Assembly (NCBI GenBank): GCA_032622095.1
Contig: CP136065.1
Span: 22,992,134 to 23,056,133, forward strand
Direction: 5' to 3'
Source: Siphonodentalium dalli
Taxonomy: Eukaryota > Mollusca > Scaphopoda > Gadilida > Siphonodentaliidae
DNA length: 64,000 bases
The position numbers and the translations under genes are program-made. Positions 1 through 64,000 of the stretch are shown in pieces. The notes beneath the pieces are model-generated. The model was not told the DNA's origin. It was given only the letters and a program-made list of their open reading frames with translations, and did not search any database. Position 1 is the first letter of the stretch, and every line of letters starts with the position of its first letter.

Positions 1-1597
1 GGGGGGTAGCCCCGGGATTATCGGAAGGACCCGTAATTTTTTTGGCCTTTAATTATCAAATAAAGATATATAAAAAAAGGTTTTTTTTGTTAAAGGCTCA
101 CTTAATTTTCGAATCACCAGATTACATTATATACAACATATTCCATATTAGATCATATTATATACCACTAGCCGATGAGCCCGACGTTGTCCGGGCTATT
201 CAAAAACCAAATTTCAAGTCGATAGCTCCACCCGTTTCCGAGATCTGGTCTGCGCATGCGCGAAGCTTGCGTCGCACGGGCTCGGCAACCCGATAAAATT
301 CGTATCCGGGGCAAGATACATTCACATAGCAAATTTCAAGTCGATAGCTCCACCCGTTTCCGATATCTCGTCTGCGCATGAGCTGCACGTGCGTCGCACG
401 GGCTCGCCAATACGACAAGGACGACCGCCTGATCAAACTTCACACACATACCAAGTTTCGTCCCGATAGGTCGAAACGACAGCACAACACGCATTTTTTG
501 TTTTTCATGAATTAATTCATGGTACCCGTCCCTCAAAGACTGACCCGATGAAAAATTCCCCTGTTCCTAGGACATATATGACCCAACAACCCATTCTGCC
601 TTTTTAATCGAGATAATTGCATTCCGCGTTTCGTTTTTCATCCGTATTTTACGCATGGGTAGCCGTTTAGCAGCTTCGATTGTAATAATGAGCGTTAATC
701 CTTAACACCTCCGAATATGGTCAATATAAAGATCGTTGATGCCTTAACCCCCGGAAGTGGCGTTTGCGGTGATTTTGATGATTGTGAGTGGAGAATCGGT
801 GCTCAGAGCTTGTCCAAAATGCGACGTCGACGATTCCCGTGTGTTTTTACCTTTAGATAGGAAGTTTGGTCTCGATCGGTCAACCCGTTTTCGATTCTAT
901 AAAGAACATACAGACAGACAGACAGACAGAGGTCTTCAAAATATATATGAGACTAGTAGGCTTATTCGTCGTCGGAATAAAGGTACGTAACCGTTTTGAT
1001 ATGTAAACACTGAAAATATTGATCATCTCGTCAGTCAAATCTTGTTTACATTTTGAGTAAGCTAAGTGTGATGGATGAAAACAGACTCTATGAACACCTC
1101 TGGTGCGATGAAAATAACACCAGTCATTATAGACATTTGTAGTCCACGTTTCCTTCTTCGTAAATCACATATGTACAATGGAATCGGTTGGGATAATATG
1201 TTGCCACAAGTATACGTCGAAGTTCCGTGTATATATCGTTCTATAGCAGGCTTTGCGTCTAGATTCAGTGGCTGGTTATTACCAGATTATATACGGACCT
1301 ACCCTATAATCGTATGGTCATGCACATGCATGTACGGGGGAACAATCTAGGAAGAAGTGCATTGTGCTGTTCCAATGTTTAATGTTCAGAAAGGGCTAGT
1401 TTCCTTTTTAGCCGGGGTGGTTGGGTCGTAGATAACACGAGACGGGTTACATGACGCGGGTTCGAACACCGAAAATCGGGACATATTTTTCAAGTCTGAT
1501 CTGATCGAGTTGCGGGACATGATCTCAATGTTAACGCTCATTGAAGCAACTTAGCACATTTGAAGCATTATAGGGAGTGTTTGGGGTGGGGGGGGGG
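1..1597. repeat. ~1.6-kb tandem repeat, unit 1
   Basis: First of three head-to-tail copies; the marker TAGCCCCGGG occurs at 7, 1598 and 3213. Each unit contains two direct copies of a ~60-bp block (about 208-270 and 329-391, both starting AAATTTCAAGTCGATAGCTC), then a related block ending in CAGCACAACACGC, a GACA microsatellite (about 908-930) and a tRNA-like segment near 1411-1480. The short ORFs recur in every copy but resemble no protein I know and carry indels between copies, so I read the unit as noncoding. It could be a long satellite or a transposon amplified in tandem. The array may extend left of the window. Confidence 0.85.
1411..1480 (+). repeat. tRNA-like (SINE-type) segment in unit 1
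   Basis: A GGGGTGGTTGGGTCGTAG stretch resembling a pol III A box is followed ~40 bp later by GCGGGTTCGAACACC, close to the B-box consensus GGTTCGANTCC. The spacing suits a tRNA-derived head. No full cloverleaf was verified, so this is called a SINE-like relic, not a tRNA gene. Confidence 0.45.
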
Positions 1598-3212
1598 TAG
1601 CCCCGGGATTATCGGAAGGACCCGTAATTTTTTTGGCCTTTAATTATCAAATTAAGATATATAAAAAAAGGGGTTTTTTGTTAAAGGCTCACTTAATTTT
1701 CGAATCACCAGATTACATTATATACAACATATTCCATATTAGATCATATTATATACCACTAGCCGATGAGCCCGACGTTGTCCGGGCTATTCAAAAACCA
1801 AATTTCAAGTCGATAGCTCCACCCGTTTCCGAGATCTGGTCTGCGCATGCGCGAAGCTTGCGCCGCACGGGCTCGGCAACCCGATAAAATTCGTATCCGG
1901 GGAAAGATACATTCACATAGCAAATTTCAAGTCGATAGCTCCACCAGTTTCCGATATCTCGTCTGCGCATGCGCTGCATGGGCGTCGCACGGGATCGCCA
2001 ATACGACAAGGACGACCTCCTGGTCAAACTACACTCACATACCAAGTCTCGTCCCGATCGGTCGAAACGACAGCACAACACGCATTTTTTGTTTTTCATG
2101 AATTAATTCATGGTACCCGTCCCTCAAAGACTGACCCGATTAAAAATTCCCCTGTTCCTAGGACATATATGACCCAACAACCCATTCTGCCTTTTTAATC
2201 GAGATAATTGCATTCCGCGTTTCGTTTTGCATCCGTATTTTACGCATGGGTAGCCGTTTAGCAGCTTCGATTGTAATAAAGAGCGTTAATCCTTAACACC
2301 TCCGAATATGGTCAATATAAAGATCGTTGATGCCTTAACCCCCCCCCCCCCGAAGTGGCGTTTGCGGTGATTTTGATGATTGTGAGTGGAGAATCGGTGT
2401 TCAGAGCATGTCCAAAATGCGACGTCGACGATTCCCGTGTGTTTTTACCTTTAGATAGGAAGTTTGGTCTCGATCGGTCAACCCGTTTTCGATTCTATAA
2501 AGGACATACAGACAGACAGACAGACAGACAGAGGTCTTCAAAATATATATGAGACTAGTAGGCTTATTCGTCGTCGGAATAAAGGTACGTAACCGTTTTG
2601 ATATGTAAACACTGAAAATATTGATCATCTCGTCAGTCAAATCTTGTTTACATTTTGAGTAAGCTAAGTGTGATGGATGAAAACAGACTCTATGAACACC
2701 TCTGGTGCGATGAAAATAACACCAGTCATTATAGACATTTGTAGTCCACGTTTCCTTCTTCGTAAATCACATATGTACAATGGAATCGGTTGGGATAATA
2801 TGTTGCCACAAGTATACGTCGAAGTTCCGTGTATATATCGTTCTATAGCAGGCTTTACGTCTAGATTCAGTGGCTGGTTATTACCAGATTATAGACGGAC
2901 CTACCCTATAATCGTATGGTCATGCACATGCATGTACGGGAACAATCTAGGAAGAAGTGCATTGTGCTGTTCCAATGTTTAATGTTCAGAAAGGGCTAGT
3001 TTCCTTTTTAGCCGGGGTGGTTGGGTCGTAGATAACACGAGACGGGTTACATGACGCAGGTTCGAACACCGAAAATCGGGACATATTTTTCAAGTCTGAT
3101 CTGATCGAGTTGCGGGACATGATCTCAATGTTAACGCTCATTGAAGCAACTTAGCACATTTGAAGCATTATAGGGAGTGTTTGGGGTGGGGGGGGGGGTA
3201 GGGGTCGGAGTG
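1598..3212. repeat. ~1.6-kb tandem repeat, unit 2
   Basis: Near-identical to unit 1 over its full length. Differences are mostly substitutions and homopolymer changes (for example a long C run near 2340-2351). The GACA microsatellite is longer (about 2509-2532). It contains the second tRNA-like segment at about 3011-3080, with one change in the B box. Confidence 0.85.
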
Positions 3213-4157
3213 TAGCCCCGGGATTATCGGAAGGACCCGTAATTTTTTTGGCCTTTAATTATCAAATAAAGATATATATAAAAAAGGGTTTTTTTGTTAA
3301 AGGCTCACTTAATTTTCGAATCACCAGATTACATTATATACAACATATTCCATATTAGATCATATTATATACCACTAGCCGATGAGCCCGACGTTGTCCG
3401 GGCTATTCAAAAACCAAATTTCAAGTCGATAGCTCCACCCGTTTCCGAGATCTGGTCTGCGCATGCGCGAAGCTTTGCGTCGCACGGGCTCGGCAACCCG
3501 ATATAATTCGTATTCGGGGCAAGATACATTCACATAGCAAATTTCAAGTCGATAGCTCCACCCGTTTCCGACATCTCGTCTGCGCATGCGCTGCACGGGC
3601 GTCGCACGGGCTCGCCAATACGACAAGGACGACCGCCTGGTCAAACTACACACACATACCAAGTTTCGTCCCGATCGGTCGAAACGACAGCACAACACGC
3701 ATTTTTTGTTTTTCATGAATCAATTCATGGTACCCGTCCCTCAAAGACTGACCCGATGAAAAATTCCCCTGTTCCTAGGACATATATGACCCAACAACCC
3801 ATTCTGCCTTTTTAATCGAGATAATTGCATTCCGCGTTTCGTTTTGCATCCGTATTTTACGCATGGGTAGCCGTTTATCAGCTTCGATTGTAATAAAGAG
3901 CGTTAATCCTTAACACCTCCGAATATGGTCAATATAAAGATCGTTAGTGCCTTAACACTCCGAAGTGGCGTTTGCGGTGATTTTGATGATTGTGAGTGGA
4001 GAATCGGTGCTCAGAGCTTGTCCAAAATGCGACGTCGACGATTCCCGTGTGTTTTTACCTTTAGATAGGAAGTTTGGTCTCGATCGGTCAACCCGTTTTC
4101 GATTCTATAAAGGACATACAGACAGACAGACAGAGGTCTTCAAAAATATATATGAGA
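3213..4157. repeat. ~1.6-kb tandem repeat, unit 3 (truncated)
   Basis: Matches the first ~950 bp of units 1 and 2 and stops just after the GACA microsatellite and TATATATGAGA. Beyond about 4157 the sequence is unrelated to the units. The tRNA-like part is absent from this copy. Confidence 0.85.
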
Positions 4158-4496
4158 TTTGAAAGAGAAAGCTCCAAAACATTGTATTATCAACTGATCG
4201 GTTCGAATAAACTGGGAACATATTGTTTTGTCGAGGTACCAATGTGTGTCCTGTATTTAGTGTTGATCCGGACTGTACTATATAGTCTATAATACTCAAT
4301 GGAAGGGGAATAACGCTATCTCTTAGTTTGAATTCTGATGCAATCTGGGTTGAAGAGGGGGGAGTCTTGGACAGTCCTAGACCACAGCTGCTTCGTATTC
4401 TGGTGGAATATATATATATATTTGGTTCCTGGAAAAATGTTATCTGGGCATTCGAAAATTAAGTGGGCCTTTAAATTTCCATCGTTTCTTCTTTTT
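4158..4496. other. gene-free spacer between tandem repeat and LINE
   Basis: No coding potential recognised. It contains a short TA microsatellite near 4407-4421. Confidence 0.6.
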
Positions 4497-7400
4497 AAGA
4501 TAAGATAAGATAAGATAAGTTTATTGGCTCTTGAATCATGAAACATTGTAACAGAGTAAGAATAGGTAACATATGTATATGTGTTATATGAGGTTGTAAA
4601 TAGAATCTAGATGTGACTGTAGAGTATAAATGGAATCAGTAATAAAATAAGTATAAGCAGATTCAGTGTGACATGTCACAGAGTGGGACAAGTTTCATGA
4701 GATCTAGAGCCAACAGGGTTGCACAAAAAGCTGGCATAGCCAATTTGATTCCATTGTGGACCCTGCTGACTTCAGATCACATGACTCCTCGACCACACCA
4801 TGAAAATTGTTTCCAACTATATATACTATGTAAATGCCAAAAATGATCAATCAAAGGGGGATTTGCTTAATTCAACCTTATTTCAAAAGTATTTATAAAT
4901 GCTTTCATCGCTTTGTTTGATATATATCCAGATTCTTTCAATAATGTCGGCTCTCCATTGTTTCTCATTACATGAAGGATCTAAATATTTTACAACATTA
5001 TTCCAGCATTTAATGCCGGAATACATAAAACTCTTCGAACCAAAAGGTCCAACAGAGGGGATATTATATTTGAATTTTCCAGATCTTGTGTCATGGGAAG
5101 GATTTGCTAAGGTAAACATAGAATTGAGGTAATTTGGGCCATTATTATCATAGATCTTTTTCATGAGTATCAATTTTCTTTGAATTATCCTATTCTCTAC
5201 TGGGAACATCTTGAGATGTTGAAAGTGATCTAAATTTATATGACTGAAACTTTCTAGACCAAGAATAAATCTAACCATCCTATTTTGGGAGGTCTGAAGT
5301 TTTCCTTTAGTTTTGACTGTAAGTGGAGAAAACCAAAAGTTGCATGCATAATCAAAATGACATTGGATAAGAGACATAGCCATAAGTTTCCCACAGTGCT
5401 GATTTAGACATTTTGCTTTTCGATACATATATTTAATACGAGAATTGATTTTCTTCAATACTGACTCAGCCATCATTTCTCCATTTAAATTTTGGTCCAA
5501 TATTGCTCCTAGATATTTGACTGAGGTTGTGGAATTTATTGAAATGTCCTTACAGTTAACTATTAGCTTTGACTGTTTACGAATCTTAGGTTGTGAGCCA
5601 AAAAGAATAGATTCCGTTTTCCCCAAATGTAGGGATAGTTTATTATCTACCAACCAGTTGCTTAAATTTTCAAGTTCTGTACTGAGACACTGTCCAATGG
5701 AGGTTACACTTTTGCCAGAGACAATCAGAGTTGAGTCATCTGCATACAACAGAAGGTTACAGTTGACTGATGCCTCCGCATCATTAACGTAAAGGAGGTA
5801 TAACAAAGGACCCAGGATATACCCTTGAGGGACTCCACAAGTGAGAGAATTAGGCTCTGATAGGGTGCCTCCTATATCTACCACCTGGGTTCTGCCTGTT
5901 AGGTATGATTCGAACCATGAAATAGCTGCATCCGAAAAACCCAAGGCTTGTAATTTATACAGAAGGATTGAATGATTTACGGTATCAAATGCTTTTTGTA
6001 AATCAATCAGGACCATACCGATGTAATTTCCTTTGTCCATTTCAGCCCTTATCAAGTCTGACAGATAAATTAGACTTGTGTCAGTTGAAAAGCCTTGTCT
6101 AAAACCAGACTGGAATTCATATAGAATGTCATTCTTGGTTAGATAGACCTCCAGTTGTGTATGTACAGTCTTCTCAAGGATTTTTGAGACAAGGTTTAGG
6201 ATTGAAACTGGTCTGTAATTACAGGTTTTTGTTTTCTCCTGTTTTTTATATAAAGGCACAACTCTGGCAGTTTTTAGGCCAGCTGGGACCTTACCATGAT
6301 GTATAGAAAGGTTGATGATATGTGCTAAAGGGGAAGATATAACAGAAGCACCATCTCTCAGGAACCTAGCTGCTATTGAATCTATACCGGTAGCCTTGGA
6401 TGGATTAAGTTCGGTTAAAAGGTCATAAACTTCATATTCGGATATTAGGGCTAAACTGAAACTGTTTGCAATCACCCCTTTGCTATGGTAGTAAGTGTCT
6501 ACAAACTGTTTGTTGAAAATATTTAAGGGGACCGGAAGTTTATTAACAAGTTGAGATGCAACTTGGCAGAAATAGCCATTGAATTCTTCTGCTACTTTGG
6601 ATTTGTCCGAACATAACTCCCCATTAATTTCAATGTTAATGGGTGACTTACTGTTTGTGGTTTTTTTGGATGGCATACCCAAAGATTTCAGTGTTTTCCA
6701 GAGGGCTTTTGAGTCATTCTTTTTAGCTACAATTTGTTCACTGAAATATGAAGATTTAGCCTTGGCAATCATATGTTGCACTTTGTTTCTGAGAGATTTA
6801 AAATCTTCAAACAGCTTTGGGTCTTTCAACCGTTTAAATTGCTTGAGTGCTTTATCTCGGGATCTGATTTTAGCCAGAATTTCATTGTCCATCCAGGGCT
6901 CAGTACGGATCTTAGCTCTGACTTTAGTGAAAGGGGCACATTTATTAATTGTGGCAACAAACAAGTCCTTAAATAAATTCCAAGCAGTATCCACATCATC
7001 ACACAATAACAACTCAATCCAGTCAATCTCCTTCAGCTCATCACAGAATAACTCACTCGAGTAGCTCTTCAAAGATCTGAAATTGAGCATATTCTGTCCC
7101 CCAACAGGATGATGTTTTTTCTTTCGTACAGCAAAAATCATGCTATGATCGCTAATGCCAAAATCTAAAACCCCACTTTCAGAAAAATTTCAGAATCTGA
7201 TACTAAAATGAGATCTATAAGGGTAGAGGAGTGAGCTGTTATTCTGGTATGAGCTTTAATGAGCTGCTTCATTGAAAACATATTCATAAAAGAATTATAT
7301 TTAGTCACTAGTGAATTACATCGCTGTTTGGAAATATCCGTGTTGAAATCTCCTAATAGGATAGTTTCATCTCGAATAAAATCTTTCTCAGCGGTGAAAT

Positions 7401-8110
7401 TCTCAATAATTTCAAAAAAGCTATATTGATCAGGTGGACGGTATCCTACTCCAACCAAAATTGGTTTTGTCAGGGGCAGCAGAATATCTATCCACAAGAC
7501 CTCGAGTTTATCATTATCCAGGTCATTTCGAGGGTTGAATGAAATTGATTCATGGATATACATGTAGAGACAGACCCCCCCCCACCCATTCTATCACGAT
7601 CTTTTCTAACCAATGCATAGTTATCCAAGATGACCTCTGAGTTATCAATTGAGCTATCTAGCCAAGTTTCACTGACTGCAAGAACTGATGGGTGACATTC
7701 ATTTATAAATAAACAAATTTGAGACATCTTGGGAAGTATACTTCGAGCATTCATATGAATGAAAGTTAAACCATTTCTCCTACGTAATGCTCGAGGCAAC
7801 GACTCCCGAATAGATGTGTCAAATATGTGACTCTCATTTAGAGAATTGTTTGAATTTTCATTACTGAAATCACCACCACAAAGACCTATTGGAAGTTGGG
7901 AACATATACATTTATTACAATAGAAATCCAAAGTCAGTTCATTATCGAGTTCATTTTCTTCTTCCTCTTCGCCGGTGGTGGTGATGACGAAGAGGCATCC
8001 AATGGAGATGTGTTGCTGATGTTTGTGTCGTCTCTGTACTCGACTGTGTCCCGGTCTCTGATTCTGTAAATTTGAAGCAATGAACACTCGTATAATTTTA
8101 TACTGACTCC
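4497..8110 (-). mobile_element. CR1/Jockey-type non-LTR retrotransposon (decayed, nearly full-length ORF2)
   Basis: Read on the - strand, the element has an endonuclease-reverse transcriptase ORF, a ~390-bp 3' UTR, and a 3' tail of TTATC repeats (seen as AAGATAAGATAAG at 4497-4520). A simple pentanucleotide tail instead of poly(A) is typical of CR1/Jockey-like LINEs. The 5' boundary is not sharp; I place it around 8100 because host ZNF830 5' sequence begins close by. The first-ORF region expected in full-length members is absent. Confidence 0.8.
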
Positions 8111-8183
8111 GTCCGTAAGCGACTAACCGGACACAGTGCACGGTAAATATTAATACCAGAGTCATTATTTTCATTCTAATCAA
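4883..8183 (-). pseudogene. LINE endonuclease-reverse transcriptase, two frameshifts
   Basis: Three overlapping reading frames make one APE-type endonuclease plus reverse transcriptase. The endonuclease part shows NARSILPK, SETWLD, a YRPP motif, GDFN and SDHS. The RT part shows GVPQG and the catalytic YADD, preceded by DLQKAFDTVNH. The frame breaks at a run of C near 7577-7585 and again near 7175-7185; from about 7141 to 4883 the RT and C-terminal region stay open for 752 codons. The extreme N-terminal codons (above ~8100) probably belong to flanking host DNA. The long open RT frame suggests a fairly young insertion, but the two shifts make this copy non-autonomous. Confidence 0.85.
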
Positions 8184-8185
8184 AG

Positions 8186-8298
8186 ATGGCGACTTCCAAG
8201 AAAACTAAAAAATTGTCTAAAGACGAATTGAGGCTTTTAATGAAAAGAACGAAAGCTGCACATACAACGAACAAGCGAGTTGATCACCCGTTGTCTAA
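8186..8298 (+). CDS. ZNF830: ZNF830 exon 1 (start codon)
   Basis: ATG at 8186 opens MATSKKTKKLSKDELRLLMK, then a basic stretch and DHPLSK, matching the conserved N-terminus that precedes the zinc finger. The likely donor is the GT at 8299 (TCTAA|GTATCC), leaving phase 2. Reading through instead gives a stop within 20 codons and no similarity. The 5' UTR must be short, because LINE sequence lies within ~100 bp upstream. Confidence 0.75.
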
Positions 8299-11200
8299 GT
8301 ATCCTTTAATGATCAGATTTGGTTTTGTCTGTATACAAGTGTCAAGAAAATAAATAGTTTTTGTTGCATGCACGAACTTAGGCGAACTAAATCGTGTGAT
8401 TTCTAGGACGTATATGTAGAAGACATTTTTGCGACTAAGATGATTATACAATATGCACTGTATAATATGATTACGTCAGTATGGACAACCCAAAACACGT
8501 CCGTCCATCTATAAAATGATAAATGTATGTTTCATGGGAGTGCCTGTATTTCTGGCCAACTTGGGATACAGACTACAGTCACTTTCCCAGTTCGGGATAA
8601 CTGATCGCATTCTCTCTGCACAAAAATTTCTTGGTTGATTAGCATGGTCATACATTGTTCCAAGACATAAGAAAACATATACTCTGCAGTATTTTAAATG
8701 ATTTTCAGATCAAGCTTCGGCGAAAAACAAGTATTTGCTTCTGATATGAGTCATATGACCCTACCCATTTTTCCCAATTCGGGATTTTTTTGCCTGTTCG
8801 GGATAACTGAATATTTGACATTGCTGTTACCTTATCTGTTATTTTTTATGTATTAAAGTTTTATTTTATGTGATTTTATGCTAATCCCTTTCAACAGAAT
8901 GCATATTTGAGCTAATAAAATTGTTTAATGAGTGCGTGATAGCCTTTTGAAAATGACTGTTGAACTGTTGATATCATGTTTTATTCAGTTCAGGAATTAT
9001 TTTTATTTTTTGTTGAAACCTGCAGTATTTGCTTGATTCCAATGGTTATCTGATGTGATTCTAAAACATTTACTCACCATTATTTAAAAAAATTGTCATT
9101 CTGATGAATATTTTGTTCAAAGAAGAGAAAACGATTCTAGTAAAGATTCAGTTTGGCCTGAGTCCCAGGGAGTGACAGTATTATTAAGTCACTGTTTCTG
9201 AGTGCAGACAAGAGCCATTCTAGCAAATAATCTCCAGGTCAGGTATTTTGGCCATATATGTAAATTAGTGATGGGCGGTTAACCGTGGAATCGATCGGTT
9301 TCGGTTGTCGGGAAAAACCGGAAATGACAACCGTGGTAAGTTGGGAAAACACGTAGTTTCGGTTGTCACAACTTCCTGTAATCATGGCAGAGCACGACGA
9401 ACAAACGAGTCCTGTGTGGAAATATTTTTCAAAGAAATCTAAGTGTGCCGCCTGTAATATATGCAGAAAGGAGTTCGCATGGTGAAATCGCGCGACGAAT
9501 TAATTAAGTTGCGTATACACCTATTTTCGCCGTAGTAAACACAACACAAGTCAGTTTATTTCTCATGTTCTTTTAATCATTGAGGCCGTACAAATACTCT
9601 GAAAGGTGAATTTGATAACGAGGATACGATATCAAAAGGTATCAATGATTGTTACCCGCATTCCCTATTAGTTTTTATCACTGTTTGGATGTTAAATCGT
9701 CAAATATATTTGTGCGCCGTTGATTAAAAATGTTATGCCGGAATGAATTATACCGTTTGTCGGTAAACGGTTGAGAAATAGCACTCATTCAGGTGACTTG
9801 TATTGGATGCATGTATAGTGTGTACAGTATTATGTTCCCTAAATATGGTAATAGGCATATAGCCAGATAATGTGATTGAGAGATTCTAGTCATGTTTTAT
9901 TTTCATTTTGTTGTTTATTTCAAATTTAATTTTTCAAATCATAACTATACACATATATCTAGTCACACACATTAGTTTTATGCCAATATCAATGATCATT
10001 ATATTATTTCACACTTATGATCATATGATGCTGAATTGCAGTCATACACAATACACAGACTCACTTGCATTCTAGCACTGCCACTCGACATGGACATTAA
10101 CAATATACATGTAATAGTAACAATATGATACATAATTTACAATTATAAAAGGACATGTACCTCACAAGTTATGGTGATAAAATTGGTGTGTTTTCTTTGT
10201 AATATGATGAAGCATAATTAGATTTTGTTCACATTAGTCATTTTTAGCTCACCTGAGACAAAGTCTCCGGTGGAGCTATAGTCATCACTCCTCGTCTGTC
10301 TGTCTGTCCGTCTGTCCGTCTGTCCGTCAACTTTTTAAAAAACATCTTCTCCTCTTAAACCATCATACCGAATTGGTTCATATTTGGTGTGTATGTTCCC
10401 TAGGTGACTCTCATTCAGATTTGTTCAAATGAGGTCACTGGGTCAAATAGTTGCGAAACAAGGGCCATAACTCTATTCCTCCATAGTAATTCTTACAACA
10501 ACTTCTTGTCCATAACCATTGGGCCAATTTAGCTAATATTTGGTATGGAGAGTCCTTGGGTGACTGGTGTTTAGATTTGTTCAAATGAGGTCACCCGGTC
10601 AATTAGTTGAGAAACCAGGGCCATAACTCATAGTGATTCTTACAATGACTTCTTCTAAAAAATATTTGGCCGATTTAGCTTATATTTGGTACAGAGATAC
10701 CTTGGGTGACTGGGGTTCAGATTTGTTCAAATGGGGTCACTGGGTCAAATAGGGGCAGAGCCAGGGACATAACTTTAAAAACAAAAAATTAAATTTTTGC
10801 ATTTTTACCTTTAATTTTTGTTTAGGACACATCACAGCCTCATATTTCTTACCTAGATTTTTCTTAGCATGTGCTTCATCTGTATGGATTTTGGTATTGT
10901 TTATTTAACCCCTTCCACTCTTGTTTTGATATAGAATTCATCCAAGACAGGATTACTCAAACATTTTTCATCTGATCAACACCAAATTTGGTATATGAAT
11001 TTTTGACACTTATATACAGATCAAGTTAAAATATGGGTTTGATCCGATATATTTTAACAGAGTTATGGCCCTTTATAATTCACACCCCTTTGCTATGCAC
11101 TCAAGCCTGTATTATTGAAAAAGCCAATTTATCATAGTGTGGTCACCCGATCCTCTTGCTGAATACTGCTTGCTTCAGACCAGTTTACCATCTGTCATTA

Positions 11201-14200
11201 CAAGACATATATATCTGTAAAGGTACAGGTCATTAATTATATAAACTGGCCAGATGACATGTATTATTCTAATCTAAACATATCTGTAGCAATTTAACAA
11301 CAAACTGGTGCTGACATTCAATGATACTGTGAATGGCTTTGATTTCTTCAAGTCTGGAAATAGTGTGTCTGACATTTACATAGTGAGGTCCCCAGATGGT
11401 GAATTTAGTGTTGCTACCCCATACAGCATGTTAGCGTCACCAAATACACTCGCCAGGGACCTAATTCTGCTTAGTCCTCATCTTCTGGGAAGTATCCTAA
11501 GTATCAAATTGACAGTTTGATTTAGTCACTTTTTCCACCTGTTCAGTTTCAATGTCCCCCTAATTTGCAGAAGATAAAATGCATAATTGAGGTGCTCAAT
11601 GGGTGTGTATCACCAACTTCAACTGTAGGACTTCATTGATTTAGTAACTTTTTTCCACCTGTTCAGTTTCAATGTCCCCCTAATTTGCAGAAGATAAAAT
11701 GCATAATTGAGGTGCTCAATGGGTGTGTATCACCAACTTCAACTGTAGGACTTCAATCTGTTCCTTGGTTTTATTGGCCATTGAGGCCTAATCAGATTGA
11801 GGATGAATTTGGTGATGCTAGCCTGCCTTACAGAATATTGTCATTAAATCCACATTTTTGGGACCTAATTCTGCAAATGTCAGACATACTAAATTCAGGT
11901 TTGGCCATTTCATATTATTGTTTTAATCACCAATTATCCAGATGAAATCATACGACTAATATTCAAAGAAAAATGGGGGGGGGGGGGGGGGTATATATTG
12001 GATTAAATTTGTCTTCTATCTGGCATTTGCAGAATGAGGTCCCCAGAGGGTGAATTTAGTTATGCTACCCTGCACAGCAGTCTAGCATCACCAAATACAC
12101 TAGCCAGGGTCCTCATTCTGCTTAGGCCTCATCTTCTGGGAAGTATATAGGCACTTAAATTGACATTTTTACTTACTTTAGCCCTTCTGTTTAGTTTCTA
12201 TATCCCCTAATTTGTGAATATAAAATGCATAATTGAGGTGCCCAATGGGTGCACATCAACAACTTTAACTGGAGAACTACAATCTAATGCTATGTCTCCC
12301 ATAGCAGTTGAGGCCTACACAGAATGAGGTCCCCAGAGGGTGAATTTGGTGATGCTAGCCCGCATTGCAGGATTGTGTCATTAAATTCACCCTTTGGGGA
12401 CCTCATTCTGCAAATGTCAGCCAATTTGTTCAGGCTTGTCTGTTCGAATATTATGTTCTTAACCACCAGTATCCAGTTGAACTCATTATACCCTGATTTT
12501 GCAAAGAAAACTTGGGGGGGGGGGGGGTATATTGGATTGAATTTGTCAGTCTCTATGTCAGACTGTTCTCCCATCCATCCATCTGTCATTATGTCTCTAT
12601 CCGTCCATCAATTGTTTTCTTCTCCAGATACATATTAAAGACCAAATGGGTTTATATATTTAGGTGTGGATGTCCCCCAGGTGACTCACATTCAGATTTG
12701 TTCAAATGAGTTCATCAGGTCAAATAGGTGAGAAGTCAGGGCCATAACTCTTTCCTTCCATAGTAATTCTTAAAACAATTTCTTCTCCAGAACCATCTGG
12801 ACTATTTCGATTATGTTTGGTATGGATGGTCCTTCGGTGACTGGGGTTTAGATTTTTTCAGATTTGGGGTCATTTTAGGAAAATCAGTTCAGTTCAACTC
12901 TTAAATCTAATGTCTGAAATTACCAAATGAATGGATCTCATAGATGGGGATTCACGTTTGTTCAAATAGGGGCGGAGATAAGAGATTTAATTACCAACCA
13001 GCCACCCTACACGTGCTCCGGTGGAGCTATAGTCGTCACTCCTCGTCCGTCCATCCGTCCGACAACAATTATTTGAACATCTTCTCCTCTGGAACCATAA
13101 GACCAAATGGGTTCATATTTGGTGTGGATGTTCCCTAGGTGATTCTCATTCAGATTTGTTCAAATGCGGTCACTGGGTCAAATAGTTGCGAAGCCAGGGC
13201 CATAACTCTTTCCCACCATAGTAATTCTTTTAAACATCTTCAGAACAATAAGACCGAATGGTTTCATATTTGGTGTGGATGTTCCCTAGGTGACTCACAT
13301 TCAGATTTGTTCAAATGAGTTTACTTGAAATAGTTGCGAAGCCAGGGCCATAACTCTTTCCCTCCATAGTATTCTTAAAGTGACTTCTTCTCAAATCCAT
13401 CAGGCTATATGGGTTCATATTTGGTATGAAGGATCCTTGGGTGACTGGGGTTCAGATTTGTTCAAATCAGGTCACTGGGTCAAATGTGGGCGGGGCCAGG
13501 GACATAACTCCAAATTTTTTGTTTTAGATTTAACTCTTTAGATATCTACTTCTTTTAAAGTGATTATGAAAAGTTCTGACTGTTGTGGTCTCCAGAGTCC
13601 CAGTCTTATCAGTCTTTGCAGTCTGGTGAGCGACCCCACAGTCATTGACTGTCTTGTTATTAATAAAAACCGAAACCGAGACTCAACTCTTTTTCCACAA
13701 CCGAAACCGATGCAAATTTTCACAACCGCCCATCTCTATTGTAAATGTTGTGTTATGGTAATACTTGGAAATATACTAGTAATCTGACAGGTATAAATAT
13801 ACAGATTAACATTAATAGACAATATAATTGATGGTTTTACTATGTTAAATGTTGCCAGGGCACAGTAGAACTAAGTTTGCTCGATTTGTAGAGTACATGT
13901 AGCAGACAAACATACTGGTACATGACTACATGTGTGTCTAAATTGTGGCCTGATCACAAAAGCTTTTAAGGCTCAGGGCTGTTCCATGCAGAACTGGACA
14001 AACCACAAAAATTTCAAATTCATTCTCATATCATGTAATCTTCTTCATAGTATACGGAAATTACTGTAATCTCATGACATATAATGGACTTAAGCTTGGT
14101 TTGAGGCTGAACAAATTCTTGCCTCTCAGTAAATGGTGGTGAAAAATTCCCAGATTTTCCCCTATTATCTTATCATTTAAGAAGCAGTGAACTTATTCCA

Positions 14201-17200
14201 TTTTATAATTTTGACCGATGAATTGTTACCAAATCACTCGACACTGTCAGCAGATGTGATATTCGAAAGGGCCAGTCGATAAGATAGACACAACCTAGCA
14301 GCATGACCGTTTGAAAATTGTCTATTTTTATGTAACGTCAGTCACATATTTCATTTATATTCTCCTGCCTGGAGAGGATTTTAAAGATAAACCATCACCC
14401 ATCTAGTAAAACCATGTCCTTGTAATGCAGAATAACACATGTGGCTCGAATTGTCAGATCGATCAATGTAACTTTCAGTCTGTGGCTTCAAAGTGTGTGT
14501 AACGTCAGTCACTAATATAGATAGGGAAATATGGTGCCCATATTAACCCTTTGAAAATGGGATACTCGCTGAGAAGTAGTAATTTGTAGGGATGTTCAGA
14601 TAATAAGTTCAACAAACAGCCTATAATCTGAACATCCCTATGGGAATGGCCTGTGATTCCTGGATGAGACAGATTATACCAGGTCCCACACACTGTTCAG
14701 TTTAAGTTACTGGTATATATTAGTAACAACATAATAGTGAGGCGCCCAATGTCAGTACATAGCAACTTAATAGGGGTACAGGATGTTTTGAACCATAGTC
14801 GTTTCGTGTCTGGAAGTTTCGTACCATATGTTTTGGTCACAACATATTAATAAACCGTATTTTATATACATGTATATGGGAAAGTAAAATGGACTATTTT
14901 CTCGAAAATAAAAACTTATATCACACAATAATAATGCATGTTATGGAATGCAGCGAAAGATCTTATGATATGTGTTTACTGAGCTAATACTAATCATGCT
15001 GATAAGAAAAGTTGCTTTACAATCGCCAACAGTTTGTTTTCCTATGTACATGGTATGAAACGATCAAACAATCCGGTACAAGATAAAAAAAAGTTGAATG
15101 AAAGACCAGATGGTACAGTGTCCGGGTAAGAAACGACCATGTTACGAAATGTCTAGAATCCATTATTAATAGCGAGGTGCCCAATGTCATTTTCAATGTC
15201 AGAAACTGATTCAGCATGTTGAAAAACTCCCAATGAAACTTGTTTGTTACTGACGAGATATAATTGCCAATGCACAGGTTTTTTCACCAAACATCACATT
15301 CAGATGATTCTGAACTTTTAAAGACATAGACCACTGACAATCACCACAATATCGAGCTTGATGCATTTTGTGACAAAGTGCGACATTTGGTGAAGAAGAT
15401 TGGGAGCGTTTTTCTGCTTCCGTCCACAATATCTCGTTAAAATAATGGAAATTTGTTTGGGGGAGTGGGGCTTTATTTCACATACTGAATCCATTTTGGC
15501 AGTGAAACTGATAATTAGATTTTACACCAAAAAAAACAAGTTGCAGTGTTGGTTTGAAACATGTAATTATTAAACTTCAACAAATTGTGGTTCTTATACT
15601 GATTATGGTCTGAATTTCTGAATGTATCCAACTCAAATGTCATCACAATTTATAGCTAACTTGAACAAACCAAAGTACTAGTAGCACAAGTAACAATTTA
15701 CCTTTGTCTAGTATCAAATGATGTGTTTGGTCATTTTATAGGACAATTATAATCTAAGGCACCATATAGTATGTATATAATACCACTTGTAGATATTTCA
15801 AATTTTTGTGAAATACGTAACGTCAGTCACGGTAACGTCAGTCACAGACAAAACAGGTGCATCAATTGGCAAATACTTTATGCTCTATTGAAGAGTATCC
15901 CCATATCAATTATGGGGAATAAAAACTAATTCCAGAATGCCTGCAGTTTTGGAGAAAAGTAATCTGTATGCAGGTGCTCAAAATATGTGTCCTTTTTGTG
16001 TAACGTCAGTCACGACGTTATTTTCCCACATCTTCAATTTATCATTAAGGAAACTAGCACATTGGTTTTATCACATTGAAGCATCACTAAGGAACTAACT
16101 CTATGACTATTTAACATGTATGATGAAGATATTGTTTCAGTTTTATAGGCTAATGAAGAATTGAAAATTCATGTCGTAACGTCAGTCACGCGTGGAATTG
16201 CCCCTAATATAATTTTTTTTATTAGTATGTAGTATGGTTTCCCTACCTACATATACCCTATTTTAAACCCAGTATTCAGTAGGTGACTCAGGGGTGCCCT
16301 GGCAGAGTGTATAATCAGAGATAGTTTATAGAGAGATACGACACTCAGAGCTAAACCTGTAATTACCTCGGCTTATGCATGAGAGGGTCGAAGCACTGGG
16401 TCTCTAATGAAATTGCATTGGAAACCTCTACCTACATTATATAAAATGATGATTAAGTTTCAATTAACAGCACGAATGAAATCATTTCACTTTTATAAAT
16501 TTGAGGAAACATAATACTTTGTTCTTATCAGTTCAGATAATTAAAAATGTGTGTGGCTCTGGTGAATAATGCTGATAACATAAGACTTATGGCCGGAATT
16601 GATGGAAAATATGTGTGGGTTGTAAGCAAATATATCAACTATATGATGGCGTATATATGCCACTGATTGTGAATATATTACTTCTGAATCACAAGAAAGG
16701 TCTTCATCTTTTTTCGTATGTAATGTATATGAGAAACTATAGGGGAATTATTAAAATGCCTCCCACATAGATGAAATTCTGGCCAGAATTGTGGGGTACA
16801 TAATGTATATAAAGGCTGATTATAGAATATAATATACACTCGGTACCTGTGTAGAAAGTAAGATTCCAAATGGATACCGAAGCGAGCACCACGTTCCTAT
16901 AAAATGCACCAAAAAAGTCCAAAACACATTGCACAGCTATCAATTGTGCCAATGCTAGATGGAAGAATGACAAGCAAGATGTTATTTATTTGATAGTTCA
17001 CAATAATAGAGATAATTTACACAACAACTATAAAATAGATAATGCGAGGACTAATTTTCAAATTCCAAGTTTGATCGTATAGCATTTTTTCCATATGAAG
17101 CAATATAATCGGGAGAAATATTTCAATGTAGACATGTAAAGCCCATTATAATTTATTTATACACAAATCAGTTGTATTATATATACTGGTCTGTGTATAA

Positions 17201-20200
17201 ATAAAGAGGTTCACTTTATTTAAATGGAGAAAATGAGAAAACAAGAAGGAGCTACACTTCCTAAATGGATGGAGAGTTTCAATCGCTTGTCTGTTGGAAC
17301 TTTGGAAGCAACTATCTGAAGACGAACTTGAATACCTCCTTACTAACAGACTGAACCAGGATTGTCTAGAGAACCTGTTTTCATGTATCAGATCTTCAGG
17401 TGGATTTCGGGACAATCCAGAGGCTGAACACTTCACCAATTCATTCAGAAAAACGCTTTGTCACTGCAGCACTAAAACCGCCGAAAAAAACATCAAATTC
17501 CATTGATGATGCTGACAAGATTTTAGTTACCATCGGAAGTTTCTGTACGAAACAATCAAGCCAAACAAATTATTTGGATTTTCAAGTACCCCAAGACACT
17601 CCAGCAAACATTGTCACAGGCATCAGTGATATTGTGGCATCATTGCCGATATCTAATGCATTAATGTACATTGCAGGATACTGCATCTTTAAAGCAACTG
17701 AAAACCACACAAACTGCAATCGTGTGGATAATTTAATTCTGAAAGACATTAATCAACACAGAGGAGAATATGGGGGACTCAAAATACCGACTGACGAAAC
17801 CTTCATGGAATTCACTCTCCTTGAAGGAATATTTGTCACCCTCTTTCCAAATGTCCACATTCCACTCCAGTGACCTTCATTTTCATATTTTTTCAGTCAC
17901 AGATTTGTCATTGAGTTTCTTTCCGACTGACTGATTTTCACTGTTAAACTTCAAGTCAGGAGGATCCACCAGCAATTCAAATTTCGCCAATAACAAAGCG
18001 CCACCATTTTGTAACGAAAATTACGTCACCATTTCCAACATTGCTATGGGCCATGTAGGGGTCGTAACTTCAAACTGAAAATACGGTACGGAATCTGGCG
18101 AGGTTTGCCGAATGGTATGCGCCTATGTCAACTAAATCCACATTAATCATTGAATTTTGATTAAGGTTGATTTTGTTTTTCAAATTTAATAGTGTAGCTA
18201 TGGGGTGGCTGATCCAAGAAGAAAAATAAATTTGTTTTGTTAATTTGTCAATTCATTTTCCAACATGGCGGCCATGTTGATGGAGTATAGAAATTACTGA
18301 CGTCACAACTATACTTGCGTCGCTTACGTACCGTAAAACAACCTTTGGGTTGTGATTAACATAAATAAACATATTCCTGTCATGCAGAACTCCGGTAAAT
18401 TCTACATGACAGATGCTGTTGTCTGTCAGGATGAACACATCCTTGTTGTTGTTGACTTCCGCTATTCACTATACGTTGAATAAGAACTCAAGTGCTGTGT
18501 TCCCTCAGGTAATATCACTGTAAGTACTAATACTCTCTACTTCATAACGGAAAGGTCGGATTTTCAAATTCTTTTCAATGTAGTCGAAAGGAAGCCATGA
18601 ACCTTCTTCTGGATACTTTGCTGCATAGTCATATTTAAATAAGAGCTATCTCCAATCAGTGATCTGGCATTAATCATTCTTTTATCAACCTCTACTTCAG
18701 TCTGAACGAACCCCATCTCGATCTCATTTATCATCTCTTCCCTTTCGACAGAGTACAATGGACATTCCAGAATGAAATGGCACACCGTTTCCTTGTTACC
18801 GCATTCACAGCTTGTGGTGGTATCCTTTATGAATTTCCCGATGTGTCCTTTCAAGCTGGAGTGTCCGGATCTCAATCTGTTCATTTTATGTTGTATTTGT
18901 TCGTCATCGCTGATATGGTTCTTCACATATTTTACCGCCTCCACTATATTGGGGAATAGCTCTTCAGTGTGACGTGCCTTTTGCAGATTTGACCATTGAA
19001 ACTGCCATTTCATCATTATATTTTTCTGCATGGCCTTCTTCAAATCTGTTACTGTATTGTTGGTCTCTTTAAAGTCCGAGTCGATCATCTCTGATTCATG
19101 TGCTGCCTCTTTGGCCGCACCATCTGCTACATCATTTTCCTTGATATCAATGTGGCCTCCAACCCATTTAATATGTACATCCGCCCCACTGCTGTTTACA
19201 GTGTTGAGTTTCCTGCAGCACTCTGTTATGGCTTGGAAATATTTCTCAGGAAGCCTGTTACCAGTCACTGTGTCTATAGCTGATTGACAATCACAAATGA
19301 TGCAGCTGTTTCTAACTCCCCTTTAACTTTAACGCATTGTCTCTTGACACATCCGGTCGGGCACTAGTCAGAATTCTGCTGCGCTTCAGCATGGGCACAG
19401 TTGTTGGAAATTATTATCAAAATCCAATGATATATACACACACACCATTACATCAATAATAATAATATATAGACAAGTATGGAAAGCTTGCCAATTTACT
19501 GGATTCAGTGTCATCTGGACTCCCGGTACCACAACTAGTTTCAAGTCTTATTTCAGCATAAAAAATGTATCAATTGTAAAAATATTTCTTGCACTCAATC
19601 TTCTATCTATATCTATATTTGCGACTGTCTGTCTGTCTGTCTGTGTTCTATAGAAATTCACAGGGGACCATCTAGATGATCCAAAGGGGTCTACTATGAG
19701 TAACTTTTTACGAGCAAGATAATGGTTGGGGTTAAAATTTTCGAAAGTGACACCGTTGTTGTCAGGGGCAGAAAGAGGGAGGGGCAGAAAAAAAATTGTC
19801 GGCGATTGCCACGAAACTTATATATAATCATCCCCATAATATGAGGAATCTAATGGTGTGTTTAAATATGGCAAAGTCGCGCCGTTCGCGTCAGGGGTGC
19901 CCGGAAGGGGGAGGGGCAGAATTTTTTTCTGTCGCCGATTGCCACGAAACTTACATATAATCATCCCCATAATATGAAGAATCCAACGGTGTGGTTTAAA
20001 TATGTCAAAAGTGGTGTCGTTCGAGTCAGATTTGCACGAAAGGTGAGAGGGGCACCAAAATTGATAAAACTAATTTTAGCGCTGATTTCCACCAAATTGA
20101 TATATATACAAGGAATCTAATTGTGCGATTTAACAACACCAAATTGTTGTTGTTTGGATGAGAGATTGGGAAGGGTGGGCACTAAATTTGATAATAATTG

Positions 20201-23200
20201 GTTTAGTCGCCGATTGCCACCACACTTATATAAAAGCATCCCCATGGTATGAGGAGTCTAATAGTGTGGCTTATATCTGTCAAGTGTGGCCTCATTCGAG
20301 TCAGGGGTGTATTGAAAGGGACAGGGGCACCAAAATTGATGCCCTTTTATTTTGGCGCCAATTTCCACCAAATTGATACACGTTCTTATCCATGATACGA
20401 GGAATCTGATTGTGTGATTTAAAGACGTCATAGTGGTGCTGTTTAGGTGAGAGATGGGGAGGGAGGGATTGACACAAAATTTGATTAAAAAAAACACTGT
20501 TTAGTCGCCGATTATCCCCAAACTTATAAACAATCATCAACATTATATCAGGAGTGTAATTGTGTGGTTTAAGGATGTCACAAGTGGGGCCATTCGAGTC
20601 AGTGGTGTATAGAGATGAGAGTGACATTATATATATATGTTTATGGCCGATTTCCACCAGATTGATACACATTCTTCTCCGTGATACGAGGAATCTTATC
20701 GTGTGGTTTAGACACAACAAATTGGTGCCCTATGGGTGAGATATGGGGAACTTCAATTTGATACGAATTTGTATACTCGCCAATTTTCACCAATTTCATA
20801 TATATGCTCTCTAATCTCTAATGAGTCTTAGTGTGTGCAGCTTGAGTCCGAAATAGGGACGGGAGGGTCACCAAAACTGATACAAAATATTTTTAGTACC
20901 AATTACCATTAAATTCAGACACATTCTTCTCAAATGATACAAGAAATCAAATTGTGCTGTCTGTCTTTCTGTCTGTCTGTGTGTTATATATATAACTTCA
21001 CGCGGTACAATCGAAGAGGCAAAAGCTGATACAAATATATTCGGCACTAATTTCCAACAAATTCATACATGTTTTTATCTAAGGATATACCATGAATTAA
21101 ATCACATTTGGTGTCGTTTGCGTCACGGATGACGAGCTGATATGCACAATCATAGATAAGATTGCTATTCGCCGATATCCACATATAAGTTATATATAGT
21201 CACCCAGGCCATCTCCATATCATTTTAAGGTGATTTGGGCGTTCACATTTCACAATCCCGACAAATGGTAACCCACTTATAAGTCACTTGAACAATTATA
21301 TCTTCTTAATTGTCATATTTATATGGGGATGGCAATCAGGACATTCACACAATGAGCTAGCAAAAAGAGATACATAGAAGAAGCATTAAACGTATTAACT
21401 GAGAGACCTCGAACCGTCCGAGGATTGCATATATATTATAACAAAATTGAGTTTGTTCCATTCAATACAGTTTCCACAAAAAAAGTTACAATTTGTCAGG
21501 ATATATGGAAGGCCTGTTCAAAAATAGTGGTCACAGTGTGCAGTCATATGTAGTTTCTTCTGATATACAATAAAATGCAGTTAGTAGCACATGACTTTTC
21601 AGGATCCTCCCAATACTGACATCTGACAAGGGGTTTAGAACAGACTCATCGACTGACATAAACAACTAAAAATCTCGCCCTGTGTCTGGCAAATGTAGCT
21701 GATATGCCCGCGCAGCAACATTTCGTTGACACTGAGAATATTTAGCCAATATATAGCACCATGAACAGAGGAGCACCTGGAAATTTCTTTAAAACATCTG
21801 TATCTTCATGGAGATATGATAGCCAGGTATCCTCAAAATCTTAGTCCAACCCACTAGATTGATTGATGCATCTCAATATGAAAAACCCAAATTGTCATCT
21901 TTTATTTATGCGAACTAATGTCTTTATGATGTCCATGTATCATATTATAACGTCTGACGTATACGCAGTTGTAAATAAATAAATACTTCATTATTGGTGG
22001 AACTGATTAATCGCGATAAACAGAATGACAATTGACAAGGTGAGCCACTACTTATATTCCATGACTGTAATAATCATGTTTTGTGATGCTATTTGAATAT
22101 ATATAGAGTGTTCTCTATTCCCAACAAATATCCACAGCATACAGATGGTTTCACATCGCATTAACCTGGGCAACGCCGGGTAACCCTGCTAGTCAACTAT
22201 AAAACCTAATCTTGAATTTAAAGACATAGAATCCAACATGGTTGAGGTTCAAGTTAACCGAGCAAAATGGCTCTTCTCAGGATTATACCGACCACCATGT
22301 ATGTCAAACAAGACATTTGAAAATGTTTTCAAATTAATATGTGACAAACACACCACAAAATATGACAACCTTTTATATATTGGTGACCTTAACATAGATA
22401 TGTTAAACTCATCCAAATGCACTAATTTTTTCGCACTTTTAAAGGTTTTATCTCTGAAAAATATTGTTAAAACTCCTACGTGTTTTACAAAAAACACAAA
22501 TCCAACTTTAAATGATGTCATTCTGACAAACAAAGCAAATTTATGCTTCCATCATCTAAACTTCTGTACGGGAATAAGTGATGTACATAACTTAATCTCC
22601 TTTCTACTGAAATCACATGTGGCTTTACCTCGTAAATTATAGGAGTTTCTAATCTCTAAACACTGATGGGCTCATTGAGGACATCACAAAGATTCCTTTC
22701 CATGCAGCATATGGACTTGATGATATATACTGGATGCATGAAAGGCTTCTTCTTGATGTTATTGATGAGCACATCCCTGTTAAAACAAGGCGGCCACATA
22801 AAAACCCGGCCCCGTTTATGAATAAGGTTTTGAGAAAAGCTATCTATAAGAAAAGATTCTTACAGAATCGCTATTTTAAATACAGATCACATCAAAATTG
22901 GGAACTTTACCATAAACAAAGAAATCTGGTCACACGAATCAAGAAGGAAAGCATCCAGTCGTATTTTAATGACAAATAATGTTCAGATGGCCCAAAATCT
23001 GCTGATTTTTGGCCAACTGTCAAACCATTTCTGACAAATAAGGGCTTTAAAGCCAAAGCAAGCACATTATTACTGGAAAATGGTGAGTTAATTACTGACC
23101 AACAATCTGCCTGTGAAATTTTCAACTCATTTTTTATTGACGTTGCATCAAATATACCCATGAACCATCCTGTAAATAAGGAACATCCAAGCATCGTCAA

Positions 23201-26200
23201 CATCAAAGAGAACTGTATTTCGCCTGAGACTTTTAGCCTGAAACCAATCTCTGAAGAGTTCTTCTCCAAATAGATATGTAAGCTAAACTCAAAAAAGGCT
23301 ATTGGCATTGATGGTATCTCAGCAAAAATGCAAAAAATTTGTAACTCAGCAATCCATGTGCCTTTGAGTAATCTTTTTAACCACTCTCTGTCTGTCGTTG
23401 CTTTCCCAGATAGTCTTAAAGTTGCTCAAGTGAGACCTATATACAAGAAAAATGATATTTTGAGTAAGGAATACTACAGGCTTAGTATTTTACCTACTAC
23501 ATGTATATCAAAATTATTTGAGAAAGCGATAAATTCACAGCTACAAATGCATTTTGACTCTATTTTTAACCACGCTTTCTCAGCTTTTAGGAAGCATCAT
23601 GGATGCAGTGACGTAATGTTAAGTGCCATTGAAGACTGGCGCAGGGCACTTGACAAGCATGAAAGTGTTGCCGCTGTAATGATGGACCTTTCAAAGGCTT
23701 TTGATTGTCTACCTCATGATCTTATGTTAGAGAAACTACGTGCATATAATCTTTGTGAAAAGTCGGTGTCTTATATGGGGAGCTATCTTTCTGGTCGCAG
23801 ACAATGCGTTAAACTCGGCTCCAGTGTGAGTTCCTGGAGGTGCATCACCAAGGGTGTACCACAGGGATCCATACTGGGCCCAACCATGTTTAACATTTTT
23901 CTGAATGACATTTTCTGCTTTGTGAAGGACTGCTCCCTTTATAATTATGCAGATGATAACACAATTTCCTTCTCTCACAAGGACCCTGATGTTGTTCGGA
24001 GCACTCTGGAATCTGATAGCCTTCATCTCATTGAGTGGTTTGCACTGAATGGCATGAAGGCAAATCCAGAGAAGTTCCAAGCAATATCATTGGGTCCCAA
24101 AAGTAAATCTATAACTGGCATAAATGCTTCACATCTTATCCCGTGTATCAAGGAAGTGAAATTACTTGGTATAACTCTGGACTGTAAATTGACGTTTAAC
24201 ACTCACATTGATTCGCTATGTTCAAAGGCATCAAGGCAGCTAAATGTCTTAAAGAGACTTGGACATATGCTGACCCTCTCAGGCAAAAAATGTATCTTCA
24301 AATCTTTCATTTTAATTACTGCCCTCTTACCTGGCATTTCTGCAGTGTGTCTTCTACCGACAGGCTGGAGAAAATTCAGGAGAGAGCCTTTCGTTTTATC
24401 TAGAACGACTATACATCTGATTATGACTTTCTCCTAAAGCTTGCAAACTGTGAGCATTTACATCTCAAAAGACTCAGACTTATGGCACTCACTGTTTTCA
24501 AAAATACTAAAGAAGGACATTAGCACTCCTTCCTATTTGGACTGCCTGGTGAAACTTAAACATAGTTCATACTCTTTTAGAAATTCTGAGACTCTGGAAC
24601 TGCCATCACCTGATACTACTACTTTCGGTTTAAGCTTGTTTAGATTCATGGCACCTAAAGTGTGGAATTCTCTTCCAGAGTCATGCAGAACAGCAGAGAT
24701 GATGAAAGACTTTGAATGTATGTTAGAAATCTGGAATGGTTTTAAATGTAAATGCAGTGCCTGTAAGATATCCTAATTATATGTATATGTTTCGTATTTT
24801 AATCCTCACTCTCTGGTCTGGTATCTCTGAATGGAACAAAACGTGTTATCCCGGAATGAAATATGGACTTGTTGTGCACATTACTGTGCCGTATATGAAT
24901 ATACAAATTTGTGTCTTACGCTTTTGATCGAGTCAGGGCTACCTGTCCTCAGTGATTTTATTCGTCTTTTACAATGTTTTAGCTAATATACATGTAATTT
25001 ATTTTTCAGATAGGTTGTGTTTTATTCATGTTACTGTTTATGTACATTTTCATTATTTTACAAGTCAGTTAAGAGCTCAATGCTCATGTTTGTAATTTAA
25101 AATGCCTGACTTTATAAATAAAGCTTTTGAACTTGAACTTTTGAACTATGTCTTGAAAGTAACACTGCAAATCCGAAATGATTTGGCATTTCTTGCAACA
25201 TTTATTAATGTGAATTTCCAACAACACAAAAATTTTAAATCTCACGAGTCGCCATCCGAGTCACAGGCTATAATTCTATAATTAGAAGCACGGATTAGTT
25301 AAGACGTTACGATCTCGGATGGCGACTCGTCAATCTCACACAGGAGCTTTCCATACTTGTCTGTATTATTATTAAAGTAGTGGTATGTGTATTTATCAGC
25401 GGATTTTGATAAAATCTTCCAACAACTGTGAGCATGGGTGAATAGCTAATTTAAAAAAAAATTAAATACACTTAATTTTAAGAGTCAACTAACAGTCATT
25501 AATGTTAACAATATTTGCAATTTATATTAACTCTTAACACCTACCAGAAAGTTTGTATAATTCCATAATTATTTAATAAAAAAAATCCGGTCGGCAAACA
25601 CATGTTGAAAGATGGCCGAAGCAAGGCAAGTAGGTAGTCCTAAATATCACATGACAACACGTGCACGTCACCGAAAACTCGTGGAGTTACTCCTAGTAAG
25701 GTTAGTAGAACAAAGGTAATTCATGCGCATAGTGTAGTTCCGCTTGACCTGATTGTGGAAAGTTTGGATATTCCAAGGGGATTCATGCATGCTTACATGC
25801 TGCTGTCAGATGTTATGGTAGCCATGTCAGTGTTTAAGTTCTGTTGATAACATATGTGATAAACGCATGTGCGTTGGTCATAATTGTTACTTTTATTGAA
25901 AATCTACTCACTCATAGCATTGAGCACCAGCGATGGAACTTAGATGGTGTAAGCCATATCTACTAAGTTCCAATGGATCCAGTCAGGCACAGGTGCCAAA
26001 TGAGCTAAATAGATCATATGAGCTCACATACAGTAATGCCCTCATTGGAAAGCTCTCACCGAGAGCTTTCCGATGAATGGCTTCAAACCATATTTCCGAC
26101 TAAATCCTGAAAAATTACCCATAATTCTGCTGTGGTTAAGTGGTCAATTACTTTGGGCATTACTGTAGCTAAATCAAGCTAAATTTATAATGTGATTTAA

Positions 26201-29200
26201 GTTCATTTCTACATTTCAACATGCATCGCATTATCGTGAAGGGAATCGACATTTACTGGACCAACCTAACAATGAACTTCACAAAAATGCCTGTTGCTCA
26301 TCTACTCACAACAGTTTTGGTTAACGATTTATCAGTATGTTTTTGTGAAGCTTGATGTTGGGTCTAACTAATGAAAGTAAATTCGCATCGCGATTATATG
26401 TGGCATGTGTTGAACTGAGCAAATGGACTGAATATCACATTAAAAATTGTTCAAACAAAAGCAGTGATTGGCTGATCGACTGGACTGTGTAGCCGATTCA
26501 CTCATGGATATGAAGAAATAGTCTCCCACAACCCAAATTTACACCCAACTGCACATAAAATAAATATATATTTTTTTTATTTCAGAGCCTAATTCTCGAT
26601 ATTATAACTTAACATATCATAATAAACACTCCGGAAAAAACGTTATCACTTTACTTCTTTACTTCCATAGTGCATATGCTAATCAAAATTGAAGAGCCCA
26701 TTGTCATTGATAAAAATAAATTGGAGTTATTCTCCTTGCATCAACACGCAAGACATTTGAAAATGGCATGTGTATACATGTATATTGAGGTTCATGACAG
26801 GGATACTTGAATGCTTCCATTTGTGATCCTTTCACATGTCACTCATATTCATCACTATCACTCTGGAAAAAACATATTGTAAAGTTATCATTTCCGATAA
26901 ATAGTATGTAGTAGTATTTATTTGTACAATATATAGATATTTGTAACAATACAATATACAAAAGTGAACATAGGTATATTGTACAGGAGCTGTAATTTAA
27001 GTCATAAAACGACAACGATTATATCAGTTGAAGTGGGTGGGAATAAATTGTCAAGGATTCCACTGTAACAGTAATATTTACATAACAATGATATTGATAT
27101 GCAAAATCTTGTTATTGGGGAGTTATTAATAACAGAAATAAGACGAAATTTGTTCAGTTATCCAGACTTTTATCAAATTAATGTTATGTCGGATGAACCC
27201 ACCTCGAAGACCTTGAGTCACTTCAAAGCAACTGACCACAAATGATTAACCGCATGGTGAGAACACCAAATTCTCCATTTACTGGTCTGCCAAGTGCATT
27301 TACTGGTCTGCCAAGTGCGTTTACTGGTCTGCCAAGTGCGTTTATTCAGTTCATAATATGGGTTATTATAATTAGGTTTACTGATGAAGCCATCGAGCAA
27401 GTTTGTTATGGTTTATTCCAATGTGAGTAGATACATTAATGCCCTAATTAATCGACCTCTTAACCAAAGCAGAATTATGGATAACTTTTCAGGATTTAGT
27501 CGGAAATATGGCTTGTTGCCATATTTCCGACTAAATCCTGAAAAGTTACCCATAATTCTGCTTTGGTTAAGAGATCGATTAATTAGGGCATTACTGTATG
27601 TTAAATCTCAAATATTGATCATCCTGTTAGTCGAATGTCTTTCAAAATTCCTTAACTATAATCTAAAGATATAATACATTAGATCAGCTTGTTTGCATTT
27701 TGTGTAACTGTGTGGTGAAGACAGAGACGCTATGGACATCCCATATACAGAGCACTATGCATAGAGAGGTAATCAATTTTATCAACCATTTCTCTTAAAC
27801 GTCCCTAAACATTGGAACAGGAATCTACTTCAGTTCAGTTGAATGTCAATTTAAGAAGAGCCCCCCCCCCCCCCCCCAGTGGTTTAGTCGGTTAGGTGCA
27901 TGGTGCATTAGGCCAACATTAACCACTCAGTGAAGGCGAAATAGTTTGAATCTCATTAGGTGCAGATTGGTAGTCCACTCACAGGGTAGAAAACCTGATT
28001 GTGTTTCTCGGCAAGTTTGGCAGTTAGCTTCTGTGGGTCTGTGTTTTCTGCACACAGTGAAGTGATTTCCCTGTGACAATAAGCATGTGCGTGTTCTTTC
28101 CTCCACCTGTAAATCGTCCAGCCTTGAAATAGCATGTCTTTCATTTGCAGAATGAGGTCCCCAGAGGGTGAATTTTGTGACGCTATCCCGCACTGCAGGC
28201 TAGTGTTAATTAATTCACCCTCTGGGAACCTCATTCTGCTGAGTCATCAACTGCTATGGGAGACCTAGGATCAGATTGAAGTTCCCCAGTTTATATTTAT
28301 GATATTCACCCATTAGTAACCTTGATTATGCAATTAATCTTCTGCAAATTAGGGGTTATAAAAACTGAACAGAAGGGAAAAATTAACTAAAAACAATGTT
28401 AGTTTGTGACTATAGATACTTCCTACAAGATGAGACCTAAGCAAAATGAGGTCCACATAAGTTGACTTTGGTGGTGCTAGCCTACTGTATGGGGTAGCAT
28501 CACTAAATTCACCTTCTGCAGCCCTCATAATTGGCAACACAATCAGCATTGCAGAAGAAATTTGCTGAAGCAAACTGGGCCATGGCAAAGGGTTGCCGTA
28601 GTGGATTGCCGAAGCCAAACAATCTGAATTAAGAGGGCTGCCTTCTCGAGACCTCAGTCTGCAAACGACATACAGTAATTCCCAAAGTAATTGACCACTT
28701 AACCACAACAGAATTATGGGTAATTTTTCAGGATTTAGTCAGAAATATGGCTTGTTGGCATTCATCGGAAAGCTGTCGGCGAGAGCTTTCCAATGAATGG
28801 CAACAAGCCATATTTCCGACTAAATCCTGAAAAATTACCCATAATTCTGCTGTGGTTAAGTGGTCAATTACTTTGGGCATTACTGTACTCACTATTTCAA
28901 GGCTTGGATGTCGTGATATGGCCTGGTGGCTGAAATGTTGATAAACCCCAATAAACCAATGTTCCCTTTGAGCAGTAATGAGCACAGTGAATTTAATATT
29001 GGAGGCTTCCTCGACTCAAATCAAATATTTTTTAAACCCGAAGCCAAAGAAATCGTAATTTAGGGGTGCTTAATCGGATTGAGTACCCTTAATTAGAGGC
29101 ACGATCGTTAGGGGTGAGACGTGGCTAGAGGTCACCATTGAGGTTTGAACAACTTAAAATGTCCAGCTGTACCAGCCCCTTGAGACTGACCAAATTCCCA

Positions 29201-32200
29201 AGTACGGGAATGTCCAACATATACTGCAAGCTTTCCAACCCTATGTTTGAAAATTGTCCAAGGTATGCCATGTTCCGACTTGTATTCTGAAACAAATTAA
29301 ATGTTAATGTCACACCAACTACTGGTTTGTAATTCCAATTATCAGAACAATTTCCATTCAATTTCTGTTTTGTCTGAAATATCCAACAGCAGGATGAGTC
29401 TGGCAGGAAATGTCCAGCCAGTAACACGCTCTCACCTAGTGCCTTCCCTTATAATAACACTCCGGTAAAAGCCTGATAAAGCATGGTTTACGAGGCTCTA
29501 CTCTGGTCAAATGTAAAGTCACGTTTACAATAAAAATACTCTGCTAAAAGCCCGATAATGAGGATATTCATGATAGAATGAAGTACATGTATATGAATTT
29601 TGTGTGTTCTATATCCAACAGTGTTGAAAAATCTTCTTCCTACAAAAAGATTTGCAAAATGGGGGAAACTTTGTTAGAAAAAATATATTTTACATTTGGA
29701 AGTCATGGATAATTTTGGTTGTTCACTGTTTCTATACTAACAGACATATATATATGTAGACATGCATACCATTAAATTTATAGACATGGGAACATATGAC
29801 CAGAAAGACACTGCATGCTTGTACTTGATTGAGCATTCAGTCGACGGACTGTCAGACTCACTGACTTGTCTTCAATGGCCAAATAAATGATGTGTATTGT
29901 ATTGAAATCATATACATTGTGTAATCAGAAACAATGAGGAACATCAGATTAACAAGGAATGAATTACTTGGACTGATGCTATTTTCTTGCAGAGGTTGAG
30001 ACAGAACACACCAAAAGAAATCACAGGGACTGGTGTAAAAAGGAAAGCCACAGATATTGATGAACTAGTTGCCGAAAAAGTTAAGAAAGGTTAGTGCTTT
30101 AAGCTATGTGCTCTCACACAAGTACCTTCATTGATCTGAATAGAAATTATCGATCCATTCAAGAATGAAAGTTCCATGATAAAAAGAATCATGTTTATTT
30201 TTGTTTTATAGAAAAGTGTTGTATTATACTTACATCACCAAATTAAGTCAGTCGTAACATGAATTCATCACTTTGCGGAAAAATTTATATGTATGCCTTT
30301 GATATCTCTAAGCAAGATTTTAATATGTTTTGTATGTTCACTGAGTTCTGCAACTAAGAAATAATTCAACCATCACTGTTAATATAATCAAAAATTTTAT
30401 AATTGAAGATGGATTCATGGTTCCAGCCATTGCAAATTTTTATAAAACTCAATTTAGCTTGACAACTGGCTTACTTACCTCGAAAATTACAACAGAAACC
30501 ACATAATCCATATCCCTTATAAGATTGAAGAATAAGATGGCTTAGATGGTTTAATAAACATGAAATTGATATCTTGAATAGTATAGCTAAATTTATATAT
30601 ACCTGTACATGTATGTTATATTTAATATATGTTGAAATTAGAGTAACGTTTTTATCTATCTCTCTATTTCAGCTGCAACGGAAGCCAGGTATGTTTGAAC
30701 AAATATTTTTACCTACAATTTCTCTGAAATTTTATGGGGTGTCTATAGGAGATGCCATTCACCTAAAATGGGTTCCTTAAGGCTGCTATCAGGTCGGTAA
30801 AAATGCCAAATAAACTAACTAACTTATTTGAGCTAATATGGAAAACTGGAGCCATATTTTTTATGTGATTTCAATGGTAGACTTTCATATATAAGAGAAT
30901 GCATTGGCACAGGGATTTCTAAAAAATTGAGGAAGCTCCACTCGTGGAAGGATTAATGAAGATATACGTCATGTAGAGATGTTCTATTTGTTGCAGATTA
31001 AGCACCTCATCTCAAAATTCCTGTAAGAAAACGCCGTCTTCATTAGCCGCGTACTCCTCATCCTCAGAAGGAGACGATGATGATGATGATGAATCTGGTG
31101 ATGATAATACAACAGCAGTGAAGAAAGAGTCGTCTGGTGTCCCGTCAGGTAATATGCTTTGAGCTGTTAATAAGAAAGAGTCGACGGGTGTCCCATCAGG
31201 TAATATGCTTTGAGCCGTTAATAAGAAAGAGTTGTCTGGTGTCCCATCAGGTACTATGCTTTGAGCCGTTAATAAGAAAGAGTCGTCTGGTGTCCCATCA
31301 GGTAATATGCTTTGAGCCGTTAATAAGAAAGAGTCGTCTGGTGTCCCATCAGGTACTATGCTTTGAGCCGTTAATAAGAAAGAGTCGTCTGGTGTCCCAT
31401 CAGGTACTATGCTTTGAGCCGTTAATAAGAAAGAGTCGTCTGGTGTCCCATCAGGTAATATGCTTTGAGCCGTTAATAAGAATGAGTCGTCTGGTGTCCC
31501 ATCAGGTACTATGCTTTGAGCCGTTAATAAGAAAGAGTCGTCTGGTGTCCCATCAGGTACTATGCTTTGAGCCGTTAATAAGAAAGAGTCGTCTGGTGTC
31601 CCATCAGGTACTATGCTTTGAGCCGTTAATAAGAAAGAGTCGTCTGGTGTCCCATCAGGTACTATGCTTTGAGCCGTTAATAAGAAAGAGTCGTCTGGTG
31701 TCCCATCAGGTAATATGCTTTGAGCCGTTAATAAGAATGAGTCGTCTGGTGTCCCGTCAGGTAATATGCTTTGAGCCGTTAATAAGAATGAGTCGTCTGG
31801 TGTCCCATCAGGTAATATGCTTTGAGCCGTTAATAAGAAAGAGTCGTCTGGTGTCCCATCAGGTACTATGCTTTGAGCCGTTAATAAGAAAGAGTCGTCT
31901 GGTGTCCCATCAGGTACTATGCTTTGAGCCGTTAATAAGAAAGAGTCGTCTGGTGTCCCGTCAGGTAATATGCTTTGAGCCGTTAATAAGAAAGAGTCGT
32001 CTGGTGTCCCGTCAGGTAATATGCTTTGAGCCGTTAATAAGAAAGAGTCATCTGGTGTCCCATCAGGTAATATGCTTTGAGCTGTTAATAAGAAAGAGTC
32101 GTCTGGTGTCCCATCAGGTAATATGCTTTGAGTCGTTAATAAGAAAGAGTCGTCTGGTGTCCCATCAGGTACTATGCTTTGAGCAGTTAATAAGAAAGAG

Positions 32201-35200
32201 TCATCTGGTGTCCCATCAGGTAATATGCTTTGAGCCATTAATTATACCCCCTTTTAAAAAAGGGGGGTATACTGTTTTGCACCTGTCAGTGCGTCCGTCC
32301 GTCTGTCCGTCGAGCCGTCCGTACGTCCGTCCGATGTCTGTTCATGTCATAACTTGAACAATAGTGCTCGGATCTCAATGAAATTATGTATGGATGTTCA
32401 CTACTATGAGGACATTAAATAGAGGGTTCCATCAGTTTGTTTTCGGATTTTCCATTCTAGAGTTATTCATCTTTGTTTATCTGGAAATGTTGAATTTTTT
32501 GTTCATCTGGTGTCTGTTCATGTCGTAACTTCAACAGTTGTGCTGGGATCTCAATGAAATTTGGTATGGATGTTCACAACTATGAGGACATTAAAAGAGG
32601 GTTCCATCATTTTGTTCAGATTTTCCATTCTAGAGTTATTCATCATTGTTTATCTGGAAATGTTGGATTTTTGGTCCATCTCATGTCTGTTCAGATCATA
32701 ACTTGCATAGTAATGCTCGGATCTCAATGAAATTTTGTATGGATGTTCACCACTATGAGGACATTTAATGGCACATTCAACTGTTTTTTGTTTGTTTTTT
32801 TTTGTGCTATAGTTATTCATCTTCGTTTATATGAAAATGCTGATTTTTGGGTCCATCTGTCTGAGTATAGCAGTCATAAGTTATAGATATGCCCACACTA
32901 GGCGGTATGCCACTAGGGGGTATGTACCGGACGACAGTCCATCTCTTGTTAGGGTCAGCTATCGGCTGAGCCGAGGCAAATGCCTTGATAAAGAGAAGTT
33001 TCTTTGGTTATTACCTAGGCAAATTTGAAAGCCTGTCAAAGTTCTGTGCAAAATTGAAACAAATTGCTGGAAACATTGTCTTGATATTGCACTGTGGAAG
33101 TCTGCAGACAGCAATCATTCTAATGATAACAAGGACTACTGAGATAACAAGAATTATCTTGATAATCAGCAATTTTAAACCAGAACCAAAGTTTGTCATG
33201 AATGGCATGGTAATGGACCAAGTTCCAATTGTAAACTAAAGTTGTATGTGTAGATGTGGTACATAGTGTCTTTCAGGTGACTCATTTTGTTCCAAATGTG
33301 TTAGTTTATACACTGGTGTCTAAAATAAAAAGCAAATCATGAATTATTAAAATTGGTCTGAATACATCATTCATTTTCAAATTGAATTCCAAAGTTTTAT
33401 CTACCATTTCCCATGAAATTCCCTGATAAAATTGGCGATAACAAATTGGCGATAAAAACATCTGTAATGTTACTGCAGTTGTGATACAAGGCACACATGA
33501 CATCATTCACTGGTTCAAAATCATGAATGAACTGACGTCACATCAATCACGTGAAAAATCAAAACAAAATTCCAACTTATATTCTTGCTTTAATACTATA
33601 AAAAAATAGTTCCTAGGTTTTGACATTATTTCATTGCCTCTCATCATGGGCACTATGGTATAACATATCACAATATAACTGATATGTATTTGTTCAGTAT
33701 ATATTATTATACCCCCTTTTTTTTTTAAAAGGGGGTATACTGTTTTGCACCTGTCCGTGCGTGCGTGTGTGCGTGCGTACATCCGTCCGATGTCCGTTCA
33801 TGTCATAACTTGAATAGTAGTGCTCGGATCTCAATGAAATTTTGTATGGATGTTCACTACTATGAGGACATTAAATAGAGGGTTCCATCGTTTTGTTCGG
33901 ATTTTCCATTCTAGAGTTATTCATCTTTGTTTATCTGGAAATGTTGGCTTTTTGGTCCGTCTGGTGTCTGTTCATGTCGTAACTTCAACAGTTGTGCTGG
34001 GATCTCAATGAAATTTGGTATGGAAATTCACAACTATGAGTACATTAAATGGAGGGTTCCATCATTTTGTTCGGATTTTCCATTCAAGAGTTATTCATCA
34101 TTGTTTATCTGGATTTTTGGTTCATCTGATGTCTGTTCAGGTCATAACTTGAATAGTAATGCTCGGATCTCAATGAAATTTTGTATGGATGTTCACCACT
34201 ATGAGGACATTTAATGACACATTCAACTGTTTTGTTTTGGTTTTTTGTTCTATAGTTAATTATCTTTGTTTATATGAAAATGCTGATTTTTGGGTCCATC
34301 TGTCTGAGTATAGCAGTCGTAAGTTATAGATATGCCCACACTAGGCGGTATGCCACAAGGGGGTATGCACCGGACGACAGTCCATCTCTTGTTCAATTAT
34401 ATAACAATGTAGATGCAAGAGATTTGTCCATTGAATTCAATTTCCGTTATGTATATTCGGGTGAACTTGCAGGTTGGGGGAATTTTGCAAATCGAGCTAA
34501 TTGTGTGACACATAAATTTGTAGGTTGGGAGAATTTACTCAAGAAAGCTAATCACCGGACAGAAATCCAACAATGCTTGTATTTAAATAACTCCTAAAAT
34601 GTAATTTGTGTGATGGATTCTGTCACAGCAATGGTAGATAAATGTGTTATATAGTTGGCTAGTTTTCATGGCCACATAGCGACTCAGTAACCAAGGTCAC
34701 CTCGTCGCTATATCCATTAAAACTGGTCTCATCACAATACATGAATCGCTACAAACACATTGTGTATATAACTCAAATTTATCAGCTTAGTAAAATATTG
34801 TTTCACATTAAGCTTTATTTATCATTTCTTGCATATCTGTTAATTCATCCATCAATTTGTCCATCAACATTAAGGAATATCTTCTCTGAAATGATATCAT
34901 CAAATGATCGTTCACAAAACATGTTTTCATCAATATATCGACAAGTCCCTCTTGTTTCCTTTTTGAGCTATGTCAAAATCATTTGATATTATTTTGTGTT
35001 CAATGTTAAAGGGGTACTGTACGCCAAATGTTGTTGGTTTCTATAGTCTCCGAGTCGGAGAATAAGGTAACAATTTTTTCATTATTTGAAAGTCTGTTGA
35101 GTACGAAGTAATGTTACGGATGACAAATTTACCGGAATGCAAAAATACAAATTGTCGTTGTCGAGTAATTTTTGTACAGTTTTCAACCAAATGAATCAAA

Positions 35201-38200
35201 TAAAAGTTATATTATAGGCATACTAGTCCCATATAATCATTTAAGTTGTTGTATCGTCGCTAGTCAGTGAGTGGCTTGAGTGTTCTCCCTGTATCATCAT
35301 AATATTTTAAGCGATCGTGTGTGCGATCGGTTTAACAAATCAGTATCCCTCAATTACTTTGTTTGATTACGGAAATTCGTAATTTAATTGACGCCATTTT
35401 ATGGCTCCAGTCATAAATTCAATTTATATCAAATTATTAACTTTTAAATTATTAAATTTTAAGATAGCCTATTAACCTGAGTGTTTACAGAATACATCTT
35501 CGACTCAAATTACTTATGTTTTCTATATATTATCGATATTAGATCGTTGTTGTCACCGGAAATTTAATGAAAATGGCGTACAGTACCCCTTTAAGTTCTT
35601 GCACACATAAGGGTTGCACAAAAATAGTACCACACAAATCCATAAAGGTAAGGGAGTTCATTTATAAACCCACTCAAGCCTGAGATTAGTGTGCCGGTCA
35701 TTTGCAGAATGAGGTCCCCAGAGGGTGAATTTAGTGATGTTATCCTGCAGGCTAGCATTACTAAATTCACACTCTGGGGACCTCATACTGCTTAGGTCTG
35801 TTCTCTGGAAAGTTCTTTATTGTCAAACTTCAAAAGAAACTTCTTCACAAAGATTACATTTCTTTTTTGGTTTAGTTTCTCCATATCCCCAAATTAGCAG
35901 ACGACACATTGCATAATTGAGGTTCCCAATGGGTGTACATCACAATATTAACCATTTGGGAACTTCAATCTGAGTCTATGTCTCCCATAGCAGATGAAGC
36001 CATGCAGAATGAGGTCCCCAGAGGGTGAATTTGGTGATGCTAACCCGCTATATGGGATATCGTCACTAAATTCACCCTCTGGGACCTCATTCTGCAAATG
36101 ACAGACACACTAAACTCAGACTTGAACCCACTCTCTTTTCAGACTTTTTTGACAATGGTTTCAAAATGGATGCAGGAAACAAAGAAGATGAGAAAAATGA
36201 GAAGCTGGCAGATAAAACAATGGCAGATTCACTGCCTGAAGGGTTCTTTGATGATCCCAAAATGGATGCGAAGGTAATGAGATCTTCAATGCTGGTTGAG
36301 TACACCATCATCGAGATGTACAAAACTGATGTTATGTACCTACATTATATACCCATATGATAAACATGTGCGGTATTGTTGCATGTATTGTGTATTGTGT
36401 ACTGGTATGAATTTGCTATGTGCCTTGAGTCGACTTTTTACTAAATACATGTAATCATTGACTAGCAGTTCCTTAGCAAATATTCAAAATAATAAGTTCA
36501 ACAAGCAGCCTTGTTGTAGGAACATTTCCCTCCAATGAATATGAATCCTTCTGCACTTGTCCATCTGTCATCTGCTTATTTCCTGACACTCCTCCAGATG
36601 AATAATAGACCATTCCATTGTATACTTTTATAACTGAGTGGGAGAATCCACTCAGTAAAGAAAGGATTGATCCACTGGAGTCTGATCATTTGACAAGGTC
36701 ATAAGTTTCTAACTGTCAGGTCCAAGCCTTGAAATAGGGTGTCTGTCATTTGCAGAATGAGGTTCCCAGAGGGTGAATTTAGTGATGCTACCCTGCATAG
36801 CGGGCTAGCATCATCAAATTCACCCTCTGGGAACCTCATTCTGCTGAGGTATAAGCAGAATGAGGTCCCCAGAGGGTGAATTTAGTGATGCTACCCCGCA
36901 TAGCTATGCGGGGTAGCATCACTAAATTCACCCTCTGGGGACCTCATTCTGCAAATGACAGACACCCTATTTCAAGGCTTGGTCAGGTCGATGTTGTTAT
37001 TTGTTTTATATATTATGCAGTTTGAGCAATTCCACAATTACGGCATGCTATCCTATGAGCCAATAATTATGTTGTCAAGGTGACGAATAAATAATTGCCA
37101 AAAAATTTGTAACTATGATTTGTTTACTAAGAAGTTTGTGCACTAACATTATACTATTATACTATGTTTTATCCAGGTTCGGAAGGTAGAATATGTGGAT
37201 AAGATGGAGGAAGAGTGGGAGATGTTCCAGAAGGTAGTCAAGCAAGAAGAGAAGGTGAGACGCCATTTTATGTTCTGTCTGCAGGTCTGCAAATAGTTTG
37301 TCTCACAAGGTTGGCTAGCGTCACCAAATTCACCCTCTGGTGACCTCATTCTGCTTAGGCATCAGCTGCTGTGGGAGACCTAGGATCAGATTGAAGTTTT
37401 CCAGTTGAATTTGGTAATGCTCACCCATTATTAACCTCGATTATGCATTTTATCTTCTGACAATTAGGGGATGTAGAAACTTCCCAGAAGGGAACAGAAG
37501 GGAAAAAGTAACTAAAACAATGTTAAATTGAGACTAGATACTTCCCAGAAGATGAGGCTTAATCAAAATGAGGTCCCTAGGGGGTGAATTTTTTTTTTTG
37601 GCAAATGATTTTAGGTGGCAGCAATAATAATGTTGCTGCCATTTAAAAAAAATAACCTCTAACTCTGGTGGAAGGCTTTCACAATCATGGAACATCATAC
37701 AATAATTCAAACTCCGAGATACAATTGTTCCGATGGACCAATCTCTGAGTCCCAGTTTTGAATAATGGCTGTGATGTATCACACAGTTTGATATTTTACA
37801 TCCGTACTCAGGAATGGCGTATAGCAGCCAAGAGGTTAAACGGACATGATGGCTTATTTGTGCTTCCAACTTTTGTCGACGTAATTTGGAAGGAGGTACA
37901 AGATAGGTTGACAAATACACGAAATATTGATATTCCAACTTCATATGCTCTGAAAAATACTTCCCAGGGTCAAAGCCATTTTCCAGCTGTTTTTAATTTT
38001 TCGCAAATAAGTGAAACAAATGCTCTTTATTTCTCCCATATTGGGAATAAGACTAACACAGAATGCTCTTTTTTTTATACCATGCAGTGCACATGGCTGT
38101 TTGTTTGGGACCCAAACACTGTATTCAATATTGTATTTTTGATGACTTCAATGCGTATTTCTGGGACACAAAATGCCCGTAGAAAGGTAGTTAAAGTATT

Positions 38201-40061
38201 TAACAACCTATTTCGATACTGGGAATAATTCAAAAGCGAATATTATTAGGTGTATATTGGAGTGCAAATCACCATGTGGCTTTAAATGGCAGTAAGCTTT
38301 TAGTTATTACTGACCTCCAATCTTGACATGTTGTAGGTGTCTGAAGCTATTGTCGATGAGGAGGATGAGCAGGCTAATGTTGATAGAAATATTGACGAGA
38401 TCGATGATCAACTGTGAGTATACACATATGTGTTGCTTATATGCTGGACGAGATCAATGTTTTTTTTGGCCAATTCTGATTTTTGTTCTGGTCAAATTAA
38501 AATAACTTTGGTAAAATTAAATCCTCATTTTCCGGGCTCACAACTAACGTTTAATGAATAATTTTTTTTATTTAACATCTGACATTCTACACCATGCCAA
38601 ATCCCTTCAAATACTGTGTCCAAATTTCTTTAATTCCGCCATTCCTACTTGACAATATACCACTACCTACCATCTACCATTCAGACAATGGATTCATTAG
38701 TGTTAAAAGCATGGATTGCCTTGGTTGTAGTTTATAATTTAGAAATAAAAGTTACCAAATTATGAAAATATCCTCAATAATATACTAATAGTATAGTATA
38801 ATGATAGTATGAATATGATATTATCCACGAAACACACTTGTGCGATCCGAGCATTAGTTTATATACAGCACATAAAGAGTGTGCGATAAGCAAAACACTC
38901 AACAATGTGGTGATTTTTTTGGGAGATTGATTCACAGTGAACCACTCAACATCAAAATATTTAGTGGCGAAGATTAACAAGCTCTATAATGGTATATGTT
39001 GTGAACAACATGGCACAGTTTTAACAAAGATTCACTTAGTAGGATCTCGCTGGTATTGAGTGTTTTGCTTATCGCACACTCTTTAAATACTGTATTGTAA
39101 CATAACTTGGCTTTTGTTTACTAACAAGGCGTATGATCTTGACAATAACATGCTATTTATGCGATATTTATAATTAATGGTATAAGAAAAAAATCTGTCT
39201 ATATTTTAATATTCTTTCTGTTTATGGTGGTTTTAACAGACATGACTTATTTAACAGCAATATGCATCGCGAAGGCCATCCATATCTTCAATCCTCATTA
39301 CTGTTCTATTGCATTTGGTGGCCCATTGTTTGATAGTGCACAGTCCTGAGTGCCTTTTGTTAACCATTAAGCTGTATCACCTAATCAATTAACTGACCCG
39401 GTCAATGTGAAAGCAATGTAAATTATTTTAGCAGATGATCGTACTTGTGCTATAAATTTGACTCATGTCACTCTCATTTCAAAATCAATTTGGGATTTTG
39501 AATTAGATTTCCAATTTTTGGGTAAAAACAGCCTAGCATATTAAATAAATGGGATTTCAATATTATCTAAACATTTCCTAAGGGTAATACTCACAAATAA
39601 GTATTTAGTAAAGAAAGGTTTACAGATTTAACCCTTCCATGACTGGGGCTCCCTAAAATTTTGCGAAAACCCTGTGCCAATGCATTCTATTATATATGCG
39701 ATTCTTCCTTATGGAGCCTCGCATATATAAGAGAATACATTTGTTTAACAATATTTAACTTGACCTTGTAAGCCAGTGCATTCTCTTAAATATGGGAGAC
39801 TCGCATATATAAGAGAATTCCCTGGCATGGTATTTTTACTGCTGCACAAGCAGGGCTCCTGTCATGAACTGAATAATAGCTGTAACCATAGTTGTTGTAT
39901 CTTGCAGGAATCGATGGCAAGAAGTTTCTGATCTTCAGGACAAGAAAGCAGAAGTAGTGAAGCATAGTGCTAAAAAATCTCAAAACTCTGACAGTGATGA
40001 TTGTGATGATTTGGATGATTTGAACATTCTTCTTGACTGGCGGTGTAAGAAAGCCTCGTAG
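8186..40061 (+). CDS. ZNF830: ZNF830 (CCDC16/Omcg1) orthologue, whole split gene
   Basis: Eight exons joined with consistent phases encode a protein matching metazoan ZNF830. An N-terminal lysine-rich SKDELRLLMK segment (cf. NQEELRRLMKEK in vertebrates) is followed by a KRKATD segment, a Ser/Asp-rich acidic stretch, then PSDFFDNG, LPEGFFDDPKMDAK, VRKVE...MEEEWEMFQK, SEAIVDEEDEQ, DRNIDEIDDQL and a C-terminal ILLDW. In vertebrates this nuclear protein belongs to the XAB2/Aquarius intron-binding complex of the spliceosome and is needed in early embryos. The visible exons give about 270 residues; the vertebrate protein has ~370. The missing part includes the C2H2 finger, which I could not find in intron 1. 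Exon-by-exon evidence follows. The gene has been swollen by transposons in nearly every intron. Confidence 0.85.
8299..9257. other. ZNF830 intron 1, proximal part
   Basis: No exon or recognisable mobile element was found. A phrase close to CCCARTTCGGGAT recurs a few times near 8589-8815, suggesting a weak local repeat. Confidence 0.5.
9258..9265. repeat. hAT target-site duplication, left copy
   Basis: ATGTAAAT directly before the left inverted terminus; it matches TTGTAAAT at 13739-13746 in 7 of 8 positions. Confidence 0.75.
9384..9485 (+). pseudogene. BED zinc-finger start of hAT transposase (fragment)
   Basis: The frame starts MAEHDEQTSPVWKYFSKK and continues through CAACNICRKEF before a stop at 9483. 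The order VWKYF followed by C-x2-C is the first half of a BED finger, the DNA-binding domain at the N-terminus of many hAT transposases (ZBED-like). No catalytic domain follows. Confidence 0.7.
9486..10244. other. hAT interior, no gene
   Basis: AT-rich stretch with stops in all frames; no transposase domain recognised. Confidence 0.5.
10245..11100 (+). repeat. AGCTCACCTGAG-type repeat with ~200-bp internal units
   Basis: Begins AGCTCACCTGAGACAAAG and CCGGTGGAGCTATAGTCATC, followed by (GTCY)n. It then contains diverged tandem units built around 'TCAGATTTGTTCAAATGAGG' and 'AGGGCCATAACTC'. Similar units recur at 12650-13530, with a second start (CCGGTGGAGCTATAGTCGTC) near 13018. It is nested in the hAT element. 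Confidence 0.7.
11349..11907. mobile_element. family C foldback MITE, diverged copy 1 (with 120-bp duplication)
   Basis: Carries the family C signature GAGGTCCCCAGATGGTGAAT near 11387 and the mirrored terminus TGCAAATGTCAGACATACTA near 11871. It contains a direct 120-bp duplication: the block ending AATTTGCAGAAGATAAAAT is at about 11521-11640 and again at 11641-11760. A related ~600-bp block follows directly, so this locus itself looks tandemly duplicated. Confidence 0.65.
11641..11760 (+). repeat. 120-bp tandem duplication inside family C copy
   Basis: Near-identical to 11521-11640, including GTTCAGTTTCAATGTCCCCC and the shared GCATAATTGAGGTGCTCAAT. Confidence 0.8.
12010..12438. mobile_element. 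family C foldback MITE, diverged copy 2
   Basis: Left part ATCTGGCATTTGCAGAATGA (about 12017), right part CTCATTCTGCAAATGTCAG (about 12401) and a terminal CAGGCTTG near 12438. Its right flank (poly-G then TATATTGGATT near 12513-12535) repeats the flank of the previous copy near 11976-12003. Confidence 0.65.
12650..13530 (+). repeat. second block of AGCTCACCTGAG-type units
   Basis: Diverged ~200-bp units sharing TTCATATTTGGTGTGGATG, TTGTTCAAATGAG and CAGGGCCATAACTC. Nested in the hAT element and interrupted from the first block by the family C copies. Confidence 0.65.
13739..13746. repeat. hAT target-site duplication, right copy
   Basis: TTGTAAAT directly after the right terminus at 13738. 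Confidence 0.75.
13747..14331. other. ZNF830 intron 1, no recognised feature
   Basis: No exon, ORF or known repeat seen. Confidence 0.5.
14332..16189 (+). repeat. six copies of the 14-mer GTAACGTCAGTCAC
   Basis: Exact copies, all on the + strand, at 14332-14345, 14499-14512, 15817-15830, 15832-15845, 16000-16013 and 16176-16189. Two are adjacent, one base apart. The motif contains the CRE half-site ACGTCA. The sequences between copies are not repeats of each other at the same spacing. The role is unknown; see findings. Confidence 0.8.
16903..17075 (+). pseudogene. possible THAP-domain start of a P-element-like transposase
   Basis: The frame reads APKKSKTHCTAINCANARWKND, whose C-x-A-x-x-C-x-N-x-R pattern resembles the first zinc ligands of a THAP domain. 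It is followed ~200 bp later by a clear P-type transposase fragment. The rest of the THAP domain cannot be followed in frame. The similarity is short, so this is tentative. Confidence 0.4.
17224..17873 (+). pseudogene. P-element/THAP9-like transposase, C-terminal fragment
   Basis: A frame from about 17294 reads EDELEYLLTNRLNQDCLENL, then FSCIRSSGGFRDNPE and FRKTLCHCS; after a frameshift near 17440-17490 a second frame (17400-17873) continues with SLPISNALMYIAGYCIF. The TNRLNQDCLENLFS...IR..GG..DNP motif is characteristic of P-superfamily transposases, near the end of their RNase H-like catalytic domain. Most of the protein is missing and no terminal repeats were identified, so this is a relic. 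Confidence 0.7.
17880..18540. other. ZNF830 intron 1 segment, no gene
   Basis: No exon found. It contains TGACGTCA near 18298 and a promoter-like phrase AACATGGCGGCCATG near 18261; neither is linked to a recognisable transcript. Confidence 0.4.
18541..19325 (-). pseudogene. LINE fragment: RNase H domain and C-terminal Cys/His motif
   Basis: The - strand frame (18564-19268, open upstream to ~19325) reads CDCQSAIDTVTGNRL, then HIKWVGGHIDIKENDVADGA and a later C-x-C...H-x4-C segment (SCECGNKETVCHFILEC). The DxQSA and WVxGHxxxxxNxxAD motifs are those of the RNase H domain found in I/R1/Jockey-group LINEs, followed by the usual cysteine-rich C-terminal segment. The RT domain is missing, as expected of a 5'-truncated insertion. 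It is a different lineage from the two CR1-like elements. Confidence 0.8.
19602..22193 (+). mobile_element. Helentron/Helitron-like non-autonomous element
   Basis: Starts TCTATCTATATCTATATTTG followed by GCGACTGTCTGTCTGTC and ends GGGCAACGCCGGGTAACCCTGCTAGT (22168-22193), with a GC-rich subterminal hairpin-like stretch and a CTAGT terminus. These ends are typical of Helentron-type rolling-circle elements in invertebrates. The body consists of diverged ~200-300-bp units each containing CGCCGATTGCCACGAAACTT-like and 'CATCCCCATAATATGAGGAA'-like phrases (near 19800, 19935, 20210, 20505, 20645). No Rep-helicase coding sequence is present. Confidence 0.75.
22194..25147 (+). mobile_element. CR1/L2-type LINE, 5'-truncated
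   Basis: Abuts the 3' end of the Helentron-like element. It holds the second half of an endonuclease, a complete but broken RT domain, and a 3' UTR ending in TTGAACTTGAACTTTTGAAC, the short-repeat tail typical of CR1/L2 elements. Confidence 0.8.
22238..24776 (+). pseudogene. LINE endonuclease-RT with in-frame stops and frameshifts
   Basis: The endonuclease remnant shows GLYRPP, IGDLNID and SDVHN (22238-22642). The RT region has DLSKAFDCLPHDL, GVPQGSILGP and the catalytic YADD within CSLYNYADDNTIS. The frame from 22734 is interrupted by stops at about 22977 (TAA) and 23272 (TAG), then stays open 23328-24437. Further frame changes near 24300 and 24500 link to a C-terminal part with PKVWNSLPES. 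This is more decayed than the LINE at 4.5-8.1 kb. Confidence 0.85.
25244..25330. repeat. 17-bp perfect inverted repeat
   Basis: ACGAGTCGCCATCCGAG (25244-25260) and its exact reverse complement (25314-25330) flank a 53-bp spacer. No transposon ends recognised around it. Confidence 0.7.
25331..26030. other. ZNF830 intron 1 segment, no gene
   Basis: A short ATG frame near 25613 (MAEARQVGSPKY...) has no support as an exon. Nothing else recognised. Confidence 0.4.
26031..26165. mobile_element. family A MITE, copy 1 (left arm deleted)
   Basis: CAGTAATGCCC ... GGGCATTACTG flanked by TA on both sides. Only the right arm is complete; most of the left arm is missing. Confidence 0.85.
26166..27277. 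other. ZNF830 intron 1 segment, no gene
   Basis: AT-rich, no exon, transposon end or RNA gene recognised. Confidence 0.4.
27278..27344 (+). repeat. 3 x 21-bp tandem repeat
   Basis: Unit TTTACTGGTCTGCCAAGTGC(G/A), three copies in a row. Confidence 0.85.
27434..27596. mobile_element. family A MITE, copy 2 (near-perfect foldback, no loop)
   Basis: TA-flanked, CATTAATGCCC ... GGGCATTACTG. The arms are near-complementary over ~80 bp and meet at GGCTTGTTGCCAT; the central GAGCTTTCC segment present in other copies is absent. Confidence 0.9.
27879..27970 (+). repeat. tRNA-derived SINE relic
   Basis: After an 18-bp C run, AGTGGTTTAGTCGGTTAGGT resembles a pol III A box, and AGTTTGAATCTC (about 27942) a decayed B box. 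The spacing is that of a tRNA head. The following CTCACAGGGTAGAAAACCTG could be a SINE body. Moderate support only. Confidence 0.5.
28119..28906. mobile_element. family C MITE, long copy carrying a nested family A MITE
   Basis: Ends CAGCCTTGAAATAG and CTATTTCAAGGCTTG. The first inner hairpin (GAATGAGGTCCCCAGAGGGT mirrored by CCTCTGGGAACCTCATTC) is at about 28152-28238. The right end is split by family A copy 3 between CGACATA and CTCACTATTT, so family A inserted later. Confidence 0.75.
28673..28885. mobile_element. family A MITE, copy 3
   Basis: CAGTAATTCCC ... GGGCATTACTG flanked by TA. Arms ~95 bp with central GAAAGCTGTCGGCGAGAGC. Nested in the family C copy. Confidence 0.9.
29007..29096 (+). 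mobile_element. family E MITE, right-end fragment
   Basis: CCTCGACTCAAATCAAATAT to ATCGGATTGAGTACCCTTAA matches the right ~90 bp of the complete family E copies. Confidence 0.7.
29097..29992. other. end of ZNF830 intron 1, no recognised element
   Basis: No exon found here, although the missing zinc-finger exon must lie somewhere upstream of 29993. A 100-codon - strand frame (29125-29427) resembles nothing I know. The intron ends in ATTTTCTTGCAG. Confidence 0.4.
29993..30089 (+). CDS. ZNF830: ZNF830 internal exon (KRKATD region)
   Basis: Acceptor TTCTTGCAG at 29984-29992, donor AAAG|GTTAGT. The frame opens at phase 0 with RLRQNTPKEITGTG, then VKRKATDIDELVAEKVKK, matching the basic KRKAPDAD segment after the finger in vertebrate ZNF830. 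It ends in phase 1. Confidence 0.8.
30673..30688 (+). CDS. ZNF830: ZNF830 16-bp microexon
   Basis: CTGCAACGGAAGCCAG between TCTATTTCAG and GTATGT. It enters in phase 1 and leaves in phase 2, exactly what joins the exons on either side, giving AATEAR. The perfect phase fit and strong splice signals support it despite the small size. Confidence 0.75.
30870..30955 (+). mobile_element. family Q MITE, right-end fragment
   Basis: TATATAAGAGAATGCATTGG, CACAGGGATTTC and AGGAAGCTCCACTCGTGGAA match the right side of complete family Q copies. It ends ~40 bp before the next exon acceptor. Confidence 0.7.
30997..31148 (+). CDS. ZNF830: ZNF830 exon encoding the acidic Ser/Asp stretch
   Basis: Acceptor TTTGTTGCAG; phase 2 entry gives LSTSSQNSCKKTPSSLAAY, then SSSSEGDDDDDE and KKESSGVPS. 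The donor CAG|GTAATA at 31149 leaves phase 1, and joining to 36143 restores GVPS-DFFDNG, the counterpart of the vertebrate LPNDFF segment. The last 28 bp of this exon are the first part of the 51-bp minisatellite that follows. In-frame read-through past the donor meets TGA after three more codons (NML stop), so the first donor must be used to make a full protein. Confidence 0.85.
31121..32242 (+). repeat. 22 x 51-bp minisatellite made of exon end plus splice donor
   Basis: Exactly 22 units of 51 bp. Each unit begins AAGAAAGAGTCGTCTGGTGT and continues CCCATCAGGTAATATGC, TTTGAGCCGTTAAT. The first unit straddles the 3' end of the ZNF830 exon: 28 exonic bp, then the donor and 23 intronic bp. Every later unit therefore repeats the exon end and a CAG|GTAATA or CAG|GTACTA donor. 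Because 51 is divisible by three, two long ORFs (about 408 codons on -, 406 on +) run through it; these are by-products. The array ends where family F copy 1 begins. Confidence 0.95.
32243..32950 (+). mobile_element. family F repeat element, copy 1
   Basis: Begins TATACCCCCTTTTAAAAAAG and GGGGGTATACTGTTTTGCAC, then (GTCC/GTCY)n and three ~200-bp units around ATCTCAATGAAATTTTGTAT and TATGAGGACATTAAA. It ends ACGACAGTCCATCTCTTGTT. The start is itself a hairpin (TATACCCCC mirrored by GGGGGTATA). It abuts the last minisatellite unit. Confidence 0.8.
32951..33707. other. spacer between family F copies (ZNF830 intron)
   Basis: No exon recognised. Short ORFs here are not supported. Confidence 0.4.
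33708..34393 (+). mobile_element. family F repeat element, copy 2
   Basis: Same organisation and same ends as copy 1, in the same orientation, with a GTGC/GTGT run in place of GTCC repeats. Confidence 0.8.
34394..35005. other. ZNF830 intron segment with an imperfect hairpin
   Basis: No gene. TAGTTTTCATGGCCACATAG (about 34660) is imperfectly mirrored by CGCTATATCCATTAAAACTG (about 34710). Confidence 0.4.
35010..35590. mobile_element. family G MITE, complete
   Basis: AGGGGTACTGTACGCCA at the left and its exact reverse complement TGGCGTACAGTACCCCT at the right, flanked by TTAA at 35006-35009 and 35591-35594. TTAA target duplications suggest a piggyBac- or Kolobok-type mobilising transposase. 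581 bp, no coding capacity. Confidence 0.9.
35675..36124. mobile_element. family C MITE in the intron just before a ZNF830 acceptor
   Basis: CAAGCCTGAGATTAGTGTGC ... CACACTAAACTCAGACTTG with a perfect 8-bp target duplication AACCCACT (35667-35674 and 36125-36132). The right duplication sits in the pyrimidine-rich tract of the next exon's acceptor. Internally it has two head-to-tail hairpins joined by a 'CAAATTAGCAGACGACACAT' core. Confidence 0.9.
36143..36273 (+). CDS. ZNF830: ZNF830 exon encoding FFDNG...LPEGFFDDP
   Basis: Acceptor CTCTCTTTTCAG; entry in phase 1 completes Asp to give DFFDNGFKMDAGNKEDEKNE and then LPEGFFDDPKMDAK, a segment very strongly conserved with vertebrate ZNF830 (LPEGFFDDPEVDAR). 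Exit is phase 0 at AAG|GTAATG. The family C element ends only 18 bp upstream of the exon. Confidence 0.92.
36430..36672. mobile_element. family R MITE, degraded copy
   Basis: TTTACTAAATAC near the left, TCCTTCTGCACTTGTCCAT and ATGAATAATAGACCATTCC inside, and TCAGTAAAGAAAGGATTGA at the right match the complete R copies at 44-46 kb. The flanking TTAA sites are no longer visible. Confidence 0.7.
36723..36981. mobile_element. family C MITE, compact copy
   Basis: CAAGCCTTGAAATAGGGTGT ... ACACCCTATTTCAAGGCTTG with a perfect 8-bp duplication GTCAGGTC (36715-36722, 36982-36989). Two inner hairpins separated by GAGGTATAAG. 259 bp. Confidence 0.95.
37177..37254 (+). CDS. ZNF830: ZNF830 exon encoding VRKVEYVDKMEEEWEMFQK
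   Basis: Acceptor TTTTATCCAG, donor AAG|GTGAGA; 26 whole codons. The product aligns with the vertebrate [20 protein letters not shown] segment. Predicted helical/coiled region. Confidence 0.92.
37277..37605. mobile_element. family C MITE, partial copy
   Basis: Contains 'CACCAAATTCACCCTCTGGT', GACCTCATTCTGCTTAGGC and the CATTTTATCTTCTGACAATT core. Terminal parts are incomplete. Confidence 0.65.
37823..38292 (+). repeat. family H repeat, copy 1
   Basis: ~450 bp closely similar to 43445-43873 in the same orientation. Shared phrases include CATGCAGTGCACATGGCTGT, TTTGTTTGGGACCCAAAC and ACCATGTGGCTTTAAA at the right end. Stops interrupt all frames in at least one copy, so probably noncoding. Confidence 0.75.
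38337..38413 (+). CDS. ZNF830: ZNF830 exon encoding SEAIVDEEDEQ...IDEIDDQL
   Basis: Acceptor ATGTTGTAG, donor CAACT|GTGAGT. VSEAIVDEEDEQANVDRNID then EIDDQL matches the vertebrate [20 protein letters not shown]/EIDEQ segment. It leaves phase 2. Confidence 0.92.
38414..39627. repeat. ZNF830 last intron with a 30-bp perfect inverted repeat
   Basis: TAAAGAGTGTGCGATAAGCA plus AAACACTCAA at 38873-38902 is repeated as the exact reverse complement at 39056-39085, 153 bp apart. Near 39560-39622 a right-end fragment of family R (CATTTCCTAAGGG, AGTATTTAGTAAAGAAAGG) is seen. Nothing else recognised. Confidence 0.7.
39632..39870. mobile_element. family Q MITE, degraded copy in the last ZNF830 intron
   Basis: Starts CCCTTCCATGACTGGGGCTC after TTAA, contains CCCTGTGCCAATGCATTCT and paired TATATAAGAGAA stretches, and ends near CTCCTGTCATGAACTG without a clear TTAA. 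Confidence 0.65.
39908..40061 (+). CDS. ZNF830: ZNF830 last exon (stop at 40059-40061)
   Basis: Acceptor ATCTTGCAG. From phase 2 it reads NRWQEVSDLQDKKAEVVKHS, then NSDSDDCDDLDDLNILLDW and RCKKAS stop. The conserved DSDD...L.DLL..DWR ending of ZNF830 is clear. No AATAAA was seen immediately downstream; the end of the 3' UTR is unknown. Confidence 0.92.
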
Positions 40062-40161
40062 CAGGAGTAAAACGACAGTTATCTATTCAAACATTGTTTA
40101 TACATACATCTACAAAGACAATACATGTCAACCAACAAAGTAGTCTCAAATCATTGGTCTA

Positions 40162-40401
40162 CAAGCCTTGAAATAGTGTGTCTGTCATTTGCAGAATGAG
40201 GTCCCCAGAGGGTGAATTTAGTGATGCTACCCCGCATAGCGGGCTAGCATCACCAAATTCACCCTCTGAGAACCTCATTCTGCTGAGGTGTAAGCAGAAT
40301 GGGGTCCCCAGAGGGTAAATTTGGTGATGCTATGCGGGGTAGCATCACTAAATTCACCCTCTGGGGACCTCATTCTGACAGACACACTATTTCAAGGCTT
40401 G
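40162..40401. mobile_element. family C MITE, compact copy
   Basis: CAAGCCTTGAAATAGTGTGT ... CTATTTCAAGGCTTG with 8-bp duplication TTGGTCTA / CTGGTCTA (one mismatch). It lies 100 bp after the ZNF830 stop and may be in its 3' UTR. Confidence 0.9.
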
Positions 40402-40445
40402 CTGGTCTACCCTTAACATTGTGAAATCAGTAAATCTAGTTTTAA

Positions 40446-40696
40446 CCCTTTCATGACGGGAGCTGCATTAGTGTAGCATTAAAGACCCTGTGCCAGTGCA
40501 TTGTCTTATATATGCAAGTCTACTATAGGGCGCCTCACATATATAAGAGAAAGCATTGGCTTATAAGGTCAATGTAAATATTGTTAGGCCAATGTATTCT
40601 CTAATATAGTGGCTCCCTATAGTAGACTGCACATATAAGAGAATGCATTGGTACAGGGATTTCACAAAATATCAAGAAGCTCCAGTCATGGAAAGG
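40446..40696. mobile_element. family Q MITE, complete
   Basis: CCCTTTCATGACGGGAGCTG ... AGCTCCAGTCATGGAAAGG between TTAA at 40442-40445 and 40697-40700. It contains two nested hairpins built on GCATTCTCTTATATATGCGA-like arms. TTAA targets and CCC-starting ends suggest piggyBac-type mobilisation. Confidence 0.88.
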
Positions 40697-40700
40697 TTAA

Positions 40701-41766
40701 CTAGCCTGGTTTACGAACGCATCCTTCAATTTAATAGCCTGGTTTACAAACACATCCTTCAATTTAATAGCCTGGTTTACGAACACATCCTACAATTTAA
40801 TAGCCTGGTTTACGAACACATCCTACAATTTAATAGCCTGGTTTACGAACGCATCCTTCAATTTAATAGCCTGGTTTATGAACACATCCTTCAATTTAAT
40901 AGCCTGGTTTACGAACGCATCCTTCAATTTAATAGCCTGGTTTATGAACACATCCTACAATTTAATAGCCTGGTTTACGAACACATCCTACAATTTAATA
41001 GCCTGGTTTACGAACACATCCTACAATTTAATAGCCTGGTTTACGAACACATCCTACAATTTAATAGCCTGGTTTACGAACACATCCTACAATTTAATAG
41101 CCTGGTTTACGAACGCATCCTACAATTTAATAGCCTGGTTTACGAACATATCCTTCAATTTAATAGCCTGGTTTACGAACATATCCTTCAATTTAATAGC
41201 CTGGTTTAAGAACGCATCCTACATTTTAATAGCCTGGTTTACGAACACATCCTACAATTTAATAGCCTGGTTTACGAACACATCCTACAATTTAATAGCC
41301 TGGTTTACGAACGCATCCTTCAATTTAATAGCCCAATTTAATAGCCTGGTTTACGAACGCATCCTTCAATTTAATAGTCTGGTTTACGAACGCATCCTTC
41401 AATTTAATAGCCTGGTTTACGAACACATCCTTCAATTTAATAGCCTGGTTTACGAACACATCCTACAATTTAATAGCCTGGTTTACGAACGCATCCTTCA
41501 ATTAAATAGCCTGGTTTACGAACACATCCTACAATTTAATAGCCTGGTTTACGAACACATCCTACAATTTAATAGCCTGGTTTACGAACGCATCCTTCAA
41601 TTTAATAGCCTGGTTTACGAACACATCCTACAATTTAATAGCCTGGTTTACGAACACATCCTACAATTTAATAGCCTGGTTTACGAACATATCCTACAAT
41701 TTAATAGCCTGGTTTACGAACGCATCCTTCAATTAAATAGCCTGGTTTACGAACACATCCTACAAT
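40701..41766 (+). repeat. ~32 x 33-bp minisatellite
   Basis: Unit AGCCTGGTTTACGAACACAT + CCTACAATTTAAT, alternating ACACATCCTACAA and GCATCCTTCAA variants, with one irregular partial unit near 41330. It starts exactly at the right TTAA of the family Q MITE. The long ORFs (NSLVYEHILQF repeated) arise because 33 is a multiple of three. Confidence 0.95.
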
Positions 41767-41837
41767 TTTCCCCCATTTTTTGCAAATAAAAATTATTGCT
41801 TGGTTTATGATCACGACTAAAATATAATGCATGTAGT

Positions 41838-42297
41838 CAAGCCTGAGTTTAGTGTGCCTGTCATTTGCAGAATGAGGTCCGCAGAGGGTGAATTAAGTGA
41901 TGCTATCCCACACAGTGGGCTAGCATCACCAAATTCACCCTCTTGGGACCTCATTCTGCATGGCCTCATCTGCTATGGGAGACATAGACTCAGATTGATG
42001 TTCCCAAATGGTGAATATTTTGACGTACACCCATTGGGAACCTCAATTATGAAATGTGTCGTCTGCCAATTTGGGGATATAGAGAAACTAAACTAAAAAA
42101 GAAATAAAATCTATGTGAAGAAGTTTCTATAGAAATTTTATATTAAAGAAACTTTCTAGAGAAGATGAGGCCTAAGCAGAATGAGGTTCCCAGAGGTGAA
42201 TTTAGTTATGCTAGCCCACTATGTGGGATAGTGTCACTAAATTCACCCTCTGGGGACCTCATTCTGCAAATGACAGACACACTATAATCAGATTTGG
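41838..42297. mobile_element. family C MITE, long copy between 37-bp direct repeats
   Basis: CAAGCCTGAGTTTAGTGTGC ... GACACACTATAATCAGATTTG. The flanks 41801-41837 and 42300-42336 are 37-bp direct repeats (35 identities) ending ATAATGCATGTAGT. No separate 8-bp duplication is visible. See findings. Confidence 0.85.
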
Positions 42298-42336
42298 TTT
42301 GGTTTACGATCATGACTAAAATATAATGCATGTAGT

Positions 42337-42760
42337 TTAGTTTATGGGAAGAAATGTTTAATAATTTTAACATATTGTTTTCAAAATTATTTTAAATTGA
42401 TGTAAAGTTTCACTATTTGCAATTCACTGGGGTGGTGATAATTTTGTTTCCTTACTGCATCTACTCCCCCCCCCCCCCCCCAAATGTCCGTAAACCAGAC
42501 TATAATATATTGGTGTGGTGTGGCCTAATATTTCTGATAGTATTCTAATATTTCTAATGGTATTCTACAGTCCCACTATCAGAGAATGGCCCCAAGTATT
42601 TAGAAAATCTTAGTTTCACTATTTACTGCAGCCAAAATTGTAAAGTGTTGCCACTGTGTCATTTTATGTGGAATTCTGAGATAAAAATGCATGGATCATG
42701 AAGAGGTTGCTATTAAAGGAAGACTGCATAAATGACTGGATTTTTGCTGATCAGCCAAAC
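42337..42760. other. gene-free spacer
   Basis: Contains a ~15-bp C run near 42467-42481. No ORF or element recognised. Confidence 0.4.
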
Positions 42761-42763
42761 AGT

Positions 42764-43430
42764 AGAGTTGTTCCCAATAGTATACTGGCATGTCAGCCAC
42801 AATTTTGATATGTGTGACACTGCATTAGTTCACTATCTACTCTCTTTTTCTTACCAATTAATTCTTTTGCCCTGTTATTATCATTTTATATATATGTCGT
42901 CTGCTAATATGTGACCGCGATATCAAATCCAGTCGTAAGTCGGGATTTTTTTACCCTGTGCCAATGCATTCTCTTATATATGCGAGTCGACCATAGGTCG
43001 CCTCGCATATATAAGAGAATGCATTGGCCTAACAATTTTTTACAATTAAAAAAAAATTCTTGTATTCTTTAACAATTTTATAATTTCACCCATACAGAGC
43101 CCCAGACAAACATGAGCAGACAACACTCTTCTATATGCTTCTATATATGTGTGGGGCTCCCTGCAGGGTAATTGATGTTTTTATTTTATGTCCTAAAAAT
43201 TGTAAGAAACATTTATTTAAAAAAAATGATAAAAAATTGTTAGGCCAATGCATTCTCTTATATATGCGAGGCGACCTATGGTCGACTCGCATATATAAGA
43301 GAATGCATTGGCACAGGGTAAAAAAACGATTGTTCCCCGATAGTATACTGGCCTGTCAGCCACAATTTCGATATGTGTGACACTGCATTAGTTCACTATC
43401 TACTCTCTTGCCAATTGTATAGTTATTATC
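42764..43430. repeat. direct repeats (~105 bp) flanking a double-hairpin element
   Basis: GTTCCCAATAGTATACTGGC...CACTATCTACTCTCTT at about 42769-42847 is repeated at about 43331-43409 in the same orientation (GTTCCCCGATAGTATACTGG...). Between them lies the element at 42950-43322. Confidence 0.8.
42950..43322. mobile_element. family P-type double hairpin (core without TTAA ends)
   Basis: TTTTTTACCCTGTGCCAATG ... CATTGGCACAGGGTAAAAAA. Each end carries a ~67-bp hairpin (CCAATGCATTCTCTTATATA, GCGAGTCGACCATAGGTCGC and mirror), and the two are inverted relative to each other, so the whole is a palindrome made of two palindromes. Confidence 0.85.
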
Positions 43431-43444
43431 TTAATCCATGTGAT

Positions 43445-43873
43445 TCATGTTTAAACGGACATGGCTCATCCGAGCTTCCAAATGTTCTCTACGTAAATTG
43501 AAAGGAGGTATAAGATGGATTGATAAATATGCGAAATATTGATATACCGGCTTCATGTGCTCTGAAAATTACATGCCATGGTCACAGCCTTCAATTTTTC
43601 GCACATGAATGAAACAAATGCTCTTGATGTCTACCATATTGGAAATAGACTAACACGGAACGCTCTTTCTGTTCCATGCAGTGCACATGGCTGTTGTTTG
43701 TTTGGGACCCAAACCACATATTCAAAGTTGTATTTTAATGACTTCAATGTGTCTTTCTGGGACATGTAATGCCCATATAAAGGTAGTTTTTAGTATTTAT
43801 GGACCTATTTCGATACCGGAAAAATTAAAAAGAGAATATTATTTTGGAGCGCAAACCGCCATGTGGCTTTAAC
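43445..43873 (+). repeat. family H repeat, copy 2
   Basis: Aligns with 37823-38292 (see there) from TTTAAACGGACATG to CGCCATGTGGCTTTAA. Confidence 0.75.
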
Positions 43874-44078
43874 CATATATGAAAGGCAACTCCATATAAT
43901 TCAGTTCTGAACTTGAATAGCTTGAAATTATCAACTTTTGTATTATATGAATTAGTGTCAACACAATCACAACATCTGCCTATCGACATGAATCAGCTGA
44001 CTGTCTGTACCTGGTTGTCACGCCAATCGACATGAATCGGCTGATTGTCAGTATCTCGTCTCTGTCTGATTGTTTTAA

Positions 44079-44294
44079 CCCTTTCTATACTTAAAAGATT
44101 CTCCCACTTAATTATAAATGTATACATTGGAATGGTCTATTGTTCATCTGGAGGCATTTTCAGGAAAAATAAGCAGATGACAGATAATCAAAGTGCAGAA
44201 GGAGTCTGATTTATTTGAGGGAGATGTTCAGAAAATATTATCTGAACATTTCCTAAGGGAACTACTCATCAATGAGTATTTAGTATAGAAATGG
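44079..44294. mobile_element. family R MITE, complete
   Basis: CCCTTTCTATACTTAAAAGA ... TGAGTATTTAGTATAGAAATGG between TTAA at 44075-44078 and 44295-44298. The interior includes AGATGTTCAGAAAATATTAT mirrored by TCTGAACATTTCC. Confidence 0.85.
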
Positions 44295-44298
44295 TTAA

Positions 44299-44765
44299 AG
44301 TCATATGTTCATTTTTGGCAGGAATTGAGTTTGTGATATTGTTTGATTCGTCTCGACGAGATTTCAGAGTGATGCGTCAATGGTTTGCATTGTATTTTGT
44401 TTGCAAAATATCGTATCTCCAAACATAATTTTGCCTTTTTCTCATTAACCGGCAAATATTTAGTCATGAAATTTCATACTGAAGTGGATTTCATATCGTC
44501 AATATTTCTTGTCTGACAAGTTTTAATATGTTTGAAAACTAAACTCCCAAACTTTCGAACCCAAGTTACTCGAAAAATTTAAAATGGTGCATACAACATT
44601 ATAACACTGAGGTGAGACTCATGGTGACCAAATATTGAAGTGTGAAGTTGTAAGATCTAAACGACTATGAGCCAGTTTTTTATCTCATTATGTGACACTT
44701 CACACCAAGCATCTTGAGACCATACCATTTTACAGGCGTGATGTGAAAATTCGTCCAATGATAGC
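44299..44765. other. gene-free spacer
   Basis: AT-rich; nothing recognised. Confidence 0.4.
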
Positions 44766-44769
44766 TTTA

Positions 44770-45002
44770 CCCTTTCTTTATTAAATACTTATTGACGAGT
44801 AGTTATCCCTAAAGAAATGTTCAGGTAATAAGGCGGTTAAATGTATTATTTGAACATTTCCCTCAAATAAATTGGACTCCTTCTGCACTTTTATTATCCG
44901 TCATCTTGTTATTTTTCCTAAAAACCCCTCCAGATGAATAATAGACCATTCCAACATATCCTTTTATAACTTGGTGGGAGAATCTACTTAGTAAAGAAAG
45001 GG
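44770..45002. mobile_element. family R MITE, inverted copy
   Basis: Opposite orientation to 44079-44294: CCCTTTCTTTATTAAATACT ... CTTAGTAAAGAAAGGG, flanked by TTTA (left, decayed) and TTAA (45003-45006). Confidence 0.85.
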
Positions 45003-45006
45003 TTAA

Positions 45007-46023
45007 TTATAATCTGTTGATAACCTTTGCATCATGTTCAATAAATAAATGGTTCCGTATGGGCACCAGTCACATAATGCGGACTATAGGATGATGAACT
45101 GGTATGTGAACTGGTCACATATTTTATATTCACTAAAGAGTCTGTGAACATTGTTGCCTGAATCTTGATTCGAAAAAAGGGATATAGTCACCTTACTCAC
45201 CAGTGATAGCTGCCACCATGTGTATATAGAGGATCTACAACGAGTCCCAGTTTATAGCCCACTTTACAAAAACTCAGGTCTGGACCAAATTTACTGGACA
45301 AATTTTGTAAATTCCGCTATGAACTGGGGAAAAGTTGTAGAATCTATGACATGATCTAAAACCTTGATAAAACATACAGAAATCAACAAATGGGATGTGA
45401 AACTAATATCGGCTTCTATAAGGCCTCTGATGACGTTTCATATACTAATCCATTGTTTGCCCGCTTAAAGAAATAGTCTGAGATAAATAAAAACTATTTG
45501 ACGTATTTAAATTTAATGGAGTATATTTAATGAAATAGCTTTTCAAATTGTTCATTCATAGAGTTTGTTGGAAAAATATTGGAAGCCATAGTAATTTGAG
45601 ACATACGGAAAGTAAACAGACGACAAAACGGAAGTCAAAGGTCACATGGCACTATTTACTTCATTGCATATCATAATTTATAGATTTGATTTTTTGAATG
45701 GAATAATGGTAGGATCATGTAATAAAGAGTATTATAGCATGTTGATGCTTCAAGTGTGAAGTATGACAGAGTTTGATCTAAAACTGGTCATTGTCTGTAT
45801 ACTATTAACTCTGAGGGGTATAAAACAGTTACGTACTACATGCATTTGAATTTCTGAGTCAAAGCCTTAGCTTAGAGTAAGACCTCAATAAAATGTAGTT
45901 TTCTGTATCAGGCCAATATTTATGATTGAAAGATTTAAAGCTGTTTTTAGCATTCCAGAACTTCATTTATAACATTCTTTTTGTGTAATCAAATTTTACA
46001 TCGCTCTTGGATATGTACCATGG
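45007..46023. other. intergenic, no gene
   Basis: Lies between ZNF830 and the receptor gene. No ORF or element recognised. Confidence 0.4.
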
Positions 46024-46175
46024 AAATATTTGTTAGGAACAACACACAACATGCATCTAGGTAGGAACAACATACAACATGCATCTAGGTAGGAACAACA
46101 CACAACATGCATCTGGGTAGGAAGAACACACAACATGAACAACACACAACATGAACAACACACAACATGCATCTA
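46024..46175 (+). repeat. short minisatellite (ACAACATGCATCTAGG)
   Basis: About four irregular units of TAGGAACAACACACAACATG + CATCTAGG, the later ones shortened to AACAACACACAACATG. Confidence 0.85.
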
Positions 46176-46191
46176 GGCTTATAGATTTTAA

Positions 46192-46663
46192 CCCTTTCTT
46201 TACTAAATGGTTCACCCATTCAGTCACAATAGTTGGAATGGTCCATTAATTCATTTGGAGGAAATTCATGAATTATAAGCAGACAACAGAGGGATAAACA
46301 CTGATCCAACAGATAGTGTTGAAGGATTCTAATTCATTGGTGGGAAATGTTCAGGTACAGTAATGCCCTAAGTAATCGACTTCTTAACCACAGCAGAATT
46401 ATGGGTAACTTTTCACGATTTAGTCGGAAATATGGCTTGTTGCCATTCATCGGAAAGCTCACACTGAGAGCTTTCCAATGAATGCAACAAGCCATATTTC
46501 CGACTAAATACTGAAAAGTTACCCATAATTCTACTGTGGTTAAGGGGTCGATTACTTAGGGCATTACTGTAATATTAAGTTCAACAAACTACATGTTTGT
46601 TGAACGTATTATCTGAATTTCCTAAAGGAACTACTCATCAATGAGTATTTAACATAGAATGGG
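46192..46663. mobile_element. family R MITE interrupted by a family A MITE
   Basis: CCCTTTCTTTACTAAATGGT ... ATGAGTATTTAACATAGAATGGG between TTAA 46188-46191 and 46664-46667. Family A copy 4 (46358-46569) sits inside, so R is the older insertion. Two short right-end repeats (ACTCATCAATGA...) follow at 46668-46750. Confidence 0.85.
46358..46569. mobile_element. family A MITE, copy 4
   Basis: CAGTAATGCCCTAAG ... CTTAGGGCATTACTG flanked by TA; nested in family R. Confidence 0.92.
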
Positions 46664-46767
46664 TTAATAAGGTAACTACTCATCAATGAGCATATAAAGG
46701 ATTAATAAGGGAGCTACTCATCAATGACTATTTAGCATAGAAAGGGTTAAAGTAAAATTAAAATGTT

Positions 46768-48551
46768 TTAGGTCTTAGATTTTGGCACTTTAGCACAATT
46801 AGATTGATTTGTCAAATTTGATGTTATTTTATCGGCAAATGACGTTCTTAAAAAACGCTTGAATTCATGTGCTGTGAAAGACAAGAATATGAGCACTCCC
46901 TGTGTTCCGTTAGCAATGATATAAATATCCCACAGGACGTCAACGTCAGTTAAAGCCGCTATAAATCCCAGTATCCATGTCAAACCCATTACAGTGCTCA
47001 TTTTCGCATATATCTTCACATTTGATCTATTTCGTGCTATTAGTGGTTGAACTGCCACAGACTGCTTGTGTAAAGCAATAACTATTCTGACGAATAAGAA
47101 TAAATTGTGAAGAGATATGACTGCAGTAGGGAAACCAAAGAATATCACCAATGAATAAGGGTTTGAAATGAAGCAAACATTGTCACCATAGTTTGGCTGC
47201 AAGTACTTGTTTGAAGTGTACTGGCATGCCACTGCTGTACCTACAAAGACTCCAGGGACGCTATATCCAGTAACAAAGTAATACCAGAACTTTCTGTTCG
47301 ATATCAGGCCTCGATTCAGAGGGCAGGTGAACATGAAAGACATATAGCTTGAGCATATGCACATCCAAGTGAAAGCACACAACCAAGCATAATGCAGGAG
47401 TATGCCTATTATAAAACAAATCAGCCAGTTATCAACAATTCCGATGCCGATAAGAAAGAGTAGCTGCGCAGACAGAAGAGATATCGTGACATTGAGGGTG
47501 TTTTTTCCTGCTACTGAACTGCCATTCCCGGTCCATATACTAATAATTATCGACATAATTAGGCACAAACATGATAGGCTTAGACATCCATATGTCAAAA
47601 TTATGCCCCTTAGTGGGGTATCAGGAGTGGTTACTATGGAAACAAATGATGAAATAGTATCAATCAAACAGACCAGGAAGCCATCTTTGACTTGGATATA
47701 TCGACTATGAGGAATCGTTTTGTTACTGATGATCAGTGTTACATCTGAGGAATTGCCTTCGACATAAACCTCATTCATTGCTACATGTATAAGTGGGCAA
47801 TCCAGCTTAGAATCTAATAAGCTAGATCTTATTTGGTTGTCATGTTCGTCTATTTCCTGGTTATGAGTCTTCGGAACATCTGCATTTGACACATCTTCTG
47901 ACATATTTCTGCCTTCTCTCATTCTCTGAAGGTTATCGAAGTTACATTTGATTAGAAAGATTTCTTTGTTCTTCCTGACAAGATAAACACCGCCACCACT
48001 GATTCCAGTATACAAACAGATTTGAGTTTCATTAATATCTATATCTTTTGCTGTCGCATTTTGTTCTGGTGATAAATGATTGCCGATTTCTAGCTCGATG
48101 TTATTAAGTGACGCCAAAAAGTAACAAGATGTGTTGTTTCCAGGTTCTTCTGAGTTTGGATTTTTTGAGCTGTATTCTGCAAGATCTGTCTGGTTACTAC
48201 ACCCTATTTTAATGTTGTCAGAACATTTAAAAATATCGCCTTCACTCATATCTACAACGCTAAAAACTGGCAGTGTTTGGAGTTGAAATTTGGAGTTGTC
48301 ATGGATACAGTACAGATTTTCACATTGTATCCAATTTCCTTCGAGCGTGGTGTTATTTGGAGATCTGTGTGTACCATTCTCAGTCCTGTAGCAAGTCACA
48401 TTCAGTTCCTTTACAAACTTATTGTCATCTACTTCACTCACGTCATCTTTGGGTGGTTCACTCACATCATCTTTGGGCGGTTCACTCACATCATCTTTGG
48501 GTAGCAGTTGAATTTTTTGGACATCATTCAATGCTGTCCCCAATGCTAGCA
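46768..48551 (-). CDS. seven-transmembrane receptor, secretin/adhesion (Methuselah-like) family, exon 2
   Basis: This exon carries residues 19-612 of a 612-residue receptor. The N-terminal ~330 residues are extracellular, cysteine- and N-glycosylation-rich, with three KDDVSEPP repeats at ~37-60 (24-bp DNA repeats near 48437-48502) and a GNSSDVTLIISNKT...YIQVKDGFLVC stretch seen in lophotrochozoan Methuselah-like receptors. Seven hydrophobic segments follow at about 333-358, 370-390, 394-424, 441-461, 482-511, 531-552 and 557-579. Cys397 and Cys478 are placed to form the TM3-ECL2 disulphide, and MGLTWILGF in TM6 and NGTQGVLIFLSF in TM7 are class-B2 hallmarks. I see no GPS cleavage motif (no paired Cys-x-W). 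The exon start is set by TTTTTTCAG|TGCTAGC. Ligand unknown; predicted plasma-membrane G-protein-coupled receptor. Confidence 0.9.
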
Positions 48552-48710
48552 CTGAAAAAATATTTAAACTATGTCTAATATCCAATGACATACAGTGTTC
48601 AGACACATTTTAAACACCATTACATGATCAGAATCGAGAAAAACCAGGAGGTCAAAATAAAATGGATGTGTGTTTCTAGTAACAGGTGCTAAATAAATTG
48701 GTACAAGTGG

Positions 48711-48924
48711 CAATCCTGAGTTTAGTGTGCCTGTGATTTGCAGAATGAGGTCCCCCAGAGGGTGAATTTAGTGATGCTATCCCGCATAGCAGATGAGTCC
48801 AATAAGAATGAGGTCCCCAGAGGGTGAATTTGGTGATGCTAGCCCATTATGCGGGATAGTGTCACTAAATCTACACTCTGGAGACCTCAGTCTGCAAATG
48901 ACAGGTACACTAAACTTAGGCTTG
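48711..48924. mobile_element. family C MITE between 32-bp direct repeats
   Basis: CAATCCTGAGTTTAGTGTGC ... TACACTAAACTTAGGCTTG. The element is abutted exactly by 48679-48710 and 48925-48956, 32-bp direct repeats with 27 identities (GTAACARGTGCTRAATAAAT...). No 8-bp duplication. Confidence 0.85.
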
Positions 48925-49330
48925 GTAACAAGTGCTGAATAAATTTGTACTGGTGGGTAGATTTCTATTTTAATTTAATAATTCTTGATTTTATTTTTCA
49001 AGATATAGATAGAACGACACAAGTGTGTGAACTGGTTAATGTAATTGCTCGAGTTTGTTGTGATGCGATGGTAAAACGACAACCATAGGTTCGAGTTTTA
49101 CCTTGTGGCATGACAAGCGAGTGCAATACGTTAATATGTTTACACAACTGTGATGTTCTATGTTTATTCCACACCGAAGATTTCAAAATGTTCAATTAAA
49201 TTATTTGTCTTGTCCAGGTTGTCCTTAGACAATTCAAATCGATTATGTCATTGGCGATGTCAACTGTAACAGAAATTGTCTGCTAAATTAGAATGTATTG
49301 TCTACATAAATCACAAGTTTGTTCTCTTAA

Positions 49331-49580
49331 CTCTTTCATGACTGGAGGAATGCTGGTGCAGCATTAAAGATACTGTACCAGTGCATTCTATTATATATGA
49401 GTCTTCCATAGGAGCCTCACATGTATAAGAGAATGTACTGGCTTACAAGATCAAGGAAAATATTGTTAGGCCAATGTATTATCTTATATATGTGAGGCTC
49501 CCTATGGGAGACGTGCATATATGAGAATGCATTGGCACAGGGTTTTCATAAAATTTCAGGAAGCTGCAGTCCTGGAAGGG
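49331..49580. mobile_element. family Q MITE, complete
   Basis: CTCTTTCATGACTGGAGGAA ... CTGCAGTCCTGGAAGGG between TTAA 49327-49330 and 49581-49584. Confidence 0.88.
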
Positions 49581-49749
49581 TTAAATAGCAATATGACTAC
49601 AATCTTCAGTCTTCAAAGTGTGCAATAAACATAACACAGTATGAAACAATTAACGTTATTGCACTCTTTGTCATGCTGCGAGGTAACACTCAAACTTACG
49701 GTTCTCATTTTTACCATCGTGTCACAACAATCTCATGCAATAACATTAA

Positions 49750-50507
49750 AGGTACTCAATCTGATTCGATGGTCCCCATATAATCAGATTCCAACAACAA
49801 CAAAAAATTTAGAAATACAGCTTCAGTTATCAGAATTGATTATTTGCCCAGAAATAATGCTAACCACTGTCAACTATAGTATAAAATAATGCTAACCACT
49901 GTCAACTATAGTATAAAATAATGCTAACCACTGTCAACTATAGTATAAAATAATGCTAACCACTGTCAACTATAGTATAAAATAATGCTAACTACTGTCA
50001 ACTATAGTATAAAATAATGCTAACTACTGTCAACTATAGTAAAAAATAATGCTAACCACTGTCAACTATAGTATAAAATAATGCTAACTACTGTCAACTA
50101 TAGTATAAAATAATGCTAACCACTGTCAACTATAGTATAAAATAATGCTAACCACTGTCAACTATAGTATAAAATAATGCTAACTACTGTCAACTATAGT
50201 ATAAAATTGCCCGAAACGTGTTATTTATCAACATGTTGTTCAACGCAATTTGGCATTATTATCAACACAAAGCCTCTTGATTTTAGAGTTATCCATCTTC
50301 ATCCGTAATTTGGTCCAAGACTGTCAGCTCATCGACTTTTTACTGGGCCACTAATAAGTCGCAATGGTAAAAAATAATAGATTTCAAAAATCAATATCTA
50401 ATAACTCTGAGCTTTGATATGTGGGTTCCTCGACTCGAATAAAATATTTTTAAACCCCCAAACCAAATAAATAGCAATTGAGTGGCGCCTATTCGGATTA
50501 TGCATCT
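49750..50507. mobile_element. family E MITE with expanded internal minisatellite
   Basis: AGGTACTCAATCTGATTCGA ... ATTCGGATTATGCATCT between TTAA 49746-49749 and 50508-50511. At 758 bp it is ~350 bp longer than the other two complete copies, the difference being the 32-bp array at 49853-50204. Confidence 0.85.
49853..50204 (+). repeat. 11 x 32-bp minisatellite inside family E
   Basis: Unit AATAATGCTAACCACTGTCA + ACTATAGTATAA, 11 units. The unit occurs once in the family E copies at 52221-52618 (inverted) and 57229-57663. Confidence 0.95.
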
Positions 50508-50511
50508 TTAA

Positions 50512-51030
50512 AGGCATATTATGTACTTGTTCAGGTGTGTTCAACTGATAAGTTAGTATTCAGGTGCTATGACAACTGGAGGAATGTAACATTCTACTAA
50601 CATCGCCGAAAATTTGAAGCCAATCGACCGTACCACTCCATATAGAAAACATCGTCAGAACTACGCTCAATTGTAAATATTTACTACTCGATTCGGGACG
50701 TATCTATCGGCGATAAACTAACGAAAACGATTTCGCCATCGAGAGTCACTGCATTTAATTATACTATTTGTAAAAGTTACTACTTTGAACAAGATTATTC
50801 TCCATTTCTATTTGATCACCATACCGGAGTGTTTCACATCACTTTAAACAGTTCACACATTTGTTTTCATTCTGTCTATTTATTCTGCATTATGAGCTGT
50901 GTCAACTCAGATAATAAAAAATACCCCCGTGTAGACTGAGTTAAGGATACAGCCAAGTCTGAGACTATAAACATATGCCATCATACTCACACAGGGACCC
51001 CTCAGACGACCAAATATTACTATAGCTGAG
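50512..51030. other. receptor intron, no element recognised
   Basis: No ORF or repeat recognised. Confidence 0.4.
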
Positions 51031-51034
51031 TTAA

Positions 51035-51426
51035 CCCTTTACCCAACAAACCGGCCAGAACCGGCCAAATAAAGCTTCAACAGCCTAAAATATCTTCGGT
51101 CTGTCTCAATAGAACCATACAAATATGGATATCATTGGAACCGGCTCCTTGACCACATTGTGATAGTTACAATTAGCCCTGTGCCAATGCATTCTCTTAT
51201 ATATGCGAGTCGACCATAGGTCGCCTCGCATATATAAGAGAATGCATTGGCCTAAAAAAAAACTTTTTTTTAACACTTTTTACCATTTTTTCTTACATTC
51301 TTTAACAATTTTATAATTTTTAATGTGTTAAGCCAATGCATTCTCTTATATATGCGAGGCGACCTATGGTCGACTCGCATATATAAGAGAATGCATTGGC
51401 ACAGGGCCCTTCTGTTGGGTAAAGGG
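51035..51426. mobile_element. family P MITE, complete
   Basis: CCCTTTACCCAACA ... TGTTGGGTAAAGGG between TTAA 51031-51034 and 51427-51430. It holds the double hairpin (CCCTGTGCCAATGCATTCTC etc.) plus a unique 'CGGCCAAATAAAGCTTCAAC' side. Inverted copy at 59607-60007. Confidence 0.92.
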
Positions 51427-51563
51427 TTAAACCCAATAAACTAACTAATTAAAAGTGAAAAATAAAAAAAAATTATTCATTAATGAACCTGAATGAAGGT
51501 TAAGTGTATATATAAGGCACAAGACAGGACTCAGGAGAGTCAATAACAATAGAACTAATTTAT

Positions 51564-52073
51564 TATACGCCTGTTTGAAAAAACAGTTGTATTATGTTAT
51601 CAGTCTGTCCGTCTGGTCGTCCATCTGTTAAAATTTTTGGGTTTCCGACCAATAACACCTGTTTAGATTATATGATCTGAACCAAAGTTGGTATGTCTAT
51701 TTCTGAGCTTAAAATCCAGGCTAAGTTAGAATATGGGTTCCGTCCAAATATTTTTACATGAGTTATAGCTCTTTTTCGACTCAGAATTTGACCGAAATCA
51801 TAACATATTTCTGTTTGTGACCGATAACTCCAATTTGGATTATTTGATTTGAACCAAAGTTGGTATGTGTGTTTCCCAGCCATAAATAGAGGCCAAGTTC
51901 GAATATGGGTTCTGTCCAATTATTTTCACAAGAGTCATGGCCCTTTTTTCAACTTAGAATTTGACCACATTGGCATTGAAATTAGGGGTATATCAGATAT
52001 TCTTTGTAAGCTCAAATTGTTATTGTTATTGTAAATTGCTGTAGTACAATTCGAAATGGCTAACAGGCGTATT
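51564..52073. mobile_element. family K element (TATACGCCTGTT ends)
   Basis: Starts TATACGCCTGTTTGAAAAAA and ends AACAGGCGTATT; GTCC repeats follow the left end, then ~160-bp tandem units around GAACCAAAGTTGGTATGTST. Resembles short repeats common in molluscs. Confidence 0.75.
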
Positions 52074-52220
52074 TTGCCACACCCTAATGATGCTCTTGCG
52101 ACCATTTATATTATTATTCAATTAGTTGGTTTACAAACGCCGCCAACTATCAAAAGATTTGTTTTCCTGATGTTTGCAAACAAACTAATAAAATTCCTGT
52201 GGCCTCAGTAAAAGTATTAA

Positions 52221-52618
52221 AGATGCATAATCCAAATTAACGCTCGCAAATAACTATTTCCTTGGCTTTGTGGGGTTAAAAATATTTGAATCAAGTCGAG
52301 GAACCCACCCAGAGTGATCAGATATCGATTTTTGAAATCTATTATTTTTCAGACGAGAGTCGGTCTCGGACCAAATTGCGGATGAAGATGATAACTCTAA
52401 AATCAAGTGGCTTTTTTGTGTCAGATATTTGACAAACCGACAAAATTTTGTTTAACAAATGTTGATAAATAACAGGTTTTGGGCAATTTTATACTATTGT
52501 TGACAGTGGTTAACATTATTTCTGGGCAATTAATCAATTCTGATAACTGAAGCGGGCATTTCAAAAAATGTTGTTGGCATCTGATGATATGGGGACCATC
52601 CAATCAGATTGAGTACTT
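52221..52618. mobile_element. family E MITE, inverted copy
   Basis: Opposite orientation to 49750-50507; starts AGATGCATAATCCAAATTAA and ends CAATCAGATTGAGTACTT. TTAA at 52217-52220 and 52619-52622. One copy of the 32-bp unit. Confidence 0.88.
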
Positions 52619-52848
52619 TTAAGAAAAAACATTTTGGGTGCTGCATTTGAGCTTCGTTGAGTTAGTTTACTGGAAACAAGTATCTATTTTATTTTTTAGC
52701 CTGAAAACCACAAATGGGACAGATGATTTTTTTTTTTACAGCTGTGTATAAGTAGCAGAGTCAGATGATCAAAATGTCCAAAAATAATGGGAATAAGGGG
52801 GTTCAATTTGAGGGATATAGAAATGACTGTTTTCACTCCCTCTGTAAA

Positions 52849-53102
52849 CAAGCCTTGAAATAGTGTGTCTGGCATTTGCAGAATGGGGTCCCCAGAGGGT
52901 GAATTTAGTGATGCTACCCCGCATAGTGGGCTAACATCACCAAATTTACCCTCTGGGGACCTCATTCTGCTTACACCTCAGCCGAATGAGGTTCCCAGAG
53001 GGTGAATTTGGTGATGATAGCCCGCTATGCGGGGTAGCATCACTAAATTCACCCTCTGGGGACCTCATTCTGCAAATGACAGACACCCTATTTCAAGGCT
53101 TG
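52849..53102. mobile_element. family C MITE, compact copy
   Basis: CAAGCCTTGAAATAGTGTGT ... CACCCTATTTCAAGGCTTG with a perfect 8-bp duplication TCTGTAAA (52841-52848, 53103-53110). Confidence 0.95.
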
Positions 53103-53110
53103 TCTGTAAA

Positions 53111-53748
53111 TTATAAATTTCGTTTCACTATTAACTTTTCACTATATTGAAGTGACATAGCATGAAAGATATATCATAACTTATTAAATGTTACCAAAAT
53201 TGATGGTAAACAGTTGAAATTCAGTTAAAAAAATGAAATCCTTAACATTCAAATAGTAAGAGGGGAAGTTTCATTTTCTTCTGAGTCCTGGATCTTCATT
53301 TTTATACTCCTGTATTAAAACATGAGACGTATTATGTTTTTGGTCCATCCATTCATATGGAATGAAATTTTTGCAACTGATTTGAGACATACATGTACCT
53401 CATTTGCCTCAGTGACATTGTGGTGCTCGGTAGCGTAAAATGAGTTCCTAACAAATTATATATCAAATCTAGTTTCAGGATTCAAGATCCAGTTTGTCTC
53501 GAAATCACAGTACTAATTCAATTTCAGCTTCAATTCGACCTAGAACTTATGCTATTTGCACCCTTCCTGGTGCCAGCAATAACAAGCAAAAGAAATATTT
53601 CCAATTGTGATACATGCACTGAATAACACAATAACCTCTCCACCACCCACCCCACTAATTTTAAGTGGAAGAATGTCGTAAGAGAAATTCACATAGATCA
53701 AATTTCTATTCACTCAAAAATGATCCCCAATCTCAGTGTATTTATGTA
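53111..53748. other. receptor intron with a family K-like fragment
   Basis: TATACTCCTGTATTAAAACA at about 53302 resembles the left end of family K. No gene. Confidence 0.45.
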
Positions 53749-53961
53749 CAGTAATGCCCTAAGTAATCGACTCCATAACCACAGCAGAATTATGGGTAAC
53801 TTTTCAGGATTTAGTCGGAAATATGGCTTGTTGCCATTCATCGGAAAGCTCACCCCGAGAGCTTTCCAATGAATGGCAACAAGCCATATTTCCGACTAAA
53901 TCCTGAAAAGTTACCCATAATTCTGCTGTGGTTATAGAGTCGATTACTTAGGGCATTACTG
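53749..53961. mobile_element. family A MITE, copy 5 (reference-like)
   Basis: CAGTAATGCCCTAAGTAATC ... GATTACTTAGGGCATTACTG, TA on both sides, arms ~95 bp, centre GGAAAGCTCACCCCGAGAGC. 213 bp. Confidence 0.95.
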
Positions 53962-54150
53962 TAGATAGATTGTCCAGTTGTTATCCCTGGTAATAAGAGA
54001 AACAGTTTTCTCTGGATACATAAGATGTTAGGAAATACAGGTCACATTTGCATTAACTTTGATGGTTGTGTTCCATTTTCGACAGTTACAGACATTATTT
54101 CATTTTAAGAAAACAATTTTCTCGAAATAAAACTGCATACATGTACTTAC

Positions 54151-54205
54151 AAGTTAGAAAACCTATCAGTGGAAAAGCCAATTTAACCATCTGGAAACGT
54201 GGCAT
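54151..54205 (-). CDS. receptor gene exon 1 (signal peptide)
   Basis: ATG at 54205 (reverse) reads MPRFQMVKLAFPLIGFLT and ends in phase 1 at ACTT|GTAAGT. Joined to exon 2 it gives FPLIGFLTLLALGTALND, a textbook cleavable signal peptide that the large ORF alone lacks. This is why I replace that ORF's apparent start. TATTTAAG at about 54235-54242 (reverse strand) lies where a TATA-like element could be. Confidence 0.8.
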
Positions 54206-54285
54206 TGTGAGGATTGGGTGGACCGAGCAGCTGCCTTAAATACTCAAGTCTGTGGAACTCATATCATCAGGGTTTAATATATAAC

Positions 54286-54682
54286 CATGCCTGAATTTAG
54301 TGTGCCTGTCATTTGCAGAATGAGGTCCCCAGAGGGTGAATTTAGTGATGTTAAACTGCATAGAGATTGAACTTGCCAAATAGTGAATATCGAGATGTAC
54401 ACCCATTGGGAACCTCGATTATGCAATGCGTGGTCTGCCAATTTGGGGATATAGAGAAACTAAACTAAAATAGAATCCATGTGAAGAAGTTTCTATAGAA
54501 ATTTGATAATAAAGAAACTTTCCAGAGAAGATGAGGCCTAAGCAGAATGAGGTCCGTGGAGGGTGAATTTAGTGATGCTAGCCTGCATTTAGTGATGCTA
54601 GCCTGCTATGCGGGATAGCATGACTAAATAAGTCTCTGGAGACCTCATTCTGCAAATGACAGGCACACTAAATTCAGGCTTG
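54286..54682. mobile_element. family C MITE upstream of the receptor
   Basis: CATGCCTGAATTTAGTGTGC ... GCACACTAAATTCAGGCTTG with a perfect 8-bp duplication TATATAAC (54278-54285, 54683-54690). It lies ~80 bp from the receptor start codon. Confidence 0.95.
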
Positions 54683-54690
54683 TATATAAC

Positions 54691-55100
54691 AGCCGTTCGT
54701 GCTTCAACAAAGGTTATACTCATGTTAGTCCGGTCTAATTGATTCATGCTCAGACAATTCATGGATCTGTCGTAATTGATACCAATTGATTGTTTTCCTG
54801 TGGAGTTCAACCTTTACTCAGTAAAACTTAACATGACAAATTAAAATTATGACAGGTCTAAATTGCCATTTAGAAACTTAAGGTTATATTACCACATATG
54901 ACGTTACATGAAATCATGATTCCTTTCTCTGAGTTTCTCATCCAGGATAAATAATTAATATCCTTCTAACAGAAATAAATGTGCATATCAAATTAAATTG
55001 GATTTTAATGAAATCTGTGTAAGCTGATCAGTGTCAGGGGGATTGTGTTAAAATGACGCATAGTCTTCAGACTCAAATTAAACCTTTCAAATTGTTTTTA
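54691..55100. other. intergenic, no gene
   Basis: No ORF or element recognised. Confidence 0.4.
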
Positions 55101-55301
55101 TTGGTCGAGTTGGGTAACAAACTCTACCTATGGTTTGATGAATGACAGTGGGCGTCCATCGATCTGTCCATGTTGGAATGTAACGCAATAACTTTAACAA
55201 CCATAATCTATTTTGACCAAATTTGAATCCTATGGCTTCTACTCATGAATCTCTTGAATGAGTGAGAAAATCAGTTCTGCCTGAATTATTTTCTTGAGTT
55301 A

Positions 55302-55514
55302 CAGTAATGCCCTAAATAATCGACTCCTTAACCACAGCAAAATTATGGGTATTTTTTCAGGATTTAGTCGGAATTATGGCTTGTTGCCATTCATCGGAAA
55401 GCTCTCACTGAGATCTTTCCGATGAATGGCAACAAGCCATATTTTCGACTAAAACCTGAAAAATTACCCATAATTCTGCTGTGGTTAAGGAGTCGATTAT
55501 TTAGGGCTTTACTG
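55302..55514. mobile_element. family A MITE, copy 6
   Basis: CAGTAATGCCCTAAATAATC ... GATTATTTAGGGCTTTACTG; left TA intact, right flank TG. Confidence 0.9.
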
Positions 55515-55897
55515 TGTGCCTCCTGTATTGTTTACCGGGTGTTTATTTCGCGATATAAGACATAATCTTATTTTGTTCAACTTAGAATCATGGCTTCTAC
55601 TCATGAAACTCTTGGACCAGTTTGCTAACCAGTCCTGCCAATATTTTTGTCAGGAGTTATGCATCCTGGATTGTTGACAGGATTCTACTTCGTGACACAA
55701 GTGGGATGACTTTAACAAACATAATCCAATTTTGACATTGTAATCATAGCATCTACTCATGAAACTCTTTGATGAGTTCGAAAACCAGTCCTGCAAAAAT
55801 GGAGTTATATTGGGTGTCTATTTTGTGATGTAAGCATGATAACTTGAACAAACATAATCAGATTTTGACCAAATTTGAATCATAGCTTTTTCAGGAG

Positions 55898-56282
55898 CAA
55901 GCCTTGAAATAGGGTGTCTGTCATTTGCAGAATGAGGTCCCCAGAGGGTGAATTTAGTGATGCTACCCCACATAGTGGGCTATCATCACCAAATTCACCC
56001 TCTGGGAACCTCATTCTATTTCTTTTTTAGTTTAGTTTTTTCTATATCCCCAAATTGGTAGATGACACATTGCATTGTGTTCCCAATGGGTGTACATCAC
56101 GCTATTCACAATTTGGGAACTTCAATCTCAGTTTATGTCTCCCAAAGCAGATAGGGCCATGTAGAATGAGGTCCCCAGAGGCTGAATTTGGTGATGATAG
56201 CCCGCTATGTGGGGTAGCATCACTAAATTCACCCTCTGGGGACCTCATTCTGCAAATGACAGACACCCTATTTCAAGGCTTT
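55898..56282. mobile_element. family C MITE
   Basis: CAAGCCTTGAAATAGGGTGT ... CACCCTATTTCAAGGCTT with 8-bp duplication TTCAGGAG (55890-55897, 56283-56290). Confidence 0.92.
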
Positions 56283-56418
56283 TTCAGGAGTTATGACTCC
56301 TGGATTGTTTACCAGTAGAGTATCTTATTTCACTACTTATAGCGATAACTGTAAACAAAGGTAATCCCATTTTGACCAAATTTGGTTCATGAGTTCTACT
56401 CAAGCACAGGTTTCTTAA

Positions 56419-56647
56419 CACTTCCATGACTGGAGCTTTCTGAAATTTTGCAAAAAACCTATGCCGATGTGTTCTCTTGTATATGTGAGTCTTCCACGGA
56501 GCCTCGCATATTATAAGAGAATACATTGGCCTAACTATATTTACATTGACCTTGCAAGCCAGTGCTATGGGAGACTCATATATATAAGAGAATGCACTGG
56601 CACATGATCTTTAATGCTGCACCAGCCCAGCTCCCATCATGAAAGTG
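56419..56647. mobile_element. family Q MITE
   Basis: CACTTCCATGACTGGAGCTT ... AGCTCCCATCATGAAAGTG between TTAA 56415-56418 and 56648-56651. Confidence 0.88.
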
Positions 56648-56654
56648 TTAAGCC

Positions 56655-57109
56655 CAAGCCTGAGTTTAGTGTGCCTGTCATTTGCAGAATAAGGTCCCCA
56701 GAGGGTGAATTTAGTGACGCTATCCTACATAGTGGGCTAGCATCACCAAATTCACCCTCTGGGGACCTCATTCTGCTTAGTCTTCATCTTCTCTGGAAAG
56801 TTTTTTTATTATCAAATTTCTATAAAAACTTCTTCACATAGTTTCTATTTATTTTTTAGTTTAGTTTCTCTATATCTCCAAATTGGCAGATGACACATTG
56901 CATAATCAAGGTCCCCAATGGGTGTACTTCACAATATTCACCATTTTGGAATTTGCATCTATGTCTCCCATAGCAGATGAGGTCATGCAGAATAAGGTTC
57001 CCAGAGGGTGAATTTAGTGATGCTAGCCCACTATGCGGGATAGCGTCACTAAATTCACCCTCTGGGGGACCTAATTCTGCAAATGACAGGCACACTAAAC
57101 TCAGGCTTG
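56655..57109. mobile_element. family C MITE inserted at the edge of the Q MITE
   Basis: CAAGCCTGAGTTTAGTGTGC ... CACACTAAACTCAGGCTTG. The 8-bp duplication GTTAAGCC / GATAAGCC (one mismatch) includes the TTAA of the neighbouring Q element, so C landed after Q. Confidence 0.92.
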
Positions 57110-57228
57110 GATAAGCCACAACTCATCCACAGCATCTCAGGTACATACCTCTTGTTTATAATTAAATACTTCAACTCTTTGGAGGCTGAATGGATTTAGT
57201 TACAAAAGTAGACATTGCAATAATTTAA

Positions 57229-57663
57229 AGGTACTCAATCCGATCAGAGGGTCCCCATACATCAAGATACAATAACATTTCTTCAAAATATGCTCTAGTT
57301 ATCAGAATCGATTTATTGCAACAAAATAATGCTAACCACTGTCAACTATGGTATCAAATTTCCCAAAACTTGTTATCAACATTTTGATCAACAAAATATG
57401 GCCGTATTATCAATTTGTTTTGCCATATTACCACTTGATTTTAGAGTTATCCGTCTTCATCTGCAATTTGTCCGAGACCGTCCGTTTGACCACGTGTTTC
57501 TGGGCCACATATTATTGCACATCTCGAGAAATAACAAACTTTAAAAATCAATATCTGATCACTCTGAGCTTTTATGGGTGGGTTCTTCGACTCGAATAAA
57601 ATATTTTTTACCACGAGGCCAAAGAAATAGTAATTTAGGAGAGTCTGATCGGATTGAGTACCT
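57229..57663. mobile_element. family E MITE, complete
   Basis: AGGTACTCAATCCGATCAGA ... CTGATCGGATTGAGTACCT between TTAA 57225-57228 and 57664-57667. Its single 32-bp unit is at about 57325. Confidence 0.92.
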
Positions 57664-57699
57664 TTAATAGGTGTTTGTCACTCTTCCAGAAAGCACAGG

Positions 57700-58070
57700 T
57701 GTGGAACTACTTTAATGGCAATTTAATTGAGGTCAGTACTGCTTCAAGAACTCAACATTGTCAGGTTTGCACTGGAAAATTGTGAACATCCATTTTGCAA
57801 GAATTGATATAAACCTATAAGTTTTAGCCTCACTTTTAGCTCATATGTCCATAGCCAAATTCCCAGCTTATCAGCTATCTCTAACACTGGCCTTTTTTAC
57901 AGTTGATTGCTCCCAGCTTGAGTGGACTGACCTGCATACTAACATTGGGCTAGTTCCTCGATGTAACAGTTCATGGTAATGGCTTCTCACAATTTTCTGC
58001 CACACACCTGACATAATGTTGAGATTCTTGAAGCAGTGTTGAACTCAATTAAATTACCATTCAAGCCTTT
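57700..58070. repeat. imperfect foldback element, ~100-bp arms
   Basis: TTTAATTGAGGTCAGTACTG, TTCAAGAACTCAACATTGTC and GAAAATTGTGA on the left are mirrored by TCACAATTTTC, GACATAATGTTGAGATTCTT and AACTCAATTAAATTACCATT on the right. No target duplication recognised. Confidence 0.75.
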
Positions 58071-59330
58071 TACTAGATCAGATCGTGTACTTTTTATGGC
58101 AGATAGCATAAGATTCCTTCATGTGGTGTACTAGCTTAACAATTACGTAGTTTTCTGTGTAGGTCCATGTAAACTTTCCACCTCCTGACATAGCTCAAGA
58201 CATGGAAACCCCTTAAAGGAGGCAGCAGTCAATGATTGATCTTACCGACACAAAGGTGTGGAATCAATACAGAACATAACAGATCATAATCTCAAATCTA
58301 TTATGGAACTCATTGTGAATGGCGCATCATTAGAGTTCACTCAAGCTCACTCTGATAAAAATATGCTCAATTAAGATGAGCATTGTGTTGTCTATATATT
58401 CTGTGCTGAAATCAGTCCCTCTATTTATATACTTCAATAGAACTGGTCCATATCTGGAGAACTTTGGTTACTTTACAAAGCAGAGTGCACCTTATGTATA
58501 CATAATTTGGTAGGATAGGGACAAAACAGGTTGACTTTCAAACTTTGTATGCTATGACAAAAAATTACCATTCATTGAAATTTATCCCCTGTTTTATATT
58601 TGTTCACACAAGATTAAGACAAACTCTCTTATTCCCACCATATCAGAAATAAGCCTTTTAACTGGTTCGCGATTTTCAAGATGGCCGATGGTTCCATATG
58701 GTCCGATTCCTAGCTTTTTATCCAACCCACCGGTAAAAGCCGGTAAAAGGTCAAAGTTGAGAAGTAGCATCCATTTCTACCATTTGTAAACATTCGACAG
58801 CTGAGTGCGAGAATTTTTTATCAACATTCTATGGCTTAATTTCATTTATTCTGAGTGCATCTACGTGTTTAAGAATTGTTTTGTGGCCATGTCATCTATA
58901 GAGTTAGGATCTGGTGACGATGCAGACATTCAGACGCCCTTTTTTGTCAACGAACTTCCCATAAGTTACTGATAAATAGCGAGTTCTTGCGTTAAAAAAA
59001 TAACTCAAAAACATACGTGATACATCCAATCCATCTACTGTGCGAAACCTATGTATCGTATGTATCCAGGGTGAGTGTTTAAATAGTTTTATGAAGTTCC
59101 TGCACCTGCGATACGATAACGACCTGTTGCCATTTTATTTTGGGAATTCCCAGACTGGAGTCATATGCTAAACATAGATGCTACTTGTTAACTTTGACCT
59201 CCGGAGACCAAATGGCGGATTCGCCGCGAGTAAGTGAAATCACTTATATACTAAAAAGAAACGCTCTTTACTGTTTCATACTTGAGAAAATGATGGTGTC
59301 AATGACACTAACTCAAATTTGAGAGGCAAT
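58071..59330. other. intergenic, no gene
   Basis: No supported ORF. CAAGATGGCCGATGG near 58678 looks like a start-codon context but no reading frame follows. Confidence 0.4.
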
Positions 59331-59349
59331 TTTAACAAATTTCAGAAAA

Positions 59350-59585
59350 ATGGGATGGTTCCCATCTAGAGGTCACCCTGAAGATCCATATAAAGTTTGG
59401 TTACTATCGGATGAGGGATATGGCCTGTAGGGTGTCCCAAAGGATTTAGTAATTCAAAGAGTAAATTAAAAAAAATTTAAAAATAAGAAAAAACATCGAT
59501 GGTTCCCATCTAGTGGTCACCCTGAACATCGATATGAAGTTTGATGACGATCGGGTGAGGGATGTGGCCTGCAGGGTGTGCTAAA
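59350..59585 (+). repeat. two diverged direct repeats (~170-bp spacing)
   Basis: 'GATGGTTCCCATCTAGAGGT', CACCCTGAAGATC and GATGTGGCCTG-like phrases occur at about 59353-59440 and 59500-59580. Confidence 0.7.
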
Positions 59586-59606
59586 GGAAATTGTTCACAG
59601 AGTTAA

Positions 59607-60007
59607 CCCTTTACCCAACAGAAGGGCCCTGTGCCAATGCATTCTCTTATATATGCGAGTCGACCATAGGTCGCCTCGCATATATAAGAGAATGCATTGG
59701 CTTAACACATTAAAAATGATCAAATTGTCAAAGAATGTAGAAAATATTATAAGAAAAAATGGTAAAAAGTGTTAATTTTTTTTTTTTAGGCCAATGCATT
59801 CTCTTATATATGCGAGGCGACCTATGATCGACTCGCATATATAAGAGAATGCATTGGCACAGGGCATAACTGTAACCATCACAATGTGGTCAATGAACCG
59901 GTTCCAATGATATCCATATTTGTATGGTGTTATTGAGACAGACCGAAGATATTTTAGGCTGTTGAAGCTTTATATGGGCGTTTTTTGTCGGTTTGTTGGG
60001 TAAAGGG
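59607..60007. mobile_element. family P MITE, inverted copy
   Basis: CCCTTTACCCAACAGAAGGG ... TTTGTTGGGTAAAGGG between TTAA 59603-59606 and 60008-60011; opposite orientation to 51035-51426. Confidence 0.92.
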
Positions 60008-60178
60008 TTAAGCTGAAAATGGGATGTGATTTTTTATAAATTCTATGACCTCAATAACTCTTTCTACTGCATATAATGTCAACACAGAAGTACCTCACAT
60101 ATTTATTGGCTTTATATGATTACCCAGGACGTAAAACAGGTGAGCAATTTGAGACTTCAAACCACCATGTGCCCTTAA

Positions 60179-60640
60179 AGGGGTGCTGTACACCAATTTC
60201 CAATAAATTCCTGGTAATAAAGATCTAATATCGGTAATGTATAGAAAACTAATTTATTTGAGTCCAAGATCATACTCATACTGAGTCTATTGCACTCCCA
60301 TCAACTTTTCATTTCTGTACGGTTGCGGGCTTCCCCCAAATTACGTCACACCGCGCTAAATATAAATGTAAACATTCAGGTTATCTTAAACTCAAATTTA
60401 ATAATTTAATATCAATTCAATTTATGGCTGCTGCCATAAATTAAGGTATGAATTTCCAAGTACAAGACATAATTAAATTAATTGATGGAAAATGGATGGG
60501 CAATGCGTGGCACACACCGTGCAAAAAGATATGTTCATACAGGCTCAAGCTACTCACTGACAGTACATGTACAATAAAATTAATCAGTATTTGGGACTAG
60601 TATGCACATAATATAATGTTTATTTGATACGTTTTCCTGA
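60179..60640. mobile_element. family G MITE, one-ended inverted copy
   Basis: AGGGGTGCTGTACACCA after TTAA (60175-60178), then sequence matching the complete family G copy (35010-35590) in reverse, including CTCAAGCTACTCACTGACAG and GGGACTAGTATGCACATAAT. The far terminus is missing. Confidence 0.75.
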
Positions 60641-60956
60641 AAAATGTAAAGAAATCAATATATTGATGGCAAGTGTTCTATTTTTGCGTTCTGGCTTATC
60701 TGCCATCTGTAACATATACTCTAGTAGCTGAGGGCGTTTTGTATGCACTTTTATGTCCAGAGCAAAACTCTTCACGAATCCACTAATTGAAGGTACACGA
60801 ACAATATTTGGTTGGTGACACATTTCCCATTGAGGGCGAAATGGGTCAAATGGCCACGCCCCTTTTTGCGCGAAGTACTACCACCCGCCGTGACTATATC
60901 TCCAGAACCGTTAGCCAAAGGGGGTCGTGTGACCACTCAAAATGTGCGGAATGGCC

Positions 60957-61270
60957 ACATTATGGGGGGTCAGTAATACATTTTCATATCCAAAAGTCAA
61001 TGGTTTTTAAGATAATTGCCAAAAACCAAAAAAAAACAATTTTAAGGGCCCAATTTTGGGGTTCAGCACTTTTATCTCAAAGCTGAGCCCCCAATTCGAA
61101 TTTTATTGATCTATATCCATCGGTGCCACATATAGGTATAATTTCTGTACCATTATCGGATGGGATTGACCTCCAAGGAGCTCTTGACCCTGAAAATCCA
61201 CATTATGGGGGGTCAGTAATACATTTTCATATCCAAAAGTCAATGGTTTTTAAGATAATTGCCAAAAACC
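60957..61270 (+). repeat. left arm of a large inverted repeat, with an inner direct repeat
   Basis: About 60979-61190 is the reverse complement of 63788-64000 ('CATTTTCATATCCAAAAGTC', CCCAATTTTGGGGTTCAGCA, CCATTATCGGATGGGATTGA and so on). The first ~70 bp (CCACATTATGGGGGGTCAGT...) recur directly at about 61199-61270. Confidence 0.9.
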
Positions 61271-63787
61271 GATTTCAGCATGTTACGCACCACAAGTATA
61301 CAATACCACCAAGGCCACAGCATATGTATGACACTTTTTAAAGAACTATCCGAATTCTCTGATCGACTTAAGAGCACAATTGACCACACCCAATGAGATT
61401 AGCTGGAAATTGCTGCTGAGGATGTGTTGATCCCGACACACAACGTGAGCTCTTCATGACTGAACATGCCTTGGAAACTGGTGTGCTTTACCGAAAATCA
61501 GGTAACAATTGTGCTCTAATCAACAGAAATGTACAGATTGAACAAAACAGGTTTTCAAAATTTGTTATCAACATTTAACAGCTGATCTGATTTAAGTGAC
61601 CAAGATATGAAACATGCTAAACACTTTTACTAAATGGAATGACCAGCTCTTTGCTTCATGCAGCAGCCACATGTTGCAATCCTAAAATGGGTATTGCACC
61701 TGGGCATAGTAAAAACATGTTGTAATCAGATGGGAGATGACCATATATACCAGTATATATTTCAGAAGTAATCAATTCTTACAAAAGGACACCTCATCTC
61801 ACAAAAAGTTTTAGGAAATGATGGAATGATCACTATTCAATCAATAGTAGAATGAGCCTTTGTCAGTCCCACATTAGTTTTGATTGGCCATGATAGTTGC
61901 ATCACTTGCAGGTTGGAGAAGATGAGGGTCTATAATTTCACTAACATAATTCTTCATAATAGCTAATAGCCCTCATAACTTACCATTTTAAAGATATTTT
62001 CATTTTCAATACCACCTCAGGTTAAGTGGTCCTGCTAATTTTATATTATGCTGATGGGTACTGCTCGATTGATATGTTTGTAGGTCAAAGCAATTCTGTC
62101 AAGTACCATCATTTTACCTAAAGTTGGTTATTTTTGCATTGTTTGGCTAACCCGAGCAATTTGTGCAAAAGTCAGTGTCTGTATGCAACATTCAAGAACA
62201 ATATACTTCAAAATTTTATTGTGTACGCTGATGTTTGGTAAACAACAGGAATAGTCATCTCAATTATGGCCAGTTTGTAAAAACCAGCACCCATTATTAA
62301 AATATTTCACAATATACATGTTTTTTAATGTTTTCTACACATTGTGGCTTATCCTCGATTCGTTCAGATCACTTTGCTCTACCTGAATATCATACCAAAT
62401 GTATTAGCATCACCACTAAACTTGGGATGAATACTGCCAAATGAATATATTGTGATAAGAGCAGTGGAAAAATAATGGTTGAGTCTTTTCTAAATATAAT
62501 TCTAGTAAAACCTACACAATACCGTCTTGGTCTGATAAGACTCAGAGTCATGTTTATTTAGGAGTATAGACATGAAGTCCACCAGTTTCATGAAAATTAA
62601 ATGGGCTCTGCACTAGTAACATCTGGACTCCTGGGACCCATTAATATTGACAAATGCAACACAAATGAAAAATACATAGTAACTTTCCTCAAACATAGAT
62701 TATAACCTGACAATCATTGTGTTTGAATCAGTGTACATATGTATATGTAGGCATGGCCATAGCATGTTTTTGAAATACTGCAGAGTGCAGACCATAAATT
62801 TCACTAGAATATACATGTAGTTACTGCATGTACATCACACACATAAGACGACTGACACACATAAACGTACCTGCAGGGTTCACAATATTTGACATGTAAA
62901 GTATATATATATCTCCTGTGCCTATAACATCAAACCAAACGGTTTACAGTACTTTTACTGACATTTTTGGAGTGGCACATATACATACATCAAAAATAAA
63001 AGTCAATTTAAAGGGACGAAATGAAAAATAAATTTGTGCAACTATAATGGAGATCTATATTGCATTACAACATCCACAAATCTACAAAATCTACAAAAAC
63101 ATCTGACTATCATAGATATTGGTAATGTGATCATTTTTCCTTGATAAGTTGAAACATGAGGGAGGATTGCATAGCATGGCTACATGCAGAATGTAGATTT
63201 GTATGTATTTATATCTGCATATCAACTGATGCTTGTATTTTTCTTCTAACTCACTCCAGGCTAGCCATTATTTGTTCTAGAATAATGTACATGTTAGGGA
63301 AATTGTAGAACCTTTATACAAAATGGTGATGCAGCCAATCAAAATTGATGTGGGACTGATAAAGACACAACCTGCTCGACTACTGAATCATACTGATTGA
63401 TCAAATTGTAGTAACTCAACATTTATTAAACCTACTTGTGGGCTGAGTATAATTCAATTCAACATTAGAATACCATAAAAACACCCTGTTCTCCCATAAG
63501 TTTAAAGAAAATAACACATTGAACTCATTTACAAGTATATTGCTAATGTGATATATGTCATTCCATTTATAACCATTTTGGCAGCCATCTCACATCAAAG
63601 GCCATGAAATCTAGATAACAAAAGATGAACTACATTCAAATTATATCACCAGGTAACCTTTTTGAAGGAGTTTTAGGTTACTGATCAAATACCGTATAAT
63701 TGATGATTTCCTCAACATCTTTGTTATTGGAAAAATGTCTGTTTTTCATTCTACGACCAATATATTCCATCCAAAAACCTTATTTTC
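61271..63787. other. interior of the large inverted repeat, no gene
   Basis: About 2.5 kb of AT-rich DNA without a recognisable ORF, transposase or RNA gene. Confidence 0.45.
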
Positions 63788-64000
63788 AGCGTCAAGAGCT
63801 CCTTGGAGGTCAATCCCATCCGATAATGGTACAGAAATTATACCTATATGTGGCACCGATGGATATAGATCAATAAAATTCGAATTGGGGGCTCAGCTTT
63901 GAGATAAAAGTGCTGAACCCCAAAATTGGGCCCTTAAAATGGATTGTTTTTGGTTTTTGGCAATTATCTTAAAAACCATTGACTTTTGGATATGAAAATG
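63788..64000 (-). repeat. right arm of the large inverted repeat (cut by window end)
   Basis: Reverse complement of about 60979-61190, nearly identical. The arm continues past the window. Confidence 0.9.

What the first reader, a model, noticed from the sequence alone, without database searches (positions are those of the whole stretch)
31121..32242. Minisatellite that multiplies a ZNF830 exon end together with its splice donor
Twenty-two exact-length 51-bp units each contain the last 28 bp of the ZNF830 exon (KKESSGVPS) followed by CAG|GTAATA/GTACTA and 23 intronic bp. The locus therefore offers 22 consecutive, almost identical 5' splice sites. Only the first keeps the frame: using any later one adds NML-stop (TGA). 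Length variation would change the number of decoy donors. The host gene encodes a spliceosome-associated protein, so a feedback effect on its own splicing is conceivable, though purely speculative.
Basis: partly seen in the sequence, partly recalled or inferred. Interest (0 to 1): 0.85.

Follow-up and report, generated by a model that had tools for sequence, protein, structure and literature searches.

The report
Repeat array multiplying one splice site
In this animal genome, the end of one exon of a gene for a splicing-machinery protein has been copied 22 times in a row together with its splice signal, so the cell must pick the first of 22 nearly identical cut sites; a human gene, IFI6, is already reported to carry this kind of repeat.

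Summary
31121-32242 is 22 x 51 bp without indels. Every unit is 28 bp of exon plus 23 bp of intron and carries CAG|GTAATA (12 of 22) or CAG|GTACTA (10 of 22). The gene is ZNF830 (Pfam ZNF380_CC, E 6.8e-19). Against 71 donors inferred from conserved genes of the same assembly, GTAATA outscores 33 and GTACTA 10, so all 22 are donor-grade: 20.1 per kb, against 1.3 per kb in the rest of the intron. One correction: all 22 donors share a phase. What disables donors 2-22 is an in-frame TGA after GNML, predicted to truncate the protein and trigger nonsense-mediated decay. As 3' splice sites, 22 of 22 units score below all 71 inferred acceptors, so splicing within the array is unlikely. Best reading: a passive minisatellite grown across an exon end, with donor 1 making the functional mRNA. 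Autoregulation is unsupported. A minisatellite supplying multiple splice donors is already reported (human IFI6/G1P3). It is a new member of a known kind, and a natural test of 5' splice-site choice. No RNA, population or related-species data were available.

The parts
27694..27768 (+). ZNF830 exon with C2H2-type zinc finger (LVCILCNCVVKTETLWTSHIQSTMHRE), donor GAG|GTAATC; its start is not settled (an acceptor tried at 27683 scores below all 71 inferred acceptors)
29993..30089 (+). ZNF830 exon (RLRQNTPKEITGTGVKRKATDIDELVAEKVKK), donor AAG|GTTAGT
   Evidence: (boundaries there one base off)
30673..30688 (+). ZNF830 16-nt microexon, donor CAG|GTATGT
   Evidence: inferred from frame and splice sites
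30997..31148 (+). ZNF830 exon whose last 28 bp are the exonic part of repeat unit 1; 152 nt, not divisible by 3, so skipping it breaks the frame
31149..31154 (+). First 5' splice site CAG|GTAATA (unit 1), the only one of the 22 that avoids the in-frame stop
31160..31162 (+). In-frame TGA of unit 1; the same TGA recurs in 22 of 22 units
31121..32242 (+). Minisatellite, 22 x 51 bp: 28 bp exon + 23 bp intron per unit; 12 GTAATA and 10 GTACTA donors
31149..36142 (+). Intron by donor 1 (4,994 bp): the 23 intronic bp of unit 1, units 2-22, two copies of a dispersed repeat and foldback repeats
32241..32950 (+). Dispersed ~710-bp repeat beginning (A)TTATACCCCC and ending CATCTCTTGTT, directly after the array; second copy at about 33707-34395
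   Evidence: (54 of 74 match rows lie outside the array units; 40 of 4,829 candidates scored)
36143..36273 (+). Next ZNF830 exon (DFFDNGFKMDAG...LPEGFFDDPKMDAK), acceptor TTTTCAG (weak: outscores 4 of 71), donor AAG|GTAATG
37177..37254 (+). ZNF830 exon with the start of the ZNF380_CC coiled coil, donor AAG|GTGAGA
39910..40061 (+). Probable last ZNF830 exon (RWQEVSDLQDKKAEVV...LLDWRCKKAS-stop); start approximate; an exon between 37254 and here was not pinned down
   Evidence: adding it raises PF23406 from 68.6 to 72.2 bits

Best explanation
A 51-bp segment spanning the end of the ZNF830 exon that ends at 31148 was tandemly duplicated and grew, by slippage or unequal exchange (inferred), into a 22-unit minisatellite. 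Shown: each unit carries a donor of normal (12) or weak but usable (10) strength by this genome's own standard, and an in-frame stop follows donor 1. Inferred: functional ZNF830 mRNA is made by joining donor 1 to the acceptor before 36143, chosen probably because exon definition favours a 152-nt exon over 203- to 1,223-nt ones and because donor 1 is transcribed first (general knowledge, not tested here). Donors 2-22 can probably bind U1 and be used at a low rate, giving transcripts that end in GNML-stop and are removed by nonsense-mediated decay. The array is most likely a tolerated passenger, not a regulator.
For: Array anatomy and in-frame stop in 22 of 22 units. Gene: PF23406 ZNF380_CC, E 6.8e-19, 68.6 bits against cut-off 28; zinc-finger exon upstream; joined exons match only this locus, 5 of 5 matches, no processed copy seen. 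Donor calibration: GTAATA outscores 33 of 71 and GTACTA 10 of 71 inferred donors; GTAATA occurs in 2 of 71; two other ZNF830 donors are GTAATC and GTAATG, outscoring 35 and 29 of 71. Isoforms: donor 1 leaves the joined exons open; donors 2 and 22, the two translated, stop at GNML, 168 and 1,188 nt before the following exon junction. The exon is 152 nt, so skipping it shifts the frame. Matched stretches of the 134 calibration exons have median 180 nt, longest 435, so a 1,223-nt exon would be unusual. All 6 private variants lie in units 2, 3, 20, 21, 22 (post hoc P about 4e-4), as expected from interior homogenisation. Downstream repeat units are reported to serve as donors in IFI6.
Against: No cDNA or RNA-seq was available; donor use is inferred. 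A passage in PMC6002489 says that of two comparable 5' splice sites the intron-proximal one is favoured, which here would favour unit 22 and a stop. The acceptor before 36143 is itself weak (outscores 4 of 71), so pairing may be inefficient. The junction SGVPS|DFF resembles human ZNF830 only by recalled sequence. The donor set is small, partly paralogous (58 distinct 9-mers), and inferred; out-of-frame controls also gave GT-AG solutions in 16-45 of 94 pairs against 85 of 94 in frame.
Confidence: 0.72

Rival explanations
1. Regulatory decoy: the later donors titrate U1 or divert a set share of transcripts into decay, so array length tunes ZNF830 output, possibly with feedback because ZNF830 belongs to the spliceosomal intron-binding complex.
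For: 22 of 22 donors are donor-grade; a later donor brings a stop; ZNF830/CCDC16 is in the XAB2/intron-binding complex (passages of PMC6315705, and PMC10208982). The 51-nt spacing exceeds the 35-nt U1 footprint (23 + 12) quoted in PMC6002489, so all could be occupied at once.
Against: No conservation, dosage or RNA evidence. The donor core is no more conserved between units than chance (P = 0.25). 10 of the 21 later donors are of the weaker GTACTA type.
Confidence: 0.12
2. Harmful load: the array is a recent expansion that lowers ZNF830 output in proportion to its length and is held back by selection on length.
For: 96% identity suggests recent or continuing turnover; intron-proximal preference predicts misuse.
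Against: No population data; the assembly shows one allele.
Confidence: 0.1
3. Self-healing array: CAG|GT in each unit works as acceptor as well as donor, so splicing from donor 1 to a later unit removes decoys and leaves the normal exon end (as in AGGT-duplication intron gain or ratchet points).
For: AGGT is present in 22 of 22 units; introns across tandem AGGT units are described in fission yeast (passage of PMC4974935). A branch-like TTAAT lies about 25-30 nt before each later CAG (by eye). The scoring is not infallible: an acceptor tried for the zinc-finger exon also scores -4.5, though that exon start is unsettled.
Against: 22 of 22 units scored as acceptors fall below each of 71 inferred acceptors: -4.6 to -7.0 against a lowest of -0.8 and median 7.2. 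A one-unit hop would be a 51-nt intron.
Confidence: 0.03
4. The array is coding: one of its two stop-free frames (411 aa on +, 409 aa on -) is a repeat protein.
For: Two long open frames over the array.
Against: A unit of 17 whole codons leaves a given frame open with chance about 0.44 ((61/64)^17), so 2 open of 6 is expected. The + frame begins right after a stop at 31119-31121. The 8 Pfam hits on the + frame have no stretch passing alone; the - frame has 0 hits.
Confidence: 0.01

Closest known systems
[quoted passage not shown] title seen in reference lists, usage in one sentence of PMC4526556; the paper itself is not held)
   Same: A tandem array whose units serve as alternative splice donors at an exon end; two downstream units are reported to be used, giving three mRNA species.
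   Different: Here the unit is 51 bp (12 bp in IFI6 by recall), each later donor brings a stop codon, the host gene matches at one locus only, and no transcript data exist. Sequence relation to IFI6 was not tested.
Intron gain by tandem duplication of AGGT segments (Rogers 1989; ATP2A1, Hellsten 2011; fission yeast 24-bp units, Zhu and Niu 2013; as described in passages of PMC4974935)
   Same: Tandem units each containing AG|GT.
   Different: Here the duplicated segment spans an existing donor, and the units score as non-acceptors.
Recursive splicing / ratchet points (PMC8605326, passages)
   Same: AG|GT motif in each unit; competition between donors is the central issue.
   Different: No adequate 3' splice site at any of the 22 units.
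Intronic VNTRs that affect splicing, e.g. ABCA7 (PMC5954066, search listing and start of abstract only)
   Same: Tandem repeat inside a gene linked to splicing.
   Different: That one is titled intronic; here the array includes the exon end and the donor.

Membership tests
Minisatellite | Head-to-tail units of roughly 10-100 bp, many copies | tested here: met
   22.0 x 51 bp, 96% matches
Minisatellite | Length polymorphism between individuals (VNTR) | not testable with these tools
   One array in G000; edge-biased private variants suggest turnover
Minisatellite providing multiple splice donors (IFI6 type) | Array spans an exon end and each unit holds a donor | tested here: met
   22 of 22 units CAG|GTA(A/C)TA, donor-grade by local calibration; the exon end itself is inferred from frame
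Minisatellite providing multiple splice donors (IFI6 type) | More than one unit used as donor in mRNA | not testable with these tools
   No transcript data
ZNF830 (CCDC16, ZNF380) | ZNF380_CC coiled coil (PF23406) | tested here: met
   E 6.8e-19, 68.6 bits over cut-off 28; profile positions 1-39 of 81
ZNF830 (CCDC16, ZNF380) | N-terminal C2H2-type zinc finger | tested here: met
   C..C...H...H at 27694 upstream, by pattern only, the one match of that pattern without a stop on either strand of the window
AGGT tandem-duplication intron | Downstream copy works as 3' splice site | tested here: not met
   By score only: 22 of 22 units below all 71 inferred acceptors
Recursive splice site (ratchet point) | Strong pyrimidine-rich acceptor fused to a donor | tested here: not met
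   Same scores
Autoregulatory poison splicing | Alternative use introduces a premature stop | tested here: met
   GNML-stop for donors 2 and 22 by joined translation; unit 1's stop lies upstream of donors 2-22
Autoregulatory poison splicing | Conserved, and responds to the protein's own level | not testable with these tools
   No related species or expression data

The most novel reading that the evidence does not exclude
The array is a functional rheostat: the number and strength (GTAATA/GTACTA) of its later donors set how much ZNF830 pre-mRNA is lost to decay, so repeat length heritably tunes a spliceosomal intron-binding protein and, through it, splicing itself.
Probability: 0.07. Interest if true: 0.85.

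Novelty: new member of a known kind. Interest (0 to 1): 0.42.

Why it matters
How the intron-proximal of two comparable 5' splice sites comes to be favoured is called not known in a passage seen here (PMC6002489). This locus offers 22 near-identical donors at even 51-nt spacing in a gene found at one place, where only the first gives an intact protein. Counting use per unit would separate exon definition and first-come choice (first donor) from intron-proximal preference (last donor), and array-length alleles, if they exist, would provide a natural dose series.

Tried and rejected
Processed (spliced) copy of ZNF830 elsewhere in the genome that would record the junction: none among 5 matches, all at this locus. 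Solved structure of a relative, asked with 70 residues: best E 0.71, unrelated. RNA families in the window: 0 matches at gathering score. Stable RNA structure hiding donors: the fold of 31070-31302 is no better than shuffles (z 0.61, 144 of 200 shuffles fold at least as well). Self-healing or recursive splicing within the array: rejected on acceptor scores. Array as coding sequence: rejected. Selection on the donor core between units: no signal (P 0.25). Origin of the array from the neighbouring dispersed repeat: its start coincides with the array end, but with 2-3 shared bases and no target-site duplication that I could see by eye at the two window copies, nothing could be concluded. A literature search on surplus U1 and competing donors gave one paper, read in passages.

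Limits of the donor calibration. Exon matches came from four Pfam families; I entered 90 of 96 rows of PF12774, 9 of 11 of PF08083, 24 of 53 of PF00118 and 20 of 85 of PF00063, chosen by hand for adjacency and to skip near-duplicates. 94 exon pairs: 71 gave one GT-AG solution, 10 gave two, 13 none. Without the stop filter 85 of 94 gave at least one solution; shifts of the acceptor by -2, -1, +1, +2 and +5 gave 22, 20, 22, 16 and 22 of 94, by +4 and -4 gave 30 and 45 (the last perhaps from the second GT in GTNNGT, my guess), and wrong dinucleotide pairs 18, 30 and 14 of 94. So a minority of the 71 may be wrong. With the 58 distinct donor 9-mers GTAATA outscores 32 and GTACTA 10, and the rest of the intron holds 3 sites instead of 5; with the ambiguous pairs added (n = 81) GTAATA outscores 29. 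In one search exon starts were one base off and its joined frame broke; the donor at 36274 was scored one base off. Both were put right.
Full report
Observation. Tandem Repeats Finder reports one array at 31121-32242: period 51, 22.0 copies, 96% matches, no indels, score 2055. Cutting it into units shows 22 of 22 of exactly 51 bp, 13 distinct types, 10 variable columns of 51. Each unit is 28 bp of exon ending CAG followed by 23 bp of intron beginning GTAATA (units 1, 2, 4, 7, 12, 13, 14, 17-20, 22) or GTACTA (the other ten). In the 2.23-Gb, nine-contig assembly all 11 matches to a two-unit probe lie in this array.

The gene. The translated exons match Pfam ZNF380_CC (PF23406) at E 6.8e-19, 68.6 bits against a cut-off of 28. 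A C2H2-type exon lies upstream at 27694, and a probable last exon ends LLDWRCKKAS at 40061. The start of the zinc-finger exon and one exon between 37254 and about 39910 were not pinned down. A search of the whole assembly with the joined exons gives 5 matches, all at this locus. ZNF830/CCDC16 is a member of the XAB2/intron-binding complex (passages of PMC6315705, and PMC10208982). The junction joins SGVPS to DFFDNGF; the human protein reads SSVLPNDFFST at the matching place, but that is recalled and was not tested. That the organism is an animal is inferred from the gene content (for example a secretin-family receptor); the species is not known.

Consequences of donor choice. All 22 donors are in the same phase because 51 is 3 x 17. 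Donor 1 leaves the joined exons open. Donor 2 and donor 22, the two I translated, both read ...KKESSGVPSGNML-stop, 168 and 1,188 nt before the following exon junction; the stop of unit 1 lies before donors 2-22, so the others must do the same. Decay is expected by the usual 50-55-nt rule (recalled). The exon is 152 nt, not a multiple of three, so skipping it also breaks the frame. Only donor 1 therefore gives full-length protein.

Are the later donors real donors? I inferred introns in conserved genes of the same assembly (TCP1 chaperonins, myosin heads, dynein AAA_6, PRP8 PROCN) by requiring GT, AG and frame to fit the profile positions: 71 of 94 exon pairs gave a single solution, 10 gave two, 13 none. 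By the matrix from the 71, CAG|GTAATA outscores 33 of 71 donors and CAG|GTACTA 10 of 71; with the 58 distinct 9-mers it is 32 and 10 of 58. The array holds 22 sites at or above the GTACTA score in 1,094 bp (20.1/kb); the other 3,900 bp of the intron hold 5 (1.3/kb); the window, both strands and array included, 1.27/kb. The donors are thus usable and densely packed. The controls (acceptor shifts 16-45 of 94, wrong dinucleotides 14-30 of 94, against 85 of 94) show that a minority of the inferred introns may be wrong.

Can units act as acceptors? All 22 score -4.6 to -7.0 bits, below each of the 71 inferred acceptors (lowest -0.8; median 7.2). The acceptor before 36143 scores 2.7, weak but inside the range (outscores 4 of 71). 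Splicing inside the array, which would remove decoys without trace, is therefore unlikely, although introns over tandem AGGT units are known elsewhere (PMC4974935, passages). One caution: an acceptor tried at 27683 for the zinc-finger exon also scores -4.5; I take this to mean that the exon starts elsewhere.

History. All 6 variants found in one unit only lie in units 2, 3, 20, 21 and 22 (post hoc P about 4e-4), as expected when the interior is homogenised by exchange or slippage. The CAG|GTA core never varies, but with 10 variable columns this has probability 0.25 by chance, so it is no evidence for or against function. The array ends where a dispersed ~710-bp element begins.

Mechanism. Two principles conflict here. 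Of two comparable 5' splice sites the intron-proximal one is favoured (stated in a passage of PMC6002489), which would pick unit 22 and destroy the message. Exon definition (general knowledge) favours donor 1: a 152-nt exon against up to 1,223 nt, where matched stretches of the calibration exons have a median of 180 and a maximum of 435 nt. Since the gene is found at one locus and its frame is open through the exons joined by donor 1, I infer that donor 1 wins most of the time. This step is not shown.

Known or new. [quoted passage not shown] I saw its title in reference lists and, in the introduction of PMC4526556, the statement that two downstream repeat units are used as donors giving three mRNA species; the paper itself is not held. 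The present array is a new member of that kind. Among the rows shown by my literature searches (25 of 31, 15 of 32, 8 of 8, 12 of 38, 6 of 6) none was recognisable by title or abstract start as such an array in ZNF830; hits below the listings were not seen.

Verdict.

Noticed in passing
window 40697-41768: A second large minisatellite, 33-bp units with a 99-bp higher-order period, just downstream of the probable last ZNF830 exon.
   Followed up: no
window 49852-50207: A 32-bp minisatellite of 11.1 copies, 97% matches.
   Followed up: no
window 30673-30688: An inferred 16-nt microexon in ZNF830 between two ordinary exons; its donor CAG|GTATGT outscores 70 of 71.
   Followed up: partly
window 32241-32950 and 33707-34395: Two copies in one intron of a dispersed ~710-bp element with internal ~174-bp repeats and a hairpin-like start (TATACCCCC...GGGGGTATA); 40 of 4,829 genome-wide candidates were scored.
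   Followed up: partly
window 35708-35794, 36003-36100, 36757-36960, 52881-53073: Foldback repeats of the type GCAGAATGAGGTCCCCAGAGGGTGAATTT...CTCATTCTGC recur in and around this gene; seen by eye and in part by TRF.
   Followed up: no
window 46771-48609 (-): 613-aa open frame with a secretin-family seven-transmembrane domain (PF00002, E 1.5e-19).
   Followed up: partly
window 23274-24434 (+) and 4883-7189 (-): Reverse-transcriptase-like open frames; the first matches PF00078 at E 1.7e-30, the second was judged only by eye from the ORF list.
   Followed up: partly
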